Positions 1 to 36,312 of a stretch of 36,312 nucleotides of DNA are shown here, one piece after another. Position 1 is the first letter of the stretch. Each line of letters opens with the position of its first letter. The notes beneath the pieces are model-generated. The model was given only the letters and a program-made list of their open reading frames with translations. It did not search any database and was not told the DNA's origin. Source of the stretch: Longimicrobium sp. (lineage in GTDB: Bacteria > Gemmatimonadota > Gemmatimonadetes > Longimicrobiales > Longimicrobiaceae); assembly GCF_035474595.1 (NCBI RefSeq), contig NZ_DATIND010000007.1, forward strand, positions 1-36,312. The letters are read 5' to 3'. Both the position numbers and the translations under genes were made by a program.

Positions 1-38
1 CGGCCTGAATAGAAAGTTCGCGGCCTGGCCCCCCACCG

Positions 39-91
39 GCGACTGAAGTCGCAGCAACAACTACGGGAAGCCTCGCAAACTGCGCGAGGCT
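39..91 (+). repeat. Double-hairpin element, divergent copy
   Basis: GCGACT-GA-AGTCGC (39-52) is followed by a 16-nt linker and a second hairpin, AGCCTCGC (69-76) with GCGAGGCT (84-91). The architecture and linker length equal those of the seven canonical copies, but the linker keeps only the ACAAC part and the second stem is unrelated in sequence. Confidence 0.5.
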
Positions 92-132
92 GATCCGCTC
101 ATTCTGTGGCATCAGCGCTCACGACCAATCTC

Positions 133-184
133 CTTTCATCCTCCGTGGTCGCGCGCAGCGCGGTGTCCGACTCAGGATGACGTC
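133..184 (-). repeat. CATCCTGAG-type unit, near-identical inverted copy at 10622-10673
   Basis: Read on the minus strand, this 52-nt unit matches 10622-10673 at 51 of 52 positions. The first 16 bases of the window (CGGCCTGAATAGAAAG) are also the exact reverse complement of 10706-10721, so both ends of a longer element are conserved while its middle differs. Confidence 0.75.
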
Positions 185-294
185 GGCTTGGGGCGACGAG
201 GATGCACGAACTGAATTCCCGGAATCGGTATTAGGGGGCCGGGAGCTCCGATTCCTGTCCGTATCGAAACCCGCGGCGGCGCGATGGTGTATGG

Positions 295-323
295 TTGACC
301 ACGGCCGGCTTGCGGCGTAGCAT
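295..323 (+). promoter_or_regulatory. Sigma-70-like promoter for the DUF5715/LysM gene
   Basis: TTGACC (295-300), a 17-nt spacer and TAGCAT (318-323) place transcription start near 330, about 50 nt before the ATG at 380. The match is 5/6 and 4/6 to consensus. No experimental support. Confidence 0.5.
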
Positions 324-379
324 CCGTTCGCGTCCGGAACCGGCCGCCGTTCCGCTCGACACCGATCCAATCCAAACCC

Positions 380-1159
380 ATGCGATACAACCGGATCGTC
401 GCTCCCGTGGCGCTTGCCGCGGCGCTCGGCGTGCTGGCCGTGGATGGCACGCAGGCGCAGACGCTGCGCGGCTCGCGCGGCAGCGTGGAGCGCATGTACG
501 GCCAGGCCAAGCGCCAGGACCTGACCTTCTACCGCACCGGCCGCGGCGTCCGCAGCGCGGCGGCCGAGGGCGAGTTGGTTCGCCTGCGCGGCAACGAGAA
601 CTACCGCGTGGCCGACGCGTCGTATCCGTACGCGCTGGCGACCACGCGCACCTTCGTGCAGCGCCTGGCCGCGCAGTACCGCGACGAGTGCGGCGAGAAG
701 CTGGTGATCACCAGCGCCACGCGGCCGCGCTCGGTGCGGCTGCGCAACTCCGTCGCCGAGTCGGTGCACCCGTCGGGGATGGCGGTGGACATCCGCAAGC
801 CGGCGCGCGCGCGGTGCCTGCGCTGGCTGCGGCAGACGCTGCTCGACGTGGAAGGCGAGGGCGTGATCGACGCCACCGAGGAGCACCATCCGCCGCACTT
901 CCACGTGGCCGTCTTCCCCGCGCAGTACGGCCGCTACGTCGCCGCCCGCTCGGAGTCCGGCTCGTCGAAGCGCGCGTCGTCCAGCCGCCGGTCGGGCGGG
1001 GAGTCGTCCGGCCGCGCCACCTACCGCGTGCGCCAGGGCGACTCGCTGTGGACCATCGCCCGGCGGCACGGGGTGAGCGTGGCGAAGATCAAGGAGGCCA
1101 ACGGGATGCGCTCCTCGAACCTTTCCATCGGCCAGCGCATCGTCATCCCCTCGCGCTGA
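380..1159 (+). CDS. Secreted DUF5715-like protein with C-terminal LysM domain
   Basis: A 259-aa exported protein. Residues 1-26 form a signal peptide ending in AQA. The central part (about 85-185) has the pattern S-x-H-P-S-G-M-A-V-D-I (His130, Asp137) and a later H-F-H-V (His173/His175). This resembles the metal-binding layout of LAS/M15-type peptidoglycan peptidases and the DUF5715 family. A Ser/Arg-rich linker (about 188-210) leads to a LysM domain (about 214-258: YRVRQGDSLWTIARRHGVS, then LSIGQRIVIP), which in known proteins binds N-acetylglucosamine polymers. The likely role is peptidoglycan binding or trimming in the periplasm; enzymatic activity is inferred from the motif only. The start at 380 gives a complete signal peptide and lies about 50 nt after a promoter-like sequence. 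It is followed by a hairpin at 1186-1213 and appears monocistronic. Confidence 0.85.
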   Translation: MRYNRIVAPVALAAALGVLAVDGTQAQTLRGSRGSVERMYGQAKRQDLTFYRTGRGVRSAAAEGELVRLRGNENYRVADASYPYALATTRTFVQRLAAQYRDECGEKLVITSATRPRSVRLRNSVAESVHPSGMAVDIRKPARARCLRWLRQTLLDVEGEGVIDATEEHHPPHFHVAVFPAQYGRYVAARSESGSSKRASSSRRSGGESSGRATYRVRQGDSLWTIARRHGVSVAKIKEANGMRSSNLSIGQRIVIPSR

Positions 1160-1185
1160 ACCCGCATCTAGCCCCGAACCACCCG

Positions 1186-1213
1186 GCCGCCGTCCTGAAT
1201 CCAGGGCGGCGGC
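1186..1213 (+). terminator. Terminator-like hairpin after the LysM gene
   Basis: A 12-bp stem (GCCGCCGTCCTG with CAGGGCGGCGGC, one G-T pair) closes a 4-nt loop 27 nt after the stop codon. No T tract follows, so it may act as a processing or pause structure rather than a classic terminator. Confidence 0.45.
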
Positions 1214-1447
1214 TCGTGCTTCCAGTCCCCATTCCCACACAGGGGCGCGGAGAAGAGGAGATATGGAGGATTGCGGTGACTTCTCCGTATTCCTGTTTCT
1301 CCGTGTCCCCGTGCGGATTCCTTAAGGCGTTGTCATTCAAGGGAATAGGCTGCCTGGAGATGGCACCATGTTTGCTCCTGTCCCTCGTCCACTCCGCGTC
1401 GGGCGGAGGCATGGCGGCCGGGGACGACGATCAAGGAGCGAGCGAAC

Positions 1448-2122
1448 ATGAACGGACTGATGCGCGGGCTCAAGAGCGCGGTGCTGCTGGGCGCGGGCGT
1501 GGCCATCACCGGCTGCAGCCAGCTCGGCGGGCTGGGCAACGTGCTGGGCGGCGTGCTGGGGCCGCAGACGGGCTCGGGGAGCGGCGAGGTGGCGGGGACG
1601 GTGCGGTACGTGGACACGCAGCGCCAGATGCTCCAGATCACCACGCAGAACGGGCAGACCGGCAGCGTCTACTTCGACCAGCGCACGCGGGTCGTCTACC
1701 AGCAGCAGCAGTACAACGTTACCGCGCTGGAGCAGGGCGACCAGGTGCAGATGCGCCTGCAGCAGGACCAGCAGGGGAACTACTACACCGACTACATCGT
1801 GGTCACCCGCAGCGTGCAGGACGCCAACGGCGGGAACAACAACGGCGGCTACAACAACGGCACGTACAACGGCGGCAGCAACAACGGCACCTACAACAAC
1901 GGCGGCTACGCGCAGGTGGAGGGCCGCGTGACGTGGATGGACCTGCAGCGCGGCCAGTTCGGGCTGAACACCAGCAACCGCGGCACGCTGACGGTGATGA
2001 TGCCGTACAACTCCAACAACGCCGACGCCAGCCGCTTCCGCAACCTGCGCCAGGGCGACTACGTCCGCGTGGAGGGGCAGCTGGTGAACAACGGCACCCT
2101 GCAGCTCCAGCGCTTCTACTGA
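1448..2122 (+). CDS. Asn/Gly-rich lipoprotein with two DUF5666-like repeats
   Basis: A 224-aa lipoprotein. The signal peptide ends in a lipobox, A-I-T-G-C, with Cys23 as the predicted lipidation site. Two related beta-rich segments (about 50-122 and 158-224) each carry a G-x-V-x-x-(V/M)-D pattern and end in a 'QGD-x-V' stretch, as in DUF5666-like, OB-like proteins, so the protein looks internally duplicated. Between them lies a low-complexity spacer (about 126-155) made almost entirely of Asn, Gly, Tyr, Thr and Ser in NNGGYNNGTY-like repeats. The start is supported by AAGGAGCGAGCGAAC just before the ATG, and a strong terminator follows at 2143-2172. No enzymatic motif is visible. It is probably an outer-membrane or periplasmic structural or binding protein; exact function unknown. 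Confidence 0.8.
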   Translation: MNGLMRGLKSAVLLGAGVAITGCSQLGGLGNVLGGVLGPQTGSGSGEVAGTVRYVDTQRQMLQITTQNGQTGSVYFDQRTRVVYQQQQYNVTALEQGDQVQMRLQQDQQGNYYTDYIVVTRSVQDANGGNNNGGYNNGTYNGGSNNGTYNNGGYAQVEGRVTWMDLQRGQFGLNTSNRGTLTVMMPYNSNNADASRFRNLRQGDYVRVEGQLVNNGTLQLQRFY

Positions 2123-2142
2123 TCCAGCGGTAGATGGAGATG

Positions 2143-2172
2143 GGGGCGGCTCCTCGCGGGGCCGCCCCTTTT
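2143..2172 (+). terminator. Rho-independent terminator
   Basis: A perfect 8-bp stem (GGGGCGGC, 2143-2150; GCCGCCCC, 2161-2168) with a 10-nt loop is followed by TTTT, 20 nt after the lipoprotein stop codon. It argues against reading the next gene from an ATG at 2134, which would start just before this hairpin. Confidence 0.75.
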
Positions 2173-2247
2173 CCGTTCCGCGCGCCGCGGGGTAAGATAC
2201 CTCTCGCCTCCCGAGCCACCCTAGTCCAACCGCGCCCCAGGATCCCG

Positions 2248-3177
2248 ATGGATGCGAACGCCGCCGCCAGACCCGCCCCGATGCGCGTTGCCGTGGCGGG
2301 AGCGTCGGGGCTGATCGGCTCCGAGCTGGTGCGGCGCCTGACGGGCGACGGGCACACCATCCTCCGCCTCGTCCGCCACGCGCCGAAGGGCCCCGGCGAG
2401 GTGCGGTGGGACCCCGCGCGCGGCGAGGTGGACGCGGCCGCGCTCGACGGCGTGGACGCGGTAGTGAACCTGGCCGGCGAGAACGTGGGCGAGCGCTGGA
2501 CCGGCGAGCGCCGCAAGCGCATCCGCCAGAGCCGCGTGGACGCCACGCTGGGCCTCGCGCGCACGCTGGCGGGGCTCGCGCGGAAGCCGCGCGTGCTGGT
2601 GAACGCCTCGGCCATCGGCATCTACGGCGAGCGGGGCGACGAGCGGGTGGACGAGATGAGCGCGCCCGGCAGCGGCTTCCTGGCCGAGGTGGTGCGCGAA
2701 TGGGAGGCGGCCACCGAGCCCGCCTCGGCCGCGGGGATCCGCGTGGTGCTGCCGCGCTTCGCCGTGGTGCTGAGCAAGCGCGGGGGGATGCTGGCGAAGG
2801 TGCTCACCCCCTTCCGCCTGGGCGCGGGGGGGACGATGGGGAGCGGCCGCCAGTGGCTGAGCTGGGTCTCGCTCGGCGACGCCGTCGACGTCCTCTACCT
2901 CTCGCTGGTCGACGACCGCCTGGACGGCCCCATCAACGTGGTGGCCGGCGCGGTGACGAACGACGAGTTCACGCGCACGCTGGCGCGCGTGCTGAGCCGC
3001 CCGGCGCTCGTCCCCGTCCCCGCGTTCGCGCTCAGGCTGGCGTTCGGCGAGATGGCGAACGAGACCATCCTCGTCAGCCAGCGCGCCGATCACCGCCGGC
3101 TCACGCAGCTGGGCTACAGCTTCGCCGAGCCCGAGCTGGAGGGCGCGCTCCGGGCTGCGTTGGCGGAGAAGGACTGA
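2248..3177 (+). CDS. TIGR01777 family NAD(P)-dependent epimerase (SDR39U1/YfcH type)
   Basis: About 309 aa. The N-terminus carries the extended-SDR nucleotide loop V-A-G-A-S-G-L-I-G, followed by a VVNLAGENV segment, 'NASAIGIYG' with the catalytic-region Tyr, and the C-terminal 'GSGRQWLSWVSLGD' stretch. These are hallmarks of the TIGR01777/YfcH family, whose substrate is undefined. The start at 2248 is preferred over an in-frame ATG at 2134, which lies before a terminator; a start at 2281 (MRVAVAG) is also possible because the first 11 residues look like an unstructured leader. The stop codon is followed after 3 nt by an AGTACGNN array. It is convergent with the next gene. Confidence 0.9.
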   Translation: MDANAAARPAPMRVAVAGASGLIGSELVRRLTGDGHTILRLVRHAPKGPGEVRWDPARGEVDAAALDGVDAVVNLAGENVGERWTGERRKRIRQSRVDATLGLARTLAGLARKPRVLVNASAIGIYGERGDERVDEMSAPGSGFLAEVVREWEAATEPASAAGIRVVLPRFAVVLSKRGGMLAKVLTPFRLGAGGTMGSGRQWLSWVSLGDAVDVLYLSLVDDRLDGPINVVAGAVTNDEFTRTLARVLSRPALVPVPAFALRLAFGEMANETILVSQRADHRRLTQLGYSFAEPELEGALRAALAEKD

Positions 3178-3180
3178 ACT

Positions 3181-3214
3181 GAAGTACGAAAGTACGCGAG
3201 TACGGAAGTACGAT
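3181..3214 (+). repeat. Octamer array (AGTACGNN) right after a stop codon
   Basis: Four 8-nt units AGTACGNN start a few nt after the TGA at 3175-3177, in the sense orientation of the upstream gene. An inverted partner lies at 3318-3350, so the two can pair around the hairpin at 3281-3311. Confidence 0.75.
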
Positions 3215-3280
3215 GGTTCGTCGGAGGGCGGAGGGCTCGTCGGGATCTTGGAATCCCCGATCCCTATCTCCCGAACGCGA

Positions 3281-3311
3281 GAAGGGCGGCCGATTCGCTC
3301 GGCCGCCCTTC
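3281..3311. terminator. Bidirectional hairpin between convergent genes
   Basis: A perfect 13-bp stem (3281-3293 with 3299-3311, GAAGGGCGGCCGA arm) has a 5-nt TTCGC loop. There is no T tract. It sits centrally between two convergent genes and is enclosed by inverted AGTACG arrays, giving a nested stem-loop. Confidence 0.65.
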
Positions 3312-3317
3312 GCTGTT

Positions 3318-3350
3318 CCGTACTTCGTACTCCTCGTACTTCCGTACTTC
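3318..3350 (-). repeat. Octamer array (AGTACGNN) abutting a minus-strand stop codon
   Basis: Read on the minus strand, GAAGTACGG units begin 1-2 nt after the stop codon (3352-3354) of the small secreted protein. It is the inverted partner of 3181-3214, and both arrays are in sense orientation to their own gene. Confidence 0.75.
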
Positions 3351-3351
3351 T

Positions 3352-3879
3352 TCACGAAGCCTTGTTGAACACCATCTTGTACTCCAGCGGCTGCGGGAGC
3401 TTGGGCGAGCGCAGGACCACGTGCATGGTCAGCGTGTGGCCGTCCGGCGACACCACGTAGGTGTTGGTGCGCGAGCCGTCCTCGGCGCGGAAGGTCTGCA
3501 CCAGGCGCCCCTGCTGCCACTCGGTCGACAGGTCGAACTTCTCGCCGTCCTCGCGCGTCCACTTCACCGGCTGCCCGTTGGCCGGGCTCTCGATGGCGTG
3601 GCGCGCGTCGAACACCGTGCTGACCTGCTGCGGCGTGTAGTTCACCACCACGCGGCTGTACACCGGGTTGGTGCGGCGCAGCCGGCCGCGCGCGATGGGG
3701 CGGGTGATGAAGCTCATCCGGCTCACCGCGGTCTCGATGGCGCGGTTCACATCGTCGCTGGCCGCGCGGTTGATGGTCCACGTTCCGCGCATGGTGGACT
3801 CCTGCGCGTTGGCGGCCGCGGGAAGGGCCAGCGCGGCCAGCAGGGGGAGCAGGAGCGTGCGAGTCCGTTGACGGCGCAT
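3352..3879 (-). CDS. Small secreted protein of unknown function
   Basis: A 175-aa protein. Residues 1-26 (MRRQRTRTLLLPLLAALALPAAANAQ) are a clear signal peptide ending in a cleavage-like A-N-A-Q. The mature part begins 'GTWTINRAASDDVNRAIETAV' and continues with alternating polar/hydrophobic beta-like stretches (SRVVVNYTPQQVSTVFD, TEWQQGRLVQTFR, TNTYVVSPDGHTLTMHVVL). This resembles lipocalin-like periplasmic proteins, but no family is recognised with confidence. The start at 3879 is chosen over an upstream in-frame ATG because GGAGG lies 7 nt before it and the signal peptide starts there. It is divergent from the M48 peptidase, with an inverted repeat in the shared upstream region. Confidence 0.75.
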   Translation of the reverse strand: MRRQRTRTLLLPLLAALALPAAANAQESTMRGTWTINRAASDDVNRAIETAVSRMSFITRPIARGRLRRTNPVYSRVVVNYTPQQVSTVFDARHAIESPANGQPVKWTREDGEKFDLSTEWQQGRLVQTFRAEDGSRTNTYVVSPDGHTLTMHVVLRSPKLPQPLEYKMVFNKAS

Positions 3880-3971
3880 GGCGGAGCCTCCAAGATGCAT
3901 GGGTGGGGTGCGAACGGCGGTTGCGGTACGCGGCCGCTCTTCGGCGAGCGCCGGCGGGGTCGGCGGTGTGA

Positions 3972-4013
3972 GCGGCAATCTACACCGTCCGGACCCGGCG
4001 CGGTAGACTGCCG
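3972..4013. promoter_or_regulatory. Inverted repeat between divergent genes (possible operator)
   Basis: GCGGCAATCTAC (3972-3983) and GTAGACTGCCGC (4002-4013) are inverted repeats matching at 11 of 12 positions, 18 nt apart. They lie in the gap between the divergent small-secreted-protein and M48 peptidase genes. The position fits a regulator site; no regulator is identified. Confidence 0.35.
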
Positions 4014-4160
4014 CGAAAGCCTTGCTTCACCACGGGTTACACCACCCCGCCCCCGGAAGTTTCGTTGAAACATCGCCCCGCGCGGCCGCGTACCACCGGC
4101 CATGCACGCCGCGCCGAGCCGCGGCGCTCCTCTTCCCGCCTCCCGTGAAGGCCCCGATCC

Positions 4161-5132
4161 ATGCCTGAGCCGCTGCGCCCCAAGCGCATCCTGACCAACA
4201 TCGACTCGCGCAGCTGGGAGCACCCGGCCGACCGCGCCGCCCTGAACGCGCTGCGCCAGATCCCCGTGTTCGACGAGGTGCTGCGCAAGATCCTGGAGAT
4301 CTTCGGCGAGAAGGCCACCCGCCTGGCCTTCCTGGCCAGCGCCGTGCGCGTGACCCCCGCGCAGTACGGGCGCGTCCACGCGCTCTACCAGGAGGTCTGC
4401 CGCACCCTCGACGCGCCCGCCGAGTACCCGCTGTACGTGACCCAGAACCCCACCCTGAACGCCGCCGCGTACGGGATGTCGAAGCCCTTCATCATCGTGC
4501 ACGACACGCTGGTGAAGACCTTCGACGACGACGAGCTGCGCTTCGTGCTGGGGCACGAGCTGGGACACGTGATGAGCGGCCACACGCTGTACAACACCAT
4601 GATCCGCCTTCTCCTGGCCCTGGCGTCGATGGGGTTCCCCATCGTGGGGCTGGCGGCGCGCGCCATCCTGCTGGCGCTGCTGGAGTGGAGCCGCAAGGCC
4701 GAGCTGTCGTGCGACCGCGCCGGCATCCTGTCGGTGCAGGACCCCGAGCCGGGGCTGCGCGTGATGCTGAAGTTCGCCGGCGGCACCAGCCCCGAGGCCA
4801 ACCTGGCCGAGTTCATCCGCCAGAGCGACGAGTACCGCGAAACCGGCGACCTGGGCGACCAGGTCTACAAGGTCCTGAACCTCCTGGGGATGACCCATCC
4901 CTTCCCGGTGCTGCGCGTGGCCGAGCAGCGCAACTGGTTCGAGAGCGGCGCGTACGAGCGCATCCTGGCGGGCGACTACATCCGCCGCGGCGAGTCTCCG
5001 CCGCCCTACCGCGAGGACTTCGCGGAGGCCTCAAAGTCTTACAGCGAAAGCGCTAAGGAGACTTTCGGGCAGGCGGCCGACGCGGCGCGGAAGGTGATGG
5101 ACGGCTTCCGCGCGGGGTTCAACCGGGGGTAG
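4161..5132 (+). CDS. M48 family zinc metallopeptidase
   Basis: A 323-aa protein. The HExxH zinc motif is H132-E-L-G-H136, followed by a hydrophobic helical hairpin (about 147-175) and the third ligand region 'RKAELSCDRAG' (Glu181). This is the HtpX/Ste24 (M48) layout. It lacks an N-terminal signal peptide and the four membrane helices of HtpX. Only the segment after the active site is hydrophobic enough to enter the membrane, so it is a soluble or peripherally bound M48 member. The last about 40 residues are a charged, Ala-rich helical tail. The ATG at 4161 has only a weak upstream purine stretch. The substrate is unknown; in other bacteria such enzymes act in protein quality control. Confidence 0.9.
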   Translation: MPEPLRPKRILTNIDSRSWEHPADRAALNALRQIPVFDEVLRKILEIFGEKATRLAFLASAVRVTPAQYGRVHALYQEVCRTLDAPAEYPLYVTQNPTLNAAAYGMSKPFIIVHDTLVKTFDDDELRFVLGHELGHVMSGHTLYNTMIRLLLALASMGFPIVGLAARAILLALLEWSRKAELSCDRAGILSVQDPEPGLRVMLKFAGGTSPEANLAEFIRQSDEYRETGDLGDQVYKVLNLLGMTHPFPVLRVAEQRNWFESGAYERILAGDYIRRGESPPPYREDFAEASKSYSESAKETFGQAADAARKVMDGFRAGFNRG

Positions 5133-5253
5133 CCGGGGGGCGATGCGAGCCGATGCAAGGAACCGCCTAGCAAGAAGTGGAACCGACCTTGCGTGAGGGG
5201 TGTTCGGCGCGGACGGGCCGCGCCGCACTTCCGCCCCTGACGGAGAGCCGATC

Positions 5254-6075
5254 ATGAACAAGTCGGAGTTCATCGACGCAGTGGCCGACAAGGCCGAACT
5301 CACCAGGGCAGCGGCGGCGCGCGTGGTGGATGCGATCTTCGACACCGCGTCGGGCGCCATCTCCGAGGCAGTGCATGCCGCGGGGTCGCTGTCCATTCCC
5401 GGCTTCGGGAAGTTCACCCGCCGCACCCGCGCCTCGCGCACCGGGCGCAATCCACGCACGGGGACCGAGATCAAGATTCCCGAGCGCACCACCGTGAGCT
5501 TCAGCGCCGGGCGCGGGCTGAAGGAGCAGCGCAGCACCTCGCGCCGCAAGTCGCCGCTGGCCACGGCGGCGGGCGCGGCGGCCGGCGCGGCGCTGGGCGC
5601 GGCCGCGGCAGGGGCGGCCAGCCGGTCCGGCGGCTCTCGCAAGTCTTCGTCGCGCTCGGGCGGAACCACCAGCGGCTCGTCCTCGTCGCGCAGCAGCGGC
5701 AGCAAGAGCAGCGGCGGCTCGTCGTCCGGCTCGCGCAGCACGGCATCGAAGAGCGGCGGCTCGTCGTCGAAGAGCAGCGGGTCCAAGAGCAGCGGGTCCA
5801 AGAGCAGCGGCGGTGGCTCGTCGTCCAAGAGCAGCGGCTCCAAGAGCGGCGGCGGCTCGTCGTCGAAGAGCGGCGGATCGTCCGGCGGCTCGTCGTCGAA
5901 GAGCGGCGGATCGTCTTCCTCCAAGAGCGGCGGATCGTCTTCCTCCAAGAGCGGCGGGTCTTCCTCGAAGAGCGGCGGATCGTCATCCAAGAGCAGCGGT
6001 TCCAAGAGCGGCGGGTCGAAGAGCGCCGGGTCAAAGAGCAGCGGCGCGAAGAGCAGCGCCCGCAAGAACTCCTGA
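5254..6075 (+). CDS. HU-family DNA-binding protein with long Ser/Gly/Lys tail
   Basis: A 273-aa protein. Residues 1-90 are a complete HU/IHF fold: MNKSEFIDAVADKAELT at the start, 'IPGFGKF', the DNA-binding arm signature G-R-N-P-R-T-G, and 'VSFSAGRGLKE'. Then comes a hydrophobic Ala/Gly linker (about 103-122) and about 150 residues composed almost only of Ser, Gly and Lys in units such as SGSKSGGSSSKS. Ordinary HU has about 90 residues. The tail is lysine-rich like histone H1 or mycobacterial HupB tails but of different composition. It may compact DNA or be modified on Ser/Lys; that is inference. CGGAG lies 8 nt before the ATG, which is preferred to the in-frame ATG at 5200. A terminator follows at 6103-6142. 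Confidence 0.9.
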   Translation: MNKSEFIDAVADKAELTRAAAARVVDAIFDTASGAISEAVHAAGSLSIPGFGKFTRRTRASRTGRNPRTGTEIKIPERTTVSFSAGRGLKEQRSTSRRKSPLATAAGAAAGAALGAAAAGAASRSGGSRKSSSRSGGTTSGSSSSRSSGSKSSGGSSSGSRSTASKSGGSSSKSSGSKSSGSKSSGGGSSSKSSGSKSGGGSSSKSGGSSGGSSSKSGGSSSSKSGGSSSSKSGGSSSKSGGSSSKSSGSKSGGSKSAGSKSSGAKSSARKNS

Positions 6076-6102
6076 CGCCAGCGGTTCAGGTTCTCCGGCC
6101 CG

Positions 6103-6142
6103 CGGGGCCGCACCGGCAACGGTGCGGCCCCGTGGCCGTTTT
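6103..6142 (+). terminator. Rho-independent terminator of the HU gene
   Basis: A 12-bp stem (CGGGGCCGCACC, 6103-6114; GGTGCGGCCCCG, 6121-6132) with a 6-nt loop is followed by TTTT at 6139-6142, starting 28 nt after the HU stop codon. Confidence 0.75.
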
Positions 6143-6238
6143 GCAGGTGGATGGAAGATTTCAGGGCGGCGCGGGGACGAGCAGAAGCGTGGCGCGAACG
6201 GGGATCGCCTCACTCCCGGCGCCCGATTTTCGAGGGAT

Positions 6239-6267
6239 TGACCGGTGTAGCGGGTGTGTTTATATTG
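6239..6267 (+). promoter_or_regulatory. Sigma-70 promoter for bS21
   Basis: TTGACC (6239-6244), exactly 17 nt, then TATATT (6262-6267). It is the best vegetative promoter match in the window and predicts a start near 6274, leaving a leader of about 110 nt before the GTG at 6383. Confidence 0.75.
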
Positions 6268-6315
6268 CGCTTTCCGCGCCCCACGCGGACCGATCCAATC
6301 GGCATGCGGCACCCG

Positions 6316-6339
6316 GGGGACCCCAGGATTCGGGTCCCC
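6316..6339 (+). promoter_or_regulatory. Leader hairpin upstream of bS21
   Basis: A perfect 8-bp stem (GGGGACCC/GGGTCCCC) with an 8-nt loop lies in the 5' leader. A short T stretch (ATTTTCC) follows at 6344-6350, so it could attenuate transcription or shape the translation start. No known leader family is recognised. Confidence 0.45.
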
Positions 6340-6382
6340 TCCTGATTTTCCCCACGACACCTGACGCATCCGGAAAACTCGC

Positions 6383-6592
6383 GTGGTCGAGATCGAGCTT
6401 GGCGAGAACGATCGCCTGGACTGGGCCCTCAAGCAGTTCCGCCGCCGCATGATCCGCTCGGGGCTGTTCAAGGACATGCGCCGCAAGCGGTTCTTCGAGA
6501 AGCCCAGCGAGGCTCGCAAGGCCAAGACGAAGGCCGCACAGCGCCGCCGCGCCAAGGACCGGCGCAACGCCCGCCGCGCCGCAACGCTGTAG
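6383..6592 (+). CDS. rpsU: Small ribosomal subunit protein bS21
   Basis: A 69-aa basic protein matching bS21: the N-terminal 'VEIELGENDRLDWALKQFRRRM' helix, an 'RSGLFKDMRRKRFFEKPSE' middle, and an Arg/Lys/Ala-rich C-terminal helix. bS21 sits near the platform of the 30S subunit and helps mRNA engagement during initiation. The start codon is GTG and no strong Shine-Dalgarno sequence precedes it. It has its own promoter and leader hairpin. The TAG stop is followed after 4 nt by a sense-oriented AAGTCCT array, and a cold-shock protein gene follows. Confidence 0.95.
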   Translation: MVEIELGENDRLDWALKQFRRRMIRSGLFKDMRRKRFFEKPSEARKAKTKAAQRRRAKDRRNARRAATL

Positions 6593-6596
6593 AAGA

Positions 6597-6734
6597 AAGT
6601 CCTGAGTCCCAAGTCCTAAGTCCCAAGTGGGCTCGTCGCTTCGCAGCCCGCTTCTCCGGACGCGAAATGCTGATTCAGGCGGAGATGCACTCGGCACTTA
6701 GGACTTAGGACTTAGGACTTAGGACTTAGGACTT
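6597..6734 (+). repeat. Inverted pair of heptamer arrays (AAGTCCT) after rpsU
   Basis: Units AAGTCCT, GAGTCCC, AAGTCCT and AAGTCCC run from 6597, 4 nt after the rpsU stop. The inverse array AGGACTT repeats at 6695-6734. Together they could form a stem of about 30 bp around a loop that holds its own GGGCT/AGCCC hairpin. It lies between rpsU and the cold-shock gene. Confidence 0.8.
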
Positions 6735-6811
6735 CGGTATTTTCACCAGTCGGTCGGCACGGCACGATGCCCGGTACGCCCGACGCACATCAACACACAG
6801 GGAGTACCGCG

Positions 6812-7021
6812 ATGCGCACGACCGGCAAGGTGAAGTGGTTCAACGACGCCAAGGGCTACGGGTTCATCACCCCCGAGAACGGCGACAAGGACTGCTTCGT
6901 GCACCACTCGGCCATCCAGGCCGAGGGCTTCCGCTCGCTGGCCGAGGGCGAGCGCGTGGAGTTCGACGTGGTCGACGGCGCCAAGGGCCCGTCGGCCGAG
7001 AACGTGGTTCGGCTCGGCTGA
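6812..7021 (+). CDS. Cold-shock domain protein (CspA family)
   Basis: A 69-aa single cold-shock domain. RNP1 is K-G-Y-G-F-I (about 15-20) and RNP2 is C-F-V-H-H (about 29-33), with '[15 protein letters not shown]' at the N-terminus and '[17 protein letters not shown]' at the end. Such proteins bind single-stranded RNA/DNA and loosen mRNA structure. The start at 6812 has AGGGAG 10 nt upstream and gives the family's normal length; an in-frame ATG at 6767 would add a non-conserved leader. It is followed by an 18-bp perfect hairpin at 7045-7082. Whether it is cold-induced cannot be told from the sequence. Confidence 0.95.
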
Positions 7022-7044
7022 TTCGCCAGCCCGGCACGACGCTG

Positions 7045-7082
7045 GCGAAGGGGCGCCTCCCGTGCGGGAGGCGCCCCTTCGC
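7045..7082 (+). terminator. Very strong hairpin after the cold-shock gene
   Basis: A perfect 18-bp inverted repeat (7045-7062 with 7065-7082, core GGGGCGCCTCCCG) has a 2-nt spacer. There is no T tract, yet the stem is strong enough to terminate transcription or protect the 3' end. Confidence 0.7.
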
Positions 7083-7173
7083 GCTGGTGGGCATCGCATC
7101 TCCATCTCCGGCTCGATCGCCGGATTCTACTCATCTCCTTCAAACTGCGGTGCGGCTCCGGATGCATCCACGC

Positions 7174-7354
7174 CGCCCTCTCCCCGCGCCTTGGAGCGCT
7201 CGCCCTCTCCCGTACCGGGCGAGGGGGGCTATCCAGCACTCGCGCGGCCTGCAAACTCAACCAGCACGGATACTGCGGCGTGCCGGGATGCCGGAAAGCC
7301 ACCTCTCCCGGTACGGGAGAGGTGGACGGCCTGAGCCGGCCGGAGAGGGCACGA
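7174..7354 (+). repeat. CTCTCC-type hairpin repeat, copy 1
   Basis: Two joined hairpin modules: GCGCCTTGGAGCGCTCGCC with CTCTCCCG/CGGGCGAG, then ACCTCTCCCG-GTA-CGGGAGAGGT (stem 7299-7325). It is homologous over its length to 27723-27900, and the first module is found again, inverted, at 30681-30752. Confidence 0.75.
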
Positions 7355-7365
7355 GGCGTCGGAGG

Positions 7366-7389
7366 CGCACTCCCGCACTTCCGCACTTC
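7366..7389 (-). repeat. Octamer array (AGTGCGNN) abutting a stop codon
   Basis: Three 8-nt units read GAAGTGCGGAAGTGCGGGAG on the minus strand, starting 1 nt after the TGA (7391-7393) of the minus-strand gene. Sense orientation, as in the other stop-abutting arrays. Confidence 0.7.
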
Positions 7390-7390
7390 G

Positions 7391-7699
7391 TCACAGCATC
7401 CCGCAGTGCATTGCGCGGACGACGATCTGGTCCTGGCGGAAGCGGCCCTCGAGGGTTTCGCGGTACAGGCGCCACCACTCGCGGTCCTGGTGCTCCGCCA
7501 TCACCTCGGCCACGATCACCTCGTCGCGGCTCACCTCGCCCTCGTCGTCCTTCCACAGGCCGACGGCGGGGGCGCGGGTGTAGAACGTCGTGCCGCCGAA
7601 GCGCTCGGTGAGCTCGCGGCGCACGCGGTCGAACTCGTCGCGCGGAAACGGGCGCTCCTCGTTGTCGCGCAGGGGGAGGAGGATCTGGATCAGGTACAC
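7391..7699 (-). CDS. Small conserved protein of unknown function
   Basis: A 102-aa soluble protein beginning 'MYLIQILLPLRDNEERPFPRDEFD'. It has a beta-alpha-beta-like start, 'ELTERFGGTTFYTRAPAVGLW' in the middle and a charged helical end (EWWRLYRETLEGRFRQDQIVVRA). I recall proteins of this general form as conserved hypotheticals in many proteobacteria and soil bacteria, without a known role. No signal peptide or membrane segment. The pattern suggests a ferredoxin-like (ACT/antibiotic-monooxygenase-like) alpha-beta fold, which is inference. It lies downstream of the L,D-transpeptidase gene on the same strand, separated by a 13-bp-stem hairpin. Confidence 0.8.
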   Translation of the reverse strand: MYLIQILLPLRDNEERPFPRDEFDRVRRELTERFGGTTFYTRAPAVGLWKDDEGEVSRDEVIVAEVMAEHQDREWWRLYRETLEGRFRQDQIVVRAMHCGML

Positions 7700-7758
7700 G
7701 CCTCACCATCCGTCGTTGTCGTTTCGCGGGAGGGGATGCGGGCGCTGTGCCACGAACG

Positions 7759-7798
7759 CGCGGTGCGCCGGATCCGCTAGGGGACCCGGCGCACCGCG
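7759..7798 (-). terminator. Terminator-like hairpin of the L,D-transpeptidase gene
   Basis: A perfect 13-bp stem (CGCGGTGCGCCGG, 7759-7771; CCGGCGCACCGCG, 7786-7798) with a 14-nt loop lies 23 nt after the transpeptidase stop codon. No T tract. Confidence 0.6.
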
Positions 7799-7821
7799 GA
7801 GATCCGCATCTCCCGAACCCG

Positions 7822-8409
7822 CTACCGGTGGATCTTGATCAGCACCGGGCGCGAGAGGTAGACCTGGCGCGTGGCCGTCACGCTGTCCAGCACGCGGCGG
7901 AACCAGCCGGCGGGGCGCGGCTCGCCGCCGTGCTCCATCACCTGCCGGGCCACGGCGATGACCGTGCTGTTGGACATGCGCACGCACCCGTGCGACTCGG
8001 CCTCGCCCAGCGAGTCGGTCTCGCGGGTGCCGTGCACGTACAGGTCGGGGTCGCGGAAGAACATCTTCACGCGCCCCATGGGGTTGCGCGGGTCGCCCGG
8101 ATCGCGCGGGCGCTTGCCGCGGGCCCAGCGCGCGTCGGGCGGAACCCACCGCGGGTTCCATACGATGTGGCGGATGCGGTACTCGCCCGTGGGCGTGGGG
8201 TGCGCCGGCTGACCGATCGCCACCGGGTACGAGTTCACCGTCTCGCCGTTGCGCACCACCGACAGCGTACGCGCGGACAGGTCCACGCTCAGGTAGAACT
8301 CGTCGTCGCGCGGAGCGGTGGACGCCTCCCCGAGCGGCGCCGGCGCGCCCGCCCCCAGCACCGAAACCGCGAGCGCCGCCGCGGCCAATCCCCTACGCAA
8401 TCTCGTCAT
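7822..8409 (-). CDS. L,D-transpeptidase (YkuD domain), exported
   Basis: A 195-aa protein with a signal peptide (about 1-30, 'LAAAALAVSVLGAGAPAP'). The YkuD catalytic signature is complete: His126 in 'YVHGT', then S-H140-G-C142-V-R144-M. Cys142 is the nucleophile in known L,D-transpeptidases, which make 3-3 cross-links in peptidoglycan or attach proteins to it. The beta-sheet part starts 'FYLSVDLSARTLSVVRNGETVNSYPVAIG', typical of this fold. A strong Shine-Dalgarno sequence (TTGGAGGTG) precedes the ATG. No extra binding domain is present, so specificity cannot be told. Upstream lies a repeat-rich gap, then the response-regulator gene on the same strand. Confidence 0.93.
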   Translation of the reverse strand: MTRLRRGLAAAALAVSVLGAGAPAPLGEASTAPRDDEFYLSVDLSARTLSVVRNGETVNSYPVAIGQPAHPTPTGEYRIRHIVWNPRWVPPDARWARGKRPRDPGDPRNPMGRVKMFFRDPDLYVHGTRETDSLGEAESHGCVRMSNSTVIAVARQVMEHGGEPRPAGWFRRVLDSVTATRQVYLSRPVLIKIHR

Positions 8410-8517
8410 AGACTCTTCACCTCCAAGGGGTTACGCGACCCGTTCGCGCGCCGGAAGTGGAAGGATCATGCCAAACAGATGGTGCGGCCGCGGAGGATCG
8501 TGCCCGCTGATGCGAGC

Positions 8518-8550
8518 AGCCCCGCCGTCTTCGCGCGAGACGGCGGGGCT
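8518..8550 (-). terminator. 13-bp-stem hairpin
   Basis: AGCCCCGCCGTCT (8518-8530) and AGACGGCGGGGCT (8538-8550) form a perfect stem with a 7-nt loop, about 110 nt before the transpeptidase start and downstream of the response regulator. It may end response-regulator transcripts; no T tract. Confidence 0.5.
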
Positions 8551-8649
8551 CGGGGGCGAGGCTCGGAATGCACCGAGCCCGCGAAGCCGCGGACCCGCGC
8601 GCGCACAGCCGGTTGCCAGCGGGTTCGGCGGGATTGGGGGCGCGAAGAT

Positions 8650-8697
8650 GCGAGTGAACTCGCGGCTACAACGGCACGCAGTCCGCCTTCGCGGACT
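8650..8697 (+). repeat. Double-hairpin element, copy A
   Basis: Hairpin 1 is GCGAGT-GA-ACTCGC, the linker GGCTACAACGGCACGC, and hairpin 2 AGTCCGC-CTTC-GCGGACT. Compared with copy C, hairpin 1 has a compensated pair exchange (C-T arm to G-T arm with matching change opposite). Confidence 0.85.
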
Positions 8698-8849
8698 TCA
8701 GTGGCGAGACAGAGTCTGGCGCGGCGAGCGGATGGTGGAGCAGCGTTGAGTTCTCCCCTCCCCCGCGCAGCGGGCGGAGGGCCGGGGAAGGGGGGCCAGC
8801 CTGGCGGGCAGGATGTCTCCCCGACGCAAAGTTGCCGGGGCGCTGTTCG

Positions 8850-8895
8850 CACTCAGCACTCAGCACTCAGCACTCAGCACTCAGCACTCAGCACT
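8850..8895 (-). repeat. Heptamer array (AGTGCTG) after a stop codon
   Basis: CACTCAG is repeated 6.5 times in perfect register. On the minus strand it reads AGTGCTG and starts 6 nt after the TGA of the response-regulator gene, in sense orientation. Confidence 0.85.
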
Positions 8896-8901
8896 TCTAC
8901 T

Positions 8902-10482
8902 TCATCCCCTCACCCGCTCCAGCCGGTTGCGAATTCGCGCGATGAGCTCGGGGCCCACGAACGGCTTCCCGACGAAGTCGTCCGCGCCGGCGGCGAACAC
9001 GCGGTAGACGGTCTCGGGCTCGGTGCGGCTGGTCAGGAAGACGATGGGGAGCGAGCGGCGGCGCGGGTCGGCGCGCACCACGCGGCACAGCTCGATGCCG
9101 TTCACGTGCGGCATCTCGATGTCCAGCACCAGCAGGTCCGGGTCGACCTCGCCCAGGCGCGTCCAGAAGTGAAGCGGGTCGTTGCAGGTGTGCACGTCCA
9201 GGTGCTGCGGCCCCAGCACCGCGCGCAGCGCCGCCAGCATCTGCTCGTCGTCGTCCACGCACAGCACGCGCGCCCGTTTCGCGCCGGGAGCGGGAAGGAT
9301 CGCGGCGACGGCTTCGCGCAGCGCGTCGGCGGCGAGCGGCTTCTGCAGGAAGCTGCGCGCGCCGAGCTGCACCGCGCGCAGACGGTCCGGCAGTGCCCCG
9401 CGCGCCGTGGCGACCACGATCGGCGCGCCGGGAAAGCGCCGCCCCACCTCGGCCAGCGCGCGCCAGTCGCTGGTCGCGTCCGGCGCCGAGACGTCCAGCA
9501 GCACGGCGTCCGGCTGCCCCGCGACCGCGTCTCCATCCCCCGCCACCTCCACGCGCAGCGACGCGGACGCGACCTCGCCGCGCACCGTCTGCGCCAGCGC
9601 GGGATCGCCGGTCAGCACCAGCAGCAGGGGGATGGAGGACGATCCGGGCACCGGTGCCGCCGGTGTCGCAACCGGAGCGGGCGCGGCGGGCTGCTCCTGG
9701 CGCGACTCGATCATCCGGCGCAGCGATTCGGCCGCGGCCACGAGTTGCGCGCCGTCCTCCGGCTTCAGGAAGCGCCCGCCGCCGAAGACGGTTTCCAGCT
9801 CGCGCGCCACCCGCGTGCCGTCCGGGAGCCCGAAGGTTCCGAGCGCGCCGGAGAGGCGGTGCGCCTCGTCGGTCGCCTGCTGGCGCATCGCGCCGTTCAG
9901 CCGCCCGTCCGCGGTGGCGCGGGCGGCGCGCTCCAGCACGGCTACGCGCTCCAGCATCGCGCCCCGCGCGCGCGTCCACAGCTGGCCCACGGCGGCGGAC
10001 ACGTTCTCCCGCGTCGCCGCGGGAGCGGGCTGCGCGAGCGGCGGCGGTGGCGCGACGGGAGCGGCTGCGGGCGCGGGCGATGCGGCCGCGGCGGGGACCG
10101 GCTGCTGCGCGGCGACGTCGATCATCTGCGTGATCGTGCGCAGCAGCTCCGCGCGGTCGAGCGGGTGGAAGAGGATGCGCTCCACCCGCAGCTCGCGCAC
10201 GAGGCGGTCGAGCACGGACTCGTCCACGCCGCGCTCGCCGGGCTCCAGCGTCACGATCACCGGCACCGCCGCGCCCTGCGCCGACGCGCGGAGCTTCCGC
10301 AGCGCGTCCATCGTCTCGTCCGCGCCGATCGCCAGGTCCAGCAGCAGAAGCCCCGCGTTGCCGCGGGCGTGGTCCGCCGCCTCGTCCGCGCCGAAGGCGA
10401 CCTGCACGGCCACGTTCGGGAGGCGCTCGGCCAGCCAGGTGGCGAAGTGGCCGGGAAGCCCGGCGATCAGGATCGATTTCAC
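8902..10482 (-). CDS. Multi-domain response regulator: receiver, Hpt, receiver, receiver
   Basis: About 526 aa from a GTG start at 10482, with no DNA-binding or enzymatic output domain. Domains: a receiver-like segment 1-125 (ILIAGLPGH, LLLLDLAIG with Asp49; the acidic pocket is incomplete); a Pro/Ala linker; an Hpt-like helical domain about 160-260 with D-E-A-H-R-L-S-G (His208); a second, degenerate receiver about 285-395 (Asp330, Lys381); and a complete receiver 404-526 (Asp410-412 pocket, phospho-acceptor Asp454 in LVLDIEMP, Thr484, Lys507). It probably acts as a phosphorelay hub or adaptor. The start is uncertain: in-frame ATGs at 10572 and 10602 would add a basic, low-complexity leader. 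No histidine kinase gene is nearby. Its stop is followed by a CACTCAG array. Confidence 0.85.
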   Translation of the reverse strand: MKSILIAGLPGHFATWLAERLPNVAVQVAFGADEAADHARGNAGLLLLDLAIGADETMDALRKLRASAQGAAVPVIVTLEPGERGVDESVLDRLVRELRVERILFHPLDRAELLRTITQMIDVAAQQPVPAAAASPAPAAAPVAPPPPLAQPAPAATRENVSAAVGQLWTRARGAMLERVAVLERAARATADGRLNGAMRQQATDEAHRLSGALGTFGLPDGTRVARELETVFGGGRFLKPEDGAQLVAAAESLRRMIESRQEQPAAPAPVATPAAPVPGSSSIPLLLVLTGDPALAQTVRGEVASASLRVEVAGDGDAVAGQPDAVLLDVSAPDATSDWRALAEVGRRFPGAPIVVATARGALPDRLRAVQLGARSFLQKPLAADALREAVAAILPAPGAKRARVLCVDDDEQMLAALRAVLGPQHLDVHTCNDPLHFWTRLGEVDPDLLVLDIEMPHVNGIELCRVVRADPRRRSLPIVFLTSRTEPETVYRVFAAGADDFVGKPFVGPELIARIRNRLERVRG

Positions 10483-10621
10483 GGTTCGCGCTGCAGTCGG
10501 CCGCGGGTGATGATGCTTCCGGCGTCGCCCGGAAGGGGCCGCAAGATACCCGTCCAGCGTTCGTTCCGCCATCCGCCCATGCCCCTGCCGCGAGGCGGAC
10601 ATTCCAGTTCACACATCCGCG

Positions 10622-10721
10622 GACGTCATCCTGAGTCGGACACCGCGCTGCGCGCGACCACAGAGGATGAAAGTCGGGCGCCCAGAATAACACAATCTGG
10701 ACTGACTTTCTATTCAGGCCG
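10622..10721 (+). repeat. CATCCTGAG-type element, inverted copy of the window's left edge
   Basis: 10622-10673 is the reverse complement of 133-184 with one mismatch; 10706-10721 is the exact reverse complement of 1-16. The middle parts differ (32 nt here, 116 nt at the left edge). It directly adjoins the composite element that starts at 10711. Confidence 0.7.
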
Positions 10722-10914
10722 ACCACACCGCAACCTGCGCCCACGAAAGAGCTTGCAGGCGGAAGGATCTATCGCCGGATGACACGTCAGTCTGGCCCGC
10801 GCACCGAAGCATCGGCGCGCGATCCGGCCGACGTGCTGCCGCACCTGTAGATCCTTCGGCCTGCATGCATTCGGGCACGCCAGGCATCCGTGTGGCCGGC
10901 CTCAGGATGACGTC
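10711..10914. repeat. Composite inverted CATCCTGAG element 1
   Basis: The left unit (10711-10772) starts TTCAGGCCGACCACACCG and ends GAAGGATCTAT. The right unit (10848-10914) is inverted, TAGATCCTTCGGCCTGC to GGCCGGCCTCAGGATGACGT. The units are about 75 nt apart. It lies upstream of both the response-regulator gene (minus) and the monooxygenase gene (plus). Confidence 0.75.
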
Positions 10915-11018
10915 ATCACCTCTTCGGAAACGGTTTGCGACAAGCGGTTCATCCCCATCTCCCGCCCTTCATCCCCCGTCTCCGCCATTCATCACACTTG
11001 CGTCGGATGGAGGGTCGG

Positions 11019-12599
11019 ATGCTCGTTACACGTGAAGGAGGAATGGCGACGGGAACACACGCGCGGGTGACGGCAATGGAGCGCATCGGCATCGTGGGCG
11101 CGGGGCTGAGCGGGCTGGTGACGGCGAAGACGTTCCTGGAGGAGGGCTTCGGCGTCACCGTGTTCGAGACGGAGGACGAGGTCGGCGGCGTGTGGGCGCG
11201 CTCGCGGCGCTACCCCGGCTTGGCGACGCAGAACCCCCGCGACACCTACGCGTTTTCCGACTTTCCCATGCCCGCGTCGTACCCGGACTGGCCCGGCGGC
11301 GAGCAGGTGCAGGCGTACCTGGCGGCGTACGCGGACCGCTTCGGCGTGACCCCGCACGTGCGGCTGCGCACGCGCGTCACCCGCGCGGAGCCGCGCACCG
11401 ATGCGCGCGCGGGGTGGCGCGTGACGGCCGCGGCCGCGGACGGGCGCGAAGAGGCGCACGACGTCGACTGGCTGGTGGTGTGCAACGGCGTGTTCAGCGA
11501 GCCGTTCATCCCCGACCTACCCGGGCGCGCGGAGTTCGAGGCGGCGGGCGGGCGCGTGCTGCACACCACGCAGCTGCACGACGCCGCCGAAGTGACGGGG
11601 AAGCGCGTGGCCGTGGTCGGCTACGCCAAGTCCGCCGCGGACGTGGCCTGCGCCGCGGTGGAGACGGCGCGCGAGGTGACGCTCGTCTTCCGCCGCGCGC
11701 TGTGGAAGATGCCGAAGTACTTCTTCGGGCGCGTGCACCTGAAGTACGTGCTGGCCACGCGCTTCAGCGAGGCGCTGTTCCGCTGGCGCCATCCCGAAGG
11801 GGTCGAGCGCGTGCTGCACTCCGCCGGAAAGCCGCTCGTGTGGCTCCTCTGGCGCGGGATCGAGCGGACGCTGCGGCGCTCGTTCGCGCTGGACGCGCAC
11901 GGGCTGACGCCCGAGGCGCCGATCGACCGGATGGTGGGGTGCACGCTGAGCCTGGCGTCGGGCGGCTTCTTCGACCACGTGCGAAGCGGGCGCCTGCGGG
12001 TGCAGCGCGGCGAGCCGGCGCGGTTCGCGGACGGCGCGATCGAGCTGGGGGATGGGACGCGGGTGGAGGCCGACGTGGTGGTGTTCGGGACCGGCTTCCA
12101 GCAGGGCGCAGCGTTCCTCCCCGAGTGGGTGGCGGAGCGCGTGCGCGGGGAGGACGGCAACTTCCGCCTGTACCGCAGCATCCTGCCGCCGGACGTGCCG
12201 CGGCTGGCGTTCATCGGCTACAACAGCAGCCTGTACTCGCAGCTCACGTCGGAGATCGGCGCGCGGTGGCTGGTGGAGCACGCGCGGGGGCGGTTCGAGA
12301 TCCCGTCGCAGGCGGAGATGCGGCGGCGCATCGAGGAGCGGCTGGCGTGGCTGAAGGCGGAGCGCCCGGACTCGGTGATGAACGGCATCTGCGTGATCCC
12401 CTTCAACTTCCACCACATCAACGAGCTGCTGCGCGACCTGGGCGCGCGCACCTGGCGCTCGCGCAACCGCCTGCACGAGTACATGATGCCCGTCGACCCG
12501 TCGCTTTACGCCGGCCTCCGCGCGGAGCTGCAGGACCGCCGCCTCCGCCGCGCCACCCCGCGCGAGCCGGGAGTCGCACGACCGACATCAGTAGGGTGA
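11019..12599 (+). CDS. Flavin-containing monooxygenase (FMO/Baeyer-Villiger-like)
   Basis: About 526 aa. The FAD loop is G-A-G-L-S-G (near residues 27-32). The FMO-type signature F-x-A-A-G-G-R-V-L-H (about 172-181) precedes the second nucleotide motif G-Y-A-K-S-A (about 202-207) for NADPH. 'VVVFGTGFQQ' forms the ATG-like linker motif near residue 355. These families oxygenate N, S or ketone substrates using FAD and NADPH; the substrate here is unknown. The start at 11019 is chosen because GGAGGG lies 4 nt before it. Other candidates are 11043, where AAGGAGG is too close, and 11076, which starts directly at MERIGIVG. It stands alone, bordered by composite repeats on both sides. Confidence 0.88.
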   Translation: MLVTREGGMATGTHARVTAMERIGIVGAGLSGLVTAKTFLEEGFGVTVFETEDEVGGVWARSRRYPGLATQNPRDTYAFSDFPMPASYPDWPGGEQVQAYLAAYADRFGVTPHVRLRTRVTRAEPRTDARAGWRVTAAAADGREEAHDVDWLVVCNGVFSEPFIPDLPGRAEFEAAGGRVLHTTQLHDAAEVTGKRVAVVGYAKSAADVACAAVETAREVTLVFRRALWKMPKYFFGRVHLKYVLATRFSEALFRWRHPEGVERVLHSAGKPLVWLLWRGIERTLRRSFALDAHGLTPEAPIDRMVGCTLSLASGGFFDHVRSGRLRVQRGEPARFADGAIELGDGTRVEADVVVFGTGFQQGAAFLPEWVAERVRGEDGNFRLYRSILPPDVPRLAFIGYNSSLYSQLTSEIGARWLVEHARGRFEIPSQAEMRRRIEERLAWLKAERPDSVMNGICVIPFNFHHINELLRDLGARTWRSRNRLHEYMMPVDPSLYAGLRAELQDRRLRRATPREPGVARPTSVG

Positions 12600-12623
12600 C
12601 TGGGCCTCGTCGCGTCCCCCGCC

Positions 12624-12873
12624 GACGTCATCCTGAGGCCGGCCAAACCGTTGCCGGGGCATGCATTAGTGCCTGCAGGCCGAAGGATCCATAGCCGGTC
12701 CAGCAGGTCAGCATGGGAATCGCCGCGAGTGCCCCACCCTGCTCCTTCGAAACAACTCCGTCCTGAATTTCGGCGCGAATCTCGAAATCACGTGCTCGAA
12801 CAGTATGGATCCTTCGGCCTGCAACGTTCAGTGCAAGTGCAGGTTACCGTGTGGCCGGCCTCAGGATGACGTC
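12624..12873. repeat. Composite inverted CATCCTGAG element 2
   Basis: Left unit 12624-12693 (GACGTCATCCTGAGGCCGGC to CGAAGGATCCATA) and inverted right unit 12804-12873 share both ends but not their middles. The spacer is 110 nt, the longest of the set. It lies after the monooxygenase stop codon. Confidence 0.8.
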
Positions 12874-12908
12874 TCGTTTGATTCGGGCAATTCGATGAGT
12901 TGCTGTTC

Positions 12909-12987
12909 ACCTCTCCAGCAGTTTGGGAGAGGTCGAAAAATCGAGGAGGAGAAGACGGCGGTATGTCTTCTCCTCCTCGATTTTTCG
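12909..12987. terminator. Two adjoining hairpins, the second with a perfect 23-bp stem
   Basis: ACCTCTCC/GGAGAGGT (12909-12933) is followed directly by a 23-bp perfect inverted repeat, 12934-12956 with 12965-12987, loop 8 nt. The stem has A5 at one end and T5 at the other (CGAAAAATCGAGG arm), so it offers a T run in both directions. It lies 43 nt from the V4R-like stop codon. Confidence 0.7.
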
Positions 12988-13030
12988 GGAGAGGGCCAAA
13001 GGGCGTGAGGCTCGGAGTCGATGCTCGTTC

Positions 13031-13621
13031 CTACTCCTTGGCCCCCTGCGGCTGCTCCCAGTGCAGCTCCCACTCGCAGAAGGCGTCGCCCTCGACGGCG
13101 CAGCGGACGTGGCGGACGGCCGGGCGCACGCCGCCGGCCAGCTCGGTCGCGCGCAGCAGCCCGCCCGTCTGGCGGCGGCAGAACACGGGGTCGCCGGGAA
13201 AGCCGACCAGGCGCAGCACCGCGCGGCCGGGCTCCGCCTCCACCACCTCCATGTTGCCGGGCTGGTAATAGAGACGGAAGAGGGAGACGGGCTGCACCAG
13301 GAACTCCAGCGGGTCCTTCTTGCGCAGGATGCCGCCGTACAGCTCCACGCCCATCGACTGGATGGAGTACGCGCCGGACTTCTCCGGCCACCCCTGGTCG
13401 CGCCGCCCGATCTCCGCCTCCACCGCGTCCCACAGCGCGCGCAGCAGCTCGATCGGCACCTCGCCCGTGGCCGGGGCGGCTTCCACGCGGCGGCGCTCGT
13501 CCTCGCCCAGGCGCGCCAGGACGGCGGCGGCCGCGCCGGCGCCGTGCTCGGCCTCGACGTAGCGCAGGGTGGAGCGGAGGGTGGATCCCTTCGCGTGCGG
13601 CGCGGCCAGGACGGCGCTCAT
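13031..13621 (-). CDS. V4R/heme-NO-binding-like small protein
   Basis: A 196-aa soluble protein. The C-terminal half ends 'HVRC-AVEGDAFCEWELHW' (Cys174, Cys182). The pattern C-x3-G-D-x-x-C-x-(W/F)-x, after a segment 'GGLLRATELAGG', resembles V4R domains, heme-NO-binding-associated proteins and the myxobacterial TIGR02265 (DUF2378) group. V4R domains bind small hydrophobic or aromatic ligands, and the two Cys may bind metal. The N-terminal half is helical and charged. The start codon overlaps the ligase stop by 4 nt (ATGA at 13621-13618), so the two proteins are translationally coupled. That suggests this protein senses or carries the ligase's substrate or product, which is inference. Family assignment is moderate. 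Confidence 0.7.
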   Translation of the reverse strand: MSAVLAAPHAKGSTLRSTLRYVEAEHGAGAAAAVLARLGEDERRRVEAAPATGEVPIELLRALWDAVEAEIGRRDQGWPEKSGAYSIQSMGVELYGGILRKKDPLEFLVQPVSLFRLYYQPGNMEVVEAEPGRAVLRLVGFPGDPVFCRRQTGGLLRATELAGGVRPAVRHVRCAVEGDAFCEWELHWEQPQGAKE

Positions 13622-15132
13622 GGGCGCGCCTCCGCCAGCGCGCGGCGGTCCGGCTTGCCCGAGCCCAGCCGCGGGATCTCGGGGAGGAAGACGACCGAGC
13701 GGGGCACCTTGTACCCGGCCAGCCGCGCCCGCGCGTGCGTCACCACGTCGACCTCCGTGAGCCTGGTTTCCCCTCGCGGGACGATGAAGGCGCGCCCCAC
13801 CTCGCCCCAGCGCTCGTCCCGCACGCCGACGACCACGACCTCGGCCACGCCAGGGCAGTCGGCCAGCGCCGCCTCGACCTCGCCGGGAAAGACGTTCTCG
13901 CCGCCGGAGATGAACATCTCCTTGCGCCGCCCGCAGATGCGGAACGCGCCGTCCGCCTCGCGCGCGGCCAGGTCTCCCGTCCGCAGCCATCCATCTTCCG
14001 TGAACGCCTCGGCCGTCTTCTCCGGGTTGCGAAGGTACCCGGCGAACACCTGCGGGCCGCGCAGCAGCAGCTCGCCCGGCTCGCCCGGCGCCGCCTCCGT
14101 GCCGTCCTCGCGCTCCACGCGCATCTCCAGCATCGGCACGGGCCAGCCGACCACGCCGGGGCGCCGGACTGCCTGGTCGGCGGGCATGGCGAAGCAGTTG
14201 GGGCCGCACTCCGTCAGCCCGTACCCCTCGCGCAGCCGGTAGCCCGCCGCGCGGACGCGCTCCGCCAGCGCGGCGGGGAGCGGCGCGCCGCCGGACATGA
14301 AGGTGCGCAAGCTGGGGAGTGGCGATCCCCACTCGCGGCCCTCCATCAGCATCAGCAGCATGGTGGGAACGGTGAGGGCGACGGTGATCCCCTCGTCGCG
14401 GATCCCCTGCATGTAGCTGTCCGCGTCGAACTGGTCGAACAGCACCACCTTGCCGCCGCGGAACCAGAGCGGCGTGGCGAAGACGTTCCATCCCCCCGTG
14501 TGGAAGAAGGGGGTGGAGACGGGGGCCACGTCGCCCGCGCCCAGCTCCCACGCGGTCGTGGTGGCGACGGCGTTGTAGAAGATCTGGCGGTGCGGGAGGA
14601 TGGCGCCCTTGGGGCGGCCGGTGCTCCCGGAGGTGTAGAGGACGAGCCACGGGTCCTCCGCGTCCACCTCCACGTCGCCGGCCGATGGACCGCCGCGGGC
14701 CAGCAGCGCGGGCGCGGCGGCGTCCAGGTCGATCCACCGCGCCTCGCCGATGCCGCGGAGCGCGTCCTCGGCGCGGGCGCGGAAGCGGTCCTCGCCGAGC
14801 ACCAGCCTGGGGCGCGCGTCGTCCAGGATCGGCGCGAGCTCGGGTGCGGCGAGGCGCCAGTTCAGCGGAAGTAGCGCCGCGCCGATGCGGCCGCAGGCGA
14901 AGAACGCCGCGGCCATCTCGCTGCGGTTTCCCGCCAGCGTCGCCACGATGTCGCCGCGGCCGATGCCCTGCGCGCGCAGGAGCGCGGCCCAGCGGTCGGC
15001 GGCGGCGTCCAGCTCGGGGTAGGTCAGCCGCTCGCCGCGCGCGCGGTCCACCAGCGCGTGCCGCTCGCCCGCCAAGCGCCGCCAGAAGCGGAGCGGGTCG
15101 GGGCGGCGGGGGAAGTTCGGGACTGCGTTCAT
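13618..15132 (-). CDS. Class I adenylate-forming acyl-CoA ligase
   Basis: A 504-aa AMP-dependent synthetase. The ATP-binding P-loop is Y-T-S-G-S-T-G-R-P-K-G (about 166-176). 'YGLTECGPN' gives the adenine-binding motif, 'RTGDLA' and 'GRRKEMFISGGENVFPGEVE' the hinge region, and 'GSGKPDRRAL' the catalytic C-terminal Lys. Length and motifs fit medium/long-chain, aryl or o-succinylbenzoate CoA ligases; the substrate cannot be assigned. It has the full C-terminal domain. The ATG at 15132 is the only sensible start. It is the first gene of a two-gene unit with the V4R-like protein (4-nt overlap). The same frame as the V4R-like gene stays open through this gene, a GC-rich coincidence. Confidence 0.92.
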   Translation of the reverse strand: MNAVPNFPRRPDPLRFWRRLAGERHALVDRARGERLTYPELDAAADRWAALLRAQGIGRGDIVATLAGNRSEMAAAFFACGRIGAALLPLNWRLAAPELAPILDDARPRLVLGEDRFRARAEDALRGIGEARWIDLDAAAPALLARGGPSAGDVEVDAEDPWLVLYTSGSTGRPKGAILPHRQIFYNAVATTTAWELGAGDVAPVSTPFFHTGGWNVFATPLWFRGGKVVLFDQFDADSYMQGIRDEGITVALTVPTMLLMLMEGREWGSPLPSLRTFMSGGAPLPAALAERVRAAGYRLREGYGLTECGPNCFAMPADQAVRRPGVVGWPVPMLEMRVEREDGTEAAPGEPGELLLRGPQVFAGYLRNPEKTAEAFTEDGWLRTGDLAAREADGAFRICGRRKEMFISGGENVFPGEVEAALADCPGVAEVVVVGVRDERWGEVGRAFIVPRGETRLTEVDVVTHARARLAGYKVPRSVVFLPEIPRLGSGKPDRRALAEARP

Positions 15133-15293
15133 CGTGTTCGTACCGGTTCGTGCGCTTCCGATTCATCCATGGTCAATCGCATTCCGCGGCGGCGGTGGGG
15201 GCGCTTCGCGCCGGGGGAGAACTCATCGCGGGCGCATCTGCGGCGCGCGCAGGAAGCCTCTTCACTTCCCCGCATTCCTCCGCTCCACCCGAT

Positions 15294-15473
15294 GACGTCA
15301 TCCTGAGGCCGACCACACCATCAGCGCGGAATTCACGATCCTGTGCAGGCCGAAGGATCTATAACTTCGGCCGCACGTCCGCCGGGTGACGTGCATCGAC
15401 TGGCTATGGATCCTTCGGCCTGCCGTCATCCTGCCGGACGCGCGTTCGGCGTGGCCGGCCTCAGGATGACGTC
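15294..15473. repeat. Composite inverted CATCCTGAG element 3
   Basis: Units 15294-15363 and 15405-15473 (inverted) flank a 41-nt spacer reading ACTTCGGCCGCACGTCCGCC and further. The spacer is homologous to that of element 4 at 16827-17000, so the whole 180 bp behaves as one repeat. Confidence 0.85.
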
Positions 15474-15505
15474 TCTTTTGCGCCTGCGCTGGCCACGCAC
15501 CGGGA

Positions 15506-15553
15506 AGTCCGCGAAGGCGGACTGTGTGCCGTTGTAGCCGCGACTTCAGTCGC
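15506..15553 (-). repeat. Double-hairpin element, copy B
   Basis: On the minus strand: GCGACT-GA-AGTCGC, linker GGCTACAACGGCACAC, AGTCCGC-CTTC-GCGGACT. It lies 32 nt after composite element 3 and 26 nt beyond the stop of the minus-strand esterase gene. Confidence 0.85.
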
Positions 15554-15579
15554 ATTTTTACACACGACTCGCATCCTCC

Positions 15580-16563
15580 TCACCGCGAATGGGCGAGGAG
15601 GAAGTCGAGGATGAGGCGCGAGGCGTCGGGTCCCCGGGCGTCGGTGTACGTGCCCTCGGGCGAGCCGCCGGACCAGGCGTGGCCCAGGCCGTCCACGATC
15701 ACCAGCTCGATGGCGGGCTTCCCGTCGGCGCCGCTCCAGCGCGTGCGCTCCACGCCCAGGCCGCCCTCCGTCGAGCGCTGGACGGGGGATGAGGAGACGC
15801 CGAGCACGCCCGCCCACTGCCCCGCCAGCTGCCGCGAGTTCATCGGCGACACCACTGCGTCGGCGCCGCCGTGGATGGCGATGAGCGGCATGGCGCGTCC
15901 GCCGAGCGCGTCCTGCAGCGCGTACGCGAGGATGGCCGGGTCCGGGCTCCCGCCGCGCATCACGGCCAGCGCGTGCGGCACGTCCGAGGCTGCGCGATAC
16001 GGGATGCCGGAGTGCGAGCCGATAGCCGCGAAGAGGTCGGGGTAGCTGGCCGCCACGTTCACCGCCATCGCCGCGCCGGCGGAGACGCCGACGATGTAGA
16101 CACGGCGCGGGTCGATCGCATGCCCTGCCATCACCTCGCGCGTGATCCCGGCGATGACGGCGGGCTCGCCGCGCGACGCCGCCTGGTGCGCGGGGTCGAA
16201 CCAGCTCCAGCACTTCTGCACCTGCATGGCCGCCGGCTGCTCCGGCCAGGCGACCAGCACCCCGGCCTCGCCCGCCAGCGCGTTGAAGCGCGTTCCCCGC
16301 GCGAAGTCGTCGGGGTCCTGCGTGCAGCCGTGCAGCATCACCACCAGCGGCGCGGCGCGCGCGGCGTCGTGACCGGCGGGGACGAAGAGCCGGTAGCGCC
16401 GCGACCCCGCATCTCCCGACCAGGTGTGCCACTCGAAGGTGCCGGCGGCGCGCGCGTCTCCGGCGGGCTGCTGCGCGGCGGCGTCGGGGGCGGTGCTGGT
16501 CATGGTCACGGCTGCCAGGGTGGTGATGAGTGCGCGGTGGATCGTCATCCCCAAGATCTTCAT
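15580..16563 (-). CDS. Secreted PHB-depolymerase-type esterase 1
   Basis: About 327 aa with a signal peptide (MKILGMTIHRALITTLAAVT..., mature after AAAQ). It is an alpha/beta hydrolase: oxyanion region M-L-H-G-C-T-Q-D (about 76-83), nucleophile in G-V-S-A-G (Ser161), acid in 'HGGADAVV' and His in 'GLGHAWSGGSPEGTYTD'. This matches the extracellular type-1 catalytic domain of short-chain-length polyhydroxyalkanoate depolymerases and related feruloyl/acetyl-xylan esterases. No substrate-binding domain is attached, so the polymer is uncertain. The start may be ATG 16563, ATG 16548, or TTG 16569. A 16-bp tandem repeat lies just upstream (16600-16670). A paralogue lies 0.5 kb upstream on the same strand. 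Confidence 0.9.
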   Translation of the reverse strand: MKILGMTIHRALITTLAAVTMTSTAPDAAAQQPAGDARAAGTFEWHTWSGDAGSRRYRLFVPAGHDAARAAPLVVMLHGCTQDPDDFARGTRFNALAGEAGVLVAWPEQPAAMQVQKCWSWFDPAHQAASRGEPAVIAGITREVMAGHAIDPRRVYIVGVSAGAAMAVNVAASYPDLFAAIGSHSGIPYRAASDVPHALAVMRGGSPDPAILAYALQDALGGRAMPLIAIHGGADAVVSPMNSRQLAGQWAGVLGVSSSPVQRSTEGGLGVERTRWSGADGKPAIELVIVDGLGHAWSGGSPEGTYTDARGPDASRLILDFLLAHSR

Positions 16564-16599
16564 CCCCAAATCTGTGCGAGGATCGTACGTCGATCGAAA

Positions 16600-16670
16600 A
16601 TCGCGAAAGATCGTGATCGCGAAAGGTCGTGGTTCGCGAAGGTCGTGATCGCGAAAGGTCGTGGTTCGCG
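16600..16670 (-). repeat. 16-bp tandem repeat upstream of esterase 1
   Basis: Four units in exact 16-bp register (16600, 16616, 16632, 16648) and a partial fifth. Three are ATCGCGAAAGRTCGTG and the third is GTTCGCGAAGGTCGTG. They lie 37-107 nt upstream of the esterase start, the position of a promoter or operator. Confidence 0.8.
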
Positions 16671-16675
16671 AAAAT

Positions 16676-16733
16676 GCGACTGAAGTCGCGGCTACAACGG
16701 CACGCAGTCCGCCTTCGCGGCGCCTTCGCGGAC
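16676..16733 (+). repeat. Double-hairpin element, copy C with a duplicated second loop
   Basis: GCGACT-GA-AGTCGC, linker GGCTACAACGGCACGC, then AGTCC with GCCTTCGCG present twice before GGAC. The 11-nt duplication looks like a slippage event within hairpin 2. Confidence 0.8.
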
Positions 16734-16826
16734 ATCATTTCTGTGCGGGGACGGGCGACGGTGCGAACATTGAAACCCCGTCCATGAGGAGCAATCGCGT
16801 GGACACCACTGCGGTTCTCCCCCATA

Positions 16827-17000
16827 GACGTCATCCTGAGGCCGGCCACACCGCCGTCGCGGCATCCACGGTCATTTGCAGGCCGAAGGATCTATAACTT
16901 CCGCCGCACGTCCGCCGGTTCACGCTCATCGACCGGATCCTTCGGCCTGCCGTCATCCTCGCCGCCGCAATTTCTGCGTGGCCGGCCTCAGGATGACGTC
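16827..17000. repeat. Composite inverted CATCCTGAG element 4
   Basis: Units 16827-16896 and 16934-17000 (inverted) flank a 37-nt spacer homologous to that of element 3. The whole is bracketed by inverted double-hairpin copies C and D. Confidence 0.85.
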
Positions 17001-17021
17001 TTTCCTGCTCACCTCGTGACC

Positions 17022-17069
17022 AGTCCGCGGAGGCGGACTGTGTGCTGTTGTAGCCGCCACTTCAGTGGC
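17022..17069 (-). repeat. Double-hairpin element, copy D
   Basis: On the minus strand: GCCACT-GA-AGTGGC, linker GGCTACAACAGCACAC, AGTCCGC-CTCC-GCGGACT. The first stem carries a G-to-C and C-to-G pair exchange relative to copies B and C, that is, compensatory change. It lies 30 nt after the esterase 2 stop. Confidence 0.85.
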
Positions 17070-17099
17070 ATCTTCCGCCCCCACCCTGCCCCGAATCCC

Positions 17100-18128
17100 C
17101 TAGAACCCGAAGAAGTCCACGATGATCTGGCTGGCGTCCGGGGCGCAGGCATCGGTGTAGGTGCCGGCGCTGCTGCCGCCGGGCCAGCGGTGGTCCATCC
17201 CGCTGATCACGTAGCGGCGGACCACGGTCTGGCCGTTCGCGCTGTTGTTGTAGTCGTAGCGCGTGTACGCGCGGCACGCCGTGCCCGTCACCGTGGCGTC
17301 GGCCGTGTAGTCGACGTTGCCGTTGTCGCTGCCGTCGGCCAGGTCGTTGGTCTGCGTCCACTGCTGCGTGGTCTGCGCGGCGTTCACCGGGTTCACCGTG
17401 CCGTCCGCGGTGCCGTGGAATACCAGCGTGGGGATCACCCGCTTCCCGCCCGTCGCCTGCCGCGTGGAGCAGTCCGTCCCCATCGCGTTGGGGTCGTAGA
17501 TGCTGCCGAACAGCATCGCGTTCGTCCCGCCGCTGGACGTCGTCGCCGCGCCGTACTGCACGCCCGCGACCTCGGCCAGCTTCCGCACCCGGTCCGGGTA
17601 GGTGCACGCCATGATCGTCGCCATCGCGGCGCCGGCGCTGAAGCCGGCCACGCCCACGCGGTTCGAGTCGATGGCGTAGTGGGCCTTCACCCAGTCGATC
17701 ATCCCCGCGATCACGCTGGGCTCGCCGGAGCCGCGCACCTGGTTGGAGGTGTAGAACCAGTTCCAGCAGTCGCCGGGGTTGTACGCCGTCCCCTGCTCGG
17801 GGTAGAGGACGATGAAGTTGCGGCTCTCGGCGAACGAGTTCATCCGCGTCCCCGCCGCGAAGTCGTAGCCGTCCTGCAGGCACCCGTGCAGCATCACCAT
17901 CATCGGCCGCGCCGTCCCCGTGTACGTGGAGGGGATGTAGACGCGGTAGAAGCGCGCGCCGTAGATGCTGCTGAAGGTGCCGTCGATCCACGTCCCCGTG
18001 GCCGCCGCCATGATCGCGGGCTTCGGCGGAACGGGCAGGTCCTCGGGGAGCTCGTCGGCGGAGCAGGCGCCCAGCGCAAGCATGGCAACGGTCGATAGCA
18101 GGACTGCGGCGGTGCGGGTGCGGCGCAT
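17100..18128 (-). CDS. PHB-depolymerase-type esterase 2, lipoprotein
   Basis: A 342-aa paralogue of esterase 1. The N-terminus is a lipoprotein signal, L-A-L-G-A-C with Cys22. It has the oxyanion region M-L-H-G-C-L-Q-D (79-86), nucleophile in G-F-S-A-G (Ser164), acid in 'HGTADGTVN', and His in 'GMDHRWPGGSSAGTYTDA'. Extra Cys residues (CWNW, MACTY, DCSTR, TACRAY, DACA) suggest disulfides in the periplasm or on the cell surface. The ATG at 18128 is preferred over an upstream in-frame ATG because GGAGGAG lies 8 nt before it and the lipobox follows. The gene is downstream of the TonB receptor on the same strand. Likely role: a surface-held esterase releasing short hydroxyacids or acyl groups; substrate unproven. 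Confidence 0.9.
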   Translation of the reverse strand: MRRTRTAAVLLSTVAMLALGACSADELPEDLPVPPKPAIMAAATGTWIDGTFSSIYGARFYRVYIPSTYTGTARPMMVMLHGCLQDGYDFAAGTRMNSFAESRNFIVLYPEQGTAYNPGDCWNWFYTSNQVRGSGEPSVIAGMIDWVKAHYAIDSNRVGVAGFSAGAAMATIMACTYPDRVRKLAEVAGVQYGAATTSSGGTNAMLFGSIYDPNAMGTDCSTRQATGGKRVIPTLVFHGTADGTVNPVNAAQTTQQWTQTNDLADGSDNGNVDYTADATVTGTACRAYTRYDYNNSANGQTVVRRYVISGMDHRWPGGSSAGTYTDACAPDASQIIVDFFGF

Positions 18129-18188
18129 GGACGGCTCCTCCGGACGGGTTTCGGGCGCGAACTCCGGGAGCACTGCAACCACAGGAAA

Positions 18189-18268
18189 GTGCGGAAGCGC
18201 GTGAGTGCGGGAGTGCGCTGGACTCGAGCGAATCCAGCGCACTTCCGCACTTCCGCACTCACGCACTC
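18189..18268 (-). repeat. Inverted pair of octamer arrays (AGTGCGNN) after the TonB receptor gene
   Basis: On the minus strand an array starting CGAGTGCGTGAGTGCGG begins directly after the TGA (18272-18270). An inverted array ends at 18189, and between them lies the 11-bp stem 18212-18222/18233-18243. Together they form one long stem-loop in the receptor's 3' region. Confidence 0.8.
18212..18243 (-). terminator. Core hairpin between the octamer arrays
   Basis: AGTGCGCTGGA (18212-18222) and TCCAGCGCACT (18233-18243) form a perfect 11-bp stem with a 10-nt loop. The arms continue imperfectly into the octamer arrays. It probably ends or stabilises the receptor transcript. Confidence 0.6.
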
Positions 18269-18269
18269 G

Positions 18270-20729
18270 TCACCTCGTATCCACCCGCACGCCCAGGAAC
18301 ACCATCGTGCCGATCGCCGGCATGTTGATCATCTCGGTGTGCTTCACGCCGAAGCCGCACGACGCGCCCTCGTCCGGCAGGCTGACGTCGTTCGCGCGGC
18401 AGTTGAACAGGTTGGCGACCGCCAGGTTCAGCTGCGAGTGGAACTGCGGCAGCCGGTACCCCACGTTCACGTCCAGCGTGTTGAAGGTGGGGATGTGGCC
18501 CTTGTTGATCCCCGAGTTGAAGCGGTAGCCGTTCACGTAGCGGAAGGTGGCCCCGCCGTTCCAGCGGCCCAGGTCGCGCGCGTGCACGCCCAGCGTGAAC
18601 TTGCTGGTGGGCGAGTTCAGCGCGGTGGCCTCGCGGTCGGTGGCCAGGTTGGTGTTGATGCCGGTGATGCGGTCCAGCTTCAGCAGCGACACCGTGCCGG
18701 TGAAGTCCACCCTGGGGCTCAGGATGTACCCCAGCGAGGCGTCGGTGCCGTAGATGGTGGCGTTGCCCAGGTTGAAGTAGGTGAGCACCACCTGCGGCTG
18801 GCTGGTCTCGCTCACGAACGGCTGGTTGTCGGCGTTGTTGTACGCCACGGTGGCTGCGCCGCCCGTGGCGTACGGGTTGGCGATGGTCACCAGCGGGCTC
18901 AGGAAGTTCTGGTAGCGCGAGTAGTACCCGGCCACGTCCACGAACAGCCGCCCGTTGATGAGCCCCTTGTAGCCCGCCTCCCAGGTGGTGTTGCGCTCGG
19001 GAACCAGCGGGTTGTACACGCGCACCACCGAGTTGTCCGACGCCTTGCGCACGGTGATGCCGTCACGGTTGCCGAACACCCCGAACACGCTGACGAAGTT
19101 GGGGATCCAGAAGTTGGTCTGCAGGGTGCTGGGGCTCTTGAACGCGCGGTTGTAGAAGAGCCGGAAGGTGTGTCCCTGCACCGGGGTGAAGAGCAGGCCG
19201 GCCTTGGGCGAGAACTGCGGGTCGTAGTTCTCGTGGTCGTCGTAGCGCGCGGCCAGCAGCAGGCGCAGCTGGGGCAGCAGCGGCGTCTCGGTCTGCGCGT
19301 ACACGCCCCACTGGTCGATCTTCAGGTCCTCGCCGGTCAGGCGGTCGGTCAGCCACTGGCGGTCGCTGCTCACGATGTCGTGGCGATACTGGCCGCCCCA
19401 GGTGACCTGCGTGTTCAGCAGCGGCAGGACGCGGAAGTTGTTCTGCACCTCGGCCGCGTACAGCTGCCCGTCGCTGGGCCAGTCGCTCATCCGCCGCACC
19501 GAGTCGTCGCTGATGGTGCCGGGGGTGGCGGCGCGGTTGGTGGTGTAGCGGTTGGCCGCGTAGCTGTCGCCGGCGTTGCTCTCGGTGCGGTAGGCGCTGG
19601 CGTACCAGTGCGGGTTGGTGGCCCGCAGCTGGATCACGTTGTACGTCCAGTCCACCAGCTGGTTGCGCCCCACGTTGGTCTGGCCCACGCCGTTGGTGCG
19701 GCTGTAGCCGCCCGTCAGCGACAGCTGCGCGTCGCCCGCGTAGCGGATCAGCTGGCCGTAGCCGCGCAGCACGTTGCTGTTCCAGTCCAGCCCCGACGTG
19801 TCACCGACCGAGGTCTCCCACACGCCGGTGGCGCCCGACGAGTGGATGCGGTTGCTCCAGTCGTTGAACGAGTTCCACTCGCCCGACAGCTTGTATCCCC
19901 AGTTCCCCCGCGCCCCGGCCACGCGCCCCTGCAGGTCGTAGTACGAGCGGTTGGCGCCGGTCACCTCGAAGCTCATGCCGGGATAGTCGCGCGGGTCCTT
20001 GCTCTGCAGCGTCAGCACGCCGTTGGACGCGTCGGCGCCGTACAGCGCGCTGCCGGGGCCCACCACCACCTCGATGCCCGAGAGGTCGATCTTGGGGATG
20101 GGGGTGAACGAGCCCACCGGCAGCCCGTTCTCGGGAAGCACGCCGATGCGGCCGTCCTCCAGCATGAGCATGCGGTTGTTGAACGACGAGTTGAAGCCGC
20201 GCGCGTTCACCGCCACGCTGGTCATCCCCACCTGCACGAAGTCCAGCCCGGTGGCCTGCTTCAGCGCGCCCACGAAGGCGTTCCCCGGCGTCTCGGCCAG
20301 CTGCTCGGCGCTCACGCGGGTGATGGTGGCGGGGCTCTCGGAGCGGCGCTCGGCGCGGCGGCTGGCCGACACCACCATGGCGTCCAGCTCCACGTTGTTC
20401 TCTTCGAGGCGGACGGAGACGAGCGTCTCCTCGCCCGGGCGCACGGTGACGTCGCTGTTGTGCGCCACGAAGCCGGGCATGGAAACGCGCAGCCGGTGCA
20501 CGCCCTGCGGCACGCCGCCCAGGGTGAACTGGCCCAGCGTGTTGGCCACGGTGCTGAAGCGGGTGCCGGTGATGCTGACCTGCGCCGCCGAGACGGCGCG
20601 GCCGTCCGGCCCGGAAACGGTGCCGCGGATGGTGCCGGTCTGCGCGGCCGCGAACGCCGGCAGGAGCGCCAGGACCGCCGCCAGCAGGAGTGCGCGCCAG
20701 GCCTGGCGCAGGGTGCCGCTGCTGCTCAT
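18270..20729 (-). CDS. TonB-dependent outer-membrane receptor
   Basis: About 819 aa. It has a signal peptide (1-30, WRALLLAAVLALLPAFAAAQ), then a carboxypeptidase-regulatory-like beta-sandwich (about 32-115: G-T-I-R-G-T-V-S-G-P-D-G-R). A plug domain follows (about 120-235: PATITRVSAEQL, 'VQVGMTSVAVNARGFNSS', 'EVVVGPGSALYGADASNGVLTL'), then a long beta-barrel of alternating aromatic strands. These receptors import ligands across the outer membrane using TonB energy. The fused N-terminal domain is typical of soil and Bacteroidota-like receptors. The C-terminus ends VRVDTR, without the usual terminal aromatic. The start at 20729 is chosen for GGAG 9 nt upstream; 20744 lacks one. It is upstream of esterase 2, suggesting import of esterase products; inference only. 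Confidence 0.93.
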   Translation of the reverse strand: MSSSGTLRQAWRALLLAAVLALLPAFAAAQTGTIRGTVSGPDGRAVSAAQVSITGTRFSTVANTLGQFTLGGVPQGVHRLRVSMPGFVAHNSDVTVRPGEETLVSVRLEENNVELDAMVVSASRRAERRSESPATITRVSAEQLAETPGNAFVGALKQATGLDFVQVGMTSVAVNARGFNSSFNNRMLMLEDGRIGVLPENGLPVGSFTPIPKIDLSGIEVVVGPGSALYGADASNGVLTLQSKDPRDYPGMSFEVTGANRSYYDLQGRVAGARGNWGYKLSGEWNSFNDWSNRIHSSGATGVWETSVGDTSGLDWNSNVLRGYGQLIRYAGDAQLSLTGGYSRTNGVGQTNVGRNQLVDWTYNVIQLRATNPHWYASAYRTESNAGDSYAANRYTTNRAATPGTISDDSVRRMSDWPSDGQLYAAEVQNNFRVLPLLNTQVTWGGQYRHDIVSSDRQWLTDRLTGEDLKIDQWGVYAQTETPLLPQLRLLLAARYDDHENYDPQFSPKAGLLFTPVQGHTFRLFYNRAFKSPSTLQTNFWIPNFVSVFGVFGNRDGITVRKASDNSVVRVYNPLVPERNTTWEAGYKGLINGRLFVDVAGYYSRYQNFLSPLVTIANPYATGGAATVAYNNADNQPFVSETSQPQVVLTYFNLGNATIYGTDASLGYILSPRVDFTGTVSLLKLDRITGINTNLATDREATALNSPTSKFTLGVHARDLGRWNGGATFRYVNGYRFNSGINKGHIPTFNTLDVNVGYRLPQFHSQLNLAVANLFNCRANDVSLPDEGASCGFGVKHTEMINMPAIGTMVFLGVRVDTR

Positions 20730-20799
20730 GGAAGGAGTCTCCATGTTGGGGACACGGTGTGCGACGCGGTCGCGTGCGCACGGGTTGGACTTCAACTAC

Positions 20800-20860
20800 G
20801 AGTGCCGAGTGCTGAGTGCTGAGTGCTGAGTCCTAAGTCCTAAGTCCTAAGTCCTAAGTG
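20800..20860 (+). repeat. Heptamer array changing from GAGTGCT to AAGTCCT
   Basis: In continuous 7-nt register: GAGTGCC, three GAGTGCT, one hybrid GAGTCCT, three AAGTCCT, then AAGTG. The hybrid unit shows the two heptamer types are one family. It lies 22 nt beyond the MaoC stop codon, in the opposite orientation to the stop-abutting arrays. Confidence 0.85.
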
Positions 20861-20881
20861 AACTCAGCTTGGGACCGGCTT

Positions 20882-21361
20882 TCAGCTCGCTCCGACTGCT
20901 GCCGGCTCGCGGTCCACCATCTCCGGTTGGGAGATGGGGATCGGGGAGGCGCGGGGTTCGGGGAGCATCACCATCGCCTCGCCGTCGATCACCGTTTCGC
21001 CGCGGTGGTTGATGACGGTGGTGGCGAGGCGAACGCGGCGTTTCGGGGCGATGACCTCGGCCACCTCGACGCGGGCCGTCACCGTGTCGCCGATGCGGAC
21101 CGGGCGGACGAAGCGCAGGTTCTGCGAGAGGTAGATGGTGCCCGGGCCGGGAAGCCGCATCGCCAGCACGGTGCTGATGAAGCCGGCCGACAGCATCCCG
21201 TGCGCGATCCGCCCGCCGAACATCCCGGCGTCCGCCTCCACGGCGTTCACGTGCGCGGGGTTGAAGTCGCCCGTGATGCCGGCGTACAGCACCACGTCGG
21301 TCTCCGTCACCGTCTTCGCGAACTCGGCCGTCTGCCCGACGGCGATCTCTTCCAGGCGCAT
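20882..21361 (-). CDS. MaoC-like (R)-specific enoyl-CoA hydratase
   Basis: A 159-aa hot-dog-fold protein. It has the hydratase-2 signature Y-A-G-I-T-G-D-F-N-P-A-H-V-N (Asp32, His37 as catalytic pair), then 'GRIAHGMLSAGF' and 'LRFVRPVRIGDTV', as in PhaJ and other MaoC dehydratases. These hydrate trans-2-enoyl-CoA to (R)-3-hydroxyacyl-CoA, or dehydrate the reverse way, linking fatty-acid oxidation and polyhydroxyalkanoate metabolism. The start at 21361 begins the conserved fold; a longer frame reaches into repeat sequence. It is downstream of the SSS/acyl-CoA ligase/KAS III operon on the same strand but separated by 224 nt of repeats. It is bracketed by inverted heptamer arrays. PhaJ role is inferred; no PHA synthase is in the window. 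Confidence 0.9.
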   Translation of the reverse strand: MRLEEIAVGQTAEFAKTVTETDVVLYAGITGDFNPAHVNAVEADAGMFGGRIAHGMLSAGFISTVLAMRLPGPGTIYLSQNLRFVRPVRIGDTVTARVEVAEVIAPKRRVRLATTVINHRGETVIDGEAMVMLPEPRASPIPISQPEMVDREPAAVGAS

Positions 21362-21437
21362 CCGCTGCTCGCTCAAAATCGTTCGTTCGTCCGAGAGCCG
21401 GGCGAATCCGCCCGCTCGCTTCCTCCTGGCCGAAGGT

Positions 21438-21480
21438 GCCACTGAAGTGGCGGCTACAACGGCACACAGTCCTTCGGACT
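21438..21480 (+). repeat. Double-hairpin element, copy E with short second stem
   Basis: GCCACT-GA-AGTGGC, linker GGCTACAACGGCACAC, AGTCC-TTC-GGACT. The second hairpin is shortened symmetrically and closes with CTTCGG, the very stable UUCG-type tetraloop context if transcribed. It lies about 75 nt upstream of the MaoC start. Confidence 0.85.
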
Positions 21481-21524
21481 TCAACTCCGTGCCTGCCTTC
21501 CCATCATCCGGATCCCAATCTTTT

Positions 21525-21584
21525 ACTTGGGACTTAGGACTCAGGACTCAGGACTTCTTTTCTCGCCCTTCAGCACTCAGCACT
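21525..21584 (-). repeat. Heptamer arrays after the symporter stop codon
   Basis: On the minus strand AAAGTGCTGAGTGCTG follows the TGA (21588-21586) directly, then after a 14-nt gap AAGTCCTGAGTCCTGAGTCC. It is the inverted counterpart of 20800-20860 in the same nested order, with maoC between them. Confidence 0.8.
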
Positions 21585-21585
21585 T

Positions 21586-23076
21586 TCACACGCTCATCAC
21601 CAGCCGCACGTCCGGATCGATCTGCGCCGCGGCGCGGGTGCGGGTGAGCCAGCTGACCGCGAAGAAGACGAGGATCGACAGAACCAGCGACAGCCCGCTC
21701 ACCGTCACCCCGGCCGGGAAGCTGTAGACCTTGAAGTAGGCCAGCGTCTCGAACGACAGCGTCACCGCCAGCCCGGTGGCGATCGAGGCCAGCGCGCCCT
21801 CCTTCGTCGCCCCCTCCCAGTTCAGCCCGATGGCCAGCGCGGGAACCAGCGTGCAGGCGAACAATCCCCATCCGAAGATCCCCAGGAAGGCCACCATCGA
21901 CCCCGAGAACTGGGCCAGCACCGCGGCCGCCACGGCCAGCACGGCGGTGGAGATGCGGCCCCACTTCAGCTCGTTGCGCGGCGTGCGGCCCAGGGCCAGC
22001 GGCAGGTCGTGCGTGACCACCGCCGCGGCGATGTTGATGAACGAGTTCACCGCGCTCATGGTCGCCGCCGCCACGCCGGAGAAGACGAGCGCCGCCAGGA
22101 TGACCGGGGTGAAGCGCAGCAGGAACGTGGGCGTGGCCGTGTCCGGCGCCGTGAGCGGGGCCAGCGCGCCGCGGGCGACCAGCGACTTCACGCCGACTCC
22201 GACGCCGAAGTAGAGGAGGAGGACCAGGATCAGCCCCAGCGTCTTCAGCAGCGGGTACCAGCGCAGCTGCAGCGGGTCCTTCAGCATGTAGTACTTGTGC
22301 ACGCCCTGCGGCTGGCCCAGCGAGCCCAGCCCGAACACCAGGAAGAACGACAGCGCGGCCAGCGGCGCCGCCTTCCCCCACGGCGACAGGAACCCCGGGT
22401 CGTGCGCCAGGATGTGGGTGCTGATGCCGCCCAGCCCGCCGCCCACCTTCAGCACCGCCAGGAACACGAGGACCGACGCGGCCGCCATCAGCGTCCCCTG
22501 GAAGACGTCCACGTAGATCCCCGCCAGGATCCCGCCCGCCACCGAGTACGCCAGCGTCACCCCCATCCCGATCCAGATCCCCCACGCGATCCCCACCCCG
22601 AAGATGGCGTCGATCACCACGCCCATCGCCAGCGCGTTGGTGGCCATGTAGCCGATGATCCCGATCAGGATCGCGACGCCGCTCAGCCCCTGCGCCGCGG
22701 GCGAGCGGTAGCGCGCGCCGATGGCGTCGGGCACCGTCATCAGGCCGCGCGCCTCGCCCAGCAGGCGCATCCGCTTGGCCAGCACCCACGCGCCCATCAC
22801 GTTGGTCACCGACGCGGGAAGGACGATGTACATCGCCGCCAGCCCGATGCTGTAGATCAGCCCCGGCCCGCCGATGAACGCGAACCCCGAGACGGAAGTG
22901 GAGACCGAGGCGACCGTCAGCGCGACCAGGCCGATCCCGTGGCCGGCGACGAAGAAGTCGCTCGCGGTCTTCGTGCGGCGCGTGGCCCACACGCTGATCA
23001 TCACCACGATCGCGAAGTACGCGGCGGCCACGGCCACGATGGCCGGATGCGCCACGTGCGGCAGCGCCCCGCTCAT
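21586..23076 (-). CDS. Sodium:solute symporter (SSS family)
   Basis: A 496-aa polytopic membrane protein with about 13 hydrophobic helices in the LeuT/SSS arrangement. Conserved SSS features: 'ASDFFVAGHGIG' after helix 1, 'ASVSTSVSGFAFIGGPG' (sodium-site region), 'AYSVAGGILAGIYVDVFQG' and 'VFSGVAAATMSAVNSFINIAAAVVTHD'. Members import sugars, amino acids, acetate or other carboxylates with Na+. The neighbouring acyl-CoA ligase suggests a carboxylate, which is inference. Its ATG overlaps the stop of the upstream membrane-protein gene by 4 nt (23076-23073), so it is translationally coupled. A heptamer array follows the stop directly. Confidence 0.93.
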   Translation of the reverse strand: MSGALPHVAHPAIVAVAAAYFAIVVMISVWATRRTKTASDFFVAGHGIGLVALTVASVSTSVSGFAFIGGPGLIYSIGLAAMYIVLPASVTNVMGAWVLAKRMRLLGEARGLMTVPDAIGARYRSPAAQGLSGVAILIGIIGYMATNALAMGVVIDAIFGVGIAWGIWIGMGVTLAYSVAGGILAGIYVDVFQGTLMAAASVLVFLAVLKVGGGLGGISTHILAHDPGFLSPWGKAAPLAALSFFLVFGLGSLGQPQGVHKYYMLKDPLQLRWYPLLKTLGLILVLLLYFGVGVGVKSLVARGALAPLTAPDTATPTFLLRFTPVILAALVFSGVAAATMSAVNSFINIAAAVVTHDLPLALGRTPRNELKWGRISTAVLAVAAAVLAQFSGSMVAFLGIFGWGLFACTLVPALAIGLNWEGATKEGALASIATGLAVTLSFETLAYFKVYSFPAGVTVSGLSLVLSILVFFAVSWLTRTRAAAQIDPDVRLVMSV

Positions 23077-23612
23077 CCGCGCACCGCCGGGATCGCGGGC
23101 ACCGGCTCGTCGCGCAGGGTGTCGTGCAACCTCGGCTTCGCGTCAGGGGCGGGAGATGGAGATGCCTTCGCCCGCGCCCATTCCTCGCCGGCGCGGCGGA
23201 CGCGCTCCAGGTCGTCCGCGTTCAGCGTCTGCTCGCTGAAGGTCAGCGCGTAGGCGATGGGAAGGACGACGATGGGGAGGATGCCGATGCCGTAGATGAC
23301 GATGGCCGCGCGCAGCGGAAGCCCGCCGTACAGCGGCGACGCCGCCCGCTCGTCCGCCGGGAGGGCCAGGGCGAGCGCGAACCCGGTCGCCAGCACCAGC
23401 CCCGAGAAGGCGAAGGGGAGCGCCAGCTTTCCGACGCGCCCGTTGCGCGCGGCGCCCAGCACCATGATGGCCACCAGCGCGGCGGGCATCCCCAGCGCCA
23501 TGGGCCAGGGCGCCCACTTGGGCGCGCCGCCGGGAAGGAAGGCCGACGCGTACGCCGCCAGGATGGCGAGCGCCGCGAGAACCAGGGTGCCGAGGGCCAG
23601 CCGTTTCGTCAT
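23073..23612 (-). CDS. Four-helix membrane protein of unknown function
   Basis: A 179-aa protein with four hydrophobic segments (about 5-26, 36-54, 64-84, 101-123) and a hydrophilic C-terminal tail of about 55 residues rich in charged residues and Pro (about 125-179: EQTLNADDLERVRRAGEEWARAK). I recognise no family. It is not DUF485 or DUF4212, the small partners of some SSS transporters, which are shorter with two helices. It overlaps the ligase gene upstream and the symporter gene downstream by 4 nt each (ATGA at 23612-23609 and 23076-23073). It may therefore be a subunit or regulator of the symporter; that is inferred from context only. Confidence 0.8.
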   Translation of the reverse strand: MTKRLALGTLVLAALAILAAYASAFLPGGAPKWAPWPMALGMPAALVAIMVLGAARNGRVGKLALPFAFSGLVLATGFALALALPADERAASPLYGGLPLRAAIVIYGIGILPIVVLPIAYALTFSEQTLNADDLERVRRAGEEWARAKASPSPAPDAKPRLHDTLRDEPVPAIPAVRG

Positions 23613-25420
23613 CCTGCGCTCTGGTAGAGGGCGTCCAGCTCGCCGCGGAACTTCTCGGCGACCACGGTGCGGCGGAGCTTCAGCGTGGGCGTCAGGTCGC
23701 CGTCCTCGGCGGTCAGCTCGCGGCCGATGACCACGAAGCGTCGGATGCGCTCGGTGCGGCTGAGGCCGGCGTTCACGCGGTCCACCGCGGCCTGCACCCG
23801 CGTCAGCAGCTCGGGGTCGCGCAGCACGCCGTCGCCATCGCCATTCCCGTGGCTGCCGTCCGCCTGGTCGTTCGCGCCTGCCCAGCGCCGCAGCATCGAC
23901 GGGCGCAGCGAGATGAGGGCGGAGATGAACTTCTGCCCCTCGCCGTACAGCATGGCCTGCCCGATCCACGGATCCTGCGCCAGCGCGGCCTCGATGGGGA
24001 GCGGCGCCACCTTCTTCCCCGTGCTGAGCGCGATCAGCTCCTTCTTCCGCCCCGTCACGCGCAGCGCGCCGTCGTCCAGCAGCTCGCCCAGGTCGCCGGT
24101 CAGCAGCCACCCGTCCTGCGTGAACGCCTCCTCGCTGGCGCGCGGGCGGCCGTGGTAGCGGGAGAAGGAGAGCTCGCCGCGGCGCACCAGGATCTCGCCG
24201 TCCTCGGCCACGCGGATCTCCGTCCCCGGCATGGCCTGCCCCGCGGCGTCGAAGCGGTAGGCGTCGGGGCGGTTCATCGCCACGCACAGGTGCTCGGTCA
24301 GCCCGTACGCGCCGAGGACAGTGATCCCCAGCGCGTCCAGGTACTCGGCCACCTCGCGCGGGAGCGCCGCGCCGCCGCTGGTGGCCCGGCGGATGCGCCC
24401 GCCGAAGAGCGTGCGCGCGCGCTCGAACAGCGGCGCCCCCAGCTCGCGCCACTCCTGCTCCAGCGTGGGCGGCACGAAGGCGCGCGCCTGCACCAGCCGC
24501 GACCGCGTCACCCCGAGCTGGACCACGCGGTCCCACCGCGCGCGCCCCTCGCCCGCCGACGCCGTGTGCTCGGCGTGCAGCGCCTCGTATGCCTTCTCGT
24601 AGAAGCGCGGCAGCCCGCCGAAGAGCGTGGGCGCGTAGACGCGGGCCGCCTCCCACACCCGCGTGTGGTCCGGCACCAGCGCCGCCTCCATCCCGCAGGC
24701 GATGCGCGTGTACAGGCCAAAGACGCGCTCGGCGGCGTGGCAGAAGGGGAGGAAGGAGAGGGTCGTGTCGCGCTCCGTCAGCCCCAGCGCCTCCACGATC
24801 GACGCGGCGGACGCGAGGAGGTTGCGGTGCGAGAGCTCCGCCCCCTTCGGCTCGCCCGTCGACCCGGAGGTGTAGATCAGGACCGCCGTGTCGCCGGGAG
24901 ATGCGGATGCCACGCGGCGGTCGATCTCCGCGCCCGCCCCGGCCGCCAGCGCCTCGCCCCCGCGCTCCAGCCACGCATCCCATCCGATGACGCCCTCCGC
25001 GAACGCGTCCACGGCGACGAGGGTGCGGAGATGCGGGAGGTCGTCGCGCGCGGCCAGCGCCTTCGCCAGCTGCTCCGCGTCGTCGACGACCAGGGCGCGC
25101 GCGGCGCAGTCGGCCAGGATCTGCCGCACCTGCGCGGGCGCGCTGGTGGGATAGATCCCCACGCTGACGCCGCCGGCCAGCAGCACGCCCAGGTCGGCCA
25201 CCGGCCAGAGCGTCCCCGTCCCCGCGAGGATGGCGACGGACTCGCCCGGCTTTACCCCGTCCGCCACCAGCGCCGCGGCGAAGCGGCGGGCGTCGGCGGC
25301 CCACGCGCCCCACGTCATCGCCGCGTCGCGCGGGGCGCCGCCGGCCGCGAGCGCGCGGTAGGCGGCGCGGCCGGGGTGGCGCGCGGCGCGGTCCAGGAAG
25401 GCGCGGGCGGCGGTCGTCAT
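23609..25420 (-). CDS. Long-chain acyl-CoA ligase (FadD15/FACS-like AMP-binding protein)
   Basis: A 603-aa adenylate-forming enzyme of the large acyl-CoA synthetase branch. Motifs: Y-T-S-G-S-T-G-E-P-K-G-A (P-loop), 'SFLPFCHAAERVFG', 'GAYGLTEH', 'WLLTGDLGELLDDGALRVTGRKKELIALSTGKKVAPLPIE' and the C-terminal 'LTPTLKLRRTVV' with catalytic Lys. The 'GRKKELI-STGKKV-P' region is typical of FACS enzymes acting on long-chain acids. A Gly/Asp/Asn-rich insert (about 508-525, ANDQADGSHGNGDGDGV) near the C-terminus is unusual. The ATG at 25420 overlaps the KAS III-like stop by 4 nt, and its stop overlaps the membrane-protein start. Expected to activate a fatty acid delivered to or by its neighbours; exact substrate unknown. 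Confidence 0.93.
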   Translation of the reverse strand: MTTAARAFLDRAARHPGRAAYRALAAGGAPRDAAMTWGAWAADARRFAAALVADGVKPGESVAILAGTGTLWPVADLGVLLAGGVSVGIYPTSAPAQVRQILADCAARALVVDDAEQLAKALAARDDLPHLRTLVAVDAFAEGVIGWDAWLERGGEALAAGAGAEIDRRVASASPGDTAVLIYTSGSTGEPKGAELSHRNLLASAASIVEALGLTERDTTLSFLPFCHAAERVFGLYTRIACGMEAALVPDHTRVWEAARVYAPTLFGGLPRFYEKAYEALHAEHTASAGEGRARWDRVVQLGVTRSRLVQARAFVPPTLEQEWRELGAPLFERARTLFGGRIRRATSGGAALPREVAEYLDALGITVLGAYGLTEHLCVAMNRPDAYRFDAAGQAMPGTEIRVAEDGEILVRRGELSFSRYHGRPRASEEAFTQDGWLLTGDLGELLDDGALRVTGRKKELIALSTGKKVAPLPIEAALAQDPWIGQAMLYGEGQKFISALISLRPSMLRRWAGANDQADGSHGNGDGDGVLRDPELLTRVQAAVDRVNAGLSRTERIRRFVVIGRELTAEDGDLTPTLKLRRTVVAEKFRGELDALYQSAG

Positions 25421-26427
25421 CGCGCGCTCCGCACCGGGTTCCAGCGCAGTGCCACGCATCCCATCGACAGCCCCGCCCCCGAGCCGGTCAGCAGCACCAG
25501 GTCGCCCGGATGGAGCCGGCCCGCCTTCGCGGCGTCGTCCATCGCCATCGGCAGGCAGGCGGAGCCGGTGTATCCCCACTTCTCCATCACCGTGTGCGCC
25601 TTCGACATCGGCACGCCCAGGCGGTCCATCACCATCTCGATGGTCGAGCGGTTCACCTGCGTCCACAGCCACAGGTCCACGTCCTCCACCGTCTTCCCGA
25701 TGCGGCCCAGGACGGAGCGCGCGATGCGCGGCCACCCCTCCTCGTTGACTTCCTTGGGATACTTCGTGACGAAACGCAGGCGGTTGCGGACGCCGTCGTT
25801 CAGCACGTCCACGGTGATGGGCTCCGCGGTGCCGCCGGCGAACACGCCCATCCCCGGCGCCAGCGACCCGTCGGCGTACAGTTCGCTCGCGAGGATGCCG
25901 GGCTCGTCGCTGAGCTCCACCATCACCGCGCCCGCGCCGTCCGCGAAGATCGTCACCGTCTTCTTGTCGGTGGGATCGAGATACTTCGACATCGCGTAGA
26001 CGGCCACGACCAGCACGCGCTGGTAGCGCTCGTCCGCGCGAACGTACTTCCACGCGGCGTCCAGCGCGGTCGCGAAGCCGGCGCAGGCGCTGTTCACGTC
26101 GAAGGTCCCCGCCGTATTCCGCATCCCCAGACGGCCGTGGAGGACGGACGAGGTCGCGGGCGACACGTACTCGGGCGTGTCGGTGGAGACGATGAGGAGG
26201 TCGACGTCCCCGGCCGACAGCCCGGCGTCGGCCAGCGCGGCGCGGGCGGCCTGCTCGGCCAGGTCGGCGGTGGACTCGCCCGGCGCGCACCACCGCCGCT
26301 CGCGGATCCCCAGCGTCGCCGACACGAACGCGTCGATGTCCTCGCCCAGCGCGGCCGACAGCTCCGCGTTGGCGACGACGCGCGCGGGGACGAAGGAGCC
26401 GGTGGCGGTGATGGTTGCGTTGCGCAC
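25417..26427 (-). CDS. KAS III-like (FabH-family) ketoacyl synthase with substituted active site
   Basis: A 336-aa thiolase-fold protein. The nucleophile region is intact: V-N-S-A-C115-A-G-F. Where FabH has the catalytic His in 'PHQAN', this protein has L-W-T256-Q-V-N. Where FabH has Asn in 'GNTSAAS', it has W-G-Y286-T-G-S-A-C. So the Cys-His-Asn triad is reduced to Cys. The flanking sequence is well conserved, and I recall 'KWGYTGSAC' in other KAS III-like proteins, so it is likely a real subfamily. It may act as an acyl transferase, a Claisen-type enzyme with another base, or a non-condensing homologue. The start is GTG at 26427 with an octamer array directly upstream and no Shine-Dalgarno sequence. 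First gene of the overlapping operon. Confidence 0.9.
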   Translation of the reverse strand: MRNATITATGSFVPARVVANAELSAALGEDIDAFVSATLGIRERRWCAPGESTADLAEQAARAALADAGLSAGDVDLLIVSTDTPEYVSPATSSVLHGRLGMRNTAGTFDVNSACAGFATALDAAWKYVRADERYQRVLVVAVYAMSKYLDPTDKKTVTIFADGAGAVMVELSDEPGILASELYADGSLAPGMGVFAGGTAEPITVDVLNDGVRNRLRFVTKYPKEVNEEGWPRIARSVLGRIGKTVEDVDLWLWTQVNRSTIEMVMDRLGVPMSKAHTVMEKWGYTGSACLPMAMDDAAKAGRLHPGDLVLLTGSGAGLSMGCVALRWNPVRSAR

Positions 26428-26428
26428 G

Positions 26429-26464
26429 GTGCGAGAGTGCGAAGGTGCGAGAGTGCGAAAGTGG
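26429..26464 (+). repeat. Octamer array (GTGCGANN) abutting the KAS III-like start codon
   Basis: Units GTGCGAGA, GTGCGAAG, GTGCGAGA, GTGCGAAA occupy the place where a ribosome-binding site is expected, 1 nt from the GTG start (26427-26425). Confidence 0.75.
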
Positions 26465-26477
26465 AAAACCAGAACTG

Positions 26478-26538
26478 AAGTCCTAAGTCCTAAGTCCTAA
26501 GTCCTGAGTCCTGAGTCCTGAGTCCTGAGTCCTGAGTG
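26478..26538 (+). repeat. Heptamer array, four AAGTCCT then four GAGTCCT
   Basis: A continuous 7-nt register from 26478, changing from AAGTCCT to GAGTCCT halfway and ending GAGTG. It lies 21 nt beyond the LacI-family stop codon, in inverse orientation to the stop-abutting arrays, and 50 nt upstream of the KAS III-like start. Confidence 0.85.
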
Positions 26539-26558
26539 GATCGGGGCGTCCCTGTCCC

Positions 26559-27575
26559 CTATTCCCTCGGCTCCGCCGTGGTGCCGCGCCGGACCAGCTT
26601 CACCGGCAGCGGCTTCGTCGGCTTCACCGAGACCTCCTGGCCGTCCAGCTGGCGGAGGAGGAGGCGCGCGGCGCGGGCGCCCAGCTCGCGGGCGGGGATG
26701 GCGACGGTGGTCAGCTCGGGGGTGACGAAGCTCGCCATCTCCACGTCGTCGCACCCCACGATCGACATCTCGCCGGGGACTGCGACCTTCGCCGTCAGCG
26801 CCGCCTTCAGCGCCCCCATCGCGATCAGGTCGTTGGCGCAGAAGACGCCGGTCGGGCGCTCGCGGGCCGCCAGCAGGCTCTTCATCGCCTTCTGCCCCCC
26901 GCTTACCGTGGGCGGCGTGCGGCGCAGCCACTCGTGCGGAAGCGCGATCCCCGCCTCGCGCAGCGCCTGGAAGAAGCCGCGCTCGCGCATCCGGAAGCCG
27001 TGCACGTCGGTCGCGGGGCCGATGAAGGCGAGTTTGCGATGGCCGAGGGAGATCAGGTGCTCCGCCGCCATCCGCCCCGCCGCCAGCGCGTCGCTCGCCA
27101 CTCCCGGCCAGCGCTCCGACGGCTCGTCGACCACCACCACCTTCAGGTCGCTCAGCGCGTCGTGCGGCAGGCTGGCCGCGCCCACCCCGTCGATGATCAC
27201 GCCGTCCACCTGCCGCGCCCGCAGCGCCTCCAGGTGCCGGATCGGCGTGCTCTCGCGCGTGTCGCCGGGCAGGACCGCGTATCCCGCTTCCGAAGCGACG
27301 CGCTGCGCGCCGGTGACCACGTCCAGGTAGAACGGGTTCGTCAGGTCCGGCACCACCACGCCGATCGCGTACGACCGCCCGCGCACCAGCCCGCGCGCCA
27401 GGATGTTGGGGCGGTACCCCAGCGCCTCGGCGGCCTCCATCACCCGCTCGCGCGTCGCCGCGGCCACGCGCGCCCGCGGGTTGCCGCTGAGCACCAGCGA
27501 CACCGTGGCCTGCGAAACCCCCGCCTTCCGGGCGACGTCGTGGGTCGTGACGGGTCGGGGCTGGCTGTTCGGCAT
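26559..27575 (-). CDS. LacI family transcriptional regulator
   Basis: A 338-aa repressor-type protein. The helix-turn-helix is at about 10-32 (T-H-D-V-A-R-K-A-G-V-S-Q-A-T-V-S-L-V-L), followed by the hinge helix 'RVMEAAEALGYRPNILARGLV' and a type-I periplasmic-binding-like effector domain (from about 68, YAIGVVVPDLTNPFY) ending 'ELTTVAIPARELGARAARLLLRQLDG'. LacI regulators usually sense sugars or related small molecules. The ATG at 27575 lacks a Shine-Dalgarno sequence. Its promoter is overlapped by two operator-like palindromes (27592-27631), which predicts autorepression. It lies just upstream, on the same strand, of the KAS III/ligase/symporter operon, so it may control that as well; inference. 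Confidence 0.92.
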   Translation of the reverse strand: MPNSQPRPVTTHDVARKAGVSQATVSLVLSGNPRARVAAATRERVMEAAEALGYRPNILARGLVRGRSYAIGVVVPDLTNPFYLDVVTGAQRVASEAGYAVLPGDTRESTPIRHLEALRARQVDGVIIDGVGAASLPHDALSDLKVVVVDEPSERWPGVASDALAAGRMAAEHLISLGHRKLAFIGPATDVHGFRMRERGFFQALREAGIALPHEWLRRTPPTVSGGQKAMKSLLAARERPTGVFCANDLIAMGALKAALTAKVAVPGEMSIVGCDDVEMASFVTPELTTVAIPARELGARAARLLLRQLDGQEVSVKPTKPLPVKLVRRGTTAEPRE

Positions 27576-27591
27576 GCGGGGCAGGCGGGGT

Positions 27592-27631
27592 GATTTGCTA
27601 ATGCGTATTAGCTAATACGTATTGGCAAATC
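27592..27631. promoter_or_regulatory. Two overlapping LacI-type operators in a 40-bp palindrome
   Basis: GCTAATGCGTATTAGC (27597-27612) and GCTAATACGTATTGGC (27611-27626) share GC at their junction. Each has the GCTAAT...ATTRGC arms with a central CG, the usual LacI-family operator form. The whole 40 bp is a near palindrome with 18 of 20 arm positions matching, starting 17 nt upstream of the lacI ATG. Confidence 0.8.
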
Positions 27632-27640
27632 GATTGTCAA
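27612..27640 (-). promoter_or_regulatory. Promoter of the LacI-family gene
   Basis: On the minus strand TTGACA (27640-27635), 17 nt, TATTAG (27617-27612). The -35 is perfect. The -10 lies inside the overlapping operators, so bound repressor would block RNA polymerase. Start predicted near 27605. Confidence 0.7.
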
Positions 27641-27722
27641 GAGTCTTGTCTTGAAGGACGAGCGGGCGGGGGATTTTTCCTCTGACGTGGATCAGGCACC
27701 TCTGGGCGTCCGAGCCATCGCT

Positions 27723-27900
27723 GCCTCTCCCCACGCCTTGGAGCGCTCGCCCTCTCCCGTTCCGGGCGAGGGGGGCTGTCCAGCACCGGCGCGGCCTGCA
27801 GCCTCAGGTAGCCATGATGGTTCAGCGTGGCAGTGATGCGGGATGGCTACCTCTCCCGGTACGGGAGAGGTGGACGGCCTAAGCCGGCCGGAGAGGGTGC
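27723..27900 (+). repeat. CTCTCC-type hairpin repeat, copy 2
   Basis: Homologous along its length to 7174-7354: CCACGCCTTGGAGCGCTCGC, then CTCTCCCGTTCCGGGCGAG, GCGCGGCCTGCA, ACCTCTCCCGGTACGGGAGA and GGCCGGAGAGGG. Differences are scattered, and the middle spacer differs slightly in length. Confidence 0.75.
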
Positions 27901-27962
27901 GATGCCGGGGAGACGCACGAAGCTCAGGGATCTGGATCCGATCCGGCGAGTTGATGGACGAG

Positions 27963-27992
27963 CGGAGCCCCGCCGGTGACGGCGGGGCTCCG
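27963..27992 (-). terminator. Terminator-like hairpin of the DUF946-like lipoprotein gene
   Basis: A perfect 12-bp stem (CGGAGCCCCGCC, 27963-27974; GGCGGGGCTCCG, 27981-27992) with a 6-nt loop lies 52 nt beyond the stop of the minus-strand lipoprotein gene. No T tract. Confidence 0.6.
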
Positions 27993-28043
27993 TTGCATCC
28001 GGCGCCCCTGTCCGTACGGGACTCCGCGGCGTTCAGTGCCCGA

Positions 28044-29135
28044 TCAGTACGTCGGGCCGGTGGGCGTGCGCGGCGGCGCGTCGGGGCCGGGGCCGGATTC
28101 CGGCGTGCTGGACAGGCTGCCGTCCCAGTAGACCTCGAACTGCTGCTGGCTCAGCCAGTCGCCGTAGGGCCGCGGTGGCGTGCCGGAGGTGTCCCACTGC
28201 CAGCCGCGGAAGCTCACCGCGGTCCACATGTACTCGACGCGGAGGGGGTTCACCCCCGTGGGCTGCTTCTCGCTGTACACCGCGTCCTTGAAGTGCACGT
28301 GGCGGCTGCCCACGTTGTGGTTCGGGTCCACGGGAAAGCGCAGGGCGAACGACGCGTTCCAGTTGCACCCGTCGAACCAGGCGTCGCAGTCCGGTTTCGA
28401 GTAGTAGTTGCCGTGCTTGTTGATGGCGATCCACACGGTGGGGTGCGCCCGCGACCGCCACGTGTACTGGGCCTCCGTCCAGCTCCGCCACGAGCTGTGG
28501 TCGTTCACCGTGCCGTAGTGCGCCGACAGGAACATGCGGCTGAACAGCCAGTGCTGCGTGGCCGCGTCGTAGACCACCTCCACGCTGATGAACTCCGAGT
28601 CGCCCCCGTGCCCCAGCGCTCCGCAGTCGCGGTAGTACGCCGGCATGTACGCCACCCGCACCATGGCGCGCGAGGGAAAGTACTTGGCGGCCCAGTACGG
28701 CTCGCCCTTGGGGCAGTTGTCGTCGGCCGAGAACTTCATGCTCGGCGCGAAAGCCTTCGCGATCTCCAGCTCGCAGCGGTCGTCCAGCCAGTCCAGGTCC
28801 GCGTCGTAGTTGATGGCGTCGCGGTTCACGTCCGAGAAGCAGGCGCTCGGCTTCACCCAGCCCAGGTAGATGCCGGGCGAGCTCGGGAAGGGGTCGCCGG
28901 CCGCCTGGTACGGCAGGTCGCCCGGCTCGCCGAAGAGCGGCCAGAAGCTGCCGGTGTTGGGAATGCTGTCACCCGTCCCCGTGCACTCGGTGCCCATGGG
29001 GTCTTCCTCGGTCACGCACGGGTCGGTGATGCCGGTGTGGCGAGCGGGCGCGGGGGTGGCGATCGTGGGCTGCAGGGGTGCGTCCGCGCAACCCCAGAGG
29101 GCTGCCGCGGCCGCGAGTACTGCCAGGCGCTTCAT
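28044..29135 (-). CDS. Lipoprotein with Vps62/DUF946-like domain
   Basis: A 363-aa lipoprotein. The signal peptide ends L-W-G-C with Cys16. The mature protein carries 'DADLDWLDDRCELEIAKAFAPSMKF', then 'GGDSEFISVEVVYD', 'FLSAHYGTVNDHSSW' and 'VWIAINKHGNYYSKPDCD'. The order G-D-(S/W)-E, then S-A-H-x-G, then (N/S)-K-H-G-N-Y resembles Vps62/DUF946-type proteins (GDWE, SxHxG, GSHASY). That relation is inferred by eye, and their function is not established. Six or more Cys in the mature part suggest disulfides. The ATG at 29135 starts the signal peptide; a longer frame upstream has no signal. It ends in a Pro/Gly-rich tail. Neighbours give no functional hint. Confidence 0.8.
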   Translation of the reverse strand: MKRLAVLAAAAALWGCADAPLQPTIATPAPARHTGITDPCVTEEDPMGTECTGTGDSIPNTGSFWPLFGEPGDLPYQAAGDPFPSSPGIYLGWVKPSACFSDVNRDAINYDADLDWLDDRCELEIAKAFAPSMKFSADDNCPKGEPYWAAKYFPSRAMVRVAYMPAYYRDCGALGHGGDSEFISVEVVYDAATQHWLFSRMFLSAHYGTVNDHSSWRSWTEAQYTWRSRAHPTVWIAINKHGNYYSKPDCDAWFDGCNWNASFALRFPVDPNHNVGSRHVHFKDAVYSEKQPTGVNPLRVEYMWTAVSFRGWQWDTSGTPPRPYGDWLSQQQFEVYWDGSLSSTPESGPGPDAPPRTPTGPTY

Positions 29136-29649
29136 GTGGGAATTCTCCGAACTGCTTGGGTGGGTGGGTCGCCGCGGACATCGCGGCGCACCAACCTCTA
29201 AACATTTGTTTCCAGACGCAACATGCTGCCGCTCGCTGGGACAAACTTCTACATGGCAGGCCCGCACCCGCACGCGTAATCCTCAATCTGACAATCACCT
29301 GCGCATGACAAAACGCACAGAAAGACGTCATCCTGAGACCGGCCACACCGTCCTTGCCTCGAACGATCGATTGCAGGCCGAAGGATCTATAAGCGAGGTC
29401 GCACGTGCGCTCGCCGGGCGCACGACCGGCCTCAGGATTCGGTATAACTGCCGTACAGGAAGGAAGATGGAAATGGATTTCACACGTAGGGAACGTAGGG
29501 ATGGAAACCGACGTCCGCGTTGTTTGCGGCCCCTGTCGCCGATGCTGGCCGCTCGTCGTCGCTCTCGGAGGGTAGACCGATCCGGATAGGGGCGAGAGTC
29601 GTCAGGAAGGCGGGCTCGAGGACGGCGGCGCGCCCGGGCGATGCGGCCC
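29136..29649. other. Intergenic region with truncated composite repeat
   Basis: No gene is supported. It holds a CATCCTGAG element with a truncated partner (29324-29443). The remaining about 200 nt on each side show no clear signal. Confidence 0.65.
29324..29443. repeat. Composite inverted CATCCTGAG element 5, right unit truncated
   Basis: The left unit 29324-29391 is complete (GACGTCATCCTGAGACCGGC to CGAAGGATCTATA). The spacer resembles those of elements 3 and 4 (GCACGTGCGCTCGCCGGG). The right unit is reduced to GACCGGCCTCAGGATTC near 29423-29440, lacking its inner end. Confidence 0.7.
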
Positions 29650-30399
29650 TCACCCCTCCAGCTTCGACAGCGCGAACGCGGCCAGGAAGCCGGCGACGGC
29701 GATGAGTCCCGCGTAGTCGTGCGCGGATTCGAACGCCTCGGGGATCATGGTGTCGACGAGCATGGTGAGGATCGCGCCCGCCGCGGTCGCCGTGGTGGCG
29801 GAGACGACCTCGGGCGAGGCGGCGTCGAAGAGCGTGTAGCCGGCCAGCGCGGCCAGGCCGGACGCCACGGCGATCGCCGTCCACACGCCGAAGACGTAGG
29901 CGGCGCCGCGGCCGGCCTTCTTCATCCCCGCCGCGCTGGAAAGGCCCTCGGGAACGTTGGAGAGGAAGATGGCGGCGACGGCCACCAGGCTCACCACGCC
30001 GCCGCGCAGCATGCTGAGCCCGATCACGATCGACTCGGGGATGCCGTCCAGCAGCGCGCCCAGGGCGATGGCCGCGCCCCCCGCCTCGTCCGCCGAGGGA
30101 TGCTTGTCGCCCGAGCGCTTGCGGTGCTTGGCGCCATGCATCGACAGGAGCTTGTTGGCCCCGGTGTAGACCACGGAGCCGCCCAGGAACCCCAGCGCCG
30201 TGGAGCCGAAGCCGCCGCGCCGGAATGCCTCGTCCATCAGCTCGAACGAGAGCGCGGAGATCAGCACGCCGCTCCCGAACGCCATCACCGCCGCGATCAC
30301 GCGCTGCGGCACGCGCACGAACCACCCGATGGCCGCGCCCAGCACGAGCGCCGCCCCCGCGAAGAAACCCCATCCCCCCGCCTGCAGCCAGACCGGCAT
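29650..30399 (-). CDS. ZIP family metal transporter
   Basis: A 249-aa integral membrane protein with about seven to eight helices. The metal-path motifs are D118-G-I-P-E122-S in helix 4 and N148-V-P-E151-G in helix 5, the bacterial ZIP pattern (H/D-N/G-x-P-E). A His/Lys-rich loop (about 88-100, HGAKHRKRSGDKH) between helices 3 and 4 fits the cytoplasmic variable loop of ZIP proteins. Such transporters move Zn2+, Fe2+ or other divalent metals into the cytoplasm. Asp in place of the more common His at the first position may alter metal preference. The ATG at 30399 has GAGGGG 4 nt upstream. No metal regulator is nearby. Confidence 0.9.
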   Translation of the reverse strand: MPVWLQAGGWGFFAGAALVLGAAIGWFVRVPQRVIAAVMAFGSGVLISALSFELMDEAFRRGGFGSTALGFLGGSVVYTGANKLLSMHGAKHRKRSGDKHPSADEAGGAAIALGALLDGIPESIVIGLSMLRGGVVSLVAVAAIFLSNVPEGLSSAAGMKKAGRGAAYVFGVWTAIAVASGLAALAGYTLFDAASPEVVSATTATAAGAILTMLVDTMIPEAFESAHDYAGLIAVAGFLAAFALSKLEG

Positions 30400-30531
30400 C
30401 GCCCCTCCTCGTGTGATCGGTGCGGATGCGGCATCTCAAGTTCCGTGCGGAGCCAGACGAATCTCGCCCGACGCGCATGCAGGATGTGACCATTCGGAGG
30501 GCGGGGGAATGGCGATGTAGAGGTGTAAAAT

Positions 30532-30579
30532 GCGAGTGAACTCGCGGCTACAACGGCACACACTCCGCCTGCGCGGAGT
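30532..30579 (+). repeat. Double-hairpin element, copy F
   Basis: GCGAGT-GA-ACTCGC, linker GGCTACAACGGCACAC, ACTCCGC-CTGC-GCGGAGT. The second stem differs from the other copies by a G-C to C-G exchange at its second pair, with both sides changed. This is the clearest compensatory change in hairpin 2. Confidence 0.87.
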
Positions 30580-30680
30580 TCCGTGCCGCCGCGCCCAATG
30601 TCGAGATGGAGATGCGATCGTGTGACCTCACGCCAGCGGGTCCGCGCCTCCGTCGAGCGCACGTCAGACCACGCGCCACA

Positions 30681-30752
30681 GGTTGCAGGCCGCGCCGACC
30701 ACCCTCTCCTGCTGTCGGGAGAGGGCGAGCGCTCCAAGGCGCGGGGTGAGCG
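30681..30752 (-). repeat. CTCTCC-type repeat, first half only
   Basis: On the minus strand: CCCCGCGCCTTGGAGCGCTC, CCCTCTCCCG hairpin, GCGCGGCCTGCA. It matches the first module of 7174-7354 and 27723-27900 and lacks the second hairpin. Confidence 0.65.
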
Positions 30753-30816
30753 CCGCCCGCGGCGAGCACCGTAGGATGTCCCGCACCAACGCCGCGCGGC
30801 TCACGGATCTTCCGTC

Positions 30817-30856
30817 CGCACTCTCGCACTCCCGCACTCACGCACTCGCGCACTTC
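30817..30856 (+). repeat. Octamer array (CGCACTNN)
   Basis: Five units, CGCACTCT, CGCACTCC, CGCACTCA, CGCACTCG, CGCACTTC, in exact 8-nt register. It lies 118 nt upstream of the SIMPL start and is not next to a stop codon. Confidence 0.8.
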
Positions 30857-30973
30857 GTGCTTTGGATCTTCTTATCGCCCCCGGTGTCCAATTCCGCACC
30901 ACTCGCGGGCGTGGCCCCCTGCCCGCGCGGAATGCCCCCGACGGGCGTTTCAATCCCCCCGGAAAACCCCACC

Positions 30974-31720
30974 ATGGAGACCGTCAGATCGGAACGATTC
31001 CCCCAGCTGTTCTGGGGGATGGTCGCGCTCGGCCTGGGGCTGGTGCTGGCCGCGCTGATCGGCGCCGCCACGCTGAAGTCGGTGAAGCGCGCGGGCGACC
31101 AGATCGAGGTCACCGGCAGCTTCAAGAAGCAGGTGCGCTCGGACTACGGCGTGTGGAAGAGCGCCATCTCCATCCAGGGCCCCGACCTGCAGGGCGCCAG
31201 CGCCGAGGTGGCCGGCGACGCGCAGCGCCTGCGCGCGTTCCTGCGCGCCAACGGCATCGCCGACAGCGCGGTGAGCGTGAAGCCGCTGGAGACCGAGGCC
31301 ATCTACCGCACCGCCGAGAACGGCGCCAACACCAGCGACCTGCTGGGCTACAAGGTCACCCAGCGCATCGAGGTGCGCTCGGCCGACGTGGCGCGCGTGA
31401 CCCAGCTTTCGCAGCGCGCCAGCGAGCTGATCGCGCAGGGGGTGCCGCTCAGCACCTCGAGCGTGGACTACCTGTACACGCAGCTGGAAAAGGTGCGCGG
31501 CGAGATGCTGGCCGATGCCACCCGCGACGCCCGCGCCCGCGCCGAGGCCATCGCCAAGGCCGCCGGCGCCACCGTCGGTTCCGTCCGCAGCGCGAAGATG
31601 GGTGTCTTCCAGGTCACCCCGCGCAACTCGACGGAAGTCAGCGACTACGGGATGAACGACACCTCGTCGCTCGACAAGGACGTCACCGCGGTGGTAAGGG
31701 TGACGTTCGCGGTGGACTGA
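30974..31720 (+). CDS. SIMPL (DUF541) domain protein, membrane-anchored
   Basis: A 248-aa protein. One N-terminal membrane helix (about 12-33, LFWGMVALGLGLVLAALIGAA) is followed by a SIMPL/DUF541 domain in the periplasm (about 40-248). Features: 'IEVTGSFKKQVRSDYGVWKSAIS', 'LGYKVTQRIEVRSADVARV' and 'DATRDARARAEAIAKAAGATVG', the latter a strong family signature, ending 'VTAVVRVTFAVD'. SIMPL proteins form large oligomers in the cell envelope and are linked to stress tolerance; their mechanism is unclear. The ATG at 30974 lacks a clear Shine-Dalgarno sequence; upstream in-frame codons run into repeats. It is convergent with the S8 protease gene. Confidence 0.9.
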   Translation: METVRSERFPQLFWGMVALGLGLVLAALIGAATLKSVKRAGDQIEVTGSFKKQVRSDYGVWKSAISIQGPDLQGASAEVAGDAQRLRAFLRANGIADSAVSVKPLETEAIYRTAENGANTSDLLGYKVTQRIEVRSADVARVTQLSQRASELIAQGVPLSTSSVDYLYTQLEKVRGEMLADATRDARARAEAIAKAAGATVGSVRSAKMGVFQVTPRNSTEVSDYGMNDTSSLDKDVTAVVRVTFAVD

Positions 31721-31752
31721 TCCAGATCCGCTACAGGACTTCCGATCATGTG

Positions 31753-31818
31753 GAGAAGCGGAGAACCGGAGAACCATCTTCTCCGCTCCTCCGCTTCTCT
31801 GCGTGATCCCGTTTTTTT
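31753..31818. terminator. Terminator between convergent SIMPL and protease genes
   Basis: GAGAAGCGGAG (31753-31763) and CTCCGCTTCTC (31789-31799) form an 11-bp stem with an inner GGAGAA/TTCTCC pairing. T7 at 31812-31818 suits termination on the plus strand. Confidence 0.65.
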
Positions 31819-31839
31819 CCTCGCGGAACGGGGCTCAGT

Positions 31840-33849
31840 TCAGCACGCGCGCGTGCTTGGCGGGCAGAGGTTGCCGTCCTCGTCGGTGGCCGGGCCCCGG
31901 ACGATGATGGTGCTGGTCGCGCGGTGGTCGTCGGTGCCGGCGTCGCGCACCGTCACCCGCAACCGCAGCACGTCATTCTCGATCACCCCGTACACCTGTG
32001 TCTGTGCGGTGCCCAGTGCCTGCCAGGAGAGTCCGTTGTCTTCGCTGACCTCCCACTGGTAGGTGTAGCCTCCCAGCCCGCCGCTCGGGTTTGCTGTCCA
32101 GGTGCCGGTGCCCGGCGTGGAGAAGAAGGCCGGTCCCGAGATCGACCCACTCACCCGCCCCACCAGCGCGCGGTAGGCGTTCAGCTTTCCCGCGCCATAG
32201 GTGTTGGCCGTGCCCCACGGATCGGCGCCCGCCTTGATCCGATCGCGCACCTGCAGTTCGGTGAGCGTGCCGTTGCGCGACAGGACCATGGCGGCCACCG
32301 AGGCAGCCTGCGGCGCCGCCGCCGAGGTGCCGGAGAAGGTGCCGCTGTAGTCGATCGAGCCGCCCGGGCCGTCGTTACACCCCCGCGACCCCACGATGTC
32401 GATGGTCACCACGTCGCCGATGCAGCGGCCGGTGGTGTGGCCGCTGGGCGCCACCACGTCGATGGCCGCGCCGTCGGGCGCGTAGTCGGTGGGGGTGCCG
32501 CTGCGGTTGATGGCGCTGACCGTGAGCACGTTCGACAGCGTGCCGGGGTACTGCACGCCCCCGATGCTTCCCGCGCTCCGGCGCGACGTGTTCCCCGCTG
32601 CGAACACCATCACCGTGCCCTTGCCGCCGCGCCCCTCAGTGACCGCGCGGCCGATGGCGGTGGTGATGGCGGTGCTCTCCAGGCCGCCGCCCCAGCTGTT
32701 GTTCATCACCTGCGCGCCGTTGTACCACGCGGTGTTCAGCGCCTGCGCGATCTGGTTGTCCGACGCCGGAGCGCCATTGTCGTCGAAGATGCGCACGGAG
32801 ATGATCGCGGCCGCCGGGGCGATCCCCGCCAGCCCGATGCCGTTGTTGTGCTGCGCGTTGATGACGCCGGACACGTGCGTCCCGTGCGAATAGCTGCCGC
32901 CCGGGCTCAGCGAGCACGAGGTGCAGCCGGAGTAGGTCCACTCGAACTGGCCGATGAAGGCGTTATAGCCCCAGCTGTTGATGTAGCCCAAGTCCGGGTG
33001 CGACGTGTCCACGCCGTCGTCCACCACCGCCAGCAGGAACGGCCCGGCCGACGGCGCCCACGCGCCCAGCGTCAGGTCCCACGCAGGCACGGCGTTGATG
33101 TCCACGCGCACGCCGTTCACCGTCTGCGTGCTGCGCGCGTAGTACTCGTCGCCGAAGAACGGATCGGTGGGCACGGCCATTAGCCGGCGGTCCTGCACCT
33201 TGTCGGCGTCGGCCCACCGCACCCGCGGGTCCTCCTCCAGCCGCGCGGCGATCTCCAGCGGGTCGCCCCCGCGGGGGTACGCCAGCCACCACACGTCCGG
33301 CTCGGCCTCCACGGGCTCGCGCACCACGCGGGTGCCGTACTCGGCGTTCAGCTTGGCCACGTCGGCGCGGGTAGCGCCGTCCTGCAGCCGCACCGCCACG
33401 CGGTCCAGCAGCACCACGCGCGAGTCGGTGCCCGCGCCGCGGAACACGTTGGCCGCGAACGCGAACCGCGGGTCGGCGCGGAGCGCGCGCGCGGCGGCGC
33501 GGGCCCGGACGGCGTCGCCGCCGGACACGGCCAGCAGCCAGTGGCCGGGCGCCTGCGGAAGCGCGGTCACACCGCGCACGTCCATCCCCATCGTCGCCAG
33601 CACCGCGCGTGCGGCGGCCTGGGGCGGAAGGGCCGATTCCACGGACAGCTGCGTGGGATCCACCTCCAGCGTGATCCTGCGGTCTCCGTAGTAGTAGAAG
33701 TCGCCGGCCTGCGACGTCGCGGCGGCGGGAGAGAGGGCGGACGGCGCGAGTGGTGGGTCGTTCCGGTCGGTGCACGCGGCGGCGAGCAGGGCAACGCCCG
33801 CCGGGACGAGGCGCAGCAGGGCGCCTCGCCGGAGCTGGTTCGGCTTCAT
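31840..33849 (-). CDS. Subtilisin-like (S8) serine protease, lipoprotein
   Basis: A 669-aa protein. The lipobox L-A-A-A-C puts the lipid on Cys26. Residues 50-220 form a propeptide-like region. The S8 domain spans about 225-570: Asp277 in V-V-D-D-G-V-D, His322 in S-H-G-T-H-V-S-G, the oxyanion Asn in 'AAGN' (Asn420), and Ser509 in S-G-T-S-A-A-A-P. 'CTSC' (309-312), 'RCIG' and 'GCNDG' may form disulfides. The C-terminal part (about 572-652, 'GTWTANPSGGLGGYTYQWEVSEDNG') is an Ig/PKD-like beta-sandwich, ending with two Cys. It is a surface-attached protease, probably auto-processed. The ATG at 33849 starts the lipoprotein signal; the longer frame upstream has none. Confidence 0.93.
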   Translation of the reverse strand: MKPNQLRRGALLRLVPAGVALLAAACTDRNDPPLAPSALSPAAATSQAGDFYYYGDRRITLEVDPTQLSVESALPPQAAARAVLATMGMDVRGVTALPQAPGHWLLAVSGGDAVRARAAARALRADPRFAFAANVFRGAGTDSRVVLLDRVAVRLQDGATRADVAKLNAEYGTRVVREPVEAEPDVWWLAYPRGGDPLEIAARLEEDPRVRWADADKVQDRRLMAVPTDPFFGDEYYARSTQTVNGVRVDINAVPAWDLTLGAWAPSAGPFLLAVVDDGVDTSHPDLGYINSWGYNAFIGQFEWTYSGCTSCSLSPGGSYSHGTHVSGVINAQHNNGIGLAGIAPAAAIISVRIFDDNGAPASDNQIAQALNTAWYNGAQVMNNSWGGGLESTAITTAIGRAVTEGRGGKGTVMVFAAGNTSRRSAGSIGGVQYPGTLSNVLTVSAINRSGTPTDYAPDGAAIDVVAPSGHTTGRCIGDVVTIDIVGSRGCNDGPGGSIDYSGTFSGTSAAAPQAASVAAMVLSRNGTLTELQVRDRIKAGADPWGTANTYGAGKLNAYRALVGRVSGSISGPAFFSTPGTGTWTANPSGGLGGYTYQWEVSEDNGLSWQALGTAQTQVYGVIENDVLRLRVTVRDAGTDDHRATSTIIVRGPATDEDGNLCPPSTRAC

Positions 33850-33967
33850 GGTCCTCGGGCTTTTGGCTCCGCGCGGGTTCGTGAGCGCGCGGGGCGGTGG
33901 ATCTCTGGTGGGGGAGGTTCGCTCCCGGGGAGCATCGACCCGGCCGGTTCGATTCACGCCACAATCG

Positions 33968-34006
33968 TATAAAGATCCCGAACCGCTCGCAATGGGTATA
34001 AAGATA
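33968..34006 (-). promoter_or_regulatory. Direct repeat ATCTTTATAC upstream of the S8 protease gene
   Basis: On the minus strand ATCTTTATAC occurs twice, at 34006-33997 and 33977-33968, 29 nt apart. Each contains a -10-like TATACC/TATACG. The sequence TTGCGA lies between them, 15 nt before the second. Possible promoter or activator sites; weak. Confidence 0.3.
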
Positions 34007-34112
34007 TGTTTTATCTGCTACACGGGTCGGGATCAGCCTTATACGCGGACAGTACCGCCCTCATACGCCCCGTGAGAATATGCATTCCCATCATCCTCTT
34101 CTCGACTGTCGA

Positions 34113-34138
34113 TATAATTGAGACATTTAGATCTAAAT
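34113..34138 (+). promoter_or_regulatory. TATAAT and ATTTAGATCTAAAT palindrome
   Basis: A perfect -10 consensus TATAAT (34113-34118) is followed by the perfect 14-bp palindrome ATTTAGATCTAAAT (34125-34138). No -35 match at the right distance and no gene directly downstream. Could be a promoter for a short RNA with its operator. Confidence 0.3.
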
Positions 34139-34257
34139 ACGCATGGAGCACGGTCTCGTCACTCCAAGGTGGATCATGCATTCAGAAGCTAGAAGAGGAG
34201 GCTCACGCAGAGACGCGGGGATGCACGTCTGTGGACCACACCGATGCTTCAGAGGGA

Positions 34258-34305
34258 AGTCCGCGAAGGCGGACTGCGTGCCGTTGTAGCCGCGGGTTCA
34301 CTTGT
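34258..34305 (-). repeat. Double-hairpin element, copy G (first hairpin decayed)
   Basis: On the minus strand the linker GGCTACAACGGCACGC and hairpin 2 (AGTCCGC-CTTC-GCGGACT) are intact. Hairpin 1 reads ACAAGT-GA-ACCCGC, with three mismatched pairs. It appears to be a degenerating copy. Confidence 0.75.
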
Positions 34306-34521
34306 ATTTTGGGATCTGGACCAGCTGTAACCTCATGCAAATTTCCGATCTGGATCAGCCGCCACCCAAAGCCATCCTCCGCGCGCCGCTCCTCCGCTCC
34401 CTCCGTTCCCTCCATGTGAGATCCTTCTTCATCTCCATCTCCCGCAACCCCGATGAAACTTCCGTGGAACCTGCGCATCGTGCGGCACGCGCTCCCCAAT
34501 CTGTACCCGGCGTGTCCCACA

Positions 34522-34551
34522 TTTATGCATCGTGATGCATCTTTATGCGTA
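34522..34551 (+). promoter_or_regulatory. Three 10-bp phased direct repeats (TTTATGCATC type)
   Basis: TTTATGCATC, GTGATGCATC and TTTATGCGTA stand in exact 10-bp register, so they fall on one face of the helix. They lie about 160 nt upstream of the ThiF-nitroreductase gene, in a locally AT-richer stretch. The form is that of an activator or direct-repeat regulator site. Confidence 0.45.
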
Positions 34552-34640
34552 TTTGTCACTCCCGCTAACTATCTGCCAACCGGCGGTTTGCACGGAAACG
34601 GGTGACGACGGCCCGTCCGTTGCCAAAGCGGGGGTCGTCG

Positions 34641-34678
34641 GCGGGGAATCCCTCGGAGTCACCTGGGGTTCCCCGCCG
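34641..34678 (+). promoter_or_regulatory. Leader hairpin before the ThiF-nitroreductase gene
   Basis: GGCGGGGAATCCC (34641-34653) and GGGGTTCCCCGCC (34666-34678) form a 13-bp stem with one G-T pair and a 12-nt loop. It ends 33 nt before the ATG and may be an attenuator or a terminator of upstream transcription. Confidence 0.45.
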
Positions 34679-34711
34679 GCCTTATACCCATGGCAGGAGC
34701 AACATCAAACC

Positions 34712-36312
34712 ATGCTGGCCAACGACCTGATCCATACAGAGGAAGGCTGGGGCGACGCCGCGTCGTGGCCCTTGGTGCTGGACCGCGCGCGCACCGCCGA
34801 CAACGAGCGGATGAACCATCTCGTGGCTTCCGGGCAGGTGCGCCACCTCCACGACACCATCGAGCGGCAGATCGAGGACCTGGTGCGCGTGCGCGCGCGC
34901 CGCGGCGACCTGTCCGCGCGCGAGCTGGCCGAGGGCCGCGCGGCGCTGCTGGGCGACACCGACCCGGCGGCGTTCGGGCGCTGGGTGTTCTTTCCCTGGT
35001 CCGGGCGGATGGTGCACGTCCTTCCCCCGGCCGAGTACGCCGAGCTGCGGCTGGACCGCAACCGCCACCAGGTGAGCGCCGACGAGCAGCGGCGCCTGGC
35101 CGGCTTCCACGTGGGGATCGTGGGACTGACGACCGGGAACGCCGTGGCGCTCACGCTGGCGCTGGAGGGCGCGTGCGGGCACCTGAAGCTGGCCGACGCC
35201 GAGGAGGCGTGGCTGGGCGACCTGAACCGCCTGCGCGCCGGCGTGCAGGACCTGGGCGTGCCGAAGACGGTGCTGGCCGCGCGGCAGGTGTCCGAGGCCG
35301 ACCCGTACGCCCGCGTCACCCTCTTCCACGAGGGGCTGGGCGAGGAGAACGCGGACGACTTCCTGGGCGGCGACGTGCCCCTGCACGCGGTGATCGACGC
35401 CTGCAGCGACCTGTACGCCCGCGTGCTGCTGCGCGAGCGCGCCCGCGCCCGCGGCATCCCCGTGCTCACCGCCGCGGGCGACCGGGGCACGGTGGAGGTG
35501 GAGCGCTTCGACCTGGAGCCGGACGCGCCGCTCTTCCACGGCCGCGCGGGCGACATCACCGCCGCCAGGGTGCGGAAGATGGACGACGGCGAGCGCATGG
35601 CCGTGGAGCTCGCCATCACCGAGGCGGACCGCGCCTCGGTGCGCACCGCCGCGTCGGTGGTGGAGATCCGCCGCACCATCACCGCGCTCCCGGTGCTGGC
35701 GTCCGACGCGGCGCTGGGCTCGGCCGCGGTGGCCGTGGCGGTGCGGCGGCTGGCGCTGGGGCAGCCGCTTCCCGGCGGACGGCGGCGGGTGGACGCGGCC
35801 GCCATCCTGGCCGACGGCGGCGCGCGCGTGACGCCGATCACCGCTGCGCCGGGGTGGGCGCCGCGGCGCGCCCTCGTGGGCGTGGACGGCCGCATCCCCG
35901 AGCTGGTGCGCTTCTGCGTGGAGCACGGCATCCTGGCGCCGTCGGCCGCCAACCGCCAGCCGTGGCGCTTCAACTGGGACGGCGAGCGGCTCTGGGTGCT
36001 GCACGACCGCGCGCGCTCCGCGTCCCTGCTCGACCCCTCGCACCGCGCGGCGCACCTGGCGCTCGGCGCGGCGGTGGAGAACATCGCCATCGCGGCCGCG
36101 CACCGCGGCGTGCGGCTGCGGATGGAGCCCTTCCCCCGCCCGCGCGACCTCTCCGTGGCTGCGGCGCTCACCTTCGAGCCGGGAGAGGCGGGGCTGGAGG
36201 ACGATGCGGCGCTCTTCCCCTTCCTGGCGCTGCGCGCGACCAACCGCCGCCCGGGAAAGCGCGGCATGCTGGGAGCCGAGGCGCTCACGGCGCTCACGGA
36301 CGCCGCGCGGCT
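34712..36312 (+). CDS. ThiF-nitroreductase fusion protein (Rv1355c/MoeY-like), 3' end outside window
   Basis: The frame is open from 34712 to the window edge, giving 533 residues without a stop. An N-terminal helical region (1-125) precedes an E1/ThiF-like Rossmann domain: V-G-I-V-G-L-T-T-G-N (134-143), 'LADAEEAWLGDLNR' (160-173, with the Asn-Arg pair), 'LGVPK' (181-185) and 'VIDACSD' (227-233). From about 395 a nitroreductase-type FMN domain starts (CVEHGILAPSAANRQPWRF, later 'ALRATNRRPG'). This order matches the Rv1355c/MoeY family of mycobacteria. ThiF domains adenylate C-terminal carboxylates; the fused reductase suggests coupled activation and redox chemistry, substrate unknown. AGGAG lies 12 nt before the ATG. 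Partial: the C-terminus is not seen. Confidence 0.88.
   Translation, partial: MLANDLIHTEEGWGDAASWPLVLDRARTADNERMNHLVASGQVRHLHDTIERQIEDLVRVRARRGDLSARELAEGRAALLGDTDPAAFGRWVFFPWSGRMVHVLPPAEYAELRLDRNRHQVSADEQRRLAGFHVGIVGLTTGNAVALTLALEGACGHLKLADAEEAWLGDLNRLRAGVQDLGVPKTVLAARQVSEADPYARVTLFHEGLGEENADDFLGGDVPLHAVIDACSDLYARVLLRERARARGIPVLTAAGDRGTVEVERFDLEPDAPLFHGRAGDITAARVRKMDDGERMAVELAITEADRASVRTAASVVEIRRTITALPVLASDAALGSAAVAVAVRRLALGQPLPGGRRRVDAAAILADGGARVTPITAAPGWAPRRALVGVDGRIPELVRFCVEHGILAPSAANRQPWRFNWDGERLWVLHDRARSASLLDPSHRAAHLALGAAVENIAIAAAHRGVRLRMEPFPRPRDLSVAAALTFEPGEAGLEDDAALFPFLALRATNRRPGKRGMLGAEALTALTDAAR

Follow-up and report, generated by a model that had tools for sequence, protein, structure and literature searches.

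The standard catabolism of poly-3-hydroxybutyrate (PHB, a short-chain polyhydroxyalkanoate, PHA) comprises a depolymerase (PhaZ), 3-hydroxybutyrate (3HB) dehydrogenase, CoA activation of acetoacetate and a thiolase. On the uptake side, SSS sodium:solute symporters with small membrane partners are known, as in the ActP-YjcH/DUF485 and DUF4212 pairs. The locus described here lies in a window of 36,312 nucleotides (the whole stretch of DNA analysed) from Longimicrobium sp. In its predicted functions it resembles the standard route, with secreted depolymerases, uptake and CoA activation of a C4 acid. It differs in having no dedicated 3HB dehydrogenase, and it adds a KAS III-like protein (KAS1), a small membrane protein (MEM), a TonB-dependent receptor and a LacI-family regulator. 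We consider it likely that the locus serves the use of external PHB by Longimicrobium-related soil bacteria, with digestion outside the cell, uptake, and burning of the building blocks. No KAS-containing PHB locus was found in the open-access papers searched, which is weak evidence of novelty.

Layout and conservation of the locus

The whole conserved locus spans approximately 14.6 kb (13031-27626), of which the previously described 21586-26427 is the middle part. Its features are as follows.

27597-27626, no strand: tandem operators immediately upstream of LacI, consisting of two overlapping palindromes, GCTAATGCGTATTAGC and GCTAATACGTATTGGC
26559-27575, minus: LacI-family regulator at the head of the locus (Pfam LacI and Peripla_BP_3)
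25417-26427, minus: KAS1, member of a non-canonical clade with the KAS III fold (Cys115, Thr256, Tyr286, Asp83); GTG start; Pfam ACP_syn_III/_C
23609-25420, minus: acyl-CoA ligase (ACS), FadD11-like (AMP-binding, AMP-binding_C_3); 3-hydroxyacid activation proposed
23073-23612, minus: MEM, 179-aa protein with four transmembrane (TM) segments and a C-terminal tail; SSS-linked putative new family
21586-23076, minus: SSS sodium:solute symporter (SSF; PF00474, E=9e-44); 3HB uptake proposed
20882-21361, minus: MaoC-type (R)-specific enoyl-CoA hydratase, PhaJ-like (PF01575, E=8.5e-26; MaoC part of PRK08190)
18270-20744, minus: TonB-dependent receptor (CarboxypepD_reg, plug and barrel domains); the ORF scanned was 18270-20795, the start at 20744 being our reading
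17100-18128, minus: EstA, predicted lipoprotein-type secreted PHB depolymerase (NF050058, 286 bits; PF10503; PDB 8daj, E=3.9e-80)
15580-16569, minus: EstB, predicted second secreted PHB depolymerase (NF050058, 310 bits; PDB 8daj, E=5e-75)
13618-15132, minus: ACSx, second acyl-CoA ligase (PF00501 and PF13193), found after the depolymerase in most relatives
13031-13621, minus: SMALL, 196-aa conserved protein, in the same place in relatives; ATGA overlap with ACSx; zero Pfam or NCBIfam matches

Gene calls, Pfam and the literal sequence bear out the initial annotation of the four minus-strand genes from KAS1 to the symporter, whose three junctions (KAS1/ligase, ligase/MEM and MEM/SSS) are literal 4-nt ATGA overlaps, and the MaoC hydratase gene is next on the same strand as it had reported. 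That annotation overlooked the genes further downstream that hint at the substrate, namely the TonB-dependent receptor, both depolymerases and the second ligase. A scan for promoters and terminators gave no signal exceeding shuffles.

Each operator palindrome has one mismatch to GCTAATACGTATTAGC. Two matches were observed in the window where 0.01 were expected, and zero further sites at ≤3 mismatches occur elsewhere in the 6.57-Mb genome. The same site is found upstream of the LacI gene in relatives, where LacI lies directly upstream of KAS, and in several relatives it is also upstream of the TonB receptor gene. The putative tandem operator at 27597-27626 is well supported on sequence grounds; contact between LacI and this site, through which LacI would repress the locus, is presumed.

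The four genes also lie together in related genomes, and this conservation of the set argues against a chance arrangement. Among Gemmatimonadota KAS1 loci with enough flanking sequence, a depolymerase was encoded on the same strand in 30/30 (about 24 distinct), compared with 0/33 for control MEM-SSS loci that have no KAS. Across 298 genomes, KAS1 was found in 26 and NF050058 at ≥200 bits in 26, with both in 24 (Fisher p=7e-31, uncorrected for relatedness). In the Acidobacteriota, a PhaZ7-like lipase takes the place of the depolymerase in 12/30 KAS1 loci, and 18/30 have no PhaZ7-like gene within the stretch seen. Conserved linkage of the locus genes is well supported by these gene neighbourhoods. 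One genome carries LacI-TBDR-depolymerase-SMALL-MEM-SSS-MaoC with no KAS, which ties MEM-SSS to the depolymerase on its own. Conversely, several KAS1 loci are without MEM-SSS (L128/L209, L148 and L210-L212), so another uptake route must exist there.

The overlaps had been taken to imply strict coupling and stoichiometric production, a view that does not survive comparison with relatives. There the spacing at the same junctions varies between -8 and more than +40 nt, and other genes can occupy as much as 2.6 kb between KAS and the ligase. The two gene pairs can also be separated, some loci being without MEM-SSS and others without KAS-ligase.

Proposed polymer digestion, uptake and activation

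The closest solved structure to both EstA and EstB is the PHB depolymerase of Lihuaxuella thermophila (short-chain-length PHA depolymerase, catalytic domain type 1; PDB 8daj). Both exceed the cut-off of 150 bits on NF050058, a hypoth_equivalog model for extracellular short-chain PHA depolymerases, approximately twofold (286.0 and 309.9 bits). When EstA is aligned to 8daj, the catalytic Ser-Asp-His and the oxyanion Cys are kept (Cys40, Ser121, Asp197 and His270, the residue numbers published for the Lihuaxuella enzyme, PMC11893044); in EstB the matching motifs HGC, GVSAG, HGGAD and GLGHAW can be read. Both carry secretion signals, EstA being an apparent lipoprotein, and they are the two strongest of three PF10503 matches genome-wide, although only 38% identical to each other. 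Their identity as PHB depolymerases is well supported as a prediction. They differ from the Lihuaxuella enzyme in being encoded as a neighbouring pair within a regulated uptake locus and in the lipoprotein-like character of EstA, and their activity is predicted.

The symporter belongs to the SSS family (PF00474, 150.4 bits against a gathering cut-off of 22.8). Its nearest NCBIfam models are PutP and PanF, both below cut-off, and no equivalog model names its substrate. Its small neighbour MEM has four TM segments both by hydropathy and in an AlphaFold2 model (mean pLDDT 87), in agreement with the initial annotation, which had also placed this protein outside known families; indeed, no Pfam or NCBIfam family was matched by any of 22 members. 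Membership of a known DUF found no support in Pfam and NCBIfam profile searches, in which 0/22 members matched the DUF485, DUF4212 or DUF3311 profiles at E≤1. Fold searches returned a best Foldseek E of 0.38 and a best VIA Z of 8.1, the noise level for helical proteins. MEM adjoins the SSS gene in every neighbourhood retrieved phylum-wide and, judged by profiles and gene order, is probably a new family beside SSS symporters. It resembles the ActP-YjcH/DUF485 and DUF4212 pairs in being a small membrane protein encoded directly beside the symporter, but differs in its four TM helices and in matching neither family. MEM could be analogous, not homologous, to these known partners.

The MaoC protein scores 90.4 bits on the MaoC_dehydratas profile (cut-off 27), and a PhaJ-type activity is predicted. 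The genome shows no PHA synthase (no PhaC_N), nor does any 3HB dehydrogenase model exceed its cut-off. The idea that a carboxylate is imported and trapped as its CoA ester fits the gene neighbourhood. Given the downstream MaoC, TonB receptor, two depolymerases, second ligase and small protein, together with LacI and its unique operator, this carboxylate is most likely 3HB. With the substrate of the symporter and ligases, the direction of the MaoC step and the role of MEM as we infer them, secreted EstA and EstB would convert PHB to 3HB or short oligomers, which the TonB-dependent receptor would pass across the outer membrane. The symporter, with MEM as its small partner, would carry 3HB into the cytoplasm, where one or both CoA ligases would form (R)-3HB-CoA, and MaoC would convert this to crotonyl-CoA for beta-oxidation. 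The presence of the ligases and MaoC suggests that activation precedes this crotonyl-CoA route, by which a 3HB dehydrogenase is not needed in the locus. If true, this would be a complete, regulated, gene-by-gene PHB route for Gemmatimonadota and relatives, mostly uncultured groups, and would name a candidate 3HB symporter with a new partner protein.

Alternatively, the locus might degrade a different ester or polyester, with feruloyl or acetylated polymers, longer PHA and aliphatic polyesters as candidates, and import an acid other than 3HB. PF10503 also spans feruloyl and acetylxylan esterases, and ACSx resembles the long-chain ligases of PRK06187. The FadD11-like first ligase looks long-chain too, a type not expected for a C4 acid, which counts against the PHB reading. 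However, feruloyl and acetylxylan esterases match EstA and EstB far less closely (E about 1e-14 to 1e-16) than does 8daj (4e-80 and 5e-75), and the NF050058 scores lie well over cut-off. Moreover, the unrelated Acidobacteriota replacement is also PHB-depolymerase-like, and MaoC suits a 3-hydroxyacid. Such a substrate is improbable, and PHB remains the preferred one.

The KAS III-like protein

KAS1 has the fold of KAS III (AlphaFold2 model, pLDDT 94.9; 4ryb Z 47.9, rmsd 1.8 over 319 residues) and keeps the nucleophilic Cys115. The Cys-His-Asn triad of FabH is absent: at the His244 and Asn274 positions, 46 clade members all have Thr and Tyr instead (here Thr256 and Tyr286). Scores fall below the NCBIfam FabH cut-offs (NF006829, 238.4 against 249 bits; TIGR00747, 215.7 against 292.1 bits). 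The clade is distinct, and is also found in Acidobacteriota and other phyla. A weak match to OleA, together with loci holding two KAS and two ligases, prompted consideration of an OleA/OleC-type olefin pathway; this was ruled out, FabH being closer and the Gemmatimonadota locus having no OleB/OleD-like set.

The initial annotation proposed uptake, activation and condensation. The first two parts fit the gene neighbourhood, whilst a FabH-like condensation is unlikely, as KAS1 does not have the His and Asn that a decarboxylative mechanism requires. A general operon of that kind, in which an activated carboxylate is condensed as primer by a conventional KAS III (biosynthesis or a fatty acid synthesis shunt), would account for the linkage of KAS, ligase and symporter and for the closeness of the model to FabH structures, and shunt-type FabH2 proteins exist. 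It is nevertheless very unlikely, given the invariant Thr and Tyr, a canonical FabH elsewhere in the genome that keeps HQAN and GNMSS, and the depolymerases, receptor and regulator in the locus. For the KAS step alone, KAS1 may be an acetoacetyl-CoA thiolase or HMG-CoA-synthase-like enzyme replacing the ordinary thiolase after 3HB oxidation, or else an enzyme that only transfers acyl groups, with 3HB-CoA or oligomers as substrates. By motif alignment, Asp83 occupies the position of the HMG-CoA synthase catalytic Glu, and both the Cys and the YTGS motif (GNxYTGS in HMG-CoA synthase) are common to the two. Moreover, KAS1 occurs both in ligase-MaoC loci and in SDR/CoA-transferase loci, for which acetoacetyl-CoA would be the common intermediate. 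Against this, KAS1 is shorter than HMG-CoA synthase, FabH-like overall and far under the TIGR01835 cut-off (53.9 against 360.35 bits), the same alignment shows no conserved equivalent of the catalytic His, and five canonical thiolases are encoded in the genome. This assignment is doubtful. With a canonical FabH and five thiolases present, KAS1 is not trivially needed for those steps.

The reaction of KAS1 is the least certain part of the whole explanation. Within the PHB route, its substrate may be the resulting C4 acyl-CoA or 3-oxoacyl-CoA, and its chemistry either acyl transfer or non-decarboxylative in the manner of a thiolase or HMG-CoA synthase. We tentatively propose, as a possibility short of an even chance, that KAS1 is a new type of PHA-catabolism enzyme: a KAS III fold that would use C4 CoA esters, either in reversible Claisen reactions without decarboxylation or in acyl transfer, with Thr/Tyr for the decarboxylating His/Asn, an acidic residue gained at the HMG-CoA-synthase position, and conservation beside PHB-depolymerase-like genes in several phyla. 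If the PHB reading of the locus is right, a KAS III-like enzyme would be linked to bioplastic breakdown in a directly testable role, and KAS1 beside a depolymerase would be a practical marker for PHA degraders in metagenomes. KAS1 is in any case an unusual KAS III-like enzyme that travels with predicted PHB-digesting enzymes in several phyla. The KAS1 loci of Bacteroidales and Bdellovibrionales, with SDR and CoA-transferase, look nearer to standard PHB catabolism.

Gene content and the predicted depolymerases

The KAS III-like, CoA ligase, 179-aa membrane protein and SSS symporter genes that the initial annotation had read as one coupled operon are all found at the claimed coordinates, on the minus strand. 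Reading of the junctions likewise bears out the three 4-nt stop/start overlaps, each ATGA (25420-25417, 23612-23609, 23076-23073). Pfam assigns ACP_syn_III and ACP_syn_III_C to the KAS III-like protein (KAS1), AMP-binding with AMP-binding_C_3 to the first ligase and SSF to the symporter; a LacI gene precedes KAS1 and, as had been noted, a MaoC gene comes next after the symporter. The gene set had, however, been drawn too short, as the same strand continues past MaoC.

Genes of the locus (selected).
25417-26427, minus strand, KAS1, KAS III-like protein
23073-23612, minus strand, MEM, 179-aa membrane protein
21586-23076, minus strand, SSS symporter
Next after MaoC, minus strand, TonB-dependent receptor (Pfam)
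17100-18128, minus strand, EstA esterase (NF050058, TIGR01840)
15580-16569, minus strand, EstB esterase (NF050058, TIGR01840)
13618-15132, minus strand, second acyl-CoA ligase (ACSx)
13031-13621, minus strand, SMALL, 196-aa protein, ATGA overlap with ACSx

Both esterases pass the model for extracellular short-chain-length polyhydroxyalkanoate depolymerase type 1 (NF050058, cut-off 150 bits; EstA 286 bits, EstB 310 bits) and also TIGR01840. The nearest solved structure is 8daj (E=3.9e-80 for EstA, 5.3e-75 for EstB), whose catalytic positions Cys40, Ser121, Asp197 and His270 are all kept in EstA (4/4), and the same catalytic motifs are present in EstB. Since these numbers match the catalytic residues of the Lihuaxuella thermophila poly-3-hydroxybutyrate (PHB) depolymerase (review PMC11893044), 8daj is taken to be that enzyme. 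Read from sequence, the N-terminus of EstA looks like a lipoprotein signal (LGAC), and that of EstB resembles a signal peptide. SMALL is conserved in PHB loci and matched no family; its C-terminal Cys/Trp pattern may resemble that of V4R-type sensor domains.

Two kinds of repeat lie between genes. One is an interspersed repeat whose ends carry GTCATCCTGAGGCCGGCCAC in inverted pairs; it occurs in 8 copies in the window (0 expected; 10892-10911, 12627-12646, 12851-12870, 15297-15316, 15451-15470, 16830-16849, 16978-16997, 29327-29346), several of them flanking the depolymerase genes, and resembles a small palindromic repeat element. The other kind, tandem repeats with units of 7-8 nt (ACTTAGG, GCACTCA, AGTCCTG, GAGTGCT), is found at 6696-6734, 8849-8895, 20800-20860, 21525-21556, 26479-26537 and 30816-30854, including before KAS1, in the SSS-MaoC gap and before the TonB receptor; these are possibly slippage-prone spacers.

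Linkage to probable PHB degradation

The genes are neighbours in related genomes. Most sufficiently flanked loci read LacI, KAS, ligase, MEM, SSS, MaoC, TonB receptor, with depolymerase, second ligase and SMALL downstream. A same-strand depolymerase was found in 30/30 KAS loci of Gemmatimonadota whose downstream flank reached at least 8 to 9.3 kb (about 24 distinct, six apparently being the same contig fetched twice) and in 0/33 control neighbourhoods (MEM and SSS without KAS, >15 kb). Among 298 genomes of the phylum, KAS1 (profile E<=1e-80) occurs in 26, NF050058 (>=200 bits) in 26 and both in 24 (Fisher p=7e-31, genomes treated as independent with no correction for relatedness). The two KAS1 genomes lacking a strong NF050058 match are G012, whose contig stops after MaoC, and G054, where the depolymerase seems to be split over two contigs. 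Conversely, depolymerase without KAS1 occurs in G145, on a 5.3-kb contig, and in G194, which reads LacI, TonB receptor, depolymerase, SMALL, MEM, SSS, MaoC and thus links MEM-SSS with the depolymerase even where KAS1 is absent. Elsewhere KAS and ligase are present and MEM-SSS absent (L128/L209, L148, L210, L211, L212). The four genes therefore make up two modules, separable from each other, within a PHB locus. A second locus type, seen in a relative (L103:335-9825), contains LacI preceded by the operator described below, together with TonB receptor, SMALL, alpha/beta hydrolase, ligase, SDR, MEM and SSS; it may be a sister system that handles a different hydroxyacid.

MEM was found by single-sequence search in 27/61 genomes (its own and those of near relatives), and its family in 90/298 genomes of the phylum, with an SSS gene adjoining in 40/40 neighbourhoods fetched. 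It has four TM helices, a variable C-terminal tail and a conserved segment (GLP...G.G..P....P..YA..F...TL...D). Its placement outside known families held, with no Pfam or NCBIfam match, and in structure searches nothing in the PDB rose above noise. Most simply, MEM would be an accessory subunit of the symporter.

With high confidence, we regard this as a PHB locus. We found no such locus described in the open-access literature. The initial interpretation as an operon for uptake, activation and condensation is supported in part, and is replaced by this more specific reading. We have moderate confidence in symport of 3-hydroxybutyrate (3HB) with MEM as the symporter's partner. The ligase and MaoC suggest a route in which 3HB would be converted to 3HB-CoA by the ligase and on to crotonyl-CoA by MaoC, the latter being established PhaJ chemistry. 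Because PhaC_N has no match in the genome and no model for 3HB dehydrogenase scores above its cut-off, the organism probably feeds on PHB made by others.

LacI is preceded by a pair of palindromes that overlap, 27597-27612 and 27611-27626, each of which differs from GCTAATACGTATTAGC at one position (2 in the window against 0.01 expected), with no further site in the 6.57-Mb genome at up to 3 mismatches. In many tested relatives the same site precedes LacI; in L041, L045, L087 and L132 it precedes the TonB receptor gene, and in L085 it falls at the 5' end of that gene. Such a pattern would be expected of a LacI-type repressor that controls the whole locus and its own gene.

KAS1 and its relatives

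The reaction of KAS1 is the most interesting part of the locus. Its predicted model (pLDDT 94.9) fits FabH 4ryb (Z 47.9, 319 residues) and keeps the FabH nucleophile as Cys115, whereas FabH His and Asn are replaced by Thr256 and Tyr286, all invariant in 46 members. The catalytic Glu of HMG-CoA synthase aligns with invariant Asp83, a position that is Ser or Ala in FabH-like proteins, and a YTGS motif is common to HMG-CoA synthase and KAS1. The same genome encodes a canonical FabH elsewhere (HQAN and GNMSS) and five canonical thiolases. Judging by the chemistry established for these families, KAS1 probably does not decarboxylate malonyl groups; its reaction may be reversible and non-decarboxylative, of the Claisen or acyl-transfer type. 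Another KAS III-like protein, KAS2, is encoded alongside it in L041, L045, L046, L087, L139, L142, L143, L159 and L190-L193. KAS2 has His at the FabH His position; its Cys is present in Bacteroidales and Bdellovibrionales but lost in Gemmatimonadota, so a KAS1-KAS2 complex is possible in the latter. The pairing of KAS1 and KAS2 recalls the unequal pair PqsB/PqsC.

A KAS profile scan of GTDB genomes gave 75 loci. KAS identity is mostly 68-84% in Gemmatimonadota, 51-62% in Acidobacteriota (Blastocatellia, Pyrinomonadaceae), ~50% in Neomarinimicrobiota, 50% in Minicystis rosea, 45% in Acetothermia and 38-44% in Bacteroidales, Bdellovibrionales and Spirochaetaceae. Acidobacteriota neighbours are a TetR regulator, large TonB-type receptor, alpha/beta hydrolases, ligase, MaoC and MFS transporter, with, in 12/30 loci, a Lipase_2 protein; among solved structures its only close relative is PhaZ7, a PHB depolymerase (E=6e-17). 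Neomarinimicrobiota loci combine KAS, SSS symporter, TonB receptor and a Lipase_2 gene of weak similarity. Those of Bacteroidales and Bdellovibrionales contain KAS1, KAS2, SDR, a butyryl-CoA:acetate-type CoA-transferase, SSS symporter and hydrolases, the Bdellovibrionales locus also having a distant EstA homologue (27%). As the depolymerases, activators and symporters differ around the same KAS, we argue that KAS1 is part of PHB or 3HB metabolism. Pfam-less proteins of 168, 531, 545 and 329 aa adjoin KAS1 in Bacteroidales and Neomarinimicrobiota (L190:12402-14585, L177:15320-17943) and are candidate outer-membrane or depolymerase components.
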